Under the pieces are notes generated by a model. The model searched no databases. It was not told the DNA's origin and saw nothing but the letters and a program-made list of their open reading frames with translations. DNA of 64,000 nucleotides from Aquabacterium sp. (GTDB taxonomy: Bacteria; Pseudomonadota; Gammaproteobacteria; Burkholderiales; Burkholderiaceae_C). The translations under genes and the position numbers were made by a program. The DNA lies in the NCBI RefSeq assembly GCF_029946005.1, contig NZ_JAQSDR010000009.1:186001-250000 (forward strand). Reading direction: 5' to 3'. Below, piece after piece: positions 1-64,000 of the stretch (positions within the stretch are counted from its first letter, which is position 1; each line of letters begins with the position of its first letter).

Positions 1-1207
1 CAACGTCGATGTCGGGGGGCTCGTTGCGCTCGCGTGAAATGAAACGCTCGAACAGCAGCGTGTTGCGGGCCGGGTCGATTTCGGTGATGCCCAGGCAATA
101 ACACACGGTGGAGTTGGCGGCGCTGCCACGGCCTTGGCACAGAATGTTTCTGGACCGGGCGAAGCTCACGATGTCGTGCACGGTGAGGAAGTATTGTTCA
201 AAGCCGAGTTCGCTGATCAGGGCCAGTTCTTTCTCGATCTGGTCGGTCACCTCATTGGGGATGCCCTTGGGAAAGCGCCCAAGGCCTCCCTCCTGGGTCA
301 ATTGACGCAGGTGCGATGCGGCGGTTTCACCGGCGGGGACGATCTCTTCGGGGTATTCGTAGCTGAGCTCGTCCAGGCTGAAGTGGCACTGGGCCACCAC
401 TTCTTGTGTGGTGGCCAGCAGGTCGGCGGGATAGCGCCGGGCCAGCCTCAAGCGACTGCGCAAGTGCTGCTCGGCATGACCTTGCAGGCCCAAGCCGCAA
501 TCGGGCAGCGACTTGCCCAGGCGCGTGGCGGTCAGCACGTCCTGCAGCGGCTTGCGGGATCGCACATGCATGTGGACATCACCGCTGGCCAGCAGGGGCA
601 CGCCGCTTTGGTGGCCAAGGTCGCGCAGGCAGCGCAGCCACCAAGCATCGTCCAGGGCGTTGAGCAATTCGACCGCAAGCCAGCATCGGCCTGCGAAGTG
701 GGTTTGTAGCCACTGAGCCTGTTGCAGCAACTGGGGCCATGCCGTGCGCCGATGGGGCACCATCAGGATCAGGCAGTCTTTCAGGTTTGATGCCTGAATG
801 TCTGGCAGCCTGAGCGTGTCGGTGCCTTTGCCTGGCGTGGCACGCCGAAGCCGGGTGATGAACTCGCAGAGTTGAGCGTAGCCCTCGCGTCGGCGAGCCA
901 GCAGCACCAGTTTGAAGTCAGGCTCTGCCTCGACGGTGAACTCGCTGCCGATGATCAACTTGAAATCGGGTGGATCGTTGCCATCGGCCAGGGCCTGTTC
1001 ACGCGCCTTGCGCAAGGCCAGGTGGGCGCGCACCACCCCGGCCACCGAGCAGTCATCGGTCAAGGCCAAGGCGGTGTAGCCCAAGGCCAAAGCACGGTCC
1101 ACCAACTCGCCCGGGTGCGCTGCGCCACGCAAAAAGCTGAAGTTCGACACGCAATGCAGCTCGGCATAAGCGGGCAAGGCTGCGCGGCTGGGTCGGCTCG
1201 TCGTCAT
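1..1207 (-). CDS. dnaE2: Error-prone DNA polymerase DnaE2 (ImuC), 5' part only
   Basis: Alpha-type C-family polymerase that performs translesion synthesis in the SOS mutasome with ImuA and ImuB. Only about 402 N-terminal residues are present, and the gene runs off the left window edge; the family is usually about 1,000-1,100 residues. The N-terminus holds a PHP-domain region (ELHCVSNFSFLRGAAHP near residue 17). The last visible part carries the polymerase signature LCQGRGSAANS followed by ERNEPPDIDV, typical of DnaE2. The ATG at 1207 overlaps the imuB stop by four bases (ATGA), indicating translational coupling in an imuA-imuB-dnaE2 operon. Expression should be SOS-inducible from the LexA box upstream of imuA. 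The identity is clear; only the C-terminus is missing. Confidence 0.95.
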   Translation of the reverse strand, partial: MTTSRPSRAALPAYAELHCVSNFSFLRGAAHPGELVDRALALGYTALALTDDCSVAGVVRAHLALRKAREQALADGNDPPDFKLIIGSEFTVEAEPDFKLVLLARRREGYAQLCEFITRLRRATPGKGTDTLRLPDIQASNLKDCLILMVPHRRTAWPQLLQQAQWLQTHFAGRCWLAVELLNALDDAWWLRCLRDLGHQSGVPLLASGDVHMHVRSRKPLQDVLTATRLGKSLPDCGLGLQGHAEQHLRSRLRLARRYPADLLATTQEVVAQCHFSLDELSYEYPEEIVPAGETAASHLRQLTQEGGLGRFPKGIPNEVTDQIEKELALISELGFEQYFLTVHDIVSFARSRNILCQGRGSAANSTVCYCLGITEIDPARNTLLFERFISRERNEPPDIDV

Positions 1208-2529
1208 GCAAAGATGCCATGCAGGAACAAGGGGCTGGACTGGGTCTCTTGCACATGCCGTTCTCGGAAAACCCACAACAGCCCGGCTTGGTCGTTGTGC
1301 GCCAGGTAATAGTCGCGGGCCACGCTTTGCCCATCCCACCAACCGGCCTCCACGCGGTGGGGCCCGGCCAGCCATTGCAAGGGGCGCAAGGTCAATGCTT
1401 GAGGCTCTGGCAGCAGCCAGGCGGGCTGCGGATGGTCGGCGATGGGCTGGACAGCGCTGCGCATGTTGGCCGCGGGCGCGGCATCCACCGCAGGGATCCA
1501 ATGTTGTGCGTGCTCGATCCGGTGGTCGGCTTGCACCACCGCTTGCCTGACGTGGTCCTTGCCCAGCCTGGCGGACAGCCTGTCCAGCAGGGTGGACAAG
1601 GCCTGCCGTTGCTGGCGCTGCGCGACAAGCGAGGCCAGGGCATCCGGCCCGGCGCCCAGGCCCAGCGTGCTGTGCTCCTGGAAAAGGCAATCGCTGTCGA
1701 TGGCCAGCGCTTCAACCTCGTCAACGTGGAGGCTCAGGTCACCCACCGGGCCGCCCAGCGTGGTGCGGTTCAGGTGCTCGGCCAGCAAGCGGTGCAGGCG
1801 GTTGATGTCGCGTGAGGCCTCGGACAGGCGCATGACCAGCTCACCTTGGCCGGCCACATCGCGGCGATGAAAATCAAGCTGCCAGCGCAAGGTCAAGGAC
1901 CTGACGCCACTGTGGCGCCCCGCCAGCCAGGCGCACAAGGGCTGCAGCAAGCGCTTGGCCGCGAACACCAGAGAGGCGGCGTTGTCTACCCGGCCTGGCA
2001 ACTCCAGCCGCAAGTCGAAGCGCTCTGGCGCCTGCACCCACTCGAAGGCTTCGGGCTTGGTGCCATGCGCCTGGTCCAGCGCCAGCAGCAAGGCCGCACC
2101 GAAGCGGCGGCTCATGCCATGCCGAGGCAAACGGCGAACGTCGCCCAGGGTCTGGCAACCCAGTCTGGACAAGGTGGCTTCGTGGGCATGCACGGCGGTG
2201 ATGGTGGACAAGGGCAGCTCGTCAAGGCGGTTGCTTTTGCCTTTAGTGGGGCGTCCGTACCGGGCCCGCGCCAACGTGGCCAAAGCCGTGGGACCGCACG
2301 CCCACCGAGCCCATCCCAGTGGCGCAGCGCCTTGCACGATCAGGCGTTTCAGGTTCTGCGAACCGCCAAAAAGACGGTGGCTGGCATGCACCTCCATGAC
2401 CACCCCCTCGTCCAGCAAGGCCACTCGGGGCGAGAACTGCAAGGCCCACCAGGCAAGCGACAAAGCATCAAGGCTTTCATCAGGCGACGAGGGGGCCTCT
2501 TCGGGCAGCAGCGCGATCCAAAAAAGCAT
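1204..2529 (-). CDS. imuB: ImuB, Y-family polymerase-like mutasome hub
   Basis: 441 residues. ImuB proteins resemble DinB/UmuC polymerases but lack catalytic acidic residues; they bridge DnaE2 to the beta clamp. The N-terminus (MLFWIALLPEEAP) does not show the usual Y-family metal-binding DxDxFFAxVE motif, as expected. Y-family-like core segments follow (ALLDEGVVMEVHASHRLFGG, LPLSTI, GDVRRLPRHGMSRRFG). It lies seven bases after imuA and overlaps dnaE2 by four bases. The C-terminus includes a WWDGQSVARDYYLA segment common in ImuB. Inactivity as a polymerase is inferred from the family and the missing N-terminal motif. Confidence 0.93.
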   Translation of the reverse strand: MLFWIALLPEEAPSSPDESLDALSLAWWALQFSPRVALLDEGVVMEVHASHRLFGGSQNLKRLIVQGAAPLGWARWACGPTALATLARARYGRPTKGKSNRLDELPLSTITAVHAHEATLSRLGCQTLGDVRRLPRHGMSRRFGAALLLALDQAHGTKPEAFEWVQAPERFDLRLELPGRVDNAASLVFAAKRLLQPLCAWLAGRHSGVRSLTLRWQLDFHRRDVAGQGELVMRLSEASRDINRLHRLLAEHLNRTTLGGPVGDLSLHVDEVEALAIDSDCLFQEHSTLGLGAGPDALASLVAQRQQRQALSTLLDRLSARLGKDHVRQAVVQADHRIEHAQHWIPAVDAAPAANMRSAVQPIADHPQPAWLLPEPQALTLRPLQWLAGPHRVEAGWWDGQSVARDYYLAHNDQAGLLWVFRERHVQETQSSPLFLHGIFA

Positions 2530-2535
2530 GGCCCA

Positions 2536-3243
2536 TCACCACGGGCCGCAGCCCTTGAGCGGCACGGACCGCTGGATCAAAGGTTCCAGCCCGGCGGGCC
2601 AATGGGGCAACTCAATGATTCGGTCGAGCAAGGGGCCGCGCCGCTTCAGAATGTTCACCCGAAGCGGCGGCGGAAGTTTGGGCGGGTGCCCACTCACGCT
2701 CACTTCGAGCCGAAGCGGCGCGGCCGAGGATTCGGTGCGCGAAGCCTGGCGCCTGAAAATGAAGGCCAGTGCGGGATGGTGCATGGCACAGGCCTGCAAA
2801 CGCCGCAGTTGGTCAGACCGGGCCTGGGGCAGCCAAGCCAGGACGGCGCTGACGCTGCGCGATTTCAAGGCTTGTTCCGTGGCCCACAAGGATTCGGTGG
2901 GTGTGCGGGTTTCAATCCACACCAAGCGGTCTTCGCGCAGGCCTTCTCGCCGCAAGGCCGGCAGGTGCGGGCTGTGCGGCGGATTGACCAGCAGCACCGT
3001 GCCGCCTTGCGACACGAGCCTCGCCAGTGCGGGCGACAAGAGACGCCATTCCGCATGCCCCTCGGGCGCCTGCAGCACCTCCGTCAGTGCTTGACAGGGC
3101 CAGCCGCCTCCGGGCAGTTCGGCATCGAGTGCCGGGTGCCCCGTCGACAGGACCGGTGTGGCCTGACCGCCCAGTGCATTGCCGCGCCACACCGTCTGGG
3201 CGATGTGGTCGGGCAAAACAGGGGACTGGCGGGCGAGCGACAT
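2536..3243 (-). CDS. imuA: ImuA, RecA-like SOS mutasome protein
   Basis: 235 residues, first gene of the cassette. ImuA proteins are RecA/SulA-related and act with ImuB and DnaE2 in damage-induced mutagenesis. The conserved N-terminal block (VWRGNALGG, GHPALDAELPGGGWPCQALTE) and the central VLLVNPPHSPHLPAL segment match the family. The ATG at 3243 is the only plausible start, because an in-frame TAA lies six codons upstream. No Shine-Dalgarno sequence is visible and the LexA box ends only 14 bases upstream, so the transcript may be leaderless or nearly so. Confidence 0.93.
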   Translation of the reverse strand: MSLARQSPVLPDHIAQTVWRGNALGGQATPVLSTGHPALDAELPGGGWPCQALTEVLQAPEGHAEWRLLSPALARLVSQGGTVLLVNPPHSPHLPALRREGLREDRLVWIETRTPTESLWATEQALKSRSVSAVLAWLPQARSDQLRRLQACAMHHPALAFIFRRQASRTESSAAPLRLEVSVSGHPPKLPPPLRVNILKRRGPLLDRIIELPHWPAGLEPLIQRSVPLKGCGPW

Positions 3244-3257
3244 GGAGGGTGTGGATA

Positions 3258-3273
3258 CTGTTTATTTGTACAG
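3258..3273 (-). promoter_or_regulatory. LexA (SOS) box of the imuA-imuB-dnaE2 operon
   Basis: CTGTTTATTTGTACAG reads as CTG-N10-CAG, a perfect match to the E. coli-type LexA core with an AT-rich centre. It lies 14 bases upstream of the imuA ATG. LexA bound here would cover the promoter and release on RecA-stimulated autocleavage. Confidence 0.9.
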
Positions 3274-3315
3274 TATCGTACCGCAACCCAGCCGCGCCGT
3301 GTTGAGCAAATGACG

Positions 3316-3786
3316 TCAGCGGGGTTTTCTGAACTCGTCCTCGATCCAAGCCGTGGCGGAGGCCATGTTCAGCTTGAAGCTGGCCGACACCCGCACTTGT
3401 GCCACCTGGTCACCGCCATCGTCGTGCGCGGCCAGCAGCGCATGCGGCTCGTACTCGTCGGCCACGATGTCCAGCGTGATGCGCCACTGGCGGGCCGCCA
3501 CCGTCACCACCACCTCCTTGTGCAAGGTGGCATGCAGTTGCTGCTCGTGGCGGCGGATCACCTCCGAGGCTGTCTTGACCAAGGTGTTGAAGGCTGCCGT
3601 GTCCAGCGGCTTTGGGTTCTTCTTGTCCCTGCCCATGGTCCAGGGGCCGACGAGGGCGGGTTCGGGCTCGCCATCGCGCAGCATCTCAACGGCCCAGCCT
3701 TCGTCATCGTTGTTCTTGATGACGCGGGCCGTCCAGCCGTTGTCGGACCACAGGCGGGCTTCTTTCACAGGTGTCGTTTCAGTCAT
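3316..3786 (-). CDS. Conserved hypothetical protein, 156 aa
   Basis: I do not recognise a named family. The protein is soluble and acidic, with no signal peptide or membrane segment. It starts MTETTPVKEARLW and has several Trp residues. The C-terminal half reads like a small alpha/beta domain (VVVTVAARQWRITLDIVADEYEPH). It lies between leuA and imuA on the same strand, but the LexA promoter separates it from imuA and a 16-base gap separates it from the leuA stop. It could be read through from leuA. Codon use looks like the neighbours. Confidence 0.75.
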   Translation of the reverse strand: MTETTPVKEARLWSDNGWTARVIKNNDDEGWAVEMLRDGEPEPALVGPWTMGRDKKNPKPLDTAAFNTLVKTASEVIRRHEQQLHATLHKEVVVTVAARQWRITLDIVADEYEPHALLAAHDDGGDQVAQVRVSASFKLNMASATAWIEDEFRKPR

Positions 3787-3802
3787 CCGCCGATCTTACG
3801 TC

Positions 3803-5467
3803 TCAGGCCCGGTTCAGCCGGTTGAGCGCCTGCACCAGGGCTTGCAAGGAGGCCGTGACCAGGTTGGGATGCCAGCCCGCGCCGTGCACGCTGCCGACCA
3901 CGCCTGGCCCGCCCAGCTCAACCCAGGCCAAGGCCGATGCGTCTGAGCCTTGCCCCGTGGCGTGCTCTTCATAACCTTGCAACTGCACGCCCGGTGGCAG
4001 GTCCAATGCCTGCAAGGCATGCCAGGCCGCATCCAGCGGGCCATTGCCTTGGCCCACCAGGTCCCGTGTCTGCCCATCCACCTTCATGGCCAGGCTCACA
4101 TGGGTCACGGCCCCGTGCGTTTCAAGCTGATGGCTCACCAACGCCAGCGGCGCGGTGCGTTCAAGGTATTCGCCACGAAATAAATCCCACAAGACGCTTG
4201 AAGTCAGCTCGCGCCCCGTGTCATCGGCCACGCGTTGCACGATGCCGCTGAATTCGATTTGCGCACGGCGCGGCAACACCAGCCCGTAGGCCGACTCCAG
4301 CAAGTACGTGATGCCGCCTTTGCCCGATTGGCTGTTGACCCGCACCACCGCCTCGTAATTGCCCCCCACATCGGCCGGGTCAATGGGCAGGTAAGGCACG
4401 GCCCACAAGGTCTGCCCCACCTGGGCCGTCATGCCTTTGCGGATGGCGTCCTGGTGCGATCCTGAAAACGCCGTGAAGACCAGATCACCCGCATAAGGAT
4501 GGCGCGGGTGAACGGGCAGCGAGATGCATTGCTCCACCTCGCGCGCCAAGGCATGCAGGTTCGAAAAATCAAGGCCCGGGCTGACACCTTGGCTGTAGAG
4601 GTTGAGCGCCAGGGTGACCAGATCGACATTGCCGGTGCGCTCGCCATTGCCAAACAGGCAGCCTTCAACGCGTTGCGCGCCGGCCATCAAGGCCAACTCG
4701 GCCGCAGCCACGGCGGTGCCCCGGTCGTTGTGCGGGTGCACGCTCAACACGATGGCATCGCGCCGCGCCAAGTGGCGGTGCATCCACTCGATCTGGTCGG
4801 CGTAGACGTTGGGGGTCGATGCTTCGACTGTGGCCGGCAAGTTGATGATGGCCGGGCGCTCGGGGGTGGGTTGCCAAACCTCGGTCACGGCATTGCAGAC
4901 CTCCAGCGCGAAATCCAGCTCGGTGGTGCTGAAGGTTTCCGGGCTGTACTGAAGCGTCCAATGGGTTTCGGGATGCTCGTCGGCCAGTTGCTTGATCAGG
5001 CGCGCGCTGTTGACCGCCAATTGCCGAACCTCGGCCTGGCTCATGTTGAACACCCATTGGCGCCAGGCGGGTGCCGTGGCGTTGTAAAGGTGGACGATGG
5101 CGCGCGGTGCACCGCGCAGTGATTCGAACGTGCGGCGGATCAGATCTTCCCGGGCCTGGGTGATGACCTCGATGGTCACGTCATCGGGAATGTGCCCGTC
5201 ATCGATGAGCGTTCGCACCAGGTCGAAGTCGGTTTGCGAGGCCGCAGGAAACGCCACTTCGATTTCCTTGAAACCGATGTTGACCAAGGTCTTGAACAGG
5301 CGCAGCTTGGTGGCGCCATCCATGGGTTCGAACAGCGCCTGGTTGCCATCGCGCAGGTCGGTGCTCATCCACACAGGTGCCTGGGTCAGGCGCTGTTGGG
5401 GCCAGGTGCGGTCTGGCAAGTCAACGGTGGGGGCCGGGCGGTATTTTTGAGAGGGGTCTTTCAACAT
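3803..5467 (-). CDS. leuA: 2-isopropylmalate synthase (LeuA, second bacterial type)
   Basis: 554 residues, the length of the LeuA_bact2 group. It condenses acetyl-CoA with 2-oxoisovalerate, the first committed step of leucine synthesis, in the cytoplasm. The N-terminal HMGL-like TIM barrel shows the [12 protein letters not shown] metal/substrate motif near residue 37, [12 protein letters not shown] near residue 245 (HxH metal ligands) and the [12 protein letters not shown] loop. The C-terminus (about 440-554) is the LeuA allosteric dimer domain that binds leucine. The ATG at 5467 has a GGAG sequence 10 bases upstream. The gene is alone, without leuBCD, and is preceded by a leader peptide and attenuator. 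It probably responds to both leucine-tRNA charging and leucine feedback. Confidence 0.97.
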
Positions 5468-5487
5468 GATAAAAATGCTCCAGAAAT

Positions 5488-5512
5488 GAAAAAGCCAGCT
5501 CGAAAGCTGGCT
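5488..5512 (-). terminator. leuA attenuator: intrinsic terminator between leader peptide and leuA
   Basis: On the minus strand the RNA forms an 8-bp perfect stem AGCCAGCU/AGCUGGCU closed by a UUCG tetraloop and followed by a run of five U. It lies 33 bases after the leader-peptide stop and 20 bases before the leuA ATG. The CCAGCC of its 5' arm can alternatively pair with GGCTGG in the leader coding region, giving an antiterminator. That GGCT segment can itself pair with AGCCA just upstream. This is the layout of ribosome-mediated attenuation. Confidence 0.85.
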
Positions 5513-5545
5513 GGAGGGGTGTCGGAGGTTGGTGTGGCTGAAGGG

Positions 5546-5632
5546 TCAACCAAACTCAACACATGCACGCGCACCCACGCCAGCCAAGGTGGCTAGCGAT
5601 AGCAGGGCGAGGGCGGTCATCGACAAGTTCAT
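5546..5632 (-). CDS. leuA leader peptide, 28 aa, Leu-rich
   Basis: Short frame ATG to TGA, too short for usual gene finders. Six of 28 codons encode Leu, clustered in the segment ALALLSLATLAG. Two of them are CTA, rare in such a GC-rich genome, as expected for control codons. It sits directly upstream of a terminator hairpin and leuA. When charged Leu-tRNA is scarce, a ribosome stalled on these codons would favour the antiterminator and leuA transcription. The role is inferred from position, codon content and RNA pairing. Confidence 0.8.
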   Translation of the reverse strand: MNLSMTALALLSLATLAGVGARACVEFG

Positions 5633-5664
5633 GGGCACAGTGTGACTTGCCATGAAGGTGAATG

Positions 5665-6114
5665 TCAACGTTGGACCCAGGTCGCGAGGGTCTTTTTAAC
5701 GAAATCTGCGCCATTGGAGGTGGTCAGTGGCGTGCAACTGACCGCCCCGCCCGGCAAGGTGCAGGCAGTGGCTTCCAGCAGATAGACCCTGACGGTGGCC
5801 GCGCCTTCGGTGTACCCGGCGGCAGGGCTGTTGTCCGTGCAGCGCACCGTGACGGTGTAAGGCGCTAAAGTGCCGGGCATGGCCACGTTCTGGGATGCCG
5901 GGCAAAGGGGGACGGCTGGCCGTGCGATCTGATAGCGAGCCCAATCCAGTCCGGCCAGGGCGGCCTGGTTGGCCCGCGTGCTGCTCAACTCCTGGGTATA
6001 GCCACTTTGCACCGAGGTGAGCACCGTGATGCCAAACACCATGAGGCTTGACATCAGCACCACGGCCGCAATCACCAGCACGCTGGAAAATCCACCTTGC
6101 CTTTGGTCAGCCAT
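5665..6114 (-). CDS. mshP: MSHA biogenesis protein MshP
   Basis: 149 residues. PilX/MshP-type minor pilin-like protein, last gene of the MSHA pilus operon. An N-terminal membrane helix follows a GGF type IV prepilin-like cleavage site (RQGGFSSVLVIAAVVLMSS), where Ser-Val replaces the usual Thr-Leu-Glu, as is common in MshP/PilX. Conserved ELSSTRANQAALAGLDWARYQI follows, also typical. It overlaps mshO by eight bases. No mshQ follows; leuA regulatory DNA comes next. Confidence 0.88.
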   Translation of the reverse strand: MADQRQGGFSSVLVIAAVVLMSSLMVFGITVLTSVQSGYTQELSSTRANQAALAGLDWARYQIARPAVPLCPASQNVAMPGTLAPYTVTVRCTDNSPAAGYTEGAATVRVYLLEATACTLPGGAVSCTPLTTSNGADFVKKTLATWVQR

Positions 6115-7093
6115 CGTTGGCCCCCACCGAGAAGATCAGCTCCGCCTGCTCCGGGATCCCGCCCGCGGGAACAGGCGCCGACAGGGTCATCTTGATGGTG
6201 ACCAGCCCACCGCGCCCACGCATGCCTGCGGGCTCAAGCGTGGAGGCCACCGACGTGATGTTGCACGCGATGTTGGTGGCCAGCGACACCGCCTGGACGC
6301 CGCCGCCAAAGGCAACGGGTTGTACCGGCAGGATGTTGTAGCCCGAGTAGCGTGTGAGCGTTCCAGACGTGATGTCGCAGGCGTAAGTCACGGGCGACGA
6401 TGCGATCATGTAAAAGCGCTTGATCCGAGGTGACTCACCTGGAGCAGGGATGTCGGGAAACGTGTTGGGGGCCATGGTGATTTGCCGGCCACGGCGTGTG
6501 GCGTTCCAGGCGGCCAGGCTCACCAGTCGCGACTTGATGCTTTGCACGGCTGGCAACGCTGCATTGGCATAAGGATCACCTGTCAACCCCGTTGTGTTAG
6601 TGGGCGAGACCACGACAAAGTCGCTGCCATTCACCACTGCGGCATTGCCCACTGGGGTCACGTCTCCCAAAGACATGAAACAGGTGTCTGTGCAGGCGGC
6701 CGATGCGCCGAATGCCAGTTCGTCCGGGGTGGCCGTGCAACTGGGTGTTGTCGGGCACGCGGGCACGCCCACCAACGGATTCCCCGCCAGGTAGCGGCCC
6801 TGGGCATGCACCTGCAAAAACTCGATGAAGTAGCGGTTGCCCACATTGCGCACCCGCACACTGTTGGGCAAAGCCGTGGAAAAATCGGCCGTGAGTTTGC
6901 TTTGCACCCAGTCCAGGTTGGTGGTGACCCGGGCCCGCGCCGAGGCCTCCATGTAGGCCGTCATGGGCATGCGCAACATCGGGATGGCCACCGTGGCCAG
7001 AAGGCTGAGCAAGGTCAGCGCAATGACCATCTCGACCAGGGTGAAGCCCCTGGCTGAATGGTGCCAAGCCGCGTTAGAAGATGGTGGGCGCAT
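6107..7093 (-). CDS. mshO: MSHA biogenesis protein MshO (minor pilin)
   Basis: 328 residues. It has a class III/type IV prepilin signal HSARGFTLVEMVIALTLL, with Gly-1, Phe+1 and Glu+5 for PilD-type peptidase cleavage and N-methylation. A C-terminal pilin-like domain follows. MshO is a minor pseudopilin that helps start pilus assembly in the inner membrane. It overlaps mshD at its start and mshP at its end, so the minor pilins are translationally coupled. Confidence 0.9.
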   Translation of the reverse strand: MRPPSSNAAWHHSARGFTLVEMVIALTLLSLLATVAIPMLRMPMTAYMEASARARVTTNLDWVQSKLTADFSTALPNSVRVRNVGNRYFIEFLQVHAQGRYLAGNPLVGVPACPTTPSCTATPDELAFGASAACTDTCFMSLGDVTPVGNAAVVNGSDFVVVSPTNTTGLTGDPYANAALPAVQSIKSRLVSLAAWNATRRGRQITMAPNTFPDIPAPGESPRIKRFYMIASSPVTYACDITSGTLTRYSGYNILPVQPVAFGGGVQAVSLATNIACNITSVASTLEPAGMRGRGGLVTIKMTLSAPVPAGGIPEQAELIFSVGANDG

Positions 7094-7673
7094 GCCGAGT
7101 CCGAATAGCCTGAAGCGTCAAAGGCGCGGTGCCGGGGCAGGTCACGGTGACTGAAATGAGCACCGCCTCCATGCTGGGCAGGCCACTCGCCATGGCTTGT
7201 GGTGTCACAGCCGTCACGGAAGTGCAGCCCCGCAACGTGCTGCTGGCTGGATTGAGCACATTGCCTTTGATGTCGCAGATCCCGGCGCAGCCTGGGCCTG
7301 GCTGTACCAGGCCGTTGTAGTCATTAGGGTTGTCAAACCGGGTGTCCAGTGTGGTGGTGGCCGTGTGATAGCGGACCTCGCCGGGCTCTGGGCCCATGAC
7401 CTCCGGCGTGGCGCTGCACCCGGCAGCCCGCAGGTCACAGGTGGTGAAGGGCATCAGGCGTATTTCGTTGAGCAAGGCCTGGGCCACCGTGATGGCCTGA
7501 CGGGTGCGCATCACCTCGGCGGACTGGCTGGCCATGCGCATGAAGATCACCGTCATCGAACCGGCGACGATGCCCAGCAGGGTGATCAGCACCAGGACAT
7601 CGATCAGGGTGAAACCCCGCGACCGCCTCGGCAACGGTGCGCGCCTATTGGTAAGTGATGTGGCTGGTTTCAT
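7074..7673 (-). CDS. mshD: MSHA biogenesis protein MshD (minor pilin)
   Basis: About 199 residues from the ATG at 7673; a GTG at 7688 is an alternative. Prepilin motif RSRGFTLIDVLVLITLLG: position +5 is Asp rather than the nearly universal Glu, as seen in MshD homologues. Several Cys residues in the mature domain (TCDLRAAGC, CAGICD) probably form disulfides. The start overlaps the mshC 3' end by 29 bases. Confidence 0.88.
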   Translation of the reverse strand: MKPATSLTNRRAPLPRRSRGFTLIDVLVLITLLGIVAGSMTVIFMRMASQSAEVMRTRQAITVAQALLNEIRLMPFTTCDLRAAGCSATPEVMGPEPGEVRYHTATTTLDTRFDNPNDYNGLVQPGPGCAGICDIKGNVLNPASSTLRGCTSVTAVTPQAMASGLPSMEAVLISVTVTCPGTAPLTLQAIRTRHAPTIF

Positions 7674-8085
7674 GGGTGACCGCCACACTGTGGGGGCCCA
7701 TCGTGATGGTCAATGGCACGTTCGAGGTCAGCCGACCATCTTGTGCAAACTGAACCAGTGCCGCCCCGCCCATCGTCACGTCTGCCGGTATGCGCAGCGT
7801 GAATGGTGTTCCGGCGTTGCCAGGTTCATCCACGGGGTTGGCCGCCGAGCAAGCGTTCGCGACCGTGTAGAGGGCCTGCACCGTGGTGGGCGTGACCAGG
7901 ACACAAACGCTGCGCTGCTGAACGACCGACAACTTGCGGCAGTACTCCAGCATGGCACCCACCTGGTCACGCACACCCCGTTGATTGACGGGTGTGCGTG
8001 AGTTGAAAACCGGCAGCGAGATCCCCGCCAGGATGCCCAGGATCGCCATCACGACGATCAGCTCGACCATGGTGTAACCGCGCAT
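7645..8085 (-). CDS. mshC: MSHA pilin protein MshC (minor pilin)
   Basis: 146 residues with a very short prepilin leader, MRG then YTMVELIVVMAILG, so Tyr takes the +1 position and Glu is at +5. The rest is a small pilin domain rich in Thr and Val. It lies 17 bases after the major pilin gene and overlaps mshD. In Vibrio-type MSHA systems MshC follows MshA in the same position. No better upstream start is available. Confidence 0.86.
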   Translation of the reverse strand: MRGYTMVELIVVMAILGILAGISLPVFNSRTPVNQRGVRDQVGAMLEYCRKLSVVQQRSVCVLVTPTTVQALYTVANACSAANPVDEPGNAGTPFTLRIPADVTMGGAALVQFAQDGRLTSNVPLTITMGPHSVAVTHETSHITYQ

Positions 8086-8102
8086 GTGCTGCCTGATGTC
8101 AA

Positions 8103-8633
8103 TCAGCAGCCGGTGACGATTGGCGTGCTCAGAACAGGTGCCACGCCCAAGGCGGTAGGTGCCGTGTAGGTGAACTGGCAGGTTGCGGGAGCCGTTGCAC
8201 CCGTGACTCGAACGGTGATCGGGTTGCCGTTCACGATGGTGTAGCCTTCAGTGGGCACGATGCCGGACGCGGCGATGATGCCGTTGGCGTTGGACGCTGG
8301 ATACAGGCGCGTCACGTTGATGAGAACGGGTTCTTCCGTGCACAAACTGCCATTGCCCGTGGTGGCGCTGATGGTGGTGGGCGTGCTGCCTGTGGCCAGG
8401 CACACACCTGGCACCACACCCTGGCGGGCCATGGCAGAGCCATGAACCATGGCAATGGCGGCGGCGGCGGCACCGCGAGCGGCATTGAGCTTGGCCGCCC
8501 GGGCATCGCCCTGCATGTTGGTGAATTTGGGCAAAGCCACGGCCGACAAAATGCCGAGGATCACAATCACGACGATGAGTTCGACCATCGTGAAGCCAGT
8601 TTGTGATTGCCGGGGGTAGGGGTGGTTATTCAT
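8103..8633 (-). CDS. mshA: MshA-type major pilin
   Basis: 176 residues. Prepilin leader MNNHPYPRQSQTG, then FTMVELIVVIVILGILSA with Phe+1 and Glu+5, and the MSHA signature VALPKFTNMQGDARAAKLNAARGA. The mature domain ends in a Cys pair (ATCQFTYTAP ... VTGC) that likely forms the C-terminal disulfide loop. The position between mshG and mshC fits the major pilin (MshA, or MshB by some naming). It is a paralogue of the pilin at 17983-18516, sharing the CQFTYTA and PVLS...GC endings. Confidence 0.9.
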   Translation of the reverse strand: MNNHPYPRQSQTGFTMVELIVVIVILGILSAVALPKFTNMQGDARAAKLNAARGAAAAAIAMVHGSAMARQGVVPGVCLATGSTPTTISATTGNGSLCTEEPVLINVTRLYPASNANGIIAASGIVPTEGYTIVNGNPITVRVTGATAPATCQFTYTAPTALGVAPVLSTPIVTGC

Positions 8634-8716
8634 GATTTATTGACTTTCTGGCAAGAATCATTGACATGAGCGGGATAAATTTCTCACAGTGCGATTCATT
8701 TCGACCGAATTTCTGA

Positions 8717-9940
8717 CTACTTGAGCGCTGCGCGCCCTAAATCCCACATGGGCATGAAAACGCCCAGGGCCAGCACCAGCACCATGGCGCCCAGCACCAT
8801 GATCAAGATGGGCTCAATCTGTTGCGACATGGTTTTCAACTCGTACTCCACTTCGCGCTGGTACATCTGCCCGATCTCGCCGAGCATCTCGTCAAGCCGA
8901 CCTGTCTCTTCGCCGACCATGATCATTTGCAGGACCAAGGGCGTGAAGATACCGGCCCGGTTACTGGCCATCAGCACGCTCTCGCCTCGTTCGACCGAAG
9001 TGCGCAAGTTCACCAAGGCCTGTGCGATGTAAGCGTTGTCGACCACCTCCGTGGTCAGGACAAGGCCCTGCACGACGGGGATCCCGCTTTGCAGCACCAG
9101 GGCCAGGCTGCGGCTGACTCGGGCCAGCACGCCTTTGTGCATCACCTTGCCAGCCACCGGCAATTTGAGTTTGACGCGGTCCCACTGCAGTCGTCCGCCC
9201 GGCGTTGCCACATGCAGCTTGGCGGCGAAGATCAGGCCCATCACCGCCATGACCATGGCCGGCCACCAACTGACCACAAACTCTGAACTGCCCAGCAGGA
9301 TGCGTGTCATCAAGGGCAACTCGGTCTTCATGCTGGCAAAGACTTTCGAGAACGAGGGGATCACGAACACCGTGATCACGGCCAGCGCGATCACCATGGC
9401 GGCAATCACGAACTTCGGGTAGCGCACCGCAGAATCCACCTGCTGCTTCATGTACCTCTGAAATTCCAGGTGATCGCTCAAATTGAGGAACACCTCCGTC
9501 AACCGGCCGGTGGACTCGCCCACGCGCACCATGGACACGTAGAAGGTGTCGAAGACATCGCTGCGCCGGCCCATGGCCTGAGACAGGTCATAGCCTTCGT
9601 CCAGAGAGCCCATCAACTGCTGGTAGATCTCGCGCAAGCCGTCTTCGGCTGATGAGTCTCTCAAGCCCTTCAAGGCTTGCAGCAATGGAACGCCAGCCTT
9701 GGTCAAGGTGTACAGCTGGCGTGTGAGCAACTGAAGTTGCTGATGGTTGATGCTGCGTTTGCCGAACAGCCTGGAGAAGGTGTCCTGCGCTGTTGCAACC
9801 TCGACCTTCAGGTCGATGTTCACGGGCGTGACACCCATGTTGGCCAGTGATTCGGCCACCAACAAGGGTGAGGCGGCATCCATCACGCCATTGATCGCCT
9901 GGCGATCCTTGTCGCGGCCGGTGTAGGTGAACCTGGGCAC
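8717..9940 (-). CDS. mshG: MshG, PilC/GspF-type inner-membrane platform protein
   Basis: 407 residues. It has two repeated T2SSF domains (roughly 70-195 and 270-395), each with the VGEStGRL/VGEETGRLDEML motif, and three transmembrane segments (around 170-195, 220-240, 378-400). PilC-type proteins couple the assembly ATPase to pilus extrusion. It lies 15 bases downstream of mshE and 83 bases upstream of mshA. That gap is large for this operon and could hold a separate mshA promoter. Confidence 0.94.
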   Translation of the reverse strand: MPRFTYTGRDKDRQAINGVMDAASPLLVAESLANMGVTPVNIDLKVEVATAQDTFSRLFGKRSINHQQLQLLTRQLYTLTKAGVPLLQALKGLRDSSAEDGLREIYQQLMGSLDEGYDLSQAMGRRSDVFDTFYVSMVRVGESTGRLTEVFLNLSDHLEFQRYMKQQVDSAVRYPKFVIAAMVIALAVITVFVIPSFSKVFASMKTELPLMTRILLGSSEFVVSWWPAMVMAVMGLIFAAKLHVATPGGRLQWDRVKLKLPVAGKVMHKGVLARVSRSLALVLQSGIPVVQGLVLTTEVVDNAYIAQALVNLRTSVERGESVLMASNRAGIFTPLVLQMIMVGEETGRLDEMLGEIGQMYQREVEYELKTMSQQIEPILIMVLGAMVLVLALGVFMPMWDLGRAALK

Positions 9941-9955
9941 GGTGCGGCCTCAGTG

Positions 9956-11650
9956 TCAGAACTGGTTGCTGGCTTGCATGGCCTCGGCGATGGTGGTGAC
10001 ACCGTCGTGGGCCAGTTGCAGGGCATGCCGGCGCAAGGTGAAATCGGCAAAGGTTTTCTGCGCTTCGATGGCAAAGCCGGCAGGGTCATCGCTGTTCGCC
10101 AGGCGGACCAGCTCGGGCGTCATCTCCATCAGCTCGTAAACCCCGGACCGGCCTTTGTAGCCGCTGTTGTTGCATTGGCCACAACCCACGCCTTGGAAGA
10201 ATGGCCCCCTATTGGCGTCTGCATCATCCAGCTTCAGCCAAGCGCTTTCATGCGCAGCAGGTTCGTGGGGGCGTTTGCAGCTTTGGCAGATCGTGCGCAC
10301 GAGTCGCTGTGCAATCACCACGCGCAAACCCAAAGCCACCATGTACGGTGCCAGCCCCATGTCGCGCAGACGCATCGGGGTGCCCGCCGCATCCATGGTG
10401 TGCAGCGTGGACAGCACCATGTGCCCGGTCAACGCCGCGCGCAGTCCGATCTCGGCGGTTTCCTGGTCACGCATTTCGCCAACCAGGATGACGTCGGGAT
10501 CCTGGCGCAAGCAGGCGCGCAGTACCTTGGCAAAGCTCAAGCCAACTTTCTCGTTGACCTGCACCTGGTTCAAGCCGGGCAGGCGGTATTCAATGGGGTC
10601 TTCAACCGTGATGATCTTGCGCGACACCGAGTTGATCTCGGCCATGGCAGCGTAGAGCGTGGTGGTCTTGCCGCTGCCGGTGGGCCCCGTCACCAGCACC
10701 ATGCCTGAGGCCGAGGCCATCGCGGCACGCAAGCGCTTCAGGATGGGGGCGGGCATGCCGATGGCGTCCAGGCGGATGCGATCGGTGTTTTGTGGCAGCA
10801 GGCGCATGACCACCGATTCGCCATACTGTGTGGGCATGGTCGAAATGCGCACGTCCACCGTGGCGTTGCTGACCTTCATCTGGAAGCGGCCGTCCTGCGG
10901 CAGGCGCCGCTCGGAGATGTCCAGGCTGGCCATGAGCTTGAGCCGCTGCACCACCGCCGAAGTGATCTTCGAGCTGGAGGTGCTTTGCACCTGCATCGAA
11001 CCATCGATGCGGAAGCGGATCACGAGCTGGCCCTCTTGAGGCTCGATGTGGATGTCGGACACGTCCAGGGACATGGCCGCGTCAAACACCGATTGCAGCA
11101 GGCGCACGATGGGGGCATCTTCAGCCGTGGCGGCCACGTCAACCGTGGTCAGGCCAATGCCGGCGCTGGCCATGTCAGCCGCCACCTCTTTGGCCAGGCC
11201 CGTGATCTCTTCGTGGCGCTGATAGACACGCTCAATGCTCGCCAGCAAAGCATCCTCGGTCACCACGACCGGATAGACCGCCGTGTTCAGTGCCCGGCAC
11301 ACCTGGTCGTAGGCCAACATGTCGGTGGGATCGACCAGGCCAACCTGCAGCCCCAGATCCTGCTCGGCCAACACGATCGCCCGAAGGCGTCGTGCCTGGG
11401 CTTCTGGCAAGCGCCGAACCAAGGCTTCGTCAAGGTCCCTTTCCAGCAGGTTGACGAAGGGAATGCGCATCTGTTCGCTGATGACGATGCCAATGGCCTC
11501 GTCTGTGACCAGCTTGAGGTCCATCAAGGCCCGGCCAAGCCGACGGCCTGAGAGCTTCTGGTGCGCCAGGGCCGCGCCCAGCTGCTCATTGGTGATCAGG
11601 CCGCGTTGGACCAGCGCCTCGCCAAGCCGGAATTTTGGTGAAGGGATCAT
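9956..11650 (-). CDS. mshE: MshE, PilB-type pilus assembly ATPase
   Basis: 564 residues. The N-terminal MshEN domain (about 1-150) is the c-di-GMP-binding module known from Vibrio MshE; here it shows RLGEALVQRGLITNEQL and a second RLGRALMDLKLV repeat. The GspE core has Walker A GPTGSGKTTTLYAA, an Asp box, Walker B VILVGEMRDQETAEI and a His box. A zinc tetracysteine (CQSC ... CGQC) sits near the C-terminus. It powers pilus polymerisation. The diguanylate cyclases just upstream of the operon make c-di-GMP control plausible. Confidence 0.96.
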   Translation of the reverse strand: MIPSPKFRLGEALVQRGLITNEQLGAALAHQKLSGRRLGRALMDLKLVTDEAIGIVISEQMRIPFVNLLERDLDEALVRRLPEAQARRLRAIVLAEQDLGLQVGLVDPTDMLAYDQVCRALNTAVYPVVVTEDALLASIERVYQRHEEITGLAKEVAADMASAGIGLTTVDVAATAEDAPIVRLLQSVFDAAMSLDVSDIHIEPQEGQLVIRFRIDGSMQVQSTSSSKITSAVVQRLKLMASLDISERRLPQDGRFQMKVSNATVDVRISTMPTQYGESVVMRLLPQNTDRIRLDAIGMPAPILKRLRAAMASASGMVLVTGPTGSGKTTTLYAAMAEINSVSRKIITVEDPIEYRLPGLNQVQVNEKVGLSFAKVLRACLRQDPDVILVGEMRDQETAEIGLRAALTGHMVLSTLHTMDAAGTPMRLRDMGLAPYMVALGLRVVIAQRLVRTICQSCKRPHEPAAHESAWLKLDDADANRGPFFQGVGCGQCNNSGYKGRSGVYELMEMTPELVRLANSDDPAGFAIEAQKTFADFTLRRHALQLAHDGVTTIAEAMQASNQF

Positions 11651-11651
11651 G

Positions 11652-12635
11652 TCAGTTCAAGGTCCGGATTTTTTCATCGATGAAGGCCGCCATGTCTGCG
11701 CGGTCCATGCCCAGGGACTGGGCCTTGGCATACACGCGACGCGCATCCTGCGGCTGGCCCTGGGCCTCCAGGGCCACACCCAATCCGAGCCACCACAGGC
11801 TGTTGTCGGGCTGTTGAGCCACGGCACTCTGGTAGTCCAGTGACGCGCGCTTGAAGTCGCCTGATCGGGACAAGATCCCGCCCCGCAGACCATGCCCGTC
11901 CGCGCCAAGTTTTGCCTGCTGATCCAGCAGCGCCAAGGCCGATTCGTGTTGGCCGCGGTCGCTGAGCATGCGGGCCAGCAGGTAGGCCAGGCGCCCTTGC
12001 TGTGGATTCATCGCCAGGCCTTGGCGTGCAAGGGCCTCGGCTTCAGTCAAACGTTGCTGTTCGTGCAGCAGCGAGACCGCGAACTGCCGTGCATCGGCGT
12101 CCAGTGGATCCACCGTGACAGATTCCAGCGCCCGGTCAATGGCTTGACTGGTATGTCCGGCAGCGGATAAATCTGCCGCCTCTCTGTACAGCATCTGTGC
12201 CCGTTGCCGGGGTGTCTCGTCGATCACCTGCTTGTCAACGGCGGCGGTGTTGGTGTTGGTAGCGGGCTCCGGCGTGAGCACCTTGTCCCCGGTTGGTCGC
12301 TGCTCAGGCTTTTGTGCCGGGGGCGGATGAACCAACACTTTGGCCTTGCCCTTGGCTTGGGACGATGCAATCGCGGTGCTGGCCACCAGGACGGTCGCAG
12401 GTGCGGCATCGCTGATGACCAGCGGCCTTGGCGGCAGCGACGCGAAGGCTTGGCCTGCCACAGGCCAGGGTGCGTGAATGGCGATGGCCATCAACGAGCC
12501 ACCTGCCAGCACCAGGCCGCCAAGACGGCGCATGGATTTGGGCCGTGGTACCGCCGCCATGACCAGGCCGGGGCTGTGGGGCAAGCCCGATTGCCGGGCT
12601 TGCAAATCTTGCAGCATTCGATTGATCACGCTCAT
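11652..12635 (-). CDS. mshN: MshN, TPR-containing pilus assembly protein
   Basis: 327 residues. A short cytoplasmic N-terminus (MSVINRMLQDLQARQSG) is characteristic of MshN and is followed by a transmembrane helix around 35-55. A Pro/Ala/Lys-rich linker leads to tetratricopeptide repeats (about 150-320; AEALARQGLAMNPQQGRLAY and similar). The TPR region lies in the periplasm and probably contacts the secretin or alignment complex. It is one base upstream of mshE and overlaps mshM by four bases. Confidence 0.9.
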   Translation of the reverse strand: MSVINRMLQDLQARQSGLPHSPGLVMAAVPRPKSMRRLGGLVLAGGSLMAIAIHAPWPVAGQAFASLPPRPLVISDAAPATVLVASTAIASSQAKGKAKVLVHPPPAQKPEQRPTGDKVLTPEPATNTNTAAVDKQVIDETPRQRAQMLYREAADLSAAGHTSQAIDRALESVTVDPLDADARQFAVSLLHEQQRLTEAEALARQGLAMNPQQGRLAYLLARMLSDRGQHESALALLDQQAKLGADGHGLRGGILSRSGDFKRASLDYQSAVAQQPDNSLWWLGLGVALEAQGQPQDARRVYAKAQSLGMDRADMAAFIDEKIRTLN

Positions 12636-13507
12636 GTTGACACCCGAGCGCTGAAACGAAGGCCCAGGCTTGCAGCCAGGATGGGGCGGACCGTTCTCAG
12701 CAAGCTCTTGTCATCTCGCAGTGCGGCCCAGGCCATCTTCGCGCTGACGCGATGACCGCCCTGGCCGAACGCCAGCATCAAGCACTTGTGAGCCAGCGCA
12801 TTGGCACGGCGCGGCACGCCGGCGCTTCCCATCCACAAGATGTAGCGTGCAGCGGGCGAGTACACGTCCGGGCCACGCCAACCGGCCACCGTCATGCGGT
12901 GTCGCACATAAGATTCGAAATCGGCCAAACTCAGAGAGGACAAGCGTGCCGAGAAACTCATGCGGCTGGCCAGCGAGCGCAAAGATGGCTGGCCCAGCAT
13001 GTCGTCAAACTCAGGTTGACCAAACAGCACAATCTGGATGAGCTTTTGCTTGCCGGTCTCGATGTTGGACAGCAGGCGCAGAGATTCAAGCGTCTCAGGC
13101 GGCAGCGCCTGGGCCTCGTCAATGCACAGAACCACCCGCTTGTTGCGCTTGGCCAGGGCCAGCAACTGGGTCTCGACCGCACTGTACAAATCGTGCTCGT
13201 CACGCTGGCGGCCCGGGCGCATGGCCAGGTCACTGCTCAAGGCGCGCAGCATTTCCTGAGGGCTCAGGCGCGGGTTTGGCACATAGGCGGACACCGTGTT
13301 GCGCGGCAAGCGCTGAAGCAGCGTCCGGCACAGCAGGGTTTTGCCCGTGCCCACTTCGCCCGTGATTTTGATGAAGCCTTCGCCACTGTCCAAAGCCAGC
13401 AGCAGCACATTCAAAGCCGCCTGATAGGGCTCGGCCAGGTAAGTGAAGTCAACATCGGGCGTCAGTGAGAATGGCATTTCTCTGAGGCCGAAGTGTGGCA
13501 GGTACAT
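12632..13507 (-). CDS. mshM: MshM, ExeA-type AAA ATPase
   Basis: 291 residues. MshM/ExeA-family ATPases help assemble the secretin. The family opening MYLPHFGLREMPFSLTPD is present. Walker A GEVGTGKTLLCRTLLQR lies near residue 50 and Walker B VVLCIDEAQALPPETLE near residue 125. It lies between mshL and mshN with tight spacing (five bases after mshL), as in Vibrio and Shewanella MSHA loci. Confidence 0.94.
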   Translation of the reverse strand: MYLPHFGLREMPFSLTPDVDFTYLAEPYQAALNVLLLALDSGEGFIKITGEVGTGKTLLCRTLLQRLPRNTVSAYVPNPRLSPQEMLRALSSDLAMRPGRQRDEHDLYSAVETQLLALAKRNKRVVLCIDEAQALPPETLESLRLLSNIETGKQKLIQIVLFGQPEFDDMLGQPSLRSLASRMSFSARLSSLSLADFESYVRHRMTVAGWRGPDVYSPAARYILWMGSAGVPRRANALAHKCLMLAFGQGGHRVSAKMAWAALRDDKSLLRTVRPILAASLGLRFSARVST

Positions 13508-13512
13508 GGTGA

Positions 13513-15246
13513 TTACTCCACGGCCTTGACAGGCTTGCCGGCCTGGCTGTACTCACTGAGGCGATGCTGGGTATTGGCCAGCTCTTGCGCCCATTGGGCT
13601 TCACCTTTGATGATGGTTGGCTTGAGCAGGAACACCAGTTCACGCTTTTCAAGGCGGCGGTTCTTGCGGGAGAATAAATTGCCAACCAAGGGCACGTCGC
13701 CGGCGCCAGGCACCTTGCTGTCGTCAGAGGTCTGTGTCTGCTGCATCAAGCCACCAATGGCCACGATCACGCCGTCCTGCATTCGCACAACCGTGTCGGT
13801 TTCGTTGATGTTGCTGGAGGCCAGAGGCAGCGAGAAACTGCCCAAGGTGCCCAGGTTCACCACCTTGGTCCGCTCGGACACATTGCTGACCGAAGGCCGG
13901 ATGTGCAAGGTGACCATGCCGTCCTCGTCGATCTGTGGTGTCACATCCAGCGAGATGCCTGAGAAGAAGGGTTGCACCGTGATCGAAGGTGTCGTGATGT
14001 TGCCAGAGGCGCTTGATGTGATGGTGGTTGACACGTTGGTGATGAAGAAATCATCCGTGCCCACTCGCAGCAAAGCCTTCTGGTTGTTGACGGCGGCCAC
14101 GCGCGGTGACGACAGCACCTGCACCGTGCCCTGGGTTTCCAGGAAAGACAGCAGCCCCACGAAGCCATTGGTGGTGAAGGCCATGCCCAGCAGACCCGCG
14201 CCATTGGCGGCGCCCGGGCTGGCCAGTACCTGGCCCAGTGTGGACATGGTGATGGTTTCATCAGTCACCGTCGTGGCGATCGAGCCTTGCTCGAACCCAT
14301 ACCGCTGCCCGATGCTGCCTGGAATATTGATGCGGCCCGCGTCAGCCCCCACGGAGAAGCGATGATTGCCGCCATTGAGCCCCGCCCAATTGATGCCCGA
14401 TTCGAAGCCATCCTTGAGGGTCACCTCCACAATTTTGGCTTCCAGCATCACTTGGCGTTCTACCGAAAGCTTGGAGGCCCTCAGGAATTTTTCGACTTCG
14501 GCCAGGTCTTTGGGAAAAGCCCGCACGACGACCACGCCGGTTTGCTGCGAGAGCACCACCTGGCGGCCGCCCTCTGTGCCGACGAGGGCCTTGAGCGACG
14601 TGTCCAGCTCGCGCCAGAAGTCAGCGTCGGTGGTGGTGGTCACCTGGCTGCCTTCCTGTGCACTCGTGCCACCGCCAGCACTGGCACCACCTGCCGAAGC
14701 CCCGCCATTGAGGGTGGAAGTGATGGAGCCGGACGTGACACGTGTATCGCTGTGCCCCACACGCCGAGCGGCGGGGTAGCTGACCTGGAAGATGCGGCTG
14801 CTGAGCGCCGCGGCCTGAACCATCACCCGATTCCCTTCAATGCGGTACTCGTAGCCATACAGCTCCCGCAGCACCTCCAGGGCTTCCTTGACCGTCACTT
14901 CCTTCAGACTGACCGTCACCGTGCCAGGCAAGCTGCTGGCCAGCAGGATGTTGTAGCGAGAGCCCGATGCAATGGCCTGATAGACCTGCGCGGGCGACGC
15001 GTTGGTCACCGACAGATCAAAGCGGTACTCGGGTGCAGCCAAGGGCAGGGGCTTGATTCGGCTCACGGGGGGCATCAAGGCTTGCAAGACCTGCTCGGGT
15101 GCTTTCGCCACCGGCCGAGGTGCCGACCCGGGTTGCAACTCCTTGTCAATGGCCGACAGCGTGCGCCCCGGTGCCGGGCCAAGTTGACAGGCTGACAAGC
15201 CAGCGCAGCAACCCAACAGGGTCGCCAGACGTTGAAGGTGCATCAT
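13513..15246 (-). CDS. mshL: MshL, outer-membrane secretin
   Basis: 577 residues. Lipoprotein-like N-terminus (LLGCCAGLSACQLGPAPG) with candidate lipobox LSAC. Secretin N-domains lie at about 75-280, including a Gly/Ala/Ser-rich insert (GGASAGGASAGGGTSA). The C-terminal secretin domain (about 330-555) shows VLSSPRVAAVNNQKALLRVG and the VPLVGNLFSRKNRRLEKRELV signature. It forms the outer-membrane pore for the pilus. It overlaps mshK by four bases. Confidence 0.95.
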   Translation of the reverse strand: MMHLQRLATLLGCCAGLSACQLGPAPGRTLSAIDKELQPGSAPRPVAKAPEQVLQALMPPVSRIKPLPLAAPEYRFDLSVTNASPAQVYQAIASGSRYNILLASSLPGTVTVSLKEVTVKEALEVLRELYGYEYRIEGNRVMVQAAALSSRIFQVSYPAARRVGHSDTRVTSGSITSTLNGGASAGGASAGGGTSAQEGSQVTTTTDADFWRELDTSLKALVGTEGGRQVVLSQQTGVVVVRAFPKDLAEVEKFLRASKLSVERQVMLEAKIVEVTLKDGFESGINWAGLNGGNHRFSVGADAGRINIPGSIGQRYGFEQGSIATTVTDETITMSTLGQVLASPGAANGAGLLGMAFTTNGFVGLLSFLETQGTVQVLSSPRVAAVNNQKALLRVGTDDFFITNVSTTITSSASGNITTPSITVQPFFSGISLDVTPQIDEDGMVTLHIRPSVSNVSERTKVVNLGTLGSFSLPLASSNINETDTVVRMQDGVIVAIGGLMQQTQTSDDSKVPGAGDVPLVGNLFSRKNRRLEKRELVFLLKPTIIKGEAQWAQELANTQHRLSEYSQAGKPVKAVE

Positions 15247-15638
15247 GGCATCCTCGTGGAAGTAGGAGTATTTCTGGGCGAGCGTGTCATCTCGACCCCA
15301 GGAGAAAGGACCAATCGCTCGACGGTGCCATCGGCGTGCTTGAGCTGCACTGCGTGGCGCTCTATGGCCACCAGCACCACCCCATCGCGGACCATGTCAC
15401 CTTGGGTGACCCAGCGGCCATCGATCAAGGCGCTGGGACTGCGCCCTCGCTTGATGCCGGTCAGCCCGCCAACGCCAAACGCCACCCCCTCAGTCACCAA
15501 GGGAGCGCCCGTGCCCGTGCCCGAGGCCGCCATGGCAGGGGGCAAGAAGGGCGCAGAAGGGCCCAGTGCCCATGCTGAGCTGGTGGTTGACAGCATGGCC
15601 AGGCAGACCAGCTTGGCCATGATCAGAGCGCGAGCCAT
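15243..15638 (-). CDS. mshK: MshK, PilP-like accessory protein
   Basis: 131 residues with an N-terminal signal-like hydrophobic stretch (about 7-27). The C-terminal SPSALIDGRWVTQGDMVRDG ... VERLVLSPGVE is characteristic of MshK/GspC-like short domains. It probably sits in the periplasm and contacts the secretin. It overlaps mshJ by 16 bases. Confidence 0.82.
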   Translation of the reverse strand: MARALIMAKLVCLAMLSTTSSAWALGPSAPFLPPAMAASGTGTGAPLVTEGVAFGVGGLTGIKRGRSPSALIDGRWVTQGDMVRDGVVLVAIERHAVQLKHADGTVERLVLSPGVEMTRSPRNTPTSTRMP

Positions 15639-16282
15639 GTTTTCTCCAACCCAATCGTGACCAGCACAACCGTTACTTCAATGGCCCCGGAGGGCAGCGC
15701 CAGCATGTGAACGCTTTCCACCCGCATCGGCCGGCTGTCGTTCTCCAAGGCATCCAGCGTGGGCGCCATTCTTTTCAATTCCGTCTGCAGCTTCAGCTCA
15801 TAGCGGTGTCGGTAAAGCGTGGGGTGCTTGTCTTCAGCAGCTGAGCCGGCGGCTTCGGCCACGGCATCCGTCGCTTCGTTCGTGGGTGCATCGATGACCA
15901 GCTCGTCCACATTCAAGGCGCGCAGGCTTTCAATGGTGGCGAACTTTGTGCGCAGCGTTCGCGCCAACAGGAAGCTCAGCGAATCTTTCAAAGTGTTGTT
16001 CAGCCCGAACGCGGTCAGATCCTTGTCGACTTTGACCTTGCGTTGATCAAGCTCCAAAGCCAGATTGGCCTGCTGTTGCTGGGCGTCCAACTGAACTTGC
16101 TGCTCACCCTGTGCCGTGGCGGCCATGCTTTCGACCAGGGCCTTTCGCTGCGCGTTCATCGGCGAAACGATCAGCATGTCCAGTCCCAGGATCGAGGCGA
16201 CCACGGCGGCAAGCACTGCCATGCGGTCTCGCTCGCTCAAGCGCTCCACCAGACTCAAGCATTTGGCAATGGCGCTGCTCAT
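15623..16282 (-). CDS. mshJ: MshJ, PilO-like inner-membrane protein
   Basis: 219 residues. One transmembrane helix near residues 22-40 (VLAAVVASILGLDMLIV) is followed by a coiled-coil segment rich in Gln (GEQQVQLDAQQQQANLALEL) and a small periplasmic domain. This resembles the PilN/PilO alignment subcomplex. It overlaps mshI2 by four bases. Confidence 0.86.
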   Translation of the reverse strand: MSSAIAKCLSLVERLSERDRMAVLAAVVASILGLDMLIVSPMNAQRKALVESMAATAQGEQQVQLDAQQQQANLALELDQRKVKVDKDLTAFGLNNTLKDSLSFLLARTLRTKFATIESLRALNVDELVIDAPTNEATDAVAEAAGSAAEDKHPTLYRHRYELKLQTELKRMAPTLDALENDSRPMRVESVHMLALPSGAIEVTVVLVTIGLEKTWLAL

Positions 16283-16884
16283 GGTGCAGCCACCTTGGCC
16301 GTGGTGGCCACTACAAAATGGTATTGCAGTGGCTGTTGCGGCACCTGCGCAATGCTGTCCTCTTCGTGTCTTTCACTGGCCAGCGGCTCCAGCGTCACGA
16401 CGTTCACCGGCACGCCCCGCAAGGCGGGCACCTTGGCCAGCCGGGCCGAGTACTCGGCCAAGGCCGTTGGATCGGTGGCCCCACCCACAATGCGGACGCC
16501 ACCTTTTCCCGCAAATTCGATCTCCTTGAGCCACAAGCTGCCCGGCAACGCGGCAATCAGGCTGCTCAGCATCAGTGAATTGCCAACCGGCAAGTCGTTG
16601 AGTCTTGCCAGGCCATCGCGCAAGGCCTCATCGCGTGCCAGGGCTCGCTGGCGGGCTGACAAGGGCCCCGCCACGTCGACATCCTCAGAGGGATTGAGCG
16701 CGGCAACGCGTTCGTCGCTCACCTTGGCCAGCGCAATGGTCCTGTTCAGCAGGAAGCGTTCGTATCCATAGTGCGCACCCAATGCCGCCATGGCCACGGC
16801 CGTGAACATGGCGACCGCCCTGGCAGGCAGGTGCTCCACCTTGGGCAGCAGCGTTGAATCGATCAGATTGATCTGCTGCTTCAT
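16279..16884 (-). CDS. mshI2: MshI2, PilN-like inner-membrane protein
   Basis: 201 residues. The N-terminal motif MKQQINLIDSTLLPK matches the INLL-type cytoplasmic peptide by which PilN-like proteins dock to PilM-like partners. One transmembrane helix (about 22-40) and a periplasmic domain with the LxxLPVGNSLMLSSLIAALP segment follow. It overlaps mshI by four bases, fitting a PilM-PilN pair. Confidence 0.86.
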   Translation of the reverse strand: MKQQINLIDSTLLPKVEHLPARAVAMFTAVAMAALGAHYGYERFLLNRTIALAKVSDERVAALNPSEDVDVAGPLSARQRALARDEALRDGLARLNDLPVGNSLMLSSLIAALPGSLWLKEIEFAGKGGVRIVGGATDPTALAEYSARLAKVPALRGVPVNVVTLEPLASERHEEDSIAQVPQQPLQYHFVVATTAKVAAP

Positions 16885-17831
16885 GGCGTGGTCTCCATGC
16901 GCAGTGCGGCGCCGATGGCCAGCGTGTAGTCCAATCGCTGCTCAACATCCTCTTCGCGCGGCGGATCCTCCAAGCTCAACCAGTCGTCCAGCAGAAAGGG
17001 CTGCACGCGCAGGTCGATCTGGGCGCTAAGGTCCCTGGCCACACCGGGCGCGTCCACCACCGAGGACAACCACACGAGCGTCAGGTCGGCCGCGGAAAAC
17101 TGGCGGCCAAAGGCATCGGTGGTCCGCTGAATCTCCAACGCAAAGCGCTCGAACAGGGTCGCGCGCTCCAGGTCATCCATGGCCAGCAATTGGCCACCGC
17201 CGATGTTCAGTTGTCGAAATGTGCAAAGGCTTTGCTGCCAGACGATGATGAGGCTGGTGGTATCCCAGCCCACATGCAGAAATGCCACGGCCTGCTCGCC
17301 CGAGGCCAGCACGGCGATGTTTCGCAAAGCCATTTCGGCGATGTCGATGCTGGACAAGGCCAGCTTGGCTTTGTGCCAATGCAGCATCCACGCGCCCACC
17401 ACCGACTTGCGCGTCACAACTGACAGCACGCGGCTGGGAGAGTTCCCGGTTTGCTCTCCTGGCACCGTCATGCAATCCAGCGCTGCATCGTGGGGAGGAA
17501 AATCGATGAGGTCTTTCAACAGCCAGCGCACGGCATCCTGGAGCTCGGATGGCTCGACAGGCGGGGCGTCGATCTGAAGGATCTGGTAATCGCTGGGCTC
17601 AAGCAGCAGATTGGTCTGATTGCCTTTTGGGGCGCTTGTCTTCTGCCAGTCAAGCAGTGCTTCGATCCGATCCGGACCAGCAAAGCGTTGCAGTTTGTGA
17701 ATGCCCGGTTTGCCGCCAGGTGCCTGGCGAGCGCATGCCACGAGGATCTGATCGCGCCCAATGTGAACGCCTGTCCAGCCCGCATTAGTGGGTTTGGCAC
17801 GTCCTGAGGGAAGCCAGGTAGGTAGTGGCAT
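16881..17831 (-). CDS. mshI: MshI, PilM-like actin-fold protein
   Basis: 316 residues. Cytoplasmic PilM-type protein, first gene of the core MSHA operon. Conserved segments include GWTGVHIGRDQILVAC, LLEPSDYQILQIDAPPVEPSEL, AVRWLLKDLIDFP and HVGWDTTSLIIVWQQSLCTFRQL. It is expected to bind the MshI2 N-terminal peptide. No strong Shine-Dalgarno is visible before ATG 17831. The 151 bases upstream, to the pilin-like gene stop, are the likely site of an operon promoter, but I could not define one. Confidence 0.86.
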   Translation of the reverse strand: MPLPTWLPSGRAKPTNAGWTGVHIGRDQILVACARQAPGGKPGIHKLQRFAGPDRIEALLDWQKTSAPKGNQTNLLLEPSDYQILQIDAPPVEPSELQDAVRWLLKDLIDFPPHDAALDCMTVPGEQTGNSPSRVLSVVTRKSVVGAWMLHWHKAKLALSSIDIAEMALRNIAVLASGEQAVAFLHVGWDTTSLIIVWQQSLCTFRQLNIGGGQLLAMDDLERATLFERFALEIQRTTDAFGRQFSAADLTLVWLSSVVDAPGVARDLSAQIDLRVQPFLLDDWLSLEDPPREEDVEQRLDYTLAIGAALRMETTP

Positions 17832-17982
17832 GTTGAACTGAGCCGCATATTGGTATGTCCACGACTCTAGTCAGACTCCCTTTTTCAATAGGCACAAAAA
17901 GACCGATAAAACGAGGTCAACTGAAACCGTTAAATAGCGCACACTTGTTGCGCCCCGCGTGCCTGCCGTCACAAGCGCCGGT

Positions 17983-18516
17983 TCAGCAACCGGATGTATT
18001 GGCCGCGCTCAAGACAGGAATGCTGTGCGTGGCTGTCGCGGCTGTGTACGTGAATTGACAGGATTCCGGAGAGGGGCTGTCAGCCAATCGAATCGTGACC
18101 GAGTTGCCGACCACCAGCACTTCATTCTCACGGAGGTCGATCTCGGCGGCCGCCACAATGCCTTCGGACGATGCCGCCGGATAGGCGTGGGCAAATGCCA
18201 CCAAGGTGTGCAACTCCGTGCACAAAGTGCCATGGCCTTCCTTGGACAAAGCGGCAAGCTTGCCATTGGCCGTGCAGGCTTGCTTGGTCCCCAGTTTGCT
18301 CTGAGCCACCGCCAAACTGTGCGTCATGGCTGCTGCCGCCGCCACCGATCCCCGGACATCCATGAGCTTGGAGATTCGATGGCTGGACTGGTAACTGTTG
18401 ATCTTTGGCAGCGCCATGCCCGAGACAAGGCCCAGAACGGCGATCACCACCGCCACTTCCAGAATGGTGAGCCCGGTTTGCTTTTTGTTCTGATGGGTAG
18501 TGCGCGTCACGATCAT
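17983..18516 (-). CDS. Second MshA-like prepilin
   Basis: About 177 residues from ATG 18516. A GTG at 18510 has AAGGA with a six-base spacer and may be the true start; the AAGGA directly abuts the ATG. Prepilin motif KKQTG then LTILEVAVVIAVLGLVSG: Leu replaces Phe at +1 while Glu+5 is kept. The MSHA-like MALPKINSYQ follows. The C-terminal Cys pair (SCQFTYTAATA ... TSGC) matches the pilin at 8103-8633, so the two are paralogues. It lies between the diguanylate cyclases and mshI on the same strand and may be an alternative or minor MSHA pilin. Confidence 0.85.
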   Translation of the reverse strand: MIVTRTTHQNKKQTGLTILEVAVVIAVLGLVSGMALPKINSYQSSHRISKLMDVRGSVAAAAAMTHSLAVAQSKLGTKQACTANGKLAALSKEGHGTLCTELHTLVAFAHAYPAASSEGIVAAAEIDLRENEVLVVGNSVTIRLADSPSPESCQFTYTAATATHSIPVLSAANTSGC

Positions 18517-18625
18517 TCCTTCAACGGGTAGAACTCGACCTGGGGCGGTCTCATGGTTCCGTTTTCGGCTGATTTGGTGGTGGCTTGAGGCCCATTCAGG
18601 GCATTTCACACGAACAAAGTCGGGG

Positions 18626-19864
18626 TTAAAGGGAGCACACCCGGTTGCGGCCCTGGTGCTTGGCTTCGTACAGCGCGCGATCGGCCTTGGAGATCAAGCC
18701 ATCGGGCGTGGCGCCCGGCGTGGCCGCATTGCAGCAAGCCACGCCCAGGCTGACCGTGACCACAGGCAAGGTGGGCGATGTTTCGTGCGGCATTGCCATG
18801 TCTTGCACAGCCTTGCGAAGCCTCTCGGCCGCCTGCATGGCCAGCGCCAAAGAGGTGTTGGGCAGCACAGCAATGAACTCCTCACCGCCATAGCGCGCCA
18901 CCATGTCACCGGGCTGGCGAAGGCTGTTGTGCATCACGCTGGCCACCTGACGCAGGCACTCGTCTCCCGCAGGATGGCCGTGGTGATCGTTATAAGGCTT
19001 GAAATGATCCACATCCATCATGATGATGACCACTTCCGTGCCACCATGTTTGGCACGTTGCCACAGGTCTTGGAGGTATTCCTGAAAATGCCGACGGTTG
19101 AACAGCGCGGTCAACACATCCACCCGCGACAGTTCCTGCAGCTTCAGGTTCACCTCGCGAAGGTCTTTGACCAGCGCTCGCTCGCGTTCGCTGAGCAGGT
19201 AGCGTCGGCGCTTGTCGCGCTCCATGACGTAATTGGCGCACAGCGAGAAGGCCACCGTGGCCGCGGTCAGTGAGCAGATGGGCAACACCAGCCGTGGGTT
19301 GAAGTTGGGCAGCACCACCACTCCCACGACCTGGATGGCCAGCACGGCCAGCGAAAAGCCCAGCGCAGACCAAAAACGCAGACGCTGAACCAGGTTGCCG
19401 TACATCACCACCACGGCAAAGCCCGCGTGGTAGAAGTCGCTCAAAGGACTGTGGGTGATCGACAGGGCGTAGGCCAGGGTGGCCGCCGCGAACAAGCCGC
19501 TGACCAGCACCGCAGAATCAAGCAACACCGGGTGCTGCATCAAAGGCTTGTCTCGGCCCACCCAGAGCACCACCAAGGCGACCAAGGCAATGGGCGTGAA
19601 AATCAGCAGTCGCAGCCGGACCGCGATCGAAAACACGTCGGGAATCAGCAGGTAGTCCGCGACCAGGAAACCGTCGTACACCAACAGCGAAATCAAGCCG
19701 CTGATGATGAAATGCCGCAAACGCTGCTGAGGATCCTGGCTGAGGAATTGATGCTCTAGCCCAGCCGGAAACTTCATCCACCGGAAGCCCAGAGTCAGCA
19801 AATCTTGCAACTGACTCATGCGCAGCTTGTCAGCCTCAAGCGATGCTGGGTGAGCCGCGCTCAT
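18626..19864 (-). CDS. Membrane diguanylate cyclase (GGEEF), no canonical I-site
   Basis: 412 residues. Six predicted membrane segments (about 55-215) are followed by a coiled linker (RERALVKDLREVNLKLQEL) and a GGDEF domain (about 245-410). The active-site loop is ARYGGEEFIAV and the metal/substrate part is MMDVDHFKPYND, so catalysis of 2 GTP to c-di-GMP is likely. The inhibitory RxxD site is not intact: the residue three before the Asp is Gln (RQPGD). The ATG overlaps the stop of the upstream cyclase by four bases. The two proteins share their whole domain plan and appear to be a tandem duplication. Confidence 0.93.
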   Translation of the reverse strand: MSAAHPASLEADKLRMSQLQDLLTLGFRWMKFPAGLEHQFLSQDPQQRLRHFIISGLISLLVYDGFLVADYLLIPDVFSIAVRLRLLIFTPIALVALVVLWVGRDKPLMQHPVLLDSAVLVSGLFAAATLAYALSITHSPLSDFYHAGFAVVVMYGNLVQRLRFWSALGFSLAVLAIQVVGVVVLPNFNPRLVLPICSLTAATVAFSLCANYVMERDKRRRYLLSERERALVKDLREVNLKLQELSRVDVLTALFNRRHFQEYLQDLWQRAKHGGTEVVIIMMDVDHFKPYNDHHGHPAGDECLRQVASVMHNSLRQPGDMVARYGGEEFIAVLPNTSLALAMQAAERLRKAVQDMAMPHETSPTLPVVTVSLGVACCNAATPGATPDGLISKADRALYEAKHQGRNRVCSL

Positions 19865-21198
19865 GCGGCGTTCTCGGCGTCAGGGTCGGGCCAGACGCGA
19901 TTGCGCCCGCTGTTCTTGGCTCGGTAAAGTGCCTCGTCGGCCTTGATCAACAGGGCTTTCTGACTGGCGCCCCGGTCGATGGGGCGCATGGCCGCCACGC
20001 CCACGCTGACCGTCACGAACGAACTGGTTGGCGACCCCACGTGAGGCATGCGAAGTCGCTCGATGGCCACCTTGATGCGGTCGGCCGCCTGCAAGGCAAT
20101 GGGCAAGGTCGTGCCGGTCAGCACGGCAATGAATTCTTCGCCACCAAACCGGGCCACCAGGTCGCCCGGACGTCGCAGCCGACGTTTGAGGGTGCCGGCC
20201 ATCTGGCGCAAGCATTCGTCGCCAGCGGGATGGCCATAGTGGTCGTTGTAGGCCTTGAAGTGATCCACATCGATCATGATCAAAGAGACCTCGCTGCCGT
20301 CCAACTCGGCACGCTCCCAGACTCTCGTCAGGAACTCGTCGAAATGTCGGCGGTTGGCCACCTGGGTGAGCAGGTCCGCGCGGGAGATTTTGTCCAGGCG
20401 TTCGTTGGCGGTTTTCAGAGCCTCCAGCAGATTGGTTTCGCGGATCCGCAGCAGCCAGTTCTGGCGCTCGTCGCGCTCCAGGCTGTAACAGCCGAACAGG
20501 GTGAAGGTCACGGTCGAGATCAGGACCAGCGCCGAGGGGATCATGACTTCGATGGGCGCGGGCGGGATGAAATGCAGGGCCACCACCGTGCCCATGGCGA
20601 TGAAAATGTCCAGGGCCATGGCCATCCAGAAACGCATTTGCGCCACGGAATGGCTGAACATCACCACCATGGCCAAACCCACCAGATAGGGGCCAGCCAA
20701 GGGATCCTGGCTGATGCTGGGCAGGTACAGAACAATGACTGTGGCCAGCATGCCGGCCAGCAACACCAGGATTTCTCGGAAAAAGGGGTGGGGGGTTTTG
20801 ATCAACACGTACAGGCCGATCAGGCACACCGGCGTGAACAAACCCGTGCGCAGCGCCACCGCCTCTGCAAAGACATCGGGGATCATCAACACGTCAGTCA
20901 GCAGGTAGCCATTGAACAAAATGACGACCAGTGCCGCGGTGATGACGATGACCCTCAGACGGTCGGCGGCGGTATCGTGCTGAAAGCGCCGTTCAAGCTC
21001 AGCCGGAAAACGAAGCGTGGGGAACCCGCTGGCCAGCAACTGGTCGATGTGCTCAGCGGAGTCAGCGGAGACCGGACCATAGTCAACCGGCGCAAGGTCA
21101 ATCGCCCCAAAGCCTGTCGTGGGGACGAAGTCGCGTGCGGTAGGGCTGATAGACACCGAGGCAGATCCAGGCGTTTGCTGCTTAAAACCGTCAAACAT
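19861..21198 (-). CDS. Membrane diguanylate cyclase (GGEEF) with RxxD I-site
   Basis: 445 residues, same architecture as the next gene downstream: six membrane segments (about 80-250), a short helix and a GGDEF domain (about 270-440). Active-site loop ARFGGEEFIAV, with MIDVDHFKAYND. RPGD precedes it at the correct spacing, so the c-di-GMP product-inhibition site is kept, unlike in its paralogue. First gene of a minus-strand series leading to the MshA-like pilin and the MSHA operon. Likely role: c-di-GMP supply for pilus and adhesion control through MshE (inferred). Confidence 0.93.
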   Translation of the reverse strand: MFDGFKQQTPGSASVSISPTARDFVPTTGFGAIDLAPVDYGPVSADSAEHIDQLLASGFPTLRFPAELERRFQHDTAADRLRVIVITAALVVILFNGYLLTDVLMIPDVFAEAVALRTGLFTPVCLIGLYVLIKTPHPFFREILVLLAGMLATVIVLYLPSISQDPLAGPYLVGLAMVVMFSHSVAQMRFWMAMALDIFIAMGTVVALHFIPPAPIEVMIPSALVLISTVTFTLFGCYSLERDERQNWLLRIRETNLLEALKTANERLDKISRADLLTQVANRRHFDEFLTRVWERAELDGSEVSLIMIDVDHFKAYNDHYGHPAGDECLRQMAGTLKRRLRRPGDLVARFGGEEFIAVLTGTTLPIALQAADRIKVAIERLRMPHVGSPTSSFVTVSVGVAAMRPIDRGASQKALLIKADEALYRAKNSGRNRVWPDPDAENAA

Positions 21199-21360
21199 AC
21201 AACAACATGATCACGAATAGCTGAGGTGGTGTCTGGGCCCGCCATCATCAATCAATCACCATGGTCTGAGGTTAGATTCTGCCCCTCGAAGCTCGGGATA
21301 CAGGGACGAATTCACGTGTGATTTTGCCGCAAATTGCATCAACTGGTGACCTTCAGGAAC

Positions 21361-21648
21361 CTATTCCACGTCCGTTTTTCCAAAGAGATGCACAAACAAA
21401 TCGTCGTCGGTGATCTCCCGCACCGACAGGCCATCTACCGGCTCGCTGAACGGCGTCGGGGGCTGAACAGGCAGCAAGGCGGCCGGCATGGTGTCGGCGA
21501 AATTGACCACGGGGCCATTGCCGTCACCAGCCCGTTGCAAGCGCCACGACAAGGAGTCGGCCAAGGAAGGCGTGTCATCCCACTGCACAAAGCCAGGAGC
21601 CGGCTGTGCGGAGCGTTCGACTGGATAGGATGGTGGTGGCGTTTTCAT
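21361..21648 (-). CDS. Small hypothetical protein, 95 aa
   Basis: Not recognised. Starts MKTPPPSYPVER, is Pro-rich, lacks membrane segments and ends in an acidic patch (REITDDDLFVHLFGKTDVE). A weak AGG lies upstream of the ATG. It sits between the cyclase pair and tag in an otherwise empty 560-base gap. The frame is consistent with local codon use, but existence of the protein is only moderately supported. Confidence 0.5.
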   Translation of the reverse strand: MKTPPPSYPVERSAQPAPGFVQWDDTPSLADSLSWRLQRAGDGNGPVVNFADTMPAALLPVQPPTPFSEPVDGLSVREITDDDLFVHLFGKTDVE

Positions 21649-21759
21649 ATGGGACCTAGCGTACTCAGATCAGTTACACCTGAACACAGGATAAAAGCGC
21701 CTTTGAAAGGCCAGTTCCCTCGGGTTAACCTCAAGGCCTTTGCAAAACATCTCCTCACC

Positions 21760-22407
21760 ATGACCACGCCCCAAGGCCTCTTCTCCGACTCGCCAGGCCT
21801 TCTGCGCTGTGCCTGGTGTCAGGCCACACCGGCCTACCATAGGTACCACGATCAAGAATGGGGCTTTGCGGAAACCGATGACCGGCAGCTGTTCGAGAAG
21901 CTGTGCCTGGAAGGCTTTCAGGCTGGATTGAGTTGGCTCACCATCCTCAACAAACGGGAGGCCTTTCGGCAAGCCTTCGCCCATTTCGATGTGGACCAGG
22001 TGGCCAGATTTGGCGACAGCGACATCGAGCGCCTGGTCTTGGATGCCGGCATCGTGCGGCACCGCGGCAAGATCGTCTCGACCATCAACAACGCGCGGCG
22101 GGCGATTGAGTTGCGCGATGAGTTCGGTTCGCTGGCAGCCTATGTCTGGGGCTTTGAACCAGCACCACAGGCGCGACCCAAGGTTCTGACCTTTGAGGCG
22201 TTCAAGGCCATGCCCATCGCACCAGAAGCCACCGCCTTGTCCAAAGACCTGAAAAAGCGCGGCTGGACCTTCGTAGGCCCCACCACCATGTACGCCTTCA
22301 TGCAAGCCATGGGCATGGTCAATGACCACATCGAAGGCTGCGGCGTGCGAGAGGCGGCATCGGCCGCGCGAGCCGCCTTGAAACCCATCAAACGGCCAGC
22401 TTCCTGA
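21760..22407 (+). CDS. tag: 3-methyladenine DNA glycosylase I (Tag)
   Basis: 215 residues from ATG 21760; the open frame extends upstream without homology. It removes 3-methyladenine from alkylated DNA. The family opening LRCAWCQATPAYHRYHDQEWG holds the first zinc-snap Cys and His, and VNDHIEGC near the end holds the second His/Cys pair. The catalytic EGFQAGLSWLTILNKREAFR block is present. It is convergent with the FMN reductase gene, and the two stops overlap by 20 bases. Confidence 0.95.
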   Translation: MTTPQGLFSDSPGLLRCAWCQATPAYHRYHDQEWGFAETDDRQLFEKLCLEGFQAGLSWLTILNKREAFRQAFAHFDVDQVARFGDSDIERLVLDAGIVRHRGKIVSTINNARRAIELRDEFGSLAAYVWGFEPAPQARPKVLTFEAFKAMPIAPEATALSKDLKKRGWTFVGPTTMYAFMQAMGMVNDHIEGCGVREAASAARAALKPIKRPAS

Positions 22408-22942
22408 CCCAGGCCACGTAGCGGTCCACCCAGCCCTGCAAAAACTTTCTGCTGCCTTCGTTGGCAATGCTGCCATCGGGGCCAAACAGGCCTTCTTTGG
22501 CTTGAACAAACGCTTCGGGTTGGCCCAAGGTGGGTACATCCAGGTAGGCCAGAACATTGCGCAGATGTTGCTGGGCGAGGGACGTGCCAATGGCGCCCAC
22601 GGAAACACCGATCACTCCCGCTGGCTTGCCTGCCCACACGCTTTGCCCATAGGGCCGCGAGGCATGGTCGATGGCGTTTTTCAAAACGCCCGGAAAGGAG
22701 CGGTTGTACTCCGGGGTCACGAACAGCAAGCCTTGGGCAGACTTGACCTCTGCCTTCAACCGTTGGACGGATTCCGCCGGGTTGGCATCGTCATCCTGGT
22801 TGTACAAGGGTAGATCGTCGATTCGGACATGCTCGAAGTCAAAGTCCGCCGGGGCCAGTTTGGCCAACGCGATGGCCAGTTGGTGGTTGAACGACTCCTT
22901 GCGCAGACTGCCCACCACGACCGCGATTTTGATTTGACTCAT
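22388..22942 (-). CDS. NAD(P)H-dependent FMN reductase
   Basis: 184 residues. Flavodoxin-like quinone/azo-reductase family protein. The FMN phosphate loop GSLRKESFNHQLA is at the N-terminus. The flavin-binding TPEYNRSFPGVLKNAIDHASRP lies mid-protein. The ATG at 22942 is preceded by AAAGGAG with seven-base spacing, which decides the start against a longer open frame. It probably reduces FMN or quinones with NAD(P)H; the substrate is unknown. Confidence 0.92.
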   Translation of the reverse strand: MSQIKIAVVVGSLRKESFNHQLAIALAKLAPADFDFEHVRIDDLPLYNQDDDANPAESVQRLKAEVKSAQGLLFVTPEYNRSFPGVLKNAIDHASRPYGQSVWAGKPAGVIGVSVGAIGTSLAQQHLRNVLAYLDVPTLGQPEAFVQAKEGLFGPDGSIANEGSRKFLQGWVDRYVAWVRKLAV

Positions 22943-23134
22943 GAAAGCTCCTTTGCTGGATTCGGCTTTGATTAAAGCGTCATTGCAAGCAAGCTGCACG
23001 AACTCGTGGTGAACCCCGTCACCCAGCAGGTTTTTCGGTCTGCCAACGCACGCGCTTTCAGGAATTTTTAAGTGCACCTTCAGAAGGGCCGTTCTGGTGG
23101 GCTCAACATGCCTGTCCAGTTGTAAGAGGTTCCC

Positions 23135-23509
23135 ATGGGACAGACGGTTTTGGTCGTGGACGACAATGCCTTGAATCGCGAGTTATTGCGATTGGTGTTG
23201 GAGCAGCAGGGGTATGCCGTTGTCGAAGCCACCACGGCGGAAGAAGCGCTGACCATGGTCCGCGACGGCCACCCCGCTTTGGTGTTGATGGACTGTCACC
23301 TGCCAGGCATGGATGGCCTGACGGCCACCCGCCAACTCAAAGGCATTGAAGCCACTTGCAGCATCCCGGTGGTCGCTGTCACCGCTCACGCCATGCCAGG
23401 CGACCGCGAACGGGCCTTGGCGGCGGGTTGCAATGAATACATTTCCAAACCCGTGGATTTTTCTCGCTTGATCACCATCGTCAGCAAACTGGTGCCCGCG
23501 TCATCCTGA
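23135..23509 (+). CDS. Stand-alone receiver (CheY-like) response regulator
   Basis: 124 residues, only a REC domain. Acidic pocket VVDDN (Asp 9/10), phosphoacceptor LMDCHLPGMDG (Asp near 52), switch Thr in VAVTAHAMPGD and Lys in ISKPVDF. No output domain, so it probably acts by protein-protein contact or as a phospho-relay intermediate. It resembles the lone receiver at 42074-42475 (same TAxAM..D and C..YISKP features). The cognate kinase is unknown. Confidence 0.92.
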   Translation: MGQTVLVVDDNALNRELLRLVLEQQGYAVVEATTAEEALTMVRDGHPALVLMDCHLPGMDGLTATRQLKGIEATCSIPVVAVTAHAMPGDRERALAAGCNEYISKPVDFSRLITIVSKLVPASS

Positions 23510-23528
23510 GCGGTGATGCCGGGCCCTC

Positions 23529-23753
23529 TTACATGCGCGCCAGAGCCTCGCGGATGCGTTGAATCGTTTGATCCATGGGCGCTCTGCTGGAGACTTCCAA
23601 TCCGAGCTGGCGCGCAATGTCGTTGACCTTGACTGGGTTGAGCGGCACACCCCCGTCGTCAATGGCCTTGATCAACGCCTGAGCCCGCTGCATTTCCGCA
23701 GAGCAAGCCGGGCGTGGAGAAAAGAGGCGGGTCAACCGTTTGAGGTATTGCAT
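23529..23753 (-). CDS. Small conserved hypothetical protein, 74 aa
   Basis: Not assigned to a named family. Basic N-terminus (MQYLKRLTRLFSPRP), then helical segments RAQALIKAIDDGG and KVNDIARQLGLEVSSRAPMDQTIQRIREALARM. The latter looks like a small helical, possibly helix-turn-helix-like fold, but I would not call it a DNA-binding protein. It lies alone between the receiver and the hemerythrin gene. Confidence 0.6.
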   Translation of the reverse strand: MQYLKRLTRLFSPRPACSAEMQRAQALIKAIDDGGVPLNPVKVNDIARQLGLEVSSRAPMDQTIQRIREALARM

Positions 23754-23826
23754 GTCCCGCTGATTTTTTCAGCGAAATCGAATTCAGAACATTCGATTTG
23801 AGGGGAATCTCCGGACTTCAGGGCGC

Positions 23827-24393
23827 CTATTCCTCATCGGGATGCAATGGCTTATCGCGGCGTTCGGCCATTTCCCGGCGCATGGCATCAAGGTCTTGCA
23901 GAGACTGACTCGCTTTAGCTCGGGGGTAGATCAAACGCTCTTCCTCCTCCATGTGATGTCGGCAAAGCAAGTTGAATCTTTGGGCCAAGGCCCGAAGCTC
24001 TCCGATATGCGGGTGGCTGTAGCCCCGGGCAATCATGTCCAGGTGGGGCACCAGACTCAACCATTGCGCTTCGATCTCCACATGGTCATGCCGAAGATGC
24101 TCGATCATGCAGGTCATCTCAGGGTCGCCACTCTTCAGCAGGATTGGAAACACATGCTGCTCTTCATCCAAATGGTGGGGCAGTCCCGTGGTGGTGAAAA
24201 ACAAATGAATGCTCCGCGAGAGCTCCCTGGCCGAGGCATCGACACCGTCCGTTGCCACATGCTCAATCAAGGTGTGCAGGTCATCCAACATGGTCAGGAT
24301 TTCCTGATGACATTTGTCCAGGACGTCAAATGGCGCAGGGGCATAGAAGGCCGCTTGGGCATGGGACAAGAGCCGATCAGGTGAGTTCGTCAT
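23827..24393 (-). CDS. Hemerythrin-domain protein
   Basis: 188 residues from ATG 24393, which has GAGGA at proper spacing. A hemerythrin/HHE cation-binding domain has di-iron ligands in order: DKCHQEIL, LPHHLDEEQHVFP, HLRHDHVEIE and CRHHMEEEERLIYP. A probable oxygen, NO or iron-redox protein in the cytoplasm. It lies 17 bases downstream of the Usp gene, so the two form an operon divergent from a two-component pair and near an Fnr-type regulator. Confidence 0.92.
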   Translation of the reverse strand: MTNSPDRLLSHAQAAFYAPAPFDVLDKCHQEILTMLDDLHTLIEHVATDGVDASARELSRSIHLFFTTTGLPHHLDEEQHVFPILLKSGDPEMTCMIEHLRHDHVEIEAQWLSLVPHLDMIARGYSHPHIGELRALAQRFNLLCRHHMEEEERLIYPRAKASQSLQDLDAMRREMAERRDKPLHPDEE

Positions 24394-24410
24394 GGCGTCC
24401 TCGATTTTTT

Positions 24411-25247
24411 TCAATGAGCCATCAGCACCGGCAATGACATGCCCTGCAAGATGGTCCTGGTGGCTCCGCCCAGCACCCACTCCCTGGCTCGGCTGTGCCC
24501 ATAGCAGCCCATCACCAGCAAGCCCGCCTGGACATCCTCGGCCAGAGACAGCAGCGCCGTGCCCACGCCGTGGAAGGATTCGGGGCGCCTCACGTGCCAG
24601 ATCGGTTTGATGTCGTGCAAGCCTAGATAGCGCTCCAAGTGGGCGCGGCTCGCAGGATCGTCATCGATGGGATCACCCAAGATCGCCACATGCACGTCCT
24701 GCGCCTTGGCCAGGAATGGCCATGCAGCATCCAATGCCCTCGCAGACTCCCGACTGCCATTCCAGGCGATTAGAACAGTCTTGACGGCCCGTCCGAAAAC
24801 CTGGTCATTCGCGGGCACGATCAACGCAGGTTTGCCGCTGTGCTCAAGGACCGAGGGCACGAAATCGTCAGGAACTCCGCAGTTGGTGTGAGGCGCATGC
24901 GTCGGCTGGCCCAGCACCAGCAGATCGGCGTAAAGCGCATGCTGGGCAAAATCGTACGGCGATTGGGTTCGGACTTCATCCCAACTCACGTTGGGCAAGC
25001 CTTCGGTCGCCGATTGAAATACGGCATGGGCCTTGGCACGCCGTTCGGTGTCCAGTCTGGACAGCGTTGCGAAGGCGGCTTGGTCGCCCACGTGGTGAGC
25101 GGGGTGCAGCACCAGCCAAGGCGTCACAGCGTAAAGGGCCGTGATTCGGGCTGAAAAAGACGCCGCCAGAGGCTGGGCAAATTTCAGGCGCTCAAGGGCA
25201 AGCTCAGAGCCATCAACATGGACAAGCACATGGCGCAATGGGTTCAT
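24411..25247 (-). CDS. Universal stress protein with two Usp domains
   Basis: About 278 residues from ATG 25247, chosen because GGAG lies six bases upstream; earlier in-frame ATGs overlap that site. Usp domain 1 covers about 1-145 and domain 2 about 155-278. The second carries the ATP-binding signature MGCYGHSRAREWVLGGATRT; the first is less canonical. Tandem Usp proteins are commonly linked to anaerobic or stress regulons. It is in an operon with the hemerythrin gene. Confidence 0.93.
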   Translation of the reverse strand: MNPLRHVLVHVDGSELALERLKFAQPLAASFSARITALYAVTPWLVLHPAHHVGDQAAFATLSRLDTERRAKAHAVFQSATEGLPNVSWDEVRTQSPYDFAQHALYADLLVLGQPTHAPHTNCGVPDDFVPSVLEHSGKPALIVPANDQVFGRAVKTVLIAWNGSRESARALDAAWPFLAKAQDVHVAILGDPIDDDPASRAHLERYLGLHDIKPIWHVRRPESFHGVGTALLSLAEDVQAGLLVMGCYGHSRAREWVLGGATRTILQGMSLPVLMAH

Positions 25248-25331
25248 AATCATCTCCATCCAAGCTGCCGTCAGATGTTAGAAAATAGACGACGTCCCTT
25301 GAATCCCTTTGCGCCAGATCAAGAAATCAAC

Positions 25332-26066
25332 GTGTCTAGCCCAGTCCACATTGCCGTTGTCGATGATGAACCCGAGATCACCCAGTTGCTGGGCAACTAC
25401 CTCTCCGGTCATGGCTTCCGCGTCAGCGTTCTTCACTCCGGGGTGGCCTTGATGGCGCTGATGGCGCTGGATGCACCTCAAGTGGTGCTGTTGGACTTGG
25501 GATTGCCAGGCGAGGACGGCTTGAGCATCGCCCGACAGCTTCGCGAAAAGTGGCGCTGCGGCCTCTTGATCGTGACCGGTCGCGGCGACCCTGTGGACAA
25601 AGTGGTCGGTCTTGAACTGGGCGCCGACGACTACGTCACCAAGCCCTTTGACCTGCGCGAATTGCTGGCCCGAACCAAAGCGGTTCTGCGCAGAATCACT
25701 CCGCCCGACAACGAGCCGACCCTGCAGAACACACAGCAGGTTCATGACGCATGGCGGTTCTTGAATTGGACCTTCGATCAAGGGGCCCGTCGCCTGCTGG
25801 CACCCCAAGGTGACGAAGTGCCACTGACCAGTGGCGAGTTTGATTTGCTCGCAGTGTTCCTGCAGCATCCAGGACGCGTGTTGTCCCGCGACTTCTTGTT
25901 GGAACACACCCGAGGGCGTGAGGCGGGGCCCTTCGACCGAACGATCGATGTCCAAGTGGGACGCCTTCGCAAAAAGCTGGAAGAAGACTCCCAGGATCCC
26001 AAGATCATCAAGTCGGTGCGTGGGGCAGGGTACGTTTTCGTGCCGCTTGTCAGCGCAGCATCATGA
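25332..26066 (+). CDS. OmpR-family response regulator
   Basis: About 244 residues from GTG 25332, where the receiver domain begins (SSPVHIAVVDDEPEITQ). An ATG at 25275 would add 19 residues without visible ribosome site. REC domain with LLDLGLPGEDG phosphosite and YVTKPFD. The C-terminal winged helix (about 145-240) has LTSGEFDLLAVFLQHPGRVLSR and the DRTIDVQVGRLRKKLEEDP-like recognition helix. It overlaps the downstream sensor kinase gene by four bases (ATGA), so the two are a pair. Confidence 0.93.
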   Translation: MSSPVHIAVVDDEPEITQLLGNYLSGHGFRVSVLHSGVALMALMALDAPQVVLLDLGLPGEDGLSIARQLREKWRCGLLIVTGRGDPVDKVVGLELGADDYVTKPFDLRELLARTKAVLRRITPPDNEPTLQNTQQVHDAWRFLNWTFDQGARRLLAPQGDEVPLTSGEFDLLAVFLQHPGRVLSRDFLLEHTRGREAGPFDRTIDVQVGRLRKKLEEDSQDPKIIKSVRGAGYVFVPLVSAAS

Positions 26067-28132
26067 ACCATCAATTGCCTCCAGGACTGGACCAGGTTTC
26101 GGTGTTTCAGTCCATCTTCAAGGCTTATCCCGATGCCCTTCTGTTGGTAGACGAGGGCGGAATGATCGTGATGGCCAATCCTTCGGCCACCGAACTGCTG
26201 GGCTACCAACGTGACGAGTTGGTGGGGCTTGCGGTGGAGGCCCTGGTGCCCGATGCCATTCGCCCTCGGCATGCCAACTACCGCAAAGCTTACGGCCGCA
26301 ATCCTCATGCTCGCCCCATGGGAACACAGATGGACCTGGTGGCCAAGCGCAAAGACGGCACGGAGGTGATGGTCGAAATTGCGCTCAGCCCACTCAAAGA
26401 CCTCGGCTTTCCCTATGTGGTGACGGCCATCCGGGGCATCGGGGCCTATCCGCGGGTCAAGCAGGCTCTGCAGCGCGCTCGGTACAGCGACTATGTCGCC
26501 CGTTTGGGGCGGCTGGCGGTGGACATGCGCGATCCCCAAGAGCTTCTGCAAGAGGTGCCCAAGATGGCCACCGAGGCCTTGCATGTCGAGTCCAGCGCGG
26601 TTTACTTGCTGGACCCCAGCCGCTTGCAGTTCTTCGTGGTCAGCGGGGTGGGGTTGGTGGCCGAAGAGCACCTGGGAGCTCGATTGCCCAGCACGCCGGA
26701 CAGGATGCCGGGCTATGTGCTGGCCAACAATGCCCCGCTGCTGGTCAAGGATGGCCGCACCGAGCAACGCTTTGGTGTGTTGCGCAGCTACCTGGACGTT
26801 GGCCTCATCAGCGGCTTGGCCGTGCCGCTGTCTGACCGAGGCCGGACCGTGGGGGTGCTGGTTGTCAGGTCCACTCAGGCGGACCGTTTCGGTGAGGATG
26901 AAACCCGGTTTCTGGAATCGGTTGGCAATCTGCTGGCCAGCACCTTGCAACGCTCGCAAACGGAAGAAGCACTGAGGCATTCCCAGCGCCTGGAAAGCGT
27001 CGGCCAACTCACCGGCGGCATCGCGCACGACTTCAACAACCTGTTGACCGTCATTCAGGGCAATCTCCAGGTGCTGGAAGAATTGCCGAGCATCACCGCC
27101 GATCCCCATGCCCAACAATTGCTGGGTGCGGCGTTGCGGGCTGGAAAACGCAGCGCCGAGCTGACCAGCAAACTCCTGGCATTTTCTCGTCGGCAGGTTC
27201 TGCAGCCTGGGCGCGTCGATGTCGTCGCCCAGTTGTACTCTTTGGCCGACATGTTGCGCCGCACCTTGGATCAACGCATTCAGATCAAATTGGCCGTGGA
27301 TGGGGCCTGCCCCCCGTGCCTGGCCGACCCCGGCCAACTCGAGGCAGCCCTGCTCAATTTGGCCATCAACGCGCGCGATGCGATGCCGGATGGGGGTACC
27401 CTGACCATCGCCTGCAAAGTCTGCAATGCATTGCCAGCCGATCTTCAATCCGATGTGTCCGATTCGGACGGGGCATCGACTCCCTTTGTTGAGATATCAC
27501 TGACAGACACCGGCACGGGCATGTCTGAAGAGATCAAGAAGCGCGCGTTCGAGCCCTTCTTCACCACCAAAGAGGCGGGTCGAGGCACGGGGCTGGGCTT
27601 GAGCACCGTTTATGGTTTTGCCCGGCAGTCGCGAGGCGCCGTGGCGATCGACAGCACCATCGGTGTCGGCACAACTTTGACCTTGTACATTCCCGCTCCA
27701 CCACAAGACGATGAGCCAGAGGTGCCACAAGCCCCATCCGCCCACCCTGTGCCGATGGGCCTTCGGGTGGCGTTGGTCGAAGATGACCCGGAGGTCAGGG
27801 CGGTGGTTGAGCGGTTTCTTGAAGCCCTGGGCTGCCGGGTCACGCCTTTCGCCAGTGCTGAAGAGGCCTTGATTGGCTTTGACGCTGGCGAGGATGTTCA
27901 GCTGCTGCTGACTGACATCGCCTTGGGCCCAGGCATGCGCGGCATGGAGTTGGCCAAGATAGCGCAAGCGCGCTGGCCCGCCTTGGCCATCATCCTGATG
28001 TCGGGGTTCTCATCTGAACTGCTTGACGCTAACCGCGACGCGCCCGAGCATTGGGAATTGCTCCAGAAGCCTTACGGCCGAGATGAACTGGCCAATGCCA
28101 TCGCCAACGTCACCTCGGCATCACCTCATTGA
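26063..28132 (+). CDS. Hybrid sensor histidine kinase (PAS-GAF-HisKA-HATPase-REC)
   Basis: 689 residues, no membrane segment. PAS domain about 10-135 (DALLLVDEGGMIVMANPSATELLGY); GAF-like domain about 145-295; NtrB-like H-box GIAHDFNNLLTVIQGN near 330. HATPase has N-box NLAINARDAMPDGG, G1 DTGTGMSEEI and G2 GRGTGLGLSTVYG. A C-terminal receiver domain (570-685; VALVEDDPEVR, LLLTDIALGPG). This is the FixL/NtrB-like layout for cytosolic sensing, but the PAS lacks an evident heme His. Likely partner is the OmpR-type regulator in front. It ends convergently with the Crp/Fnr gene (seven-base overlap). Confidence 0.93.
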   Translation: MNHQLPPGLDQVSVFQSIFKAYPDALLLVDEGGMIVMANPSATELLGYQRDELVGLAVEALVPDAIRPRHANYRKAYGRNPHARPMGTQMDLVAKRKDGTEVMVEIALSPLKDLGFPYVVTAIRGIGAYPRVKQALQRARYSDYVARLGRLAVDMRDPQELLQEVPKMATEALHVESSAVYLLDPSRLQFFVVSGVGLVAEEHLGARLPSTPDRMPGYVLANNAPLLVKDGRTEQRFGVLRSYLDVGLISGLAVPLSDRGRTVGVLVVRSTQADRFGEDETRFLESVGNLLASTLQRSQTEEALRHSQRLESVGQLTGGIAHDFNNLLTVIQGNLQVLEELPSITADPHAQQLLGAALRAGKRSAELTSKLLAFSRRQVLQPGRVDVVAQLYSLADMLRRTLDQRIQIKLAVDGACPPCLADPGQLEAALLNLAINARDAMPDGGTLTIACKVCNALPADLQSDVSDSDGASTPFVEISLTDTGTGMSEEIKKRAFEPFFTTKEAGRGTGLGLSTVYGFARQSRGAVAIDSTIGVGTTLTLYIPAPPQDDEPEVPQAPSAHPVPMGLRVALVEDDPEVRAVVERFLEALGCRVTPFASAEEALIGFDAGEDVQLLLTDIALGPGMRGMELAKIAQARWPALAIILMSGFSSELLDANRDAPEHWELLQKPYGRDELANAIANVTSASPH

Positions 28133-28917
28133 AGCGTGGCCATGCGGGCGGCAGGCAAGCTGCTTTCAATGAAGGCCACCAGTTGGGTCACGTCGGGAAT
28201 CAGGATGTCGCGTCGGCCCTTGGCGGTGAAACCGATCAGGCTCTTGCTGGCCAATCGGGTCAAGGCTCGGCTGACCGTTTCAAGCGTCATCCCCAGGTAG
28301 TTGCCAATTTCTGCGCGGGTCATGCGCAGGGTGATCTGGTCGGTGCGCAAGCCACGTTGGGCCAGTGATTCGGCCCAATACCGCAGGAAGTCGGCCACCC
28401 GCGCATCGGCGGACAAGGTGCACAGCGACAACAGCGAGTCCCGATCACGTGTGATTTCACGGCTCATGGTTTCATGGAGCAGCGCCATCAACGCGGGTTG
28501 AGTCGCGGCGGCCTGGCACAAGGACGCGTAACTCACGCACCACACTTCGGCCGTGTCCATCGCGACAGCATCACAGCCATAGCGGCCACGTGCAATGCCA
28601 TCAAAGCCCAGCCAGTCGCCCTTGAAGTGCAAGCCGACGACCTGCTCCCGACCGTCTTGCGACGCATTGATGGTTTTGAAAATGCCCGAATTGAGCACGT
28701 ACAGGTATTTGAAAGGTTGACCCGACTCATAGATCTTGTCACCCGCATGTACCAAGCGCCGCTGAATGGTCACCGCCTGTTGCAGCAAACGCAAGCTGCT
28801 CGCAATCCGTTCGCTGACCCCTGAGGTATCCGTGTTTCTCCAGTCCAGATCTGCCATCACGGGCACGGCGAAGGGCAGGTGAGTGGGCTGGGTGGAAGTG
28901 TGGGTGGAGGTGGTCAT
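28126..28917 (-). CDS. Crp/Fnr-family regulator with FNR-type recognition helix
   Basis: 263 residues. Cyclic-nucleotide-like beta-roll at about 50-160 and a C-terminal HTH (about 190-250). The recognition helix MTLETVSRALTRL has the E..SR contact residues of FNR, which read TTGAT half-sites. The N-terminal Cys cluster that holds the FNR [4Fe-4S] cluster is absent: no Cys occurs before YGCDAVA around residue 114. Oxygen sensing by an iron-sulfur cluster is therefore unlikely. It may be controlled by another Fnr or sense something else. Two FNR boxes lie in the divergent cbb3 region that it could bind. Confidence 0.92.
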   Translation of the reverse strand: MTTSTHTSTQPTHLPFAVPVMADLDWRNTDTSGVSERIASSLRLLQQAVTIQRRLVHAGDKIYESGQPFKYLYVLNSGIFKTINASQDGREQVVGLHFKGDWLGFDGIARGRYGCDAVAMDTAEVWCVSYASLCQAAATQPALMALLHETMSREITRDRDSLLSLCTLSADARVADFLRYWAESLAQRGLRTDQITLRMTRAEIGNYLGMTLETVSRALTRLASKSLIGFTAKGRRDILIPDVTQLVAFIESSLPAARMATLQ

Positions 28918-29010
28918 TGTGACTTTCGCTGGACTGGGCGTTGGTGGGTTTCTGTCAATGCTGTCAGTCTAAAAATGGCGGATCACTGACGTGCCAACGG
29001 CATGTCTCGC

Positions 29011-29027
29011 TGCGTAACGTTGCGTAA
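29011..29027. repeat. Direct repeat TGCGTAA x2, one helical turn apart
   Basis: TGCGTAA occurs at 29011-29017 and 29021-29027, exactly 10 bases apart, in the gap between the Crp/Fnr gene and the ccoI operon. This spacing puts both copies on one DNA face, so an activator or repressor site is possible. No factor is identified and two 7-mers could be chance. Confidence 0.35.
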
Positions 29028-29052
29028 ACGGTCTGTATCAGCCCCTTGGCGC

Positions 29053-29066
29053 TTGACCTGCGTCAA
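29053..29066 (+). promoter_or_regulatory. FNR box upstream of the ccoI operon
   Basis: TTGACCTGCGTCAA is a perfect dyad TTGAC-N4-GTCAA, close to the FNR/ANR consensus TTGAT-N4-ATCAA. A -10-like TAGCCT lies at 29089-29094, exactly 29.5 bases beyond the box centre, as expected for a class-II site centred at -41.5. It predicts low-oxygen activation of the carbamoyltransferase-like gene, ccoI and ccoS. Confidence 0.82.
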
Positions 29067-29142
29067 CCCCCGTTGCTTGGCCCCGCCGTAGCCTCCGTCA
29101 CAGCAGGATCATCCCGATGCTGCCCCTCAACGGCCCTCCAAT

Positions 29143-29676
29143 GTGAGCCCCTACCTCGACTACAAAGCGCTGAACGCTCCCGGCGGCCTGAATGAACAAC
29201 AGGTCCGGACGTTGATTTGCGCGGCGGACAGCCTGACTGCCAGGGCCAGCGTGCCTGGCGCTGCGCAGATGCTGTTGCGTGGTAAGAACATTGCCTTGGT
29301 CTTCGGTCACTCAGATGCAGGCGATGCCAGTACTTTTGAGCGCGCTGCCACGAGCCTGGGTGCGCGCGTGGCCCGAATCCGCTCCAGCGATGCTGGCCTG
29401 GCCCCAGGAGCCGACCTCATCGCCACGGCCAGAATGCTGGGCCGCCTGTATGAGGCGGTTGAATGCCAGGGCGTGGATGGCGAGGTCGTTGCCCAGCTGG
29501 TGCAGCATGCGGGCACGGTTGTCTACAATGGCATTGGATCGCCATCTCATGAAGCATTCAGGCAGTTTGAGCACATGAAGCATCAGGCGCTGGCGCACGT
29601 TGCAGGCAACGCCCATGACGATCATGGTTGCCGGGAAGCCTTCATCCAGGCGGTGCTGCTGAGTACCCTGCGCTGA
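29143..29676 (+). CDS. Orphan carbamoyltransferase-like (OTCase N-domain) protein
   Basis: 177 residues from GTG 29143. The central segment LRGKNIALVFGHSDAGDASTFERAATSLGARV aligns by eye to the carbamoyl-phosphate domain of ornithine/aspartate carbamoyltransferases (GK.IALIFEKPSTRTRVSFE...LG). The catalytic STRTR is replaced by HSDAGDAST. The length is about half the family's 300-plus residues, and the second (ornithine-binding) domain is missing. It is probably not an active transcarbamylase. It lies four bases before ccoI and behind an FNR box, so a role in cbb3 or copper biogenesis is suggested by context only. No good Shine-Dalgarno; a nine-codon frame from ATG 29117 (AGGA upstream) ends at a TGA overlapping the GTG and may couple translation. 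Confidence 0.78.
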   Translation: MSPYLDYKALNAPGGLNEQQVRTLICAADSLTARASVPGAAQMLLRGKNIALVFGHSDAGDASTFERAATSLGARVARIRSSDAGLAPGADLIATARMLGRLYEAVECQGVDGEVVAQLVQHAGTVVYNGIGSPSHEAFRQFEHMKHQALAHVAGNAHDDHGCREAFIQAVLLSTLR

Positions 29677-29680
29677 TCCC

Positions 29681-31942
29681 ATGAACACCCCTGCAAAGTC
29701 CCCACCGATCCAGACGCCTGACGCCCAAGTGACAGTGCTGGATGACGAAGTGGAAGCCGCGCAGTTCACCCGGTGGACATCCCTGGCCAATGGCCGACGC
29801 CTTGGCGAGTCTTCCTTGCGCATCGGCGGAATGCATTGCACGGCTTGCGCAGCGACCATCGAACAGGCACTTCAAGGCGTAACCGGCGTGACCGAGGTGC
29901 GAGTCAGCGCCGCAGGGCAGTGCGCCACCGTTTCCTGGGATGTTGAGCGGACCCGTCCTTCTGAACTCGTGCAGGCCATTGAGCGAGCAGGCTACCGCGC
30001 CACACCGGACACCGTGGCCGACGCGCGCGCCTTTCGCCTGAAAGAATCCAGGGATGCGCTGTGGCGCCTGTTCGTGGCGTCGTTTTGCGCCATGCAGGTG
30101 ATGATGCTGGCCACACCGTCGTATGTCAGCGCATCAGGCCAGCTCGAGCCCGACTTGAAGCAGCTGCTCGATTGGGGCAGTTGGCTGCTCACCCTGCCGG
30201 TGATGATCTTTGCCGCAGCCCCTTTCCTGAGTGGCGCATGGCGCTCATTGCGCAACCGCCGAATCGGCATGGATGTGCCAGCCGCCTTGGGCATGCTGGT
30301 GGCCTTCATCGCCAGCAGCGGCGCCACGTTCGACCCGGGTGGTGTGTTCGGTCGGGAGGTCTATTTTGATTCGCTGACCATGTTCATCAGCTTCCTGCTC
30401 GGGGGGCGATACCTGGAAATGCGGGCCCGTCACCACGCCGAGCGCTCGCTGGAAGACACCATCGGTCGGCTGCCAGAGATCGCTCTGCGCGAGAGCCCAG
30501 ATGGCAGCGTCATGGCCATCAGCGTGTTGCGCCTGAAGCGCGGCGACATCATCCGGGTGCCAGTGGGCGGGGCCTTCTGTGCTGACGGGATCGTGACCCA
30601 AGGCCAGACACGCGCGGATGAGTCGCTGCTGACCGGTGAATCAGCCCCGGTTGAGAAGACCGTGGGCGATGCCGTGGTGGCGGGGAGCCTGAATTTGGCC
30701 GCGCCGGTTGCCATGCGGGTCGAGCACGTGGGCGCAGACACCCGCTACGAAGCGATCGTCGCCATGATGCGCGATGCGCGCACGCAGCGCCCTGCATCGG
30801 TCACCGCCAGTGATCGCTGGGCAACGCCTTTCCTGTGGTCGATCCTGGTGCTGGCGGCCGCGGCTGCGGCAGTGTGGAGCGTGATTGACCCATCTCGGGC
30901 CATCTGGGTGGCCGTCTCCGTGCTGATCGTGACTTGTCCGTGCGCCTTGTCACTGGCGGCGCCCTCGGCCATGCTGTCGGCGGCGATGGCCATGGCCAAG
31001 CAAGGCCTGCTGTTGCGCCGGATCGAGGCCATTGAAGGCTTGGCGGGTATGCAGACCTTGTTCATCGACAAAACCGGCACCTTGACCGAAGCGCGGCGTC
31101 AGCGGGCCACGATGATCCGCACCGGCCCAGATGAACGTTGGACGGATGATGCGTTGCGCCAGCAGGCCGCGTCGCTCGCCGCGTGGTCGACACACCCGCT
31201 TGCCAAGGTTCTGGCGCAGGAAACGGCCAAAGCGACAGGGGTGTGGCATGGCCTGCGTGAAACACCCGGCCAAGGCATCGAAGGCTGCGCCAGCGATGGA
31301 TCGATCTGGCAACTGGGCCGGGCATCTCGCGCGGTGCCGGTGGCGGCGAATGATGGCCACGACGCTGAGACCTGGCTGAGCCGCGATGGTCAACCGGTGG
31401 CCTGCTTCCGGTTCACCGAGACCCTGCGCCCTGGCGCCATGGAGGCGGTCAGGGCCCTTGAGCAGGATGGCGTGAGTGTCATCTTGTTGTCGGGTGACAG
31501 CGCTGAGCGCGTCCACCGAGTGGGCCGCTTGCTGGGTCTGAATGACTGCCAAGGCGGCATGGCGCCGCAAGACAAGCTGACCGCCGTGCGAGAGGCTCAA
31601 GCGCGCGGCCAGCAGGTGGCGATGTTGGGTGATGGCATCAATGATGCGCCGGTTCTGGCCCAGGCCGACACCTCGATCGCCATGGGGGAGGGCGCGCAAA
31701 TTGCACGAGCCCAAGCCGACGGGGTGCTGGTCACCAATGACCTGCAGGACGTGGTTCGCGCACGCGCCCTGGCCAAGAAGACCTTGCGCGTGGTGCGCCA
31801 GAACTTCATCTGGGCGGCTTCCTACAACGCGGCTTGCGTGCCATTGGCCCTGATGGGTTGGTTGCCGCCATGGGCTGCGGGCCTGGGCATGGCCACCAGC
31901 TCACTGCTGGTCGTGCTCAACTCGCTGCGCCTCTCGCGCTGA
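29681..31942 (+). CDS. ccoI: CcoI-type copper-translocating P-type ATPase
   Basis: 753 residues. P1B-ATPase of the CcoI/FixI/CtpA group that exports copper for cbb3 oxidase assembly. N-terminal HMA domain with GGMHCTAC (Cys 53, 56). Eight membrane helices; CPC copper site in VTCPCALSLAAPSAM (near 418). DKTGTLTEA phosphorylation site (near 462); nucleotide domain with STHPLAK; hinge MLGDGINDAPVLAQAD. The neighbouring ccoS and ccoNOQP genes support the FixI-type assignment over a detoxifying CopA. Confidence 0.95.
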   Translation: MNTPAKSPPIQTPDAQVTVLDDEVEAAQFTRWTSLANGRRLGESSLRIGGMHCTACAATIEQALQGVTGVTEVRVSAAGQCATVSWDVERTRPSELVQAIERAGYRATPDTVADARAFRLKESRDALWRLFVASFCAMQVMMLATPSYVSASGQLEPDLKQLLDWGSWLLTLPVMIFAAAPFLSGAWRSLRNRRIGMDVPAALGMLVAFIASSGATFDPGGVFGREVYFDSLTMFISFLLGGRYLEMRARHHAERSLEDTIGRLPEIALRESPDGSVMAISVLRLKRGDIIRVPVGGAFCADGIVTQGQTRADESLLTGESAPVEKTVGDAVVAGSLNLAAPVAMRVEHVGADTRYEAIVAMMRDARTQRPASVTASDRWATPFLWSILVLAAAAAAVWSVIDPSRAIWVAVSVLIVTCPCALSLAAPSAMLSAAMAMAKQGLLLRRIEAIEGLAGMQTLFIDKTGTLTEARRQRATMIRTGPDERWTDDALRQQAASLAAWSTHPLAKVLAQETAKATGVWHGLRETPGQGIEGCASDGSIWQLGRASRAVPVAANDGHDAETWLSRDGQPVACFRFTETLRPGAMEAVRALEQDGVSVILLSGDSAERVHRVGRLLGLNDCQGGMAPQDKLTAVREAQARGQQVAMLGDGINDAPVLAQADTSIAMGEGAQIARAQADGVLVTNDLQDVVRARALAKKTLRVVRQNFIWAASYNAACVPLALMGWLPPWAAGLGMATSSLLVVLNSLRLSR

Positions 31943-31948
31943 CCCTGC

Positions 31949-32116
31949 ATGGACATCCTCTACCTGCTGATTCCCCTGTCGTCGGTGCTGGTGCTGGTCA
32001 TCTTGGGTGTTTTTGCGTGGGCTCTGTATTCCGGCCAATTTGATGACGTGGAGCAGCACGGCGAGCAAATTTTGGACGCCGCGCATGAGTCGACTGATTT
32101 GCATCAAGGTGACTGA
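31949..32116 (+). CDS. ccoS: CcoS, cbb3 oxidase maturation protein
   Basis: 55 residues. Family opening MDILYLLIPLSSVLVL, one membrane helix (about 4-26) and the conserved ALYSGQFDDVEQHGEQIL tail. CcoS is needed for heme b and CuB insertion into CcoN in Rhodobacter. It starts six bases after ccoI, the normal arrangement. Confidence 0.95.
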   Translation: MDILYLLIPLSSVLVLVILGVFAWALYSGQFDDVEQHGEQILDAAHESTDLHQGD

Positions 32117-32166
32117 GCACGCCCCAACGAATAATCTCAGTTGAGCAAGGAAATCAGAGGCGCGTA

Positions 32167-32358
32167 ATGGCTGACAACACACGAACAATCATGGGCCCAC
32201 CCACACTCCCGTGGTGGCGCATCCCCATGGTGTGGCTGGTGATTGGCGGCCCGGCCTTGGTCGTGGTCGCTGGCTTCATCACCTTGGCCCTCGCCATCAA
32301 TGGCGGCGACCAGCCTGTCCACAACCCAGGATCTGCCTCGCAGGCGTTTCGTCGCTGA
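32167..32358 (+). CDS. Short FixH/CcoH-like membrane protein
   Basis: 63 residues. A single membrane helix (about 17-43) within PWWRIPMVWLVIGGPALVVVAGF resembles the N-terminal segment of FixH/CcoH. The periplasmic domain that makes FixH about 150-170 residues is missing. Such short forms may suffice to stabilise cbb3 as CcoH does; this is an inference. It lies between ccoS and the SafE-like gene. AAGGAAATC upstream is a weak ribosome site. Confidence 0.8.
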   Translation: MADNTRTIMGPPTLPWWRIPMVWLVIGGPALVVVAGFITLALAINGGDQPVHNPGSASQAFRR

Positions 32359-32368
32359 CACCAACACC

Positions 32369-33049
32369 ATGCAGTGGCCGCTGATCCTCGCTGGCTTGGC
32401 CATGGGCGTGGCCGCCACACCGCATTGCGCCGTCATGTGCGCGGCGCCTTGCGCGGCGGTGACGCGTGGAGACAAGCACAGCGCGACCAGTTTTCAAGTG
32501 GGGCGCCTGATCAGCTACATGCTCGTGGGCGCACTGGCCGCGTACAGCGTGTCCACTCTCGGCGTCTGGAGCGAAACAGTGCCTGCGCTGCGTCCGCTGT
32601 GGACGCTTTTGCACCTGGCTTGCCTGGGGTTGGGTCTGTGGTGGTTGTTCACGGGCGAGCAACCCACCTGGATGAGGCGCGACGACACCGTGTCCGTGAT
32701 CCGCATGCCAGGACGCCATTCACCCGTGATGCGCGCAGGCCTCACGGGCTTGGCATGGGCGGCCTGGCCCTGCGCCGCACTGCAAGGGGCGCTGGTGCTG
32801 GCGGCGCTGGCCAACACGCCATTGGCGGGTGCCTTGGTGATGGGCGCCTTCTCGGTGGCGTCCATGCCGGGCCTGCTGCTCGCTCCCTGGGCGTGGAAGC
32901 GCTGGCAGGCGCATCACGGCACCACCATTTCTCCCGGACAGCTGTCGCTGCACGGTTTTCGCATCGCCGGGATCGGCTTGGTGCTCGCCTCTGGCTGGGC
33001 CTTGACACACGACCTCTGGCAACGCTTTGCAACCTGGTGCACCACATGA
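32369..33049 (+). CDS. SafE/TauE-like (UreH-type) membrane protein
   Basis: 226 residues from ATG 32369. Six membrane segments; the N-terminus QWPLILAGLAMGVAATPHCAVMCAAPCAA carries the PHCxxMCxxxC motif of the DsbD-like/UreH-2 'sulfite exporter' proteins found in cbb3 loci. The conserved Cys and His suggest copper or redox handling during oxidase assembly. The real function is untested in this family branch. It overlaps the following small frame by four bases. Confidence 0.88.
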   Translation: MQWPLILAGLAMGVAATPHCAVMCAAPCAAVTRGDKHSATSFQVGRLISYMLVGALAAYSVSTLGVWSETVPALRPLWTLLHLACLGLGLWWLFTGEQPTWMRRDDTVSVIRMPGRHSPVMRAGLTGLAWAAWPCAALQGALVLAALANTPLAGALVMGAFSVASMPGLLLAPWAWKRWQAHHGTTISPGQLSLHGFRIAGIGLVLASGWALTHDLWQRFATWCTT

Positions 33050-33201
33050 TGATCAGAGCCCTTGCCTTCGTCCTCGCCACCTTGGGCGCCACTGGCGTTT
33101 TGGTGGCCGCCGGGCTGAATGAACACGATGAGCGCGCGGCCGCTCTGAGTCTTGATCAGGGTCAAGGCTCAAACGGGGCCTTTGCCCAACAATCCCGGTA
33201 G
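33046..33201 (+). CDS. Small putative membrane-anchored protein, 51 aa
   Basis: Starts at ATG 33046, overlapping the SafE-like stop (ATGA). One hydrophobic helix (about 4-22, [19 protein letters not shown]), then a polar tail. Its 3' end contains the FNR box at 33152-33165, so it lies over the ccoNO promoter. The perfect ATGA coupling favours expression; small size and lack of a known family keep confidence low. Confidence 0.5.
33152..33165 (+). promoter_or_regulatory. FNR box upstream of ccoNO
   Basis: TTGATCAGGGTCAA fits TTGAT-N4-ATCAA with one mismatch (GTCAA). The centre is 29.5 bases before AACAAT (33188-33193), a 4/6 match to the -10 consensus, giving class-II spacing with a start near 33200. 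It lies 80 bases upstream of the ccoNO ATG and predicts anaerobic/microaerobic activation of the oxidase operon. Confidence 0.85.
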
Positions 33202-33244
33202 ACCCTTCAATCTCAAGCACGAAAACAACGAAAGGACGCGCCGA

Positions 33245-35293
33245 ATGGCCGCTCTAAAATCTGCCGTGGTCAACTATGACGACTGGCCTGTTCGACAGTT
33301 CGCATTGGCGGCGGTGCTGTGGGGCGTGGTTGGCATGACCGTCGGCGTTCTGATCGCTGCTCAACTGGCTTGGCCCGACCTGACTGCGAACATCCCGTGG
33401 CTCAGCTATGGGCGCCTCAGGCCACTGCACACCAACGCGGTGATCTTCGCCTTTGGCGGCTGCGCGCTGTTTGCCACGTCTTACCATGTGGCCCAGCGCA
33501 CGGGTCAAACCCGATTGTTCGCACCGGCCTTGGCCAAGTTCACCTTCTGGGGATGGCAGGCCGTCATCGTGGCGGCTGCGATCACACTCCCGATGGGCTA
33601 CACGCAAGGCAAGGAATACGCCGAGCTGGAATGGCCCATCGACGTTCTGATCACGGTGGTGTGGGTCTCTTACGCTATCGTGTTCTTCGGCACCATCGCC
33701 AAACGGCAAGTTCGGCACATCTACGTGGCCAACTGGTTCTTTGGCGCGTTCATCCTGGCCGTGGCCCTCTTGCACGTGGTCAACAGCGCCGTCATGCCCG
33801 TGAGCCTGTGGAAGAGCTACTCGGCTTACGCCGGTGTTCAAGACGCGATGGTGCAATGGTGGTACGGCCACAATGCCGTCGGCTTCTTCCTCACCGCAGG
33901 CTTCCTGGGCATGATGTATTACTACATCCCCAAGCAGGCCGAGCGGCCGGTGTACTCGTACCGCCTGTCGATCGTGCACTTCTGGGCACTGATCTTCACC
34001 TACATGTGGGCTGGTCCGCACCACCTGCACTACACCGCCTTGCCCGACTGGGCGCAATCGGTGGGCATGGTGTTCTCGCTGGTGCTTTTAGCCCCCAGCT
34101 GGGGCGGCATGATCAACGGTGTGATGACCTTGTCGGGCGCCTGGTACAAGCTGCGCGACGACCCCATCCTCAAGTTCCTGATCGTGGCCTTGTCTTTCTA
34201 TGGCATGGCCACCTTCGAAGGCCCGATGATGTCCATCAAGACCGTCAATGCGCTGTCGCATTACACGGACTGGACAGTGGGCCACGTGCACGCCGGGGCC
34301 TTGGGCTGGGTTGGTTTCATCACCATGGGATCGCTTTACTACCTGATCCCCCGCATGTTCGGCCGGACCACCATGTTCAGCGTCAAGGCGATCGAGATCC
34401 ACTTCTGGATCGCGACACTGGGCGTCGTCCTGTACATCGCGGCGATGTGGATCGCCGGCGTGATGCAGGGCTTGATGTGGCGTGCGGTGAATCCCGACGG
34501 CACCTTGGTTTACAGCTTCATTGAAAGTGTGAAGGCCACATTCCCGTTCTATGTGGTTCGCCTGAGTGGTGGTTTGCTGTACCTCAGCGGCATGTTGCTG
34601 ATGGCCTGGAACGTGGTCATGACCGTGCGGGCAGGCAAACCCGCCGTCGCGAAGGTTCCTGCTACCAAGCATGAAGGGCACGTCAACCCGGCGCGGGGAC
34701 ACGAAAAAATCGAGACCAACAATGGCCTGATGATCGTCCTGATCCTGTTGGTGGTGGCCGTGGGCGGCTTGGTTGAGATCGTGCCCCTGTTCTTCCAACG
34801 CTCCACCACTGAAGCCGTGGCGGGTGTCAAACCCTACACCGCCTTGCAACTCGTGGGCCGTGATATCTACCTGCGTGAAGGTTGCTACAACTGCCACTCA
34901 CAGATGATTCGCGCCTTGCAGTCCGAGACATTGCGGTATGGGCACTACTCCTTGGCAGGCGAGTTCGTTTATGACCGGCCATTCCAATGGGGCAGCAAGC
35001 GCACCGGGCCGGACCTGGCACGCGTTGGTGGCAAGTACAGCGATGAATGGCACCGCATTCACCTGACCAGCCCACGCGACCTGGTCCCTGAGTCCAACAT
35101 GGCAGCCTACCCATGGCTGGCCACCAAGCCAGTCGATCCGGCCAGCGTGCCGCCTCGCTTGACGGCCATGAAGCGCCTGGGCGTGCCTTACACGCAAGCC
35201 GAAGTCGATGCGTCGTCCGAAGCCGTGCAGGGCAAGACTGAGCTGGAAGCGCTCATCGCCTACCTGCAGGTGTTGGGTACCCAACTGAAGTAA
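33245..35293 (+). CDS. ccoNO: Fused cbb3 oxidase subunits I and II (CcoN-CcoO)
   Basis: 682 residues in one uninterrupted frame. ATG 33245 has AAAGGA ten bases upstream. Residues about 1-480 are CcoN: 12 membrane helices with heme/CuB histidines ([58 protein letters not shown]). Residues about 483-682 are CcoO: one membrane anchor then a c-type heme site CYNCH at 547-551 and a distal Met (PESNM). CcoN and CcoO are normally separate genes; here a hydrophilic linker ([20 protein letters not shown]) joins them. Terminal O2 reductase with high oxygen affinity in the inner membrane. Followed by ccoQ, ccoP, ccoG. Confidence 0.96.
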
Positions 35294-35307
35294 CAAGGAG
35301 ACCCCAC

Positions 35308-35460
35308 ATGGACCTCAATGAGTTACGCGTCCTGGTCACCATGGCCAGCTTCGTCAGCTTTGGCGGCATCGCTGTCTGGGCCTGCTGGCCCGGGCATCGC
35401 GCTGATTTTGACGCCGCAGCACAACTTCCCTTCAGCGACGAGGAGCCCGTTCGTGAGTGA
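35308..35460 (+). CDS. ccoQ: CcoQ, small cbb3 oxidase subunit
   Basis: 50 residues. One membrane helix (about 8-27) and a short acidic cytoplasmic tail with FDAAAQLPFSDEE, typical of CcoQ. AAGGAG precedes the ATG by seven bases. CcoQ stabilises the oxidase complex. Its end overlaps the ccoP GTG start by eight bases. Confidence 0.93.
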   Translation: MDLNELRVLVTMASFVSFGGIAVWACWPGHRADFDAAAQLPFSDEEPVRE

Positions 35461-36376
35461 TTTCATCAGCAGTGGATGGTCCTACTACGTTGCCGCAGCC
35501 ACCATCATCGGCCTTCTGGCCTGCCTGGCCTTGTTGGTCATCGCAGCCAGGCGCAAGGTCATTCCTGGCGACAACACCACCGGCCATGTCTGGGACGAAG
35601 ACCTGCGAGAACTGAACAACCCCCTGCCGCGCTGGTGGATGGGGCTGTTTGTGGGCACGGTGATTTTCGCCTTTGCCTACCTCGCGCTCTATCCCGGACT
35701 GGGCAGCACACGTGGCTACTTTGATTGGAGCACCAATGGTCAGCACGCCGCCGAAGTGGAAGCAGCCCGCGCGCTGAGTGCCCCGCTTTATGCCAAGTTC
35801 GCAGGTTTGCCCGCCAACCAGTTGGCGAAAGATCCTCAGGCCATGGGGATTGGCGAGCGCCTGTTCGTCAACAACTGTGCCACTTGCCATGGATCGGATG
35901 CCCGCGGCAGCAAAGGCTTTCCCGACTTGACCGACAACGATTGGCTTCACGGTGGCGCCGTCGAGAAGATCGAAGAGACCATCACGAAGGGGCGGATTGG
36001 CATGATGCCCCCCATGGGCGGGGCAGTGGGCACTGAAGCCGATGCGCGCAACCTGGCCCACTATGTCTTGAGTCTGTCTGGCGGTGCACACAACAACATC
36101 GCGGCACAATTGGGTCGGTCATCATTTTCGGCGTGTGCGGCTTGTCATGGCATGGATGGCAAGGGCAACCAGGCCCTCGGCGCTCCCAATCTGACCGACA
36201 AGGTTTGGTTGCATGGCTGGGGTGAAGAGGCCGTCATGAGCATGATCAAGAATGGCAAAACCAACCAGATGCCAGCCCATGGCACCCGTTTGACCGCCGA
36301 GCAGATCCATGTCCTGGCGGCGTATGTCTGGCAGATGTCCCAACCCAAGGTGGAGAGCGTTGCCCTGCAACGGTGA
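35453..36376 (+). CDS. ccoP: CcoP, diheme c-type subunit of cbb3 oxidase
   Basis: 307 residues from GTG 35453 (GAGGAG eight bases upstream). An N-terminal membrane helix (about 10-32) and the conserved TTGHVWDEDLRELNNPLPRWW block with a second helix. Two cytochrome c domains follow: CATCH at 142-146 and CAACH at 228-232, with GMMPPM and QMPAHG axial Met regions. It passes electrons from soluble cytochrome c to CcoO/CcoN. Confidence 0.96.
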   Translation: MSDFISSGWSYYVAAATIIGLLACLALLVIAARRKVIPGDNTTGHVWDEDLRELNNPLPRWWMGLFVGTVIFAFAYLALYPGLGSTRGYFDWSTNGQHAAEVEAARALSAPLYAKFAGLPANQLAKDPQAMGIGERLFVNNCATCHGSDARGSKGFPDLTDNDWLHGGAVEKIEETITKGRIGMMPPMGGAVGTEADARNLAHYVLSLSGGAHNNIAAQLGRSSFSACAACHGMDGKGNQALGAPNLTDKVWLHGWGEEAVMSMIKNGKTNQMPAHGTRLTAEQIHVLAAYVWQMSQPKVESVALQR

Positions 36377-36383
36377 ACCAACC

Positions 36384-37868
36384 ATGACTGGACCGGATAA
36401 GAAAGCGACGTCGGCGCGGGTCATACCGATCGTTCCGGTACCTAACGCCTCGGCTGATGGCGAGGCGACACAACTCGTGTCCCTGTATGAAAAGCAGCCC
36501 AAGATCCACCCACGCGCCGTTCACGGCTGGTTTGCTGCGTGGCGCTGGACTTTGGTGTGGTTGACCCAGGCCATTTTCTATGGATTGGCCTGGCTGCCCT
36601 GGAACGGCCGTCAGGCCTTGCTGTTTGACCTGACCGCCCGGCGCTTCTTCATCTTCGATCTGGTGCTGTACCCGCAGGACTTCATTTACCTGACGGGGTT
36701 GTTGGTCATTTGCGCCTTTGCGCTGTTCCTGTTCACCGCCGTGGCCGGGCGCCTTTGGTGCGGCTATGCCTGCCCTCAAACGGTGTACACCGAAATATTC
36801 CTTTGGGTCGAGCGCCAGTTCGAGGGTGACCGGAGTCAACGCCTCAAGCTGGATGCAGGCCCCTGGGGATGGCGCAAGGTTTGGCGCAAGTTTGGCAAGC
36901 ACTTCACCTGGGGTGTCATTGCCTTGTGGACGGGCTTCACCTTCGTGGGCTACTTCACACCCATCAGAACGCTGGCCGCAGAAGTCACCCAGTTCAACCT
37001 GGGCCCCTGGGAAACCTTCTGGGTGCTGTTCTATGGGCTGGCCACGTATGGCAACGCTGGCTACTTGCGTGAACAGGTGTGCAAGTACATGTGCCCCTAT
37101 GCGCGCTTTCAGAGCGCCATGTTTGACCACGACACGCTGGTCATCAGCTATGACCAGGCGCGTGGCGACCCTCGCGGAACCCGCGCCCGCAGTGCCGACC
37201 TCCAGCAACTGGGCCTGGGCGATTGCATCGACTGCGGCTTGTGTGTGCAAGTGTGCCCAACGGGCATCGACATCCGAGATGGCCTGCAGTACGAGTGCAT
37301 CGGCTGCGCCGCCTGCATCGACGTCTGCGACAGCGTCATGGACAAGATGCGCTACCCACGCGGCCTGATCAAGTACGCCACGCAGTCGGGCATGGAACAG
37401 AAGCTCACTTCGCGCCAAATGATGGGCCGCATGCTGCGGCCTCGTATCCTCATTTACAGCGGCATCCTGGTGACCATCTCACTGGCGCTGGTGGCCAGCC
37501 TGGCCCTGAAAAGTCCGTTCAAGGTTGACGTGGTGAGAGACCGAGGGTCTTTGGCCCGCATTGCAGGGGAGGGCAACATTGAAAACGTTTACCGCCTGCA
37601 ACTGATGAACGCCACGGAACAAACCCAGCGCCTGCAGGTGCAGGTCAGTGGTTTGCCTGGGGCCAAGGTCACTGGCGTGTCGGTGATCGAGGTGGAGGCC
37701 ACCGAAGCCCGCTGGTTCCCAGTCGTCGTCCAGGTGCCGCAAGAATCTGCCCACCAACTGAGCCCTGGCGCACACCCGATTCAGTTTCGAATCGAACGCC
37801 TGGCTGAAGACGGGCAGGGCAGCAACGCCAACGTGGTGGAAAAGTCCACCTTCGTCATTCCTCGTTGA
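36384..37868 (+). CDS. ccoG: CcoG (RdxA/FixG), cbb3 oxidase accessory ferredoxin-like protein
   Basis: 494 residues from ATG 36384. Several membrane helices in the first 240 residues, with WCGYACPQTVYTE. Two [4Fe-4S] motifs: CIDCGLCVQVCPTG and CIGCAACIDVCDSVM. The C-terminal immunoglobulin-like FixG domain (about 390-494) is periplasmic. CcoG reduces Cu(II) for oxidase assembly in Rhodobacter. It lies seven bases after ccoP, the usual place. Confidence 0.95.
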   Translation: MTGPDKKATSARVIPIVPVPNASADGEATQLVSLYEKQPKIHPRAVHGWFAAWRWTLVWLTQAIFYGLAWLPWNGRQALLFDLTARRFFIFDLVLYPQDFIYLTGLLVICAFALFLFTAVAGRLWCGYACPQTVYTEIFLWVERQFEGDRSQRLKLDAGPWGWRKVWRKFGKHFTWGVIALWTGFTFVGYFTPIRTLAAEVTQFNLGPWETFWVLFYGLATYGNAGYLREQVCKYMCPYARFQSAMFDHDTLVISYDQARGDPRGTRARSADLQQLGLGDCIDCGLCVQVCPTGIDIRDGLQYECIGCAACIDVCDSVMDKMRYPRGLIKYATQSGMEQKLTSRQMMGRMLRPRILIYSGILVTISLALVASLALKSPFKVDVVRDRGSLARIAGEGNIENVYRLQLMNATEQTQRLQVQVSGLPGAKVTGVSVIEVEATEARWFPVVVQVPQESAHQLSPGAHPIQFRIERLAEDGQGSNANVVEKSTFVIPR

Positions 37869-37877
37869 AAGCCGTTC

Positions 37878-39245
37878 ATGAACAGTTCGTCGCCTGTGGA
37901 GTTGGACTCGCGATTGCTCCAACGCCTGGACAAGGGTGGGCCGCGCTACACCTCCTACCCCACGGCAGACCGCTTCAATGAACGCTTTCAGCCGCAGGAC
38001 TATGAACGGGCGCTGAAGAAGCGGGCCGAAGGCCTGGCGGCCGGTCTGACCATCGCGCCCTTGTCCGTGTATGTGCATTTGCCGTTCTGTGAATCGGTGT
38101 GCTACTACTGCGCCTGCAACAAGATCGTCACGCGCGATCACAGCCGCGCCACCCAGTACCTTGATGCGATCGAGCTGGAAGTCGATCTGCACTTGCGGGC
38201 ATGGCGGCACCCCCAGCAGGCCTCGCAACTCCACCTGGGTGGTGGCACGCCCACCTTCCTGAGCGACCAGGAACTCCGCCGCTTGATGGCCATCCTGCGC
38301 CATGCGGTCGAGTTCTTACCTGGTGCTGAAATGTCTGTCGAGGTGGATCCGCGAACCGTGACGCCACAACGATTGGCCAATCTGGCTGAAATGGGGTTCA
38401 ACCGGATCAGCTTTGGCGTGCAAGACTTCGACGCACAGGTTCAAGCCGCCGTGCACCGCGTTCAACCTTTTGAGTCTGTTCAAGGCTTGATGGAAAGCGC
38501 CCGGTCGTTGGGCTATGGCTCCATCAACACGGACCTGATCTATGGCTTGCCCAAGCAAACGCCCGAGTCGTTTGCCAGAACCCTTGGACAGGTTGCGCAA
38601 CTGAGGCCTGACCGCATCGCGCTGTATGGCTATGCCCACATGCCGGATCGCTTCAAGCCGCAGCGCCGCATCCTGACACCTGATCTGCCCACACAAGCGC
38701 AGCGGGTGAGCATGCTCGAACAGGCGATCAAGCGCTTCAGGGCCGAAGGCTATGACTACATCGGCATGGACCACTTCGCTTTGCCAGACGACTCGTTGGC
38801 CGTCGCCAAGCGTCAGGGCAGGCTGCAGCGCAATTTTCAAGGCTACAGCACGCAACCCGACTGCGACATTGTGGCGTTGGGGGTGTCCGCCATCGGGCGC
38901 GTCGGTAACAGCTATTCGCAGAACGCCAAGACGCTGGACAAGTACCAGGCCGCTCTGGTGCAAGGGCGTTTCCCCACGGAGAAAGGCATTTGGTTGTCCA
39001 ACGATGACCTCATTCGCCGCACCGTGGTCATGGCATTGATGTGCCAAGGCCGACTGGATTTCGACGCGATTGAAAGCACCTGCGGCATCACGGTGTCCGA
39101 ATACTTCAGGCCAGAACTGGCTCGATTGCAAGGGATGGTGGGCGAGGGCATGCTGGTGCTTGAGCCTCGCGCCGTGCAGCTGACCCCCTTGGGGTGGCAC
39201 TTTGTGCGGAGCGTGTCCATGGTGTTCGACCGGTACCTGCAATGA
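37878..39245 (+). CDS. hemN: Oxygen-independent coproporphyrinogen III oxidase HemN
   Basis: 455 residues, radical-SAM enzyme for anaerobic heme synthesis. The family opening GPRYTSYPTADRF and radical-SAM motif CESVCYYCACNK (near 70-80) are intact. The HLGGGTPTFLS SAM-binding stretch and C-terminal HemN domain are present. Its place directly after ccoG (nine-base gap) ties heme supply to the cbb3 oxidase, under the FNR-controlled promoter upstream of ccoNO. Confidence 0.96.
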   Translation: MNSSSPVELDSRLLQRLDKGGPRYTSYPTADRFNERFQPQDYERALKKRAEGLAAGLTIAPLSVYVHLPFCESVCYYCACNKIVTRDHSRATQYLDAIELEVDLHLRAWRHPQQASQLHLGGGTPTFLSDQELRRLMAILRHAVEFLPGAEMSVEVDPRTVTPQRLANLAEMGFNRISFGVQDFDAQVQAAVHRVQPFESVQGLMESARSLGYGSINTDLIYGLPKQTPESFARTLGQVAQLRPDRIALYGYAHMPDRFKPQRRILTPDLPTQAQRVSMLEQAIKRFRAEGYDYIGMDHFALPDDSLAVAKRQGRLQRNFQGYSTQPDCDIVALGVSAIGRVGNSYSQNAKTLDKYQAALVQGRFPTEKGIWLSNDDLIRRTVVMALMCQGRLDFDAIESTCGITVSEYFRPELARLQGMVGEGMLVLEPRAVQLTPLGWHFVRSVSMVFDRYLQ

Positions 39246-39323
39246 CAACAGTGGCTCGCATGCCACTCATTGACAGCGGCTTCTGAAAACACTGATCATG
39301 CCCTTCTACTGGAGGGCTGGCCT

Positions 39324-42074
39324 GTGGATCAAGTCGTTTCGTTTCTGGGGCGCAATGGTTACCTGCCGCATGGCTACTGTTTTACATGGCAGCCGGAGCT
39401 TTTGTGGTCCATGGTGGTCGCGGACCTGGTCATCGCAGCCGCGTACTTCTCGATCCCACTGGCCATGCTGAGTTTCGTCCGAAAACGTGGGGAATCCTCC
39501 ACGAACTGGTTGGTCGGGCTGTTTAGCGCCTTCATCTTCGCTTGTGGCATCACGCACGTGGCCGATGTGATCACCATCTGGCAACCGTTCTATGGCTTGC
39601 AAGCCATCAGCAAAGTGGTGACGGCCCTCATTTCCTTGGTCACCGCCATTGCCCTGTGGCCGCTGATTCCCAAGGCACTCAAGATCCCTTCGGTCGCGCA
39701 GTTGCAGTCGAGCATTGAGTCGCTCGAAGCTGAGGTTAAACAACGGCGTGCCGCTGAAGAAAACCTCTCAGACACCCAAGAAGCCCTGGTCATCGCGCTG
39801 GCCAGCATTGGCGCCGGATTCATGGCCACCGACCGCCAGGGCCGTGTCAGCCGCATGAATGCGGTGGCCGAACAAGTCACCGGCTGGAGCCAGGACCAAG
39901 CATTGGGCCGACCGATGTCCGAGATTTTTAACCGCCAAGACCAGCCCGACTCAAACCTGGGCCGCAACCCCGTTGACCTCATGATCGGCATGGGGGCCAC
40001 CATTGACACCGTGCATCAGGTGGTGGCCATCCGCCCTGACCAAACGCGCGTCTCCCTGGAAGTGCAAGCCTCGCTGACCTATTCGCCAGACCGAGAGGTG
40101 AGGGGGCTGGCCATGGTTTTCAGAGACATGACGCAGCTGAATGAGGCCGAGGTTGGAGCCAATCAGTTGGCCGCCATTGTCGACTCGTCTTATGACGCCA
40201 TCATTGGCAAAACCCTGGACGGGCGCATCACCAGCTGGAACAGGGGAGCGCAGTCCCTGTTTGGCTACACGGCGCAAGAAGCCATTGGCCAACCAATCCA
40301 GATGTTGTTGCCGCCCGATCGCGCCGCTGAAGAAATGGCCATCCTGGCCGAGCTGTCGGCCGGTGTTCAAATCGCCCCCTTTAACACGGTTCGCCGGGCC
40401 AAAAATGGCGACCTGGTGGACGTCTCCGTCACCATCTCGCCTATCAGAGACGCGCACGGCCAGATCATTGGCGCCTCCAAGATTGCACGAGACATCACCC
40501 AACAAAAACGCGTTGAGCAGATGCACCTGGAGGCCGAGAGGCTTGAGGCCGAAAACCGCCAGATTCACGCAGCGAGTCGACTCAAAAGTGAGTTTCTGGC
40601 CAACATGTCGCATGAGTTGAGGACACCACTCAATGCCATCATTGGCTTCGCGGGCTTGCTCCATGGCGACGCGGTCCCGGCTCAATCGCCCAAGCATCGT
40701 GAGTTCCTGGGCTACATCGAAACCAGCGGCCAGCACCTGCTGCAGTTGATCAACGATGTGCTGGACCTGTCCAAGGTTGAGGCTGGCAAGCTGGAGTTTT
40801 ACCCGGAGCCGGTGGACCTGGCACTGCTGGTCAAAGAAGTCACCACGATCCTTCAGACTTCGGCCAACCGACAAGGGGTGACCGTTTGCGCAGAGATCGA
40901 CGAGAGCATTGGCGAGCTTCACATTGACCCGGCGCGGCTCAAGCAAGTGCTCTACAACTACCTGTCCAATGCCATCAAGTTCACGCGGCCTGGTGGGCAG
41001 GTCACTTTGCGGGCAATGCCGCAGGGAAGGGCCCATTTCCGGATTGAAGTTGAAGACACCGGCGTCGGGATTGCCGAAGCGGATTTGTCAAAGCTCTTTG
41101 TCGAGTTTCGTCAGCTTGACAGTGGCTACACCAAACGGCACCAAGGCACCGGATTGGGCCTGGCATTGACACGCAGGCTGGTCCAGGCCCAGGGCGGACA
41201 CATTGGGGTGCGCAGCACGCTGGGCGTGGGCAGCGTGTTCCACCTGGTCCTGCGTCGGCACAATGCTTCCAGCGAGGCATTGCCCAGCCCGGCCTCTGGC
41301 AGCGGACATCGCTTTCTGGTGATCACGGACAACGCGGACGAGCAACACCGCATGACCGACGCGCTCACGGCCGTGGGCGTTGAGGTGGACCATGCATCCA
41401 CCGGCGACCAAGCTGTGGCGCGTGCTCGCAACCACACCTATGACGCGATCACGCTGGACCTGATCTTGTCGGACTGCCGCGGGCTGGAAGCGCTGTCAGC
41501 CATTCGCAGCAAGGGGCCCAGTCGGCAATCGCCCGTGGTGGCCGTGACCATGAGGACGGCATCCTCATTGGCCGCCAACTTCCCGGTGACCGATGTGCTG
41601 AGCAAGCCGCTTGAAACCCGACACCTCGGCATGGTGTTGGGCAATTTGGGCTTGACCCAGCGTCGCGGCGCGCGCGTCATGGTGGTGGACGACGATCAAC
41701 TGGCGCTGGACTTGATGGAGGCCACCTTGGGCAAGCTCGGCATTGAGTTCATTGGCTTGTTGGACGGCCGCCGGGCACTTGCCGAAATGGCTGAGCATCG
41801 GCCCGACGCCATCATCCTTGACCTGATGATGCCCGGCATGGACGGGTTTGAAGTCCTGGACGCACTGCGTCAGCATTCGCAATGGAAACACATACCAGTG
41901 TTCATCTGGACCTGCATGCTGTTGACCCAGGACGAGTACGCGCACTTGGCAAATTCTGCCTTGGCGATCTTGAACAAAGGCGGCGGAAGCCTGGCGGCGT
42001 TGCTGGACGAACTGCGGCGCTGGAGATGTCCGGCGGCCATGGCCACGGCGACATCTGATGATGGGGAGGCGTGA
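39324..42074 (+). CDS. Hybrid histidine kinase with ethylene-receptor-like membrane domain
   Basis: 916 residues from GTG 39324, chosen because GGAGG lies eight bases upstream; TTG 39270 would add 18. The N-terminal 3-helix domain (about 20-120) matches plant ETR1. All seven ETR1 ethylene-binding residues (Asp25, Tyr32, Ile35, Pro36, Ile62, Cys65, His69) are found here as Asp34, Tyr41, Ile44, Pro45, Ile71, Cys74 and His78 with the same spacing (AYFSIP, FACGITH). Cys and His bind Cu(I) in ETR1. Then two PAS domains (about 150-275, 280-405), HisKA H-box MSHELRTPLNAIIGF, HATPase (EDTGVGIAEADL, GTGLGLALTRRL) and two receivers (about 650-770, 780-900). It follows hemN and overlaps the next receiver gene. 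The ligand may be ethylene, but another copper-bound gas is possible. Confidence 0.92.
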   Translation: MDQVVSFLGRNGYLPHGYCFTWQPELLWSMVVADLVIAAAYFSIPLAMLSFVRKRGESSTNWLVGLFSAFIFACGITHVADVITIWQPFYGLQAISKVVTALISLVTAIALWPLIPKALKIPSVAQLQSSIESLEAEVKQRRAAEENLSDTQEALVIALASIGAGFMATDRQGRVSRMNAVAEQVTGWSQDQALGRPMSEIFNRQDQPDSNLGRNPVDLMIGMGATIDTVHQVVAIRPDQTRVSLEVQASLTYSPDREVRGLAMVFRDMTQLNEAEVGANQLAAIVDSSYDAIIGKTLDGRITSWNRGAQSLFGYTAQEAIGQPIQMLLPPDRAAEEMAILAELSAGVQIAPFNTVRRAKNGDLVDVSVTISPIRDAHGQIIGASKIARDITQQKRVEQMHLEAERLEAENRQIHAASRLKSEFLANMSHELRTPLNAIIGFAGLLHGDAVPAQSPKHREFLGYIETSGQHLLQLINDVLDLSKVEAGKLEFYPEPVDLALLVKEVTTILQTSANRQGVTVCAEIDESIGELHIDPARLKQVLYNYLSNAIKFTRPGGQVTLRAMPQGRAHFRIEVEDTGVGIAEADLSKLFVEFRQLDSGYTKRHQGTGLGLALTRRLVQAQGGHIGVRSTLGVGSVFHLVLRRHNASSEALPSPASGSGHRFLVITDNADEQHRMTDALTAVGVEVDHASTGDQAVARARNHTYDAITLDLILSDCRGLEALSAIRSKGPSRQSPVVAVTMRTASSLAANFPVTDVLSKPLETRHLGMVLGNLGLTQRRGARVMVVDDDQLALDLMEATLGKLGIEFIGLLDGRRALAEMAEHRPDAIILDLMMPGMDGFEVLDALRQHSQWKHIPVFIWTCMLLTQDEYAHLANSALAILNKGGGSLAALLDELRRWRCPAAMATATSDDGEA

Positions 42075-42475
42075 TGACGGCCCGGCGAATCATGATCATC
42101 GACGACAACCACATGAACCTTGAGCTGGTGTCCTACATGCTGGATGCCGGCGGATTTGTCGTGAAGATGGAAAGTGGCGCTGCCACGGCCTTGGACAGCA
42201 TCCCGACATTCCGGCCAGACCTGATCTTGATGGACATCCAGTTGCCCGACATGGACGGCTTGGAGTTGACCCAGCGGCTGAAGGGCAATCCAGCCACCGC
42301 TGACATCGTGATCGTGGCGTTCACAGCCTATGCCATGAAAGGCGACGAGGCCAAGATGCTGGCCGCAGGGTGCGATGGCTACATTTCAAAGCCCATCAAT
42401 GTGGCGACCTTCGTTTCGCAGGTGGAGGCATGTCTTTCTGTGCCGTCATCTGCTGGCGAGCCAAGAATAGCTTAG
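42074..42475 (+). CDS. Stand-alone receiver response regulator
   Basis: 133 residues from ATG 42074, which shares its A with the TGA of the upstream hybrid kinase; GGGGAGG precedes it. REC domain only: IMIIDDNHMN, LILMDIQLPDMDG, VAFTAYAMKGDE, GYISKPIN. It probably receives phosphate from the ethylene-receptor-like kinase. It is very similar in plan to the lone receiver at 23135-23509. Confidence 0.93.
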   Translation: MTARRIMIIDDNHMNLELVSYMLDAGGFVVKMESGAATALDSIPTFRPDLILMDIQLPDMDGLELTQRLKGNPATADIVIVAFTAYAMKGDEAKMLAAGCDGYISKPINVATFVSQVEACLSVPSSAGEPRIA

Positions 42476-42494
42476 GGGTTGCTTGGCACCATGA

Positions 42495-42660
42495 TCAGTT
42501 TCTTGCCCTGCCTGTGAGCCGCAAAATGGCCGCCATCAGGTCATTGGGACGCAGGGGTTTGGCGCAATAGGCGTTGAATCCGGCAGCCAGGGCCAGTGCC
42601 TCATCCTGCGGGCGTGCGAAAGCGGTGAGGGCGATCGCGGGCAGGTGGGTGCTGCTTTCA
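42495..42660 (-). pseudogene. Out-of-frame C-terminal piece of the hybrid kinase receiver
   Basis: Reading +1 relative to the frame of the kinase at 42658-44514, this piece encodes the rest of a receiver domain: STHLPAIALTAFARPQDEA, then GFNAYCAKPLRPNDL, and stops at 42495. It supplies the switch Thr and conserved Lys missing from the truncated kinase. The break is at a run of five A (T at 42661-42665 on the plus strand), where four would keep the frame. Confidence 0.85.
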
Positions 42661-44514
42661 TTTTTCAAGCCGCCGCACCTCGCGGATCAGGGCGTGGCCA
42701 TCCTTGCCTGGCATGCCGATGTCGCTGACCAGCACATGGGGTCTGGCTTGATGGATGAAGCGCAAGCCCTCGTCATAGCCATCCGCCGACACCACCTCAG
42801 CGCCCCGGTCTCGCAGGATCATGCACAGGATGTCGCGCGCCTCTTGGTCGTCATCGACGATCACGATCGACAGGCCGTTCAGGCTTGAGGGCGGGATGCT
42901 GATTTCTGCCACTTCGCTCTCGTCCACCAAGGGCATGTGATCGGAGTCCGTCCGTTCGAATGCGGTCGTTGGATTGGTGGGAAGCGTCACCGTGAAGGTA
43001 GCGCCTTTGCCCACGCCTTCGCTGGCCGCCCGAATAGTGCCGCCATGCAACTCCACCAGTTGCTTCACGATGGACAGGCCCAGCCCCAGGCCACCGTGGT
43101 AGCGGTTGCTGGCCGAATCGCTTTGGGTGAAGCGGTCAAACAAATAAGGCAGGAACTCGGACTTGATGCCTTGGCCCAGGTCCTGCACCTTGAGCGTCAA
43201 CTCCGCGTCAGTCTGCAACAGCTGGACCGTGATCTGTCCGCCGGGCTCCGAGAACTTGATGGCATTGCTCAGCAGGTTCCAGATGATCTGCTGCAAGCGG
43301 GATGGGTCAGCGGTCAGCGGGCGAGTGGCTTGTTCGACATCGACTTGGGCAGTCAGCGACTTGTCTCGCATCAGGGCGCCCAGGGTCGTCACGGCCGAGC
43401 TCACCAGTTCGGCCACGTCCACGCTCTCCAGTTCCAGGCGCAGTTTGCCCAGGTCCATGCGCGACACATCCAGGATGTCCGAGATCAGTCGGCGCTGCGT
43501 TTCAGCGTTGCGGGCAATGGCGTTGAGGCCTCGTGTCAGGTTGTTGACCCCTTCCGGGTGCTTCAGCACGTGGACCCAGCTCAGGATGGCGTTGAGTGGT
43601 GTGCGCAGTTCGTGCGACAGCACTGCGATGAATTCGTCCTTGGAGCGGCTAATGCGTTCAGCGGCGACGCGCGCGGCCTGTTCGCGCTCAAGCAATTGTT
43701 CGCGTTGCTGGGTCAGGGCGATGCGCTCGGAAATGTCGGTGGCCATGGCCATGGTGAGGCCTTGCTCGACGTGGGCCGACAGGCTCCACGCCAGGTGCAG
43801 TTGTTCTCCCTGGGCATTCAACAGCGGGAACTCACCGCGCCACATGCTTTGCTGATGCTGACTCAGGTAACCGGAGATTCTCTCAGCCCATTCGGGCGGT
43901 GCCAGGTCCACCACACGCTGGCCGACCACGGCGGGCTGTTGACGTCCCAACATCGTCAGCATGGCCGGGTTGACCTCGACGAAGTAGCCCTCGGTGTTGA
44001 TCAGACAGATGCCGCCCACTGCCTGGTTATAGATGGCACGAAAGCGGGCCTCACTGCTGCGCATGGCGTCTTCTGCATCGCGCGTGCGGCCCAGGGTCTG
44101 GATGGTGGCAATGAGCAGCGAGGGCTCAGCCGGGTGCGTCATGTAAGCGTCGGCGCCCGAGTAAAGGCCACGCACTTTGTCCTCGTTGTCCACATAGGCT
44201 GCCGACAAGTAGACCACCGGCAGGTGGGTGGTCTCCGGACGGGCCCGCAAGGCCTTGCAGACTTCGAAGCCATTGATGTCGGGCAGGTGCACGTCCAGCA
44301 CCACGGCTGCCAAGCCCGGGTGGGAGCGTTGCAAGGCTTCGCCACCCGTGCAAGCTTCGAGTGTTCGAAAACCTGCGGCTCGCAAGATGCGGGCTGTGGA
44401 ATAGCGTGTCGCCGGGTTATCGTCGACGACCAACACTTCCGGCATGCCCGAAGGGTCTGGTGCGAGATCCTGCGGATCGTTAACGGCACTCATGGTCGGG
44501 GGGGCGGTTGGCAT
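42658..44514 (-). CDS. Hybrid histidine kinase REC-PAS-HisKA-HATPase-REC, truncated by frameshift
   Basis: 618 residues. N-terminal receiver (25-145; VLVVDDNPATR, AVVLDVHLPDING), PAS (about 160-275), H-box VLSHELRTPLNAILS near 310, HATPase (LLSNAIKFSEPGG, DLGQGIKSEF, GLGLGLSIVKQL) and a C-terminal receiver (555-618; IVIVDDDQEAR, VLVSDIGMPGKDG) that stops early at VRRLEK. The remaining 54 residues continue in another frame (42495-42660), so the intact protein would be about 672 residues. Last gene of the stressosome operon and probable output kinase. The start may be MPT at 44514 or an internal Met. Confidence 0.88.
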   Translation of the reverse strand: MPTAPPTMSAVNDPQDLAPDPSGMPEVLVVDDNPATRYSTARILRAAGFRTLEACTGGEALQRSHPGLAAVVLDVHLPDINGFEVCKALRARPETTHLPVVYLSAAYVDNEDKVRGLYSGADAYMTHPAEPSLLIATIQTLGRTRDAEDAMRSSEARFRAIYNQAVGGICLINTEGYFVEVNPAMLTMLGRQQPAVVGQRVVDLAPPEWAERISGYLSQHQQSMWRGEFPLLNAQGEQLHLAWSLSAHVEQGLTMAMATDISERIALTQQREQLLEREQAARVAAERISRSKDEFIAVLSHELRTPLNAILSWVHVLKHPEGVNNLTRGLNAIARNAETQRRLISDILDVSRMDLGKLRLELESVDVAELVSSAVTTLGALMRDKSLTAQVDVEQATRPLTADPSRLQQIIWNLLSNAIKFSEPGGQITVQLLQTDAELTLKVQDLGQGIKSEFLPYLFDRFTQSDSASNRYHGGLGLGLSIVKQLVELHGGTIRAASEGVGKGATFTVTLPTNPTTAFERTDSDHMPLVDESEVAEISIPPSSLNGLSIVIVDDDQEARDILCMILRDRGAEVVSADGYDEGLRFIHQARPHVLVSDIGMPGKDGHALIREVRRLEK

Positions 44515-45129
44515 TTGTCGTCCTGACCAGGCAGGCGGGGCGGAAGAATCACGGAGAAGGTGGAGCCGCTGCCCAGCTCGCTTTGCAGACTGACCGTGCC
44601 GCCCAGCAACTCGGCCAGGCGCTTGCTGAGCGACAGCCCCAGGCCGGTGCCGCGCAGGCGTTTCTGGATGGGGGAATCAACCTGGGTGAAGTCTTGGAAG
44701 ATCGCGTGGTGGAACTCTGGCGAAATGCCTATGCCGGTGTCGCACACCGCAAACGTGACCGTGCCTTCTTCATCGCGGCGTGCGGACACGCAGGTCGTCG
44801 ACCATTTCCGAGAACTCGGCCGAAGTGCTCTGGATGAACTTGACCTGCACCTCCTGCTCAGCCGTCAAGGGGCCATCGATGCGGTCGATCAGCAGCCGAG
44901 AAATGCTCTGGATCGAGCCGATCGGGGTGCGGAATTCGTGGCTCATGTAAGCCAGAAATTGGCTTTTCAATTCGGTGGCCCGCTGCAGTTCTTGGGCCTG
45001 CGAATCAAGTTCGGCGTAAAGCGCCAGCACGCCACGGTTGGTTTCTTCAAGTTCCGCGCGCAGGTCTTCCAGTTCGAGGTTCTTGGCTTGCAATTCGGAC
45101 TGCAAGTGTTCGAATAGCTGTTCGGTCAT
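44490..45129 (-). pseudogene. Histidine kinase gene with internal deletion and frameshift
   Basis: From ATG 45129 (overlapping the previous stop as TGATG) the first part encodes a coiled coil (LFEHLQSELQAKNLELEDL) and a HisKA domain with FLAYMSHEFRTPIGSIQSI, ending MVDDL. The sequence then jumps to the end of the HATPase, in another frame: VSARRDEEG, VCDTGIGISPEF, GTGLGLSLSKRL, stop at 44490. The usual LDLAKIEAGR segment and the N-box ATP-binding part, about 70 residues in related kinases, are missing. The product cannot bind ATP and is non-functional as written. Codon use matches the neighbours, so the event looks recent or artefactual. Confidence 0.82.
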
Positions 45130-46166
45130 CAGGCGCCTCGCCGTTTCAGGACCACCACCGTGGCATCGTCGAGGCCACGGCAATGTTCGCGGACCAGCCA
45201 TCCAGCCACCACGGTGGGGTGATGTTGCAAGATTCCCTGAGCATTGTCCAGGTCCCAGCGTGTGGTCAGGCCGTCGGAATGCAGCACCAGCAGGGCGTAA
45301 GGCGGCCATTCTTGCTTCACGTCCTGCAGTCGACGGATCTGTATGCCCACAGTGCCATGCTGCGATGCGAGCGACTTGTCCCTCACACCCGAAATCAGCC
45401 TGCCCGCGATGTTCCCGGCACCCGAGAAGGTCAAGACGTTGTCGTCCATGTTCAGTTGCGCCATGAGCACCGCCGCACCACGGGTGGCCCGAAGCATCTG
45501 ATGCATGCGCTCCACCGCTTGGCTAGGCGGGATGAAGGGCGCGTCTTTGAACACGGTCACCGCAGCGTTCGAAGCCTCGAAAGCCAACGGGCCATGACCC
45601 AGCCCGTCGGCCACAATGATGGATGCCTGCGACCCCTGCTGAACAACGGCCCAGGCATCCCCACAGACGAATTCACCGGGCGCCGCCAGCGCAACTGAGC
45701 CCTGGACAAAGCTTGAAGGATTCGCTGGCACCAACGGGGTTTCACCGGCGTCTACCTTGGCCGCCACACGCGACATGATCACCGTGCCGGCAGGCTGCGA
45801 TGAAAAGAGATCGAACTCCGTGGAAAGTCGCCTGACCGCGCCCAGCCCGGAGCCTGGCGTGTCGCCGGTGGGGTAGCCATCAGCCATGCAAGCCCGAACA
45901 TTGGGGATGCCGGGGCCGTGATCCAGCGACAGGATCTCGACCATGGCTTGGCCATCATCGCCTTCGACCGCACCGACCAGCAGCCGACCCTTCTGCGCAT
46001 GGCGGACCAGGTTGGTGCCCAGTTCGGTGGCGACCAAAGCCGCGCGGCCGGTGGCCACTTCGTCGAAACCAAGTTGCTCGGCCACTCTGACCGCAGCTCG
46101 CCGGGCATGGCCAACCTGGCTGGCATCGTGCACGTCAATGGCAAGGTGGCAAGGTACTTCTAGCAT
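45129..46166 (-). CDS. RsbX-like PP2C phosphatase fused to an RsbT/W-type ATPase domain
   Basis: 345 residues from ATG 46166. The N-terminal HATPase (about 1-130) is anti-sigma-kinase-like: ALVATELGTNLVRHA is the N-box, LDHGPGIPNV the G1 box and GSGLGAVRRLS the lid. The C-terminal SpoIIE/PP2C domain (about 150-345) has GDAW, VADGLGHGPLAFEAS, LHSDGLTTRWD and a DDATVVV ending. In Bacillus, RsbX resets the stressosome by dephosphorylating RsbR/RsbS; the extra ATPase domain here is not part of B. subtilis RsbX. It lies between rsbT and two kinase genes. Confidence 0.88.
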   Translation of the reverse strand: MLEVPCHLAIDVHDASQVGHARRAAVRVAEQLGFDEVATGRAALVATELGTNLVRHAQKGRLLVGAVEGDDGQAMVEILSLDHGPGIPNVRACMADGYPTGDTPGSGLGAVRRLSTEFDLFSSQPAGTVIMSRVAAKVDAGETPLVPANPSSFVQGSVALAAPGEFVCGDAWAVVQQGSQASIIVADGLGHGPLAFEASNAAVTVFKDAPFIPPSQAVERMHQMLRATRGAAVLMAQLNMDDNVLTFSGAGNIAGRLISGVRDKSLASQHGTVGIQIRRLQDVKQEWPPYALLVLHSDGLTTRWDLDNAQGILQHHPTVVAGWLVREHCRGLDDATVVVLKRRGA

Positions 46167-46173
46167 GAGCACA

Positions 46174-46578
46174 TCACTTCCAGCGCGTGATGCTGACGCA
46201 GGTGCCTTCACCCACGACGGATCTGATCTCGAACTCGTTCACCAGGCGTCGGCTGCCCGTCAGGCCCATGCCCATGCCTTTGCCCGAGGTCCAGCCATCG
46301 GTCAAAGCCAGGTCCATGTCGGGGATGCCGGGGCCCTGGTCCTCGAAGTGCAGGCGCAGGCCATTGCGAAGGCCGTCTTGCAGTAGTTCCCAGCGCATCT
46401 CGCCGCCACCGCCATACACCACGGTGTTACGCGACAGCTCGCTGGCCGCCGTGATCATCTTGGTCTGGTCCACCAGCGAGAACTTGAGCTCTTGGGCCAG
46501 CTTACGCACCGTCTGACGGCTCAGCACGATGTCCTGCTCGGTGAGTAGCTGCATCGAGCCCTTAGAGGTCGCTGTCAC
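46174..46578 (-). CDS. rsbT: RsbT-like switch kinase
   Basis: 134 residues from GTG 46578, which has AAGGAG seven bases upstream; ATG 46554 is possible. GHKL serine kinase: SEQDIVLxRQ-type start (TEQDIVLSRQTVRKLAQ), N-box ASELSRNTVVYGGG, G1 EDQGPGIPDMD and G2 GMGMGLTGSRRLVNEF. RsbT phosphorylates RsbS and RsbR and is released to act on downstream partners. It overlaps the rsbS end by 17 bases. Confidence 0.92.
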   Translation of the reverse strand: MTATSKGSMQLLTEQDIVLSRQTVRKLAQELKFSLVDQTKMITAASELSRNTVVYGGGGEMRWELLQDGLRNGLRLHFEDQGPGIPDMDLALTDGWTSGKGMGMGLTGSRRLVNEFEIRSVVGEGTCVSITRWK

Positions 46579-46942
46579 TGTCCTGCTCCTTGGCCGATTT
46601 GGTGAGCAAGGCCATGCCCTTCTCGACATTCAGTGCCGTCCGCACGCCTTCCAGTGACAGCCCCAACTCGACCAGCGTGATCGCCACGGCCGGCTGCATG
46701 CCCACCACCACGGTGTTCGCGTCCAGCACGCGCGCAATGCCCGAGATGCTGGCCAGCATGCGACCAATGAAGGAGTCGACGATCTCCAGCGCGGAGATGT
46801 CGATCAGCACGCCCTTGGCGCCAGTCGTCTCAATCCTGCTGGCCAGGTCATCCTGTAGCGCCATGGCAGTTCGGTCCTGCATGTCCACCTGGATGGTGAC
46901 CAGCAGGCAAGTGCCCATCCGGAGAATTGGAATGCGTTCCAT
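46562..46942 (-). CDS. rsbS: RsbS-like stressosome scaffold (STAS domain)
   Basis: 126 residues, a single STAS domain. Opening MERIPILRMGTCLLVTIQVDMQD and the conserved IDISALEIVDSFIGRML; Ser57 in the DSF motif corresponds to the phospho-Ser of B. subtilis RsbS. A short acidic tail (EQDSDSDL) is unusual. It lies 13 bases after rsbR. Confidence 0.93.
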   Translation of the reverse strand: MERIPILRMGTCLLVTIQVDMQDRTAMALQDDLASRIETTGAKGVLIDISALEIVDSFIGRMLASISGIARVLDANTVVVGMQPAVAITLVELGLSLEGVRTALNVEKGMALLTKSAKEQDSDSDL

Positions 46943-46955
46943 GGTGATTGCAGTC

Positions 46956-47807
46956 TCAGACCTTGGTGCGGGTGATGGTGTAACCCGTGGACTTCAGGGC
47001 GATGGACAAGGCATCGGCCAGTGTGGCTTTGGTGGTGATGCCTTGCAGGTCAATGCCCAGGTGCACGATAGTTTGCGCGATTTGTGGGCGGATGCCGCTG
47101 ATGATGCATTCGGCGCCCATCAGGCGGATCGCCGTCACGGTTTTGAGCAGGTGCTGCGCCACCAAAGTATCCACTGTAGGCACGCCGGTGATGTCGATGA
47201 TGGCCAGTTCCGAGCCGGTGTCGACGATGCGTTGAAGCAGGGCTTCCATCACCAGTTGGGTGCGGCTGCTGTCCAGTGTGCCGATCATGGGCACGGCCAG
47301 GACACCATCCCACAGCTTGATCACAGGGGTGGACAGCTCCAGTAACTCCTGTTGTTGGCGGCCGATGATGTCCTCGCGCGTGCGCTGGTAGGTATTGATG
47401 GTGAACAGCGCCATGTGGTCGATCAGGGTGGAAATCCACCAGATGAGGTCGACCAGCGTCGAGGGGTCACTGGCCAAGCGCTGTTGCAGCCCCGAGAACA
47501 GCGGCTTTTTAAACGCCATGACGAACACGCTGGTGTCGCCCGCCGAAGCACCTTGCGCAGCGCGAGAAGAGGACAGATCTGCCAGGGCGTAGCGCAGGGC
47601 CTGCCAGGGTGCATCGTCAAACCGGAGTGGATCGCCATCGGCCAGGATGCCTTCATGGAAGGCGGTCAGCAATGTGTTGGCACTGCCGACATTGCTAGCG
47701 GACTTACCGCTCTGGGAGTGTTTCTGGGCTTCCGTCAGCCACTCGGCCAAGATCTGTTCGCGACTGGATTTCAGTAACCCGTCAATGGCAGTGTTCTGAG
47801 TTTTCAT
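46956..47807 (-). CDS. rsbR: RsbR-like stressosome sensor (globin-like N-domain plus STAS)
   Basis: 283 residues from ATG 47807 (GAGGGA four bases upstream). The N-terminal helical domain (about 1-150) resembles the non-heme globin-like RsbR N-domain; a linker helix (RQQQELLELSTPVIKLWDGV) leads to a STAS domain (about 165-283) with IIDITGVPTVDTLVAQHLL. The Thr residues match the RsbR phosphorylation region. First gene of the rsbR-rsbS-rsbT-phosphatase-kinase-kinase operon. The signal sensed is unknown. Confidence 0.93.
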   Translation of the reverse strand: MKTQNTAIDGLLKSSREQILAEWLTEAQKHSQSGKSASNVGSANTLLTAFHEGILADGDPLRFDDAPWQALRYALADLSSSRAAQGASAGDTSVFVMAFKKPLFSGLQQRLASDPSTLVDLIWWISTLIDHMALFTINTYQRTREDIIGRQQQELLELSTPVIKLWDGVLAVPMIGTLDSSRTQLVMEALLQRIVDTGSELAIIDITGVPTVDTLVAQHLLKTVTAIRLMGAECIISGIRPQIAQTIVHLGIDLQGITTKATLADALSIALKSTGYTITRTKV

Positions 47808-48092
47808 TTGGTCCCTCAATATGGATTCCAGGACGCACTTGGCGCCGTGTCATGAAATGTTGCCGGAAACTATACAGGGTCCATCATTGACAGGCCAGGT
47901 AACCCGTTCTGAGCGTTGCCGCCGCTAAACTCCTTGGTTCTGAGGCCGACAGCGTGGGTTTCATCTCAAGAGCGAGCCCCCAATCGCCACCACCAGCAAT
48001 CTGTGATCCCAGGCACGGTACATTTTCGAGTTGACATAATATACATCGTAGAAAGTAAACATGTTGGCCGTGAGAGCCGCTATCATGGCCTC

Positions 48093-48455
48093 ATGCGCCG
48101 ACTGCTCATCCTCGTCATGATTGTTCTGCTTCCCTTGCGAAGTTGGGCGGGCGATCTGATGGGCGTTGAAATGGCAGCACGCAGCACGGTTTCTGCGATG
48201 GCGGGCGCCATGCCTCCCGGGTGCGCGATGCATCATTCGCAGCCAAGCCAAGCCCACACCCCAGAAGCCAATGTTGGGCACGCTCACAGCGATGGGAAAA
48301 CCTGTGCGTCTTGTGGCCTGTGCATCCCCATGGCGGAACTGGCGGTTGCTCGGCTGGAAGTCACCACGTTTGCCATGCACACCCCGCCCCTGATGGGCAG
48401 TGCAGATTTCATGAGTGCCTCACTGGCGCCCACCGTCAAGCCCCCCATTTTTTGA
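48093..48455 (+). CDS. Putative secreted His/Cys-rich metal-binding protein
   Basis: 120 residues from ATG 48093. N-terminal signal peptide (RRLLILVMIVLLPLRSWAG). The mature part has several possible metal ligands: PPGCAMHHSQPSQAH, HAHSDGKTCASCGLC. It resembles DUF2946-type proteins of copper loci, though I could not confirm the family. It lies upstream of an outer-membrane protein and MerP/MerT-like genes, so a heavy-metal (perhaps copper) role is likely. A TTGACA -35-like hexamer sits at 48031 in an AT-rich stretch. Confidence 0.75.
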   Translation: MRRLLILVMIVLLPLRSWAGDLMGVEMAARSTVSAMAGAMPPGCAMHHSQPSQAHTPEANVGHAHSDGKTCASCGLCIPMAELAVARLEVTTFAMHTPPLMGSADFMSASLAPTVKPPIF

Positions 48456-48475
48456 TCTCCAAGCCCAAAGTGCGT

Positions 48476-48520
48476 CCGCAGTTTCTGCGGTGACATGAAC
48501 CGTGGCTCGACCTGAGCCAC
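48476..48520. repeat. Two adjacent inverted repeats in the metal operon leader
   Basis: CCGCAG-TTT-CTGCGG (48476-48490) and GTGGCTC-GACCT-GAGCCAC (48502-48520) are perfect stems of six and seven bases. They lie between the His/Cys-rich gene and the outer-membrane protein gene, with the Shine-Dalgarno TGGAG right after the second. Neither is followed by a T run, so they are better read as RNA stability or regulatory hairpins, or protein sites, than as a terminator. Confidence 0.6.
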
Positions 48521-48533
48521 TGCTGGAGATGCA

Positions 48534-49178
48534 ATGAAAAAAACCCTCCTGTTGGCTCATGTGGCGGTCGTCGTCGCTGCCAGCGCGGCCCACGCCGCAC
48601 CCATGGGCTTCAAGGACAGTGCCATGGCCATGGGCGACTTCAGTCCCAATTGGCGAGAGTCCTGGGTCAACTACGCCCTGACCTCACGCGATGCGGTCGG
48701 CGTGGGCGGCGTGTACATGCGGTCCGATGACAAGTCGAAGACCCGGACGCTGGCCGAGGTGAACTACACGCGGCTTGTGCAACGGTGGAATCTGCCGCAT
48801 GCACAGGCGAACGTTTGGTTCTTCGCGGGTGCCGGTTCAATCCGGGGCAACGACTTCGCGGGGACCAAGCTGGCTGTCGCGCCCGGCGTTCAGGTGGACT
48901 ATGAAACCACTCGAATCTACCTGGCCGCCACGGGGCGCCTGTACCGGGCGGAGGGCTTGAACCACGACTTTGCGTCCATCCGCGCTGGCTTCTCGTTCTA
49001 CGAGGTGAACTACGACGAGATCCAACCCTGGTTCGTCGTCGAAGCGCGCCGCATGCGGGGCTTGTCGGACACGACAGAGATCACGCCCATGCTGCGCCTT
49101 ATCCACAACCGCTATTTCGTCGAGCTGGGGGTCAACACCTCCAAAGAGGCTCGGGCGAACATCATGTACATCTTCTGA
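48534..49178 (+). CDS. Putative outer-membrane beta-barrel protein
   Basis: 214 residues. Signal peptide MKKTLLLAHVAVVVAASAAHA. Alternating amphipathic strands (GVGGVYMRSDDKSKTRTLAEV, RIYLAATGRLYRAEG, RYFVELGVNTSK) and a C-terminal aromatic residue (IMYIF) suggest a small beta-barrel. No named family recognised. TGGAG precedes the ATG. It sits in the same operon as the MerP-like and MerT-like genes, so metal passage or sensing at the outer membrane is a guess from context. Confidence 0.75.
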   Translation: MKKTLLLAHVAVVVAASAAHAAPMGFKDSAMAMGDFSPNWRESWVNYALTSRDAVGVGGVYMRSDDKSKTRTLAEVNYTRLVQRWNLPHAQANVWFFAGAGSIRGNDFAGTKLAVAPGVQVDYETTRIYLAATGRLYRAEGLNHDFASIRAGFSFYEVNYDEIQPWFVVEARRMRGLSDTTEITPMLRLIHNRYFVELGVNTSKEARANIMYIF

Positions 49179-49188
49179 AGGAACTTCA

Positions 49189-49524
49189 ATGAAACACCAC
49201 TCACACATTCTGGTCGCTGTGGCTCTGAGCAGCATCACCACCTTGTCTTTTGCCGCAACCAGCGTCAAGGCCACAGTCAACGGCATGGTCTGCGCGTTCT
49301 GTGCTCAGGGCATTGAAAAGCGGCTGTCAAAGATGCCCGCCACTCAAGCGGTCTATGTGGACCTGAAGCAGAAAATTGTCGCCGTGGAGGCCAAAGCCGG
49401 CCAGACCTTGGACGGCAAGGCGATCACTGCCGAAATCACCGACGCGGGTTACGACGTGACGAAGCTGGAGACGGTCGAGAAGTCGGTGGCCGACATCAAG
49501 GCGGAAGTGAAGGCCCAGAAATGA
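49189..49524 (+). CDS. Periplasmic HMA-domain (MerP-like) metal-binding protein
   Basis: 111 residues. Signal peptide (about 1-22) followed by one HMA domain with VNGMVCAFCAQGIEKRL, the GMxCxxC metal site. A Lys/Glu-rich tail follows (about 90-111). MerP-like proteins carry metal ions to a MerT-type transporter. It overlaps that transporter gene by four bases (ATGA), supporting a functional pair. Confidence 0.9.
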   Translation: MKHHSHILVAVALSSITTLSFAATSVKATVNGMVCAFCAQGIEKRLSKMPATQAVYVDLKQKIVAVEAKAGQTLDGKAITAEITDAGYDVTKLETVEKSVADIKAEVKAQK

Positions 49525-49931
49525 GCGCAGACGGCGTCATCGAGTCAAAGGCGAGCCTGTGGACCTCGGTCCTCAGTCTGTTCGCCAGCTCCAGCACCTT
49601 GGTCTGCTGCGCTTTGCCAGCATTGCTGGTGACGCTCGGCGCAGGTGCAGCGCTGTCGTCGCTGGTGTCGGTCTTCCCGCAGGTGGTTTGGCTCAGCGAG
49701 CACAAGGTCGGCCTGTTCTTGTTCGCTGGGCTGGCCATGGCAGGCAGTGGCTTGCTGCAATGGCGGAACAGGACGGCGCCCTGCCCGGCCGACCCGCTGT
49801 TGCGACGAGCCTGTTTGAAGACACGCTTGATGTCGCGGCGCCTGTATGTGTTCAGTCTGGCGGTGTACCTGGTTGGCGCCTGGTTTGCCTTCGCTCAGCC
49901 TTGGCTGAGTGGGGCCTTTGCAGAAAGCTAG
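49521..49931 (+). CDS. MerT-like metal transport membrane protein
   Basis: 136 residues, three to four membrane helices. The first helix has SSTLVCCALPALLVTLGAGAAL, matching the vicinal Cys pair of MerT-family importers. No merA or merR nearby, so mercury resistance is not supported; copper or another soft metal is possible. Convergent with hipA. Confidence 0.85.
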   Translation: MSADGVIESKASLWTSVLSLFASSSTLVCCALPALLVTLGAGAALSSLVSVFPQVVWLSEHKVGLFLFAGLAMAGSGLLQWRNRTAPCPADPLLRRACLKTRLMSRRLYVFSLAVYLVGAWFAFAQPWLSGAFAES

Positions 49932-49938
49932 GCACGAT

Positions 49939-49968
49939 TTCAGATGAGCAGCAAATGCTGCTTCTGAA
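49939..49968. terminator. Hairpin at the convergent MerT-like/hipA junction
   Basis: TTCAGA-TG-AGCAGC-AAAT-GCTGCT-TCTGAA forms a 12-bp stem with a two-base bulge, lying across the hipA stop codon. It is placed to act as a bidirectional terminator or RNA stabiliser, but it lacks a T run on either side, so intrinsic termination is uncertain. Confidence 0.5.
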
Positions 49969-51259
49969 GCTTCCCCATCTCATCCTGCGGAAGCTCAGCT
50001 TCACGCGCAAACCTTGGCCAATCCTCAATGGCCGAACGAACCTGGTCGATCACGCGGCGGCCGGTGCCGACACCGAAACGCGCAGCCTCGGCCAGCAGGT
50101 CATCAACGCAGAAGCCCTTGAACTTGCCATTGACCGACATGAGATGCTGGCTCGTCCATTCGCCGGTGGGATTGTGCGCAAACGTCACGTCGTAGGCCGG
50201 CGACAGCGCCCAAGTCTTGCCGCCCTGCCGCAGCAGGAACGAGAAGTTCTTGGTGTGGTCATCGCAGTTGCGCCCCATCACGTTGAACACCATGCGCCTG
50301 AAAGCCTCCTCCTGGTCTTCGTAAGGCATGTTCAATTGCCGGATGACCGTGAACAGCTGCGAATAGGCATTGGCTCCCTTCTTCTTGTAGTCGAGGTGGT
50401 CCATGGCGCAGAGCGTCTGCATGTGATGGCGCCCGGTTTGCCCCTCGCGGTCAAAGCGCTTGGTCATGAAGTGCGCGCGGCCGTTTTCGCTCAAGAGCCG
50501 ACAGTCGGTCATCCGGATGCCCGCTGCGCGCGCCATCAGGTGATAGGCGTATTCGATGCGGCCGTAGTTCTGCGATGCACCAAGCTCGCTGTCCACGCCC
50601 ATCCCGTCGAACTTGAGCAGCCAATGCTCGAACCCTTCGGGTGCATCGAGTTGGCCCGAGCGGATTTCACCCGTCTGCGGCTGCAAGGCGATGACCGCTT
50701 TGGCGCGCGCGCCACCTGCCGAGGTGCCGACGTCGATGATGCTGCGCAACGCCGCGTTCGCGTGGTCGTCGCCATCCAGGTGGCCGGTCACGATCTTTCT
50801 TGCCTCTTCAACCAGTTCGCTCAGTGCGATGGCCGTCGGCTTGTGCTTGGCCGGCCCGCGCGTCGGCTTGAACGTCATCGCGCCCATCGCCCGCGTGCTC
50901 ATGTAGGCAAGCCGGTCAAGGGGCGTGACGTTGGCGGCGGCGATACCTTGGTCGGCCATGTACCGGTTGATGAGCGCGTTGCCAAAGTCATCGGGAAGCG
51001 CGTCGCTCAGTAGCGCTGGCAGGCGTTTGTAGGTGGCGTCTGGCAAGTCTGTGAACAGGTAGACCTCGTCCGGATTCGCCCGCATGCGCAGCGGAGACGG
51101 TTCAATGGCCTTGTTGGCAAACGCTGGTGTGTATTGAAAAGCGTAGTACCCATAGCGCTGGTCCAGCGCCACCGAGCCGATGTGCTCGCCCCAGAGGTAA
51201 GCCTCGACGACATTGACGTGCTTGTAGGCCTTGGGTTTTTTTCGTGGTGAAGTGACCAT
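49940..51259 (-). CDS. hipA: HipA-family serine/threonine kinase toxin
   Basis: 439 residues, the usual HipA length. N-terminal HipA_N subdomain (about 15-125), then the Gly-rich loop IDVGTSAGGARAKAVIAL. The catalytic loop NCDDHTKNFSFLL and metal-binding LSPAYDVTFA are intact, so kinase activity is expected. Known HipA toxins phosphorylate glutamyl-tRNA synthetase; the target here is unknown. It lies 15 bases after its antitoxin gene. Confidence 0.94.
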   Translation of the reverse strand: MVTSPRKKPKAYKHVNVVEAYLWGEHIGSVALDQRYGYYAFQYTPAFANKAIEPSPLRMRANPDEVYLFTDLPDATYKRLPALLSDALPDDFGNALINRYMADQGIAAANVTPLDRLAYMSTRAMGAMTFKPTRGPAKHKPTAIALSELVEEARKIVTGHLDGDDHANAALRSIIDVGTSAGGARAKAVIALQPQTGEIRSGQLDAPEGFEHWLLKFDGMGVDSELGASQNYGRIEYAYHLMARAAGIRMTDCRLLSENGRAHFMTKRFDREGQTGRHHMQTLCAMDHLDYKKKGANAYSQLFTVIRQLNMPYEDQEEAFRRMVFNVMGRNCDDHTKNFSFLLRQGGKTWALSPAYDVTFAHNPTGEWTSQHLMSVNGKFKGFCVDDLLAEAARFGVGTGRRVIDQVRSAIEDWPRFAREAELPQDEMGKLQKQHLLLI

Positions 51260-51274
51260 GCGATTGGCGCCTGA

Positions 51275-51598
51275 TCAAGGCTGCTCAGGGCGCGCGCGCC
51301 GCGAGGCACGCTGCCGTGGCTCTGCCTGACGAGACAGCGCCAGCGGGCTGACGGTGGCGATGGGGGCAACGGTGTCGAGCCAGGCTTCGCGGCCCAACGC
51401 ACGAAGAACGCAAACCAAGGTCTTGACCGTGGAGCCTTCTGCGTTCTCGAGACTGCGCACGGCGCGCACGCTGATGCCTGCCCGCTCGGCCAGCGTCTTC
51501 TGGCCCAGGTTTTTTGCGAGCCGAAGAGTCTTGAGTTTTTCACCCAGCTCTGCTTCGAGCTCTTGGGGCGTCAGATTGGCAGTCACCATGATTTCCAT
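51275..51598 (-). CDS. hipB: HipB-like XRE antitoxin
   Basis: 107 residues. HTH_XRE domain (about 18-75; LKTLRLAKNLGQKTLAERAGISVRAVRSLEN) and a disordered basic tail (RQAEPRQRASRRARPEQP), longer than in E. coli HipB. It neutralises HipA and represses the operon. ATG 51598 is used; ATG 51589 has a better-spaced GGAA and may be the real start. Inverted repeats upstream are candidate operators. Confidence 0.9.
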   Translation of the reverse strand: MEIMVTANLTPQELEAELGEKLKTLRLAKNLGQKTLAERAGISVRAVRSLENAEGSTVKTLVCVLRALGREAWLDTVAPIATVSPLALSRQAEPRQRASRRARPEQP

Positions 51599-51663
51599 AA
51601 GTTCTACAAAAGGCGTATTTCAGCCCATTGATCGAAAATTTTCTGTTGATTGTCCTTCTTTTA

Positions 51664-51710
51664 CCTCTTATTGTAATTTAATTGGCACTTGAATCAATGA
51701 ATATAAGAGG
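51664..51710. repeat. Long-range inverted repeat CCTCTTAT / ATAAGAGG
   Basis: CCTCTTAT (51664-51671) and ATAAGAGG (51703-51710) are perfect reverse complements separated by 31 bases of AT-rich DNA between hipB and the divergent membrane-protein gene. They could be paired repressor sites with looping or a stem. The functional link to HipB is inferred from position. Confidence 0.5.
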
Positions 51711-51723
51711 CGCATATACGCCT
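51708..51723. promoter_or_regulatory. Candidate HipB operator palindrome
   Basis: AGGCG-CATATA-CGCCT is a perfect 16-base inverted repeat. Its half AGGCGTAT recurs at 51611-51618, next to the hipB start. Repeated half-sites in the hipB upstream region fit a HipB-type autoregulatory operator, though the sequence differs from the E. coli TATCC-N8-GGATA sites. Confidence 0.55.
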
Positions 51724-51811
51724 ATTAACTTGATTTTTATCAAAACTCATGCATTACATTGCAAATCAAACGCAAGCCATTGATTGCAAATGAAAATACA
51801 GGGAGTAATGA

Positions 51812-53032
51812 ATGACTGATCAACCCAAGGACGCCGCACTTGCGGCCACCGACACGCCCTCACCGGCACCAGCGACCTCCGGATCGCTCAAGGGATCGCC
51901 CATCGAATGGTGGCAACTGACAACAACTTGGCTAACCAGGAGCGCCGCGATTGCCACCGCCATGGGTGCAGTGATTGTCACGGTCTACTTTCTGAGAATC
52001 CGCTACCTGCCCATCGACAGCTTGGCCAGCATGGCATCGCTGAGCGGTATCGTGGCCTTGCTGGCCTGCGCTTTGCTGCTGTCATTCATGGTGATGTGGG
52101 GCGCACCATCGGGCTTTGTGTACATGACCAAATCTGTGGGCATGTGGGAGGCACTGTCGATTCGACTACAAGTTCCCTCAATAGATGCTGATAAGCCGGT
52201 GCGAATTTCGCCGCTCCGTGTGTTTGGCCTTGTCACTGCGGCCGTAGGCATCCCCTGGTTGGCAATAGTGTTGGCGGCGGTGCCAGACTTGGGCCTTGGC
52301 CCGACATACCGCTCGCAAATACAGTTCCTCGCAACCGCAACTTGGTTGGCAGCACTGACCAGCTTTTCATACCAGCCCACCATGGCGTCATTCAGCGTCC
52401 AGAGAGCTGGCTGGTTCGCCGGATTTTCCTTGTTCGCAACGTACCCGTTGTTTGCCTTTGTCGAGATGAGCACGATGTCCCCGTTGAACATCAATGGGAC
52501 CACCACGGTTTGGCTTTGGCTATTGGCTGGCCTTGCCGTGGCCATCTTTCTCCACTCAGTCAACCTTGGCATTGCCTTGAAAGCCGATGAAGGCAAGCAA
52601 GCCTTCGCCTGGGCTTTCCAGGCCGTGGCCATATTCATTTGCGTCTCCGGTACCGCCGTGGTGCTGGGTATTTCCAGCAAAGTGCACGATGGATTGATGC
52701 GCATCGTCTCGGTTCGCATCCCTCATGCCCACATCGTGGTCCAAAAAGGCACTTGCGATGCACTTCGGCTGGCCGGCGTGAACGCCAGTCGCTACGCAGC
52801 CATGCCGGGTGAAACTGCACCCGATGCCTGCGTACTCATGGACGTTACCGTGCTCTCCCGAGTTGGAAGCCAATGGCGTATTGCTTGCAGCAGAAGCACG
52901 GAAACAGATAAGACCTACAGAGGCTTCAACATCGATGCCAAGGAAGTGATCACCTTGGTCGACGTCCCCACTGAAGCGCAGGTTGCCAACAAGGGCGGCG
53001 AGGACATTTGCCAGGGAATGTGGTCACCCTGA
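51812..53032 (+). CDS. Multi-pass membrane protein of unknown function
   Basis: 406 residues, not recognised. Starts MTDQPKDAAL with GGGAG upstream. About seven to eight membrane segments (for example ATAMGAVIVTVYFL, IVALLACALLLSFMVMW, VFGLVTAAVGIPWLAIVLAA, WLLAGLAVAIFL). The C-terminal soluble part (about 290-406) has four Cys and is probably extracytoplasmic. It is divergent from hipBA across AT-rich DNA, and base use is less GC-rich than the flanks, suggesting acquired DNA. No toxin, transporter or enzyme motif is visible. Confidence 0.8.
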   Translation: MTDQPKDAALAATDTPSPAPATSGSLKGSPIEWWQLTTTWLTRSAAIATAMGAVIVTVYFLRIRYLPIDSLASMASLSGIVALLACALLLSFMVMWGAPSGFVYMTKSVGMWEALSIRLQVPSIDADKPVRISPLRVFGLVTAAVGIPWLAIVLAAVPDLGLGPTYRSQIQFLATATWLAALTSFSYQPTMASFSVQRAGWFAGFSLFATYPLFAFVEMSTMSPLNINGTTTVWLWLLAGLAVAIFLHSVNLGIALKADEGKQAFAWAFQAVAIFICVSGTAVVLGISSKVHDGLMRIVSVRIPHAHIVVQKGTCDALRLAGVNASRYAAMPGETAPDACVLMDVTVLSRVGSQWRIACSRSTETDKTYRGFNIDAKEVITLVDVPTEAQVANKGGEDICQGMWSP

Positions 53033-53076
53033 AGCACAGAGGATGGCCAGGTTGGGCTCGTGGAATGGCAGCCCAG

Positions 53077-53958
53077 TCAGATGGCGCATGACTTGCCTTC
53101 AGGCTGTTCTTGCAACGCATTTTCCTGGTGAAAGCGTCTGATGTTGTCGGCCACCTGCCCTGCATGCTCCAAACTCAGGAACACGCCCGCGCTGTCAACC
53201 CATTGCAGCTCGGCATGGGGCAACTCGCTCAGCAATCGCTCTGCCAAACGCTTTGGAAAATGCCGGCAGCGTGTGGACCACAGCAGCAACACCGGCCGGT
53301 TGAATCCTTGCAGTGCAAAACCGGCTTCTTCCGTGAAGCGGGTCGAGACGCTGCGCAAGAACTTCCTCACATCTCGGCGCACACCGGCATCTTTGCGCAG
53401 GGGCTGGAGCCAGTGCTCAATCAGGTCATCGGCCAAGGGCCCCTCGGTCAGATCGCCGAATGCGATGGGCAGCCGCCTCAGCACCGGCACGTGGTGCAGC
53501 AACTGCGCAGACACCCAGGCCAAGCCCGGAACGTGTCCCCACCATTTGAGCGTGGCAAACGCTGGCGGCGGGAAAACGTCGTAGGCATCACAAGTGGTCA
53601 ACACCGCGCGGCCGATGCGCTCAGGATGTCGCGCGCACACCATCTGCACCAAGGCACCTCCACTGTCGTTGCCCACCAGGGTCACGTCCCTCAAGTCGAG
53701 TGCCGCGATGAAGTCTGCAATGAGCCGAGCCACGCCGGGCACCGACAGATCCGCGTCGGGTTTCATCGCCTTGGCATGGGCGCCCAGGGGCCAATTGGGA
53801 AAAATGCAGCGCACACCTTGGCCCAGATCTGGCAGAAGGGGCAGCCAAAGCTGGTGGTCGGCCAGCAGCCCATGCACAAAAACAATGGGCTGCCCCCTGC
53901 CCTGGTCCAGATATTGAAGCGGGCCTTGCGGCAGGTGGATGGTTTTGAGTGAACTCAT
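53077..53958 (-). CDS. Alpha/beta hydrolase
   Basis: 293 residues from ATG 53958 (GGAGAG five bases upstream). Oxyanion HG motif VFVHGLLADHQLW, nucleophile elbow LVGNDSGGALVQ where Asp is the likely nucleophile or acts beside Ser, acid in LLLWSTRCRHFP region and a C-terminal WVDSAGVFLSLEHA segment where His follows LE. Resembles haloalkane dehalogenase/epoxide hydrolase-like enzymes. The elbow reads GNDSG, so it may be a dehalogenase-type (Asp) rather than a Ser hydrolase. Divergent from an MmyB-type regulator. Confidence 0.88.
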   Translation of the reverse strand: MSSLKTIHLPQGPLQYLDQGRGQPIVFVHGLLADHQLWLPLLPDLGQGVRCIFPNWPLGAHAKAMKPDADLSVPGVARLIADFIAALDLRDVTLVGNDSGGALVQMVCARHPERIGRAVLTTCDAYDVFPPPAFATLKWWGHVPGLAWVSAQLLHHVPVLRRLPIAFGDLTEGPLADDLIEHWLQPLRKDAGVRRDVRKFLRSVSTRFTEEAGFALQGFNRPVLLLWSTRCRHFPKRLAERLLSELPHAELQWVDSAGVFLSLEHAGQVADNIRRFHQENALQEQPEGKSCAI

Positions 53959-54072
53959 GGTGCTCTCCGGTGTTTGGGCCAATCGCGCATGCATGTTCTG
54001 CGCGCCAATCACATCGGGCAATTACCTTGGAGGTCATTGAAACGGCCCACGGGGGAAGAGATACTGCGGCCC

Positions 54073-54921
54073 ATGAAGAACGCCGAACCTTTGCGCCTGA
54101 GCCCTCATGAGCCACCCCCGTTTGGCAGCCTTCTGCGGCAGTGGCGTGACGTGCGCAAGCGCTCGCAGCTGGACTTGGCGCTAGAGGCCAACGTTTCGCA
54201 GCGCCACCTGAGCTTTCTGGAATCAGGCCGCGCGCAACCCAGCCGTGAGATGGTGCTGCAGTTGGCCGAGGTGCTGGGCGTGCCTCTGCGCGAGCGAAAC
54301 CTGCTGATGAGCGCAGCCGGGTTCGCGCCGATTTTTCAGCAGCGGGCGCTGCAAAACGACGAGATGAAAGCGGTGCGCGAAGCCCTGGAGCTGATGCTCC
54401 AGCATCACGAGCCCTACCCTGCCCTGGTGGTCAACCGGCAGTGGGACATGGTGATGAGCAATGGGCCAGCCCAGCGCTTCACGGCCATGTTGGGCGAGCC
54501 GGATGCGCTATGGCGCCTCGTTGATCCCAGCGGGGGCCGCAATGTGATGCGCATGACTTTTCACCCGCAGGGCATGCAACCCTTGCTGAGAAACTGGGCG
54601 CAAGTGGCGCCGCTGTTGTTGTCACGGCTTCAGCGAGAGGTGGCGGCGGACCCAACGCACCTGGCGCTGCGGCAGCTGCTGGCCGATGTCTGCCAGTTCC
54701 CGGGCGTGCCGGAGACCTGGCATCACCAAGGGTGGGTGCTACCCATGCCGCCACCCATTTTTCCGTTGGAATACGACCTAGGCGAGCACACTCTCAAGGT
54801 GTTCTCGATGGTGTCCACCTTTGGCACGGCGCTGGACATCACCGCCGAAGAGCTTCGGGTTGAAACCTTCTTTCCGGCGGATGATTTCTCACGCGACTTC
54901 TTCCGCATGCTGTCGCCCTGA
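54073..54921 (+). CDS. XRE regulator with MmyB-like ligand-binding domain
   Basis: 282 residues from ATG 54073. HTH_XRE at about 15-75 (LLRQWRDVRKRSQLDLALEANVSQRHLSFLESGRAQPSREM). MmyB-like/PAS-type domain at about 100-270 (YPALVVNRQWDMVMSN). These regulators often control a divergent oxidoreductase or hydrolase; the hydrolase gene lies 114 bases away on the opposite strand. Ligand unknown. Confidence 0.93.
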   Translation: MKNAEPLRLSPHEPPPFGSLLRQWRDVRKRSQLDLALEANVSQRHLSFLESGRAQPSREMVLQLAEVLGVPLRERNLLMSAAGFAPIFQQRALQNDEMKAVREALELMLQHHEPYPALVVNRQWDMVMSNGPAQRFTAMLGEPDALWRLVDPSGGRNVMRMTFHPQGMQPLLRNWAQVAPLLLSRLQREVAADPTHLALRQLLADVCQFPGVPETWHHQGWVLPMPPPIFPLEYDLGEHTLKVFSMVSTFGTALDITAEELRVETFFPADDFSRDFFRMLSP

Positions 54922-54933
54922 CCAGGGCCGCCA

Positions 54934-55350
54934 CTACTTGCGCAGCACCACGTTCATGCCCGGTAAAACATCCGCTTCATCGACATAGCCAATGGCGCCT
55001 GGTGTCTTGCTCACGAACTCGATCATCTCGGCCGTTTGCTTAACCTCGTGCGGAGGTGTTCCCTTGCCCACATAGCGGCGAACAGTCCAGTAGGCCACGT
55101 ACTGGTCTTCATCGGTCTGCAGGTACTGGCTCAGAAAGCGCTGGCGTGCCACCAGGTTGGGGGTGCCGTTGGCAGGCCGCACCCGCACCCCATCGACCTC
55201 AATGGTCTTGCCCATGAAAATGCGCTGAACCGTCGTCAGGTCGATCTTGCGGACGTTGGCGTGGCCGATGACCACGATGCGGTCGGCCGCATGGCACAAG
55301 GGTACGCAGGCCAGCAGCAACCATGCGAAGGTGTATTGAAGGCGTGTCAT
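54934..55350 (-). CDS. PstS-like periplasmic substrate-binding protein, short
   Basis: 138 residues from ATG 55350 (GGAG five bases upstream). Signal peptide to about residue 21. Resembles the phosphate-binding-like PBP domain (VVIGHANVRKIDLTTVQRIFMGK, FVSKTPGAIGYVDEADV). Only one lobe's worth, much shorter than PstS (about 330), and without pstCAB nearby. Such mini-PstS proteins often sit next to sensor kinases or porins; here it is last in a kinase/HD-GYP/porin unit. Confidence 0.85.
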   Translation of the reverse strand: MTRLQYTFAWLLLACVPLCHAADRIVVIGHANVRKIDLTTVQRIFMGKTIEVDGVRVRPANGTPNLVARQRFLSQYLQTDEDQYVAYWTVRRYVGKGTPPHEVKQTAEMIEFVSKTPGAIGYVDEADVLPGMNVVLRK

Positions 55351-55359
55351 GAGCACTCC

Positions 55360-56616
55360 TTAGTACGCAAAGTTGTAGCTGATGGACAGCACATCGATGC
55401 CTGTGTTGGACACTGCGGGGCCTGCGCTGGGCGAGTCGATCATGGCCGAGCCCTTGCGCACCCAGGTGTGCAGCCACTCGGCCTTGAGTTTGCTGTGGGG
55501 GGTGAGCGCGTACGACGAGCCAATGGCCAGTGAATGCTGGTCATAAAAAGGGATGCTGTCCGCAAAACGGCGCTGGCTGGCGTTGATCACGTCGGTCACG
55601 CCGGGCACCAGGTCTGGAACCGATGACTGGCTCAAGGCTTCATGAGCACGGGCCGGGGCGCCCACGGTTTTCAATACCGAGGCCGACACATAGGGCGTCC
55701 ACTTGTCCATGCTTTTCAGGACGGCGATGTAGCCACCGGCGGTGTTGGCACCCAGGTCGGTGTCGTGCTGGATGTTGCGCTCGGCCTCAAACATGATCCG
55801 CCAGTTGCCAGGCAGCTGCTGGTCAATGCCCACGGTGATGATGTCGTTCCTGATCTTGGGCGTGGTGCCGCTGGCATCGTAAACCGGCCCAAAAGGCGTG
55901 GTGATGGACTGGGTGCTGACAGGATTGAGGGGCCCACCATCCGGGCGGGTGACGGCATGGTGCGCGCTGAAGCGCAACATGGTGTCTTCCGCACGCCAGG
56001 TCAACACGCTGCCGCTGACACGGGTGTCGTACTTGTTGAATGAGGTTCCGGTGTCACGGGTGTTCAAGCGAACCCAGACTTTGGCCTGGCCACTGTAAAC
56101 ATCCAGGCTGAGGTCGGAGTTGCCCAAGGCCCAGTTGCGGGTGATGTACAAGCCCGTCACGTCGGTCGTGGGGGCGATGGAATACATCTCGGTGGGCAGG
56201 CGGGCAAATTCATAGCTTTGGCCCACGTCCAGATTTTCAGACGACAGGTACAAAGGGATGCGCAGCTTGCCCGCGCGCAGCAGCCAGTCGTTGTTGGGGC
56301 GCCAGGAGGCGAAGGCCCAGCTGGCGGTCAGGTCCCAATCCTGGTCGTTGCGGGCCGATGGCGCCAGCTTGCCCTGCACGGTGGCCGACAGCTCGGGGGT
56401 GAATTGAACATCCAGCTGCGCACCCAAGACGGTGTCGCGCATGAGGCTGCCATCAGAATCGATGAAGCGCTGGTAGCGGTAGTCCTGGTTGGAGATGGCG
56501 GCGCCGATGGTGCCAAAGGCTGAATAGGAAAAATCCTGCGCCTGGGCCGCCGTGCAGGCGAACACCATCAGTGCCACGGCCATCGCATTCGGAAGAGATC
56601 GATCGTTGCTTTTCAT
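55360..56616 (-). CDS. Porin-like outer-membrane protein
   Basis: 418 residues from ATG 56616 (AGGA upstream). Signal peptide ending at AAQA. Beta-barrel pattern with aromatic girdle, gram-negative porin-type repeats (AFASWRPNNDWLLRAGKLRIP, LSLDVYSGQAKVW, KLKAEWLHTWVRKGSAM) and a terminal aromatic residue (SYNFAY) for BamA recognition. Nine bases separate it from the PstS-like gene. Substrate is unknown. Confidence 0.87.
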   Translation of the reverse strand: MKSNDRSLPNAMAVALMVFACTAAQAQDFSYSAFGTIGAAISNQDYRYQRFIDSDGSLMRDTVLGAQLDVQFTPELSATVQGKLAPSARNDQDWDLTASWAFASWRPNNDWLLRAGKLRIPLYLSSENLDVGQSYEFARLPTEMYSIAPTTDVTGLYITRNWALGNSDLSLDVYSGQAKVWVRLNTRDTGTSFNKYDTRVSGSVLTWRAEDTMLRFSAHHAVTRPDGGPLNPVSTQSITTPFGPVYDASGTTPKIRNDIITVGIDQQLPGNWRIMFEAERNIQHDTDLGANTAGGYIAVLKSMDKWTPYVSASVLKTVGAPARAHEALSQSSVPDLVPGVTDVINASQRRFADSIPFYDQHSLAIGSSYALTPHSKLKAEWLHTWVRKGSAMIDSPSAGPAVSNTGIDVLSISYNFAY

Positions 56617-56643
56617 GTGCAGTCGGTCCTGGTTCAAGGTGTG

Positions 56644-57741
56644 TCAATCTTTCCACTGGCTGGCGATGTCGATGAACATCGCTTGCGTGGCATGCAGGGC
56701 GTCCACGATGTCGCCGTCAAAATGCTTGCCGCGGCCTTCGTTGATGAAGGCCATGGCCACTTCATGGCTGAAGGGTTCCTTGTAGGGCCTGCGGCTGATC
56801 AAGGCGTCGTACACATCGGCCACGGCCATCAACCTGGCCGACAGGGGAATGGCCTGGCCACGCAGCCCGTCGGGGTAGCCGGAGCCATCCCACTTTTCAT
56901 GGTGGGAGCGGGCGATCTCCATGGCGTAGGCCAGGAAGTCGGTTTCCTCGCCTACGCGCAAAGCCGCGCGGTTGAGCATCTCCCAACCGTGCAATGGGTG
57001 GCCTCTCATGACCTCGAATTCTTCCGCGGTCAACTTGCCCGGCTTGAGCAGGATGCTGTCAGGGATGGCGACCTTGCCGATGTCGTGCAGCGGTGCCGAC
57101 TTGGCGATCAGCTGGATGCTGTCGGGGTTGAGCACGTCGTGGTGCAGGCCCTGCCCCCACAGGTGCGTGGCCAGCACGCGCACATATTCCTGGGTGCGCT
57201 TGACGTGGTTGCCGGTGTCTTCGTCTCTGAACTCGGCGAACGAGATCATGATGAAGAGCGTTGAATCCCGCAGGTGGTCCAGCTGCGCCATTTGCGTTTC
57301 CAGCTGGGTCTGAAGCTTGACGTTGCGGTTGTTCAGGTAGTCGTGAAAGGCCTTGTTCTGCAGGTGCGTCTTGACACGAGCCTTGACCACCGCCGGGCTG
57401 ATGGGCTTGTGGATGTAGTCGGCCCCGCCAACTTCAAAGCCTCGGGTTTCGTCTTCCGGCTCCTGCATGGCGGTCAGGAAAATCACGGGGATGTGGCTGG
57501 TGCGTGGGTCTTGCTTGAGGCGTTGGCAGACCTCGTAGCCGTCCATGCCGGGCATCATCAGATCCAGCAAGACCAGATCAGGTGGTGAGCGCTGGGCCAG
57601 CTCAAGCGCCTTGGCGCCGGACGATGCCAGCTTGACGCGGTAGGTCTTGTCCAGCAGGCCGGCCAGCAGCGTCAGGTTGGTGGGCGCATCGTCCACCACC
57701 AGGATGGTCGGGGTGTGGGCCTGCGCTTCATGGGGTGACAT
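56644..57741 (-). CDS. HD-GYP response regulator (RpfG-type c-di-GMP phosphodiesterase)
   Basis: 365 residues. N-terminal receiver (about 10-130; VVDDAPTNL, LLDLMMPGMDGYE, YIHKPIS) and C-terminal HD-GYP domain (about 160-345). Catalytic HD is in APLHDIGKVAIPD, followed by HPLHGWEML, RSHHEKWDGSGYPDGL (the GYP) and ADVYDALISRRPYKEP. Metal ligands look complete, so hydrolysis of c-di-GMP is expected. It lies directly after the hybrid kinase and is its likely receiver partner. It could oppose the cyclases at 18.6-21.2 kb. Confidence 0.94.
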   Translation of the reverse strand: MSPHEAQAHTPTILVVDDAPTNLTLLAGLLDKTYRVKLASSGAKALELAQRSPPDLVLLDLMMPGMDGYEVCQRLKQDPRTSHIPVIFLTAMQEPEDETRGFEVGGADYIHKPISPAVVKARVKTHLQNKAFHDYLNNRNVKLQTQLETQMAQLDHLRDSTLFIMISFAEFRDEDTGNHVKRTQEYVRVLATHLWGQGLHHDVLNPDSIQLIAKSAPLHDIGKVAIPDSILLKPGKLTAEEFEVMRGHPLHGWEMLNRAALRVGEETDFLAYAMEIARSHHEKWDGSGYPDGLRGQAIPLSARLMAVADVYDALISRRPYKEPFSHEVAMAFINEGRGKHFDGDIVDALHATQAMFIDIASQWKD

Positions 57742-57967
57742 CGTCGAGCCTTTCTTGCAGTAGAGCCAAGGCTGCGTCGAAATCACAGCTTTCGATGGCG
57801 GTGTCCAATCGGCTGAAGACTACCGGATCGAATGCAGTCATGAACACCGCGCGCTGTTGACGCCACAGGCTGATCGCGGCGCTGTCGCTGTCGTGGACCA
57901 GACGTTCAAGTGCCTCGGTTTGCGCCTGGATGGCATCGGCATCCACGTCGGCATGCGGGGTGACCAA
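57728..57967 (-). pseudogene. Out-of-frame C-terminal piece of the BarA-like kinase
   Basis: 79 residues read from TTG 57967. It is not an independent gene: it has no ribosome site and continues the hybrid kinase after its Hpt region in a shifted frame ([54 protein letters not shown]). The break is at a run of seven G on the plus strand (57968-57974); six would restore the frame. It overlaps the HD-GYP start by 14 bases. Confidence 0.82.
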
Positions 57968-60944
57968 GGGGGGGCAGGCCCACTTGCAATTGAGGGATCA
58001 GCACCAGCAGCAATGCCTCTGCGGCCTCCTTCAAGGCATCGACCAGGGATTGGGTGCGTTCGGCAGACTCTTGCTTGACGGCCCGCTCCAGCTCGGCACA
58101 AAGGCGGGCCATGTCGTTCGCGCCGATGGTGGCGCACAGGCCGCGCAGGGTATGTGCTTCGCGCGCCAGGCTTGGCCAGTCGTGGGCCTGAGCGGCGGTG
58201 GCCAGCGCTGAACCGCCCGTCATCACATGATCGACAAAGCCGTTCAGCACGCGGACGTAGAGGCTCAGGTTGCCCTCCAGCCTGGTCAAGGCCTGGCGTG
58301 AGTCAAGGCCTGGTGCCTGGGGCAGCCTGCCGGTGGCGCTGCTTGGCCACACAGGTTCGACACGTGCCGAGGGGACCTTGTTCAAGGGGTGGTAACGGGC
58401 CAGCGTGGCGTACAGCTTTTTGGGCTCCAGCGGTTTGCTGATGTGGTCCTGCATGCCAATGGCCAGGCACAAGTCCCGCTCTTCGTCCAGCGCGTGGGCG
58501 GTCATGGCCAGGATGGGCAAGGCCCGAAAGCGTTCATCAGCGCGGATCTGGCGGGTGGCTTCGTGGCCGTCCATCACCGGCATGTGCAGGTCCATCAGCA
58601 CCACGTCGTAGGCGGCAGGACCGCTCATGCGCAGGTGCTCCACCGCCTCACAACCGTTGTCGACCGATTTCACGATGGCGCCGCGGCGGCTCAGCAACTC
58701 GATCGCCAGTTGCTGGTTCAAGGCGTTGTCCTCCACCAGGAACACGCGCAGGCCGTCCAGGCTGATGGCCGCATCGGGTGACTGTTGCGCATGTGCCGCC
58801 GAGGTGTCGATCCCCGTCAACTTGCCGAAGAGGCTGCGCAAGGCATCGGGCAGGATGGGCTTGGGCAGGAAGCTGTCGGCCCCCGCCTGGGTGGCGTTGG
58901 CCTGCAGGCTGTCCCAGCCGTAAGCCGAGATGACGACCACGTCCACGCCAGGATGGACCTGGCGCAAGCGGCCGGTGACTTCGGCCCCACCCATGTCCGG
59001 CAAGACCCAGTCCAGCAACACCATGTCGAATGCTTCCCCGGCCTCATCAGCAGCGGTGACCATGGCCAGGGCCTGGGCGCCGTTTTCTGCGGTGGCCACG
59101 AGCCCGCCATGTTCGCCATCGGCGTGTTTGCCCACACCCATCATCGTCAAGAGGCCCGCCATCGACGTTCGGGTTTCGCTTTGGTCATCCACGATCAGCA
59201 CACGCAGCGCCTCGATGCGTGGCGGCGGAACGGTCGTGGCCAATGATGCTGAATCAAGCACCAGACTGACCGGCAATGTGACGGTGAAGACGGAGCCGGC
59301 CCCATGCTGGCTGGCCACCGAGATCTGCCCGCCCATCAGCGTGGTCAAGCGCTGGCAGATGCTCAGGCCAAGGCCGGTGCCTCCGTAGCGCCGGGTGGTG
59401 CTGTCGTCGGCCTGCGTGAATTCCTGGAACAGTCGGCTTTGCTGCTCACGGTTCATGCCGATGCCGGTGTCGCAGACCTCAAAGCGCAAGGTGGCTTGGG
59501 CGCCGTCACGGTCCTCCAGGCCCACCCTCACCTTCACGTGGCCGCTGTGTGTGAACTTGACGGCGTTGGCCAACAGGTTGGTCAAGATCTGGCCCACCCG
59601 CAGCAGGTCGCCCAGCACCACGCCGGCATCGCTCAGCAAGGCTGGATCGGTGAACTCGCACAGCAGTTCAATTTCGCGCTCCTGGGCTTTCTGACGCACC
59701 AGCATCAGCGCGTTGCCCACCACCTCTTCGACGCGGTAGGGCGCGCGCTCAAGGGACAGGCGCCCTGCTTCGATCTTCGAGAAATCCAGGATGTCGTTGA
59801 TGACGCCCAGCAGGATCTGCGATGCCGACAGCACCTTGTCCAGGTAGTCCTTCTGCTGGTCGGTCAGGGGGGTTTGAAGGGCCAGGTGCGTCATGCCGAT
59901 GATGGCGTTCATCGGGGTGCGGATTTCATGGCTCATGTTGGCCAGGAACAGCGACTTGGCCTTGGTGGCTGATTCGGCCTGGTCGCGCGCGGCCTGCAAA
60001 TCGGTTTGAACTTGCGCACGCGCGGCCAGGTCCTCCTGAATGGATTGCGCCATGGTGTCCATGGTGACGCCCAGGGCGAAGACTTCCCTGACCGCGTGAG
60101 AGCGGGGGTTTCCACGGGACGAGTAGTCGCCCTTGGCAAAGGCGCGTGCCTGGTCACTCAAGGCGTTGATGGGTTGGAGCACGCGGCGGCGCATGACCAG
60201 CAGGGCTGCGCCCATGACGGGCAGGAGCAAGAAATCAACGGCCACGGCCAGGGCGATGAAGCTTGACACCCGGGTTGATGCCTGCGTCACGGCATCCTCG
60301 GTGCGGGCATTGGCAAGGCGGGTCAAGTCGGCAATGGCGCGGGTCAGGTCCGCACCATCTTGCTCATACGATTTGGAGTAAACCAGCTTGGTCGCATAGG
60401 CCAGGTTGGGTTCACCCTCCGAGACGAACACTTGGTGCTGCGCGTCGTACAAGCCTTGCGTGGCGGCAAAGGCCACCTGCTCGGTCTTTTTCAGCTGCTC
60501 CGTGGCGGCCAGCACGCGTTGCAGGCAGGCCAACTCCGCAGGGCTCAGGTTCAAAGCCTTCATGCGGTCAAGCAAGGAAACGCGGGGGCCACCTTCGGGC
60601 AAAGCATGTGGCTTGCGCCTGGCAATCACATCCTCCCAATAGACACTGACATCGTCGGTGCTGGGCGCGGCATTTTCGCCTTGGCGAATCCCGTAGATGT
60701 CGTAGTAAGTCAGGAGGTAGTTGACATCGCCGGTGGCGGTGTAGGCGCGCACCAATCGCCGCAGCAAATCGGTTTCAAGCCGCAGCTGTTCCAGGGCTCG
60801 GGTCGTCTGTTCGCGCTGCAATGCGACCCGGGGGCTGGTTTCAAATGCCGACCGGATCAGCACCAGGAACACGAAATTGGCCATCAACGCCAAAATGACG
60901 CCCAGGAACATGCTGTGCGAAACGGTTCTCAATTTCACCCGCAC
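57906..60944 (-). CDS. BarA-like hybrid kinase (sensor-HAMP-HisKA-HATPase-REC-REC-Hpt), C-terminus frameshifted
   Basis: 1,012 residues as read. Two membrane helices (about 10-33 and 225-250) flank a periplasmic sensor region; HAMP follows ([19 protein letters not shown]). H-box [19 protein letters not shown] near 335; HATPase with [37 protein letters not shown]. Two receivers (about 590-720; [20 protein letters not shown]; and 745-870; [20 protein letters not shown]), then an Hpt domain with [16 protein letters not shown]. The last 20 or so residues (Cys/Arg-rich) are a frameshift product; the natural ending lies at 57728-57967. The phosphorelay core is intact. Confidence 0.92.
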
Positions 60945-61135
60945 ACTCCCAGTCGCGGGCCGTTGGACAAAGCATGTCTGGTGACACAGAAATAGGCCAT
61001 GGATGGGTATCGGACACTCCGCACCCGGCTGAAGCCCATCTGCGTGACGGAATCGTCACATGCTCATTCGAACCACTGAGCGCCCCGCCAACTTGGCACA
61101 ATGCTTGAATCTGCAACGCACCGGACTGCTCCTCC

Positions 61136-61621
61136 ATGACCAAGGCTCACCGTGGCTTCACCCTGATCGAAATGCTGGTGGTGATCGCGATCATCGCCAT
61201 TTTGGCCTTGATCGCCATGCCGAGCTACCAGGGCAAGGTCATCCGGGACCAGATCGCAGAAGGCGCCGCGCTGGCGGCCATCGCGAAACCACCGGTGGCC
61301 GCTTCATGGGCCATTTCCAAGGTGCTGCCCCCCGACAACGCAGCGGCCGGTTTGCCCAGCGCCGACAAGATTGTCAACAGCGTGGTCAGCAATGTGGCGG
61401 TGACCGATGGCGCCATCCACATCACGTTTGGCAACCGCGTGAATGGGGCCATCAAGGGCAAGGTCCTGAGCTTGCGCCCAGCCGTGATTGAAGACGCCCA
61501 GATTGTGCCGGTGACCTGGGTGTGTGGTCACGCCGAGGCGCCCGACAAGATGACCCTCAAGGGCGCCGACAAGACCGACATCCCCGCGGCTTTTTTACCG
61601 ATCAACTGCAAAGCCAAGTGA
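61136..61621 (+). CDS. Type IV pilin (PilA-like)
   Basis: 161 residues. Prepilin leader MTKAHRG then FTLIEMLVVIAIIAILALIAMPSYQG, with Phe+1 and Glu+5. Cys residues CGHAEAP and INCKAK frame a C-terminal disulfide loop. Closer to PilA than to the MshA pilins elsewhere in the window. No assembly genes are adjacent, so it must use a pilus machine encoded elsewhere. Confidence 0.92.
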   Translation: MTKAHRGFTLIEMLVVIAIIAILALIAMPSYQGKVIRDQIAEGAALAAIAKPPVAASWAISKVLPPDNAAAGLPSADKIVNSVVSNVAVTDGAIHITFGNRVNGAIKGKVLSLRPAVIEDAQIVPVTWVCGHAEAPDKMTLKGADKTDIPAAFLPINCKAK

Positions 61622-61671
61622 ATAAGCTGGGTGCGTTTTCAATTGGATAATTTTGCAGGGAGTGCCCGCCG

Positions 61672-62298
61672 ATGGCAATGTCACATCGCACCTTTGCGCC
61701 TGGCAATGTCCGCGCACTGGTTTTGTTTTTTCTTGGCGCACAGGCCGGGCTGTCAGTGGGCGCGCCGGGCATGTACCGTTGCTACAACGGCAATTCGATG
61801 TATGTCTCGGACAAGCCTTGCCGAGCCGAAAAGCGTGAAGAGAAGTTCACCGCCATGGGCCCTTCGGGGACTCCCATGCCCATTCGCGGCCAGAGCTACA
61901 ACCTGCCCTCTGTTGAGAAGGCGCCCGAGCACTTGCGTTACCTGAGCACCGGTTGTGCCCAGCTCAATGACGCGATTCGAACCGCACCAACACGGGGCCT
62001 GCGTTCGGACGTTATCCATCAGCTCAGGTCGGAATACCAAGCCAAATGCAGTGATGATGAAAATGAGGCTTACCGATCCCTGCGCAATGACCGAGATCAA
62101 GCCAGGCAGGAACGCCGGGCTGAGCAACAAGCCCATCAAGCTCAAAGAGAGTTCAGCCAAAAGGAGCGCGACCGTTGCAACGAGATGCTTCGCATCCTCC
62201 ATGGCAAGCGCAGCCAGTTCGAATCCATGACCGAAGGACAGAAGAACGACTTTGTGAACTTCCAGTCGAACTACAGCATGCGCTGCAAGAACGACTGA
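61672..62298 (+). CDS. Secreted protein with DUF4124-like N-domain
   Basis: 208 residues. Signal peptide (about 1-30), then MYRCYNGNSMYVSDKPC, resembling the Y.C.d..G...YSD.PC pattern of DUF4124. A charged helical C-terminal half (RSLRNDRDQARQERRAEQQA, REFSQKERDRCNEML) probably forms a coiled coil. Function unknown. Confidence 0.82.
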   Translation: MAMSHRTFAPGNVRALVLFFLGAQAGLSVGAPGMYRCYNGNSMYVSDKPCRAEKREEKFTAMGPSGTPMPIRGQSYNLPSVEKAPEHLRYLSTGCAQLNDAIRTAPTRGLRSDVIHQLRSEYQAKCSDDENEAYRSLRNDRDQARQERRAEQQAHQAQREFSQKERDRCNEMLRILHGKRSQFESMTEGQKNDFVNFQSNYSMRCKND

Positions 62299-62369
62299 AC
62301 CGCCGAGCAGATTTTCCTCACGTATCCTTGCGGCTTACTGACTGACCGCTTTCAAGCAAGGATCGGCGC

Positions 62370-63410
62370 ATGCGCTGGACGACATTGAACCGCTTTTGCC
62401 GGGCTACCCTGGCCGTGTCCGCCATGTGGGCCACGCTGATTGGGCCGGCCTGGGCAGGCAAGACGCTGGACGCCATCCGCGAGCGTGGCAAGGTTCAATG
62501 CGGCGTCAGCACCGGTGTGGCCGGTTTCTCTGCGCCAAACAGCCAAGGCCGCTGGACCGGCCTGGATGTGGACGTGTGCCGAGCCTTGGCCGCGGCGGTT
62601 CTGGGCGATGGCGACAAGGTCAATTTCGTGCCGCTCAACTCGCAGCAACGCTTCACCTCCCTGCAGTCAGGCCAGGTTGATCTGCTGTCGCGCAATACCT
62701 CGTGGACCTTGACCCGCGATGCCTCTTTGGGCTTTCACTTCGCGGCAGTCACTTACTACGACGGGCAAGGATTTTTGGTGCCCAAAAAGCTCAAGCTGAG
62801 CAGCGCCAAGCAATTGCGCAACGCGCAGGTGTGCATCCAATCGGGCACCACCACCGAGAAGAACCTGTCGGACTTTTCTCGCTCGCAGGGCGTGCCCTTC
62901 AAGCCCGTGGTCTATGACTCGTTCGAGGCCGCCTTCAAGGCGTTCTTCTCGGGTCGCTGCCAGGCCTACACCACCGATGCCTCAGGCTTGGCCATCGTGC
63001 GCAACAAAGAGGCGCCCCACCCGGAGGACTACATGATCCTGCCCGAGTTGATCTCGAAAGAGCCCTTGGGCCCCCTGGTGCGTCGCGGTGACGACGAGTG
63101 GTTTGCCATCGTCAAATGGACGGTTTACGCCTTGATCGAGGCCGAAGAACTGGGCCTGACGCAGTCCAACATCGGCGGGTTTCGCACCAGCGCCTCACCG
63201 TCGATCCAGCGCTTTGTGGGCACTGGCGAAGACATGGGCAAACTGCTGGGGCTGGACAAAGCCTGGTCTTACCGCGCGGTCAAAACCGTGGGCAACTATG
63301 GTGAGGTCTATGAGCGCAACGTGGGCTCGGGCTCTCTGCTGAAACTGCCCCGTGGGCCCAATCGCCTCTGGAGCCAGGGCGGTCTGATGTACGCCCCACC
63401 CATCCGCTGA
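62370..63410 (+). CDS. aapJ: General L-amino acid ABC transporter, periplasmic binding protein AapJ
   Basis: 346 residues. Signal peptide to about residue 29 (GPAWA). SBP_bac_3 fold with KTLDAIRERGKVQCGVSTG, GRWTGLDVDVCRALAAAVLGD, FTSLQSGQVDLLSRNTSWTLT and VCIQSGTTTEKNL. These are signature stretches of AapJ/BztA, which bind a broad range of amino acids. The next gene starts two bases after the stop. Confidence 0.95.
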   Translation: MRWTTLNRFCRATLAVSAMWATLIGPAWAGKTLDAIRERGKVQCGVSTGVAGFSAPNSQGRWTGLDVDVCRALAAAVLGDGDKVNFVPLNSQQRFTSLQSGQVDLLSRNTSWTLTRDASLGFHFAAVTYYDGQGFLVPKKLKLSSAKQLRNAQVCIQSGTTTEKNLSDFSRSQGVPFKPVVYDSFEAAFKAFFSGRCQAYTTDASGLAIVRNKEAPHPEDYMILPELISKEPLGPLVRRGDDEWFAIVKWTVYALIEAEELGLTQSNIGGFRTSASPSIQRFVGTGEDMGKLLGLDKAWSYRAVKTVGNYGEVYERNVGSGSLLKLPRGPNRLWSQGGLMYAPPIR

Positions 63411-63411
63411 C

Positions 63412-64000
63412 ATGCTTGATTTCCTGAACCAGCCCGCCGGGTTTGGCATTGGCGAGACGGGCCTGTTGGTTTACGACGCCAGCCAACCCCTGTGGCGGGC
63501 CATGGCCGTGGGCCTGGGCAACACCTTGCGGGTGTCCCTGCCCGCCTTGGTGTTCGCCACCGTGCTGGGCACCTTGATTGCGCTGGCGCGGCGTTCTGCG
63601 CACCCCGGCATGAAAACCGCTGGCCAGGTCTACATCGATGTGGTGCGCAATGTGCCTTTGCTGGTGCAACTGCTGATGTGGTACTTCCTGCTGCTCGACT
63701 GGCTGCCCGACACCACGCTGGCATTGGGCTGGGTGCCGGGGGTCACGCTCAGCAAAGGCGGCCTGAGTTTTCCGTGGTTGGCGGCAGGTCCCGGTGGCTG
63801 GTGGTGGAGCATCCCCGCTCAGGATGGGCTCAGCGTCACGGGTGGGGCCACGGTGACCCCTGAATACCTGGCAGTGTTCATGGCCTTGGTCACGTACACC
63901 GCGGCCTTCGTGGCCGAGGTGGTCCGGGCGGGGCTGGAGTCCGTGCCCCAATCCTTGAGCGAGGCTGCCCAAACCCTGGGTGCCCGCCCCCACCAGGTGA
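63412..64000 (+). CDS. aapQ: General L-amino acid ABC transporter permease AapQ, 5' part
   Basis: About 196 residues before the window ends; AapQ is usually about 390-400. Opening MLDFLNQPAGFGIGE, then membrane helices (RVSLPALVFATVLGTLIALA, VPLLVQLLMWYFLLLD) and a long periplasmic insert (LPDTTLALGWVPGVTLSKGG) typical of AapQ. The visible end shows the EAA-loop start (SLSEAAQTLGARPHQV) that contacts the ATPase. It follows aapJ with one base between. Confidence 0.93.
   Translation, partial: MLDFLNQPAGFGIGETGLLVYDASQPLWRAMAVGLGNTLRVSLPALVFATVLGTLIALARRSAHPGMKTAGQVYIDVVRNVPLLVQLLMWYFLLLDWLPDTTLALGWVPGVTLSKGGLSFPWLAAGPGGWWWSIPAQDGLSVTGGATVTPEYLAVFMALVTYTAAFVAEVVRAGLESVPQSLSEAAQTLGARPHQV

Follow-up and report, generated by a model that had tools for sequence, protein, structure and literature searches.

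A hybrid histidine kinase encoded in the genome of Aquabacterium sp. is probably a bacterial ethylene-receptor-type protein, in which a signal from a gas bound to Cu(I) would be passed by phosphorelay to a lone receiver protein. This reading, put forward in a preliminary description of the DNA, is supported by the family assignment, the binding residues, the helix predictions and the similarity to AzoEtr1 of Azospirillum brasilense. The signal is likely to be ethylene or another copper-bound small ligand and, judging from the sequence, ethylene acting through Cu(I) would probably be the ligand. The case that the protein adds to an already known kind, the bacterial ethylene-receptor kinases, is convincing. 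Throughout the text, the window means the whole stretch of 64,000 nucleotides that was analysed, and the features discussed are collected in Table 1.

Kinase gene and domain organisation

The N-terminus of the kinase is a three-helix ETR1_N domain (Pfam, 3e-35), an assignment which is not due to chance, as its score of 120.8 bits far exceeds the cut-off of 27, and which is the single ETR1_N match in the source genome. It is followed, in this order, by two PAS domains, HisKA, HATPase_c and two receivers, the HisKA and HATPase_c pair providing the output of a histidine kinase. Pfam therefore recovered all the components previously listed: two PAS domains, a full kinase, two receivers and an adjacent lone receiver, whose ATG overlaps the kinase stop codon and suggests translational coupling. 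No GAF domain, the element that defines plant ETR1 receptors, was found in the kinase at E 0.001, PAS domains standing where Arabidopsis ETR1 carries GAF. Against solved structures, a sequence search of the kinase returned chance-level matches only, and a fold search with its model returned nothing below E 0.001.

A longer reading frame is available from a TTG at 39270, which forms the first letters of the promoter-like TTGACA. The GTG at 39324 is preferred, since GGAGGG lies 7 bases 5' of it and both elements are kept in the loci of four aligned relatives (two of these, L014 and L146, are identical, so that the four perhaps represent three organisms).

Table 1. Position and nature of the features discussed (window coordinates unless a locus is named)
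Feature	Position	Strand	Remarks
ETR1_N hybrid histidine kinase	39324..42074	+	916 aa from GTG
PHGxCxxW motif, residues 15-22 (His16, Cys19, Trp22)	39366..39389	+	Predicted short helix 16-21 before TM1 (AlphaFold2)
TM helix 1, residues 24-55, with D34, Y41, I44, P45	39393..39488	+	AlphaFold2
TM helix 2, residues 61-86, with I71, C74, H78 (ETR1 copper site)	39504..39581	+	AlphaFold2
TM helix 3, residues 90-111, with K97 (ETR1 K91, AzoEtr1 K98)	39591..39656	+	Alignment, AlphaFold2, available part of PMC11819568
Second of two PAS domains	40161..40502	+	Approximate limits; Pfam PAS folds, 2 stretches
Kinase core, HisKA + HATPase_c	40584..41258	+	Pfam
Second C-terminal receiver (first one 5' of it)	41676..41942	+	Response_reg, 2 stretches
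Lone receiver protein gene	42074..42475	+	ATG overlaps kinase stop codon; GTG 42071 also possible
Neighbouring block: P-type metal ATPase, DsbD-like, CcoNO fusion, CcoP, CcoG, HemN	29681..39245	+	Among examined loci, closest relatives only
Hairpin between hemN and kinase	39250..39267		Stem largely conserved
Promoter-like TTGACA-18-GATCAT	39270..39299	+	Hexamers identical in four aligned relatives' loci
Maribacter phage Colly_1 ETR1_N 'hypothetical protein'	L214:3932-4801		Directly upstream of endolysin
Maribacter phage Molly_1 ETR1_N 'hypothetical protein'	L218:3932-4801		Directly upstream of endolysin
Stand-alone ETR1_N membrane proteins on viral contigs	L222, L223, L224, L228, L233, L235, L240, L245, L255, L257

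Binding residues and predicted helices

Numbered from GTG 39324, the kinase carries D34, Y41, I44, P45, I71, C74 and H78, plus K97. Pfam recognises the Arabidopsis ETR1 sequence used for comparison as ETR1_N (6e-34); its alignment with the kinase, at 34% identity, is gap-free from D34 to H78, and bears out the earlier observation that the seven ethylene-binding residues of ETR1 recur at a constant offset of nine. In an AlphaFold2 model based on 55 sequences (mean pLDDT 90), three helices are predicted; hydropathy and the model give three membrane helices with the binding residues on helices 1 and 2, and the model agrees with the gap-free alignment in placing these residues at equivalent helix positions. 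The layout matches that of published ETR1 models, in which each monomer carries one Cu(I) at the dimer interface, close to C65 and H69 (PMC6586836).

Conservation was followed in 73 distinct loci, obtained from 77 domain-bearing loci by taking five duplicates out and the window in, and falling into 54 sequence groups at 75% domain identity. C74 and G75 are present in 73 of the 73 and H78 in 70, while the full set of seven residues occurs in 55. The family is thus not uniform, at least one of the seven being missing in 18 loci.

Known receptors and distribution

AzoEtr1 is reported to bind ethylene in the available part of PMC11819568. Read from plasmid ABSP7_p1, it is an ORF of 525 aa followed by a receiver-like ORF, with the motif PHGVC; it shares with the window kinase the ETR1_N domain, the seven residues, the helix-3 Lys, PHGxC, PAS, kinase and a receiver gene next door, but it is shorter, has one PAS and no attached receivers, and its domain is 45% identical. 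Synechocystis SynEtr1, compared by description only, is also a bacterial receptor with an ethylene-binding domain, but it is a light receptor as well (same part of PMC11819568). Arabidopsis ETR1, in the sequence used here, has the same binding residues and three-helix layout, but no PHGxC motif, and its linker from helix 2 to helix 3 is three residues longer.

ETR1_N was found above the cut-off in 12 of 61 relatives and in 25 of 399, 28 of 398 and 10 of 274 genomes of the order, phylum and class samples, respectively, all four counts including the own genome, as well as in 28 of 385 genomes in the class of G704; these samples overlap. Its distribution is patchy, since it occurs in 8 of the 36 other genomes of the genus sample and in none of 11 listed genomes from other genera of the family (order sample). 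The nearest named relatives belong to Aquabacterium, Leptothrix and other Burkholderiales, and, according to a review, ethylene-receptor-type proteins are predicted in many proteobacteria and cyanobacteria (PMC7700396).

A receiver-like protein occupies position +1 or position +2 in 19 of the 73 loci (15 of 54 groups; 20 of 73 by a second method), and none was found just downstream in 54. Moreover, an unbiased clustering of gene neighbours, with ORFs called by a simple rule of length and similarity instead of a gene finder, returned a recurrent receiver family just downstream, the other families being scattered in position.

The N-terminal PHGxCxxW motif

Residues 15-22 of the kinase read PHGYCFTW and lie just outside, N-terminal of, the Pfam domain. 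Among the 73 loci, H16 is retained in 71, G17 in 72, C19 in 70 and W22 in 73; H16 and C19 occur jointly in 70, the same frequency as C74 with H78. In a set of 108 unique ETR1_N domains, weak ones included, H16 and/or C19 was lost in 8 of the 9 domains without C74 or H78 vs 4 of the 99 that retain both (Fisher p 1.2e-8, shared ancestry ignored), and the 103 domains above 100 bits gave a co-loss table of 6/1/2/94 (p 1.3e-7). The exceptions are L077, L206, L080 and L209, with C74/H78 and without the H16/C19 pair, and L078, with the pair and without H78; L080, L081 and L209 sit on very long branches, so that their membership is doubtful, and the start of L206 looks altered. On a tree whose bootstrap had not settled, the losses occur at scattered places and in several cases beside intact relatives, some of the forks having only moderate support: L051, L213 and L208 stand next to the intact L054, L190 and L177, respectively, and L078/L079 sit inside a clade whose six other members are intact.

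These sequence patterns suggest that H16 and C19 serve the copper site, a role in copper entry or as an extra ligand being the simplest reading; from the topology, the motif should lie on the outer membrane side, near the helix-2 end that holds H78. The seven better-scoring copper-lost proteins keep H16 in 2 and C19 in 2, W22 in 5, G17 in 6, and F70, W86, A101 and L134 in all 7. P45, I71 and T107 likewise survive in no more than 2, so that the pattern is one of joint functional decay and not of metal binding by H16/C19; P15, I37, Y41, T100 and L119 are lost nearly as often. Furthermore, since plant ETR1, in the Arabidopsis sequence used, does without PHGxC, ethylene binding in itself does not require the motif. 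A literature search for PHGxCxxW gave no matches, which is weak evidence, as literal strings only were used.

Genomic neighbourhood

The preliminary description had the gene following hemN and lying a few genes after a copper exporter, and took these copper and cbb3 neighbours as bearing on its function. HemN is indeed directly upstream and a heavy-metal P-type ATPase six genes upstream; the ATPase of cbb3 clusters is usually CcoI, which serves the oxidase and is not a detoxifying exporter. Up to 20 kb around the ETR1_N matches was searched with the ATPase, DsbD-like, CcoNO, CcoP (named from sequence and place only), CcoG, HemN and other proteins of the window (tblastn, E 1e-10, 30% coverage), the P-type ATPase being the sole copper-gene query. 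The block was found at 5 of the 77 loci, that is at 4 of the 73 distinct ones, which count as one of the 54 groups on account of the 85% domain identity among them; 0.36 to 0.54 groups would be expected by chance for a 30-kb target and 54 independent groups, and a neighbour could be missed at loci cut by contig ends (e.g. L016, L020, L021, L026, L142). Among the loci examined, the arrangement is confined to one close group and was not seen in the other 53, and the conserved linkage that would mark a cbb3 regulatory system was not found. An operon with cbb3 as a general link was rejected, since one group in 54 is about chance and a conserved hairpin and promoter-like site lie between.

At E 1e-60, hemN was detected in 39 of 41 genus genomes, and the type present in the window (at least 85% identity) in four, in all of which the hemN match is followed by the kinase domain at a distance of 81 to 84 bases. 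A further 26 hemN loci of the genus were inspected; they have no kinase within up to 1.5 kb and an FNR-like gene there instead. Besides the own genome, none in the order sample (399) gave the window-type hemN at E 1e-200, the best four first-look candidates being scored in most genomes. Both results indicate that this distinct cbb3-hemN block and the kinase occur together in one small lineage only. A promoter scan of the region gave 3 sites vs 2.6 in shuffles; FNR-like sites with up to one mismatch numbered 8 in the window vs 1.0 expected. One of them (one mismatch), at 33152, marks the 5' edge of the ccoNO ORF, and the kinase has none immediately ahead of it. Among the literature matches listed for ethylene receptors, none mentions 'cbb3', which does not prove that such a link has gone unreported. 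Thus, the cbb3 cluster is probably not part of the kinase mechanism, and the copper/cbb3 setting should not serve as evidence of kinase function.

Some other features of the region may be recorded. At 33152-35293, CcoN and CcoO are fused in a single cbb3 oxidase protein (COX1 plus FixO), and at 29143-29676, just before the metal ATPase, a 177-aa protein matches the carbamoyltransferase N-terminal family PF02729 (36.5 bits), the match being to that N-terminal domain only. Downstream of the kinase, on the reverse strand, a dense run at 42658-47819 of hybrid kinase, HATPase/SpoIIE-like, HATPase, STAS and RsbRD-STAS genes resembles an Rsb-type partner-switching or stressosome module.

ETR1_N proteins in phages

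Among 50,697 phage records searched, eight matched, all of them Maribacter phages. Their 289-aa protein (two were read) scores 60 and 61 bits for ETR1_N vs the cut-off of 27, keeps the Cys and the His, and shows, on inspection by eye, Asn in place of D34 and Ser in place of P45. The directly following gene is an annotated endolysin, and the protein is a candidate holin or lysis-timing protein. In the available part of the paper on these phages (PMC8776804), the only lysis gene given for Molly is an amidase and membrane-helix proteins are described near the lysins of that phage set; the word 'ethylene' is absent from its main text. In a viral-structure library, the best match to the window model was a 289-aa protein (E 2.9e-5), probably the Maribacter phage one.

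In viral contigs, two pattern scans and one protein scan gave 40 loci, some of them duplicates and cut or broken copies, of which 32 score at least 40 bits for the domain. Ten of the stand-alone proteins, 127-196 aa in length, were selected, and all exceed the Pfam cut-off. One of the patterns demands both Cys and His, whose presence in its loci is thus not independent; the L255, L257 and Maribacter proteins, found without it, all have both. Of 30 chosen neighbour proteins, 18 match nothing and three match lysis families: an endolysin after the protein of L222, a holin before that of L235 and a weak endolysin match near that of L236. Terminase, portal and tail genes adjoin the domain in L237/L240 and L255, so that these contigs at least are phage DNA; the L224 neighbours (DUF72, RF-1) are not phage hallmarks. 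The literature matches listed for ETR1_N in phages are nearly all phage-and-holin papers, which does not prove that the domain has gone unreported there.

Proposed mechanism and alternatives

In the mechanism we propose, one Cu(I) would be held at C74/H78 within the kinase dimer, where a small unsaturated gas, most likely ethylene, would bind the copper. Binding would shift the helices and change kinase activity. From the receivers, phosphate would then reach the lone receiver and other outputs, with an HPt protein encoded elsewhere probably acting as the go-between; the source genome has 14 HPt matches. ACC deaminase, the only ethylene-related gene tested, was not found in the host genome, and the results show no tie of the kinase to plants or to the metabolism of ethylene. 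The true input could instead be a different ligand, copper itself or the PAS domains.

One reading, which we hold to be rather unlikely, is that copper is bound by the domain while the signal sensed in the cell is some other small molecule or the copper state itself, ethylene binding being incidental: the domain occurs in many bacteria and phage contigs with no ethylene context seen and H16/C19 track the copper pair, yet both AzoEtr1 and SynEtr1 are reported to function as receptors for ethylene (PMC11819568). We give little credence to the membrane domain being a mere anchor below PAS domains that do the sensing; both PAS domains are strong, but a mere anchor would hardly retain polar metal ligands, and C74 and G75 are identical in 73 of the 73 loci and H78 in 70.

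A partnership of the kinase with the cbb3 oxidase, in which it would sense copper supply or copper-bound O2, CO or NO and tune respiration while the adjacent ATPase loads its copper, is equally improbable. It would account for the order ATPase-DsbD-ccoNO-ccoP-ccoG-hemN before the kinase in three named-contig relatives (85-97% protein identity), for the kinase standing behind hemN in all four genus genomes with this hemN type, and for the FNR-like site by ccoNO, and a copper transfer from RAN1 to ETR1 has been proposed (available part of PMC12586476). However, the block is near the domain in a single group, against about 0.4-0.5 groups by chance, a conserved promoter-like site that follows a hairpin belongs to the kinase alone, with no FNR-like match just before the gene, and none of the 26 other hemN loci inspected in the genus has the kinase within up to 1.5 kb. 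The ethylene-receptor-type kinase is the reading we retain.

Significance

The window kinase adds a well-preserved hybrid-kinase receptor for a burkholderial lineage, with a misleading neighbourhood separated from the real evidence. The His16/Cys19 pair bears on the way in which ethylene receptors of bacteria acquire or retain their copper, a question shared with plants. More tentatively, and as a possibility we rate below even, ETR1_N may be a portable Cu(I) membrane switch, of which the window kinase would be one wiring: in bacteria the outward His16-Cys19 would help to load or complete the copper site, whereas phages would use stand-alone versions, some in lysis cassettes, where copper or a gas could time lysis. 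The phage proteins would represent use of the domain without a kinase.
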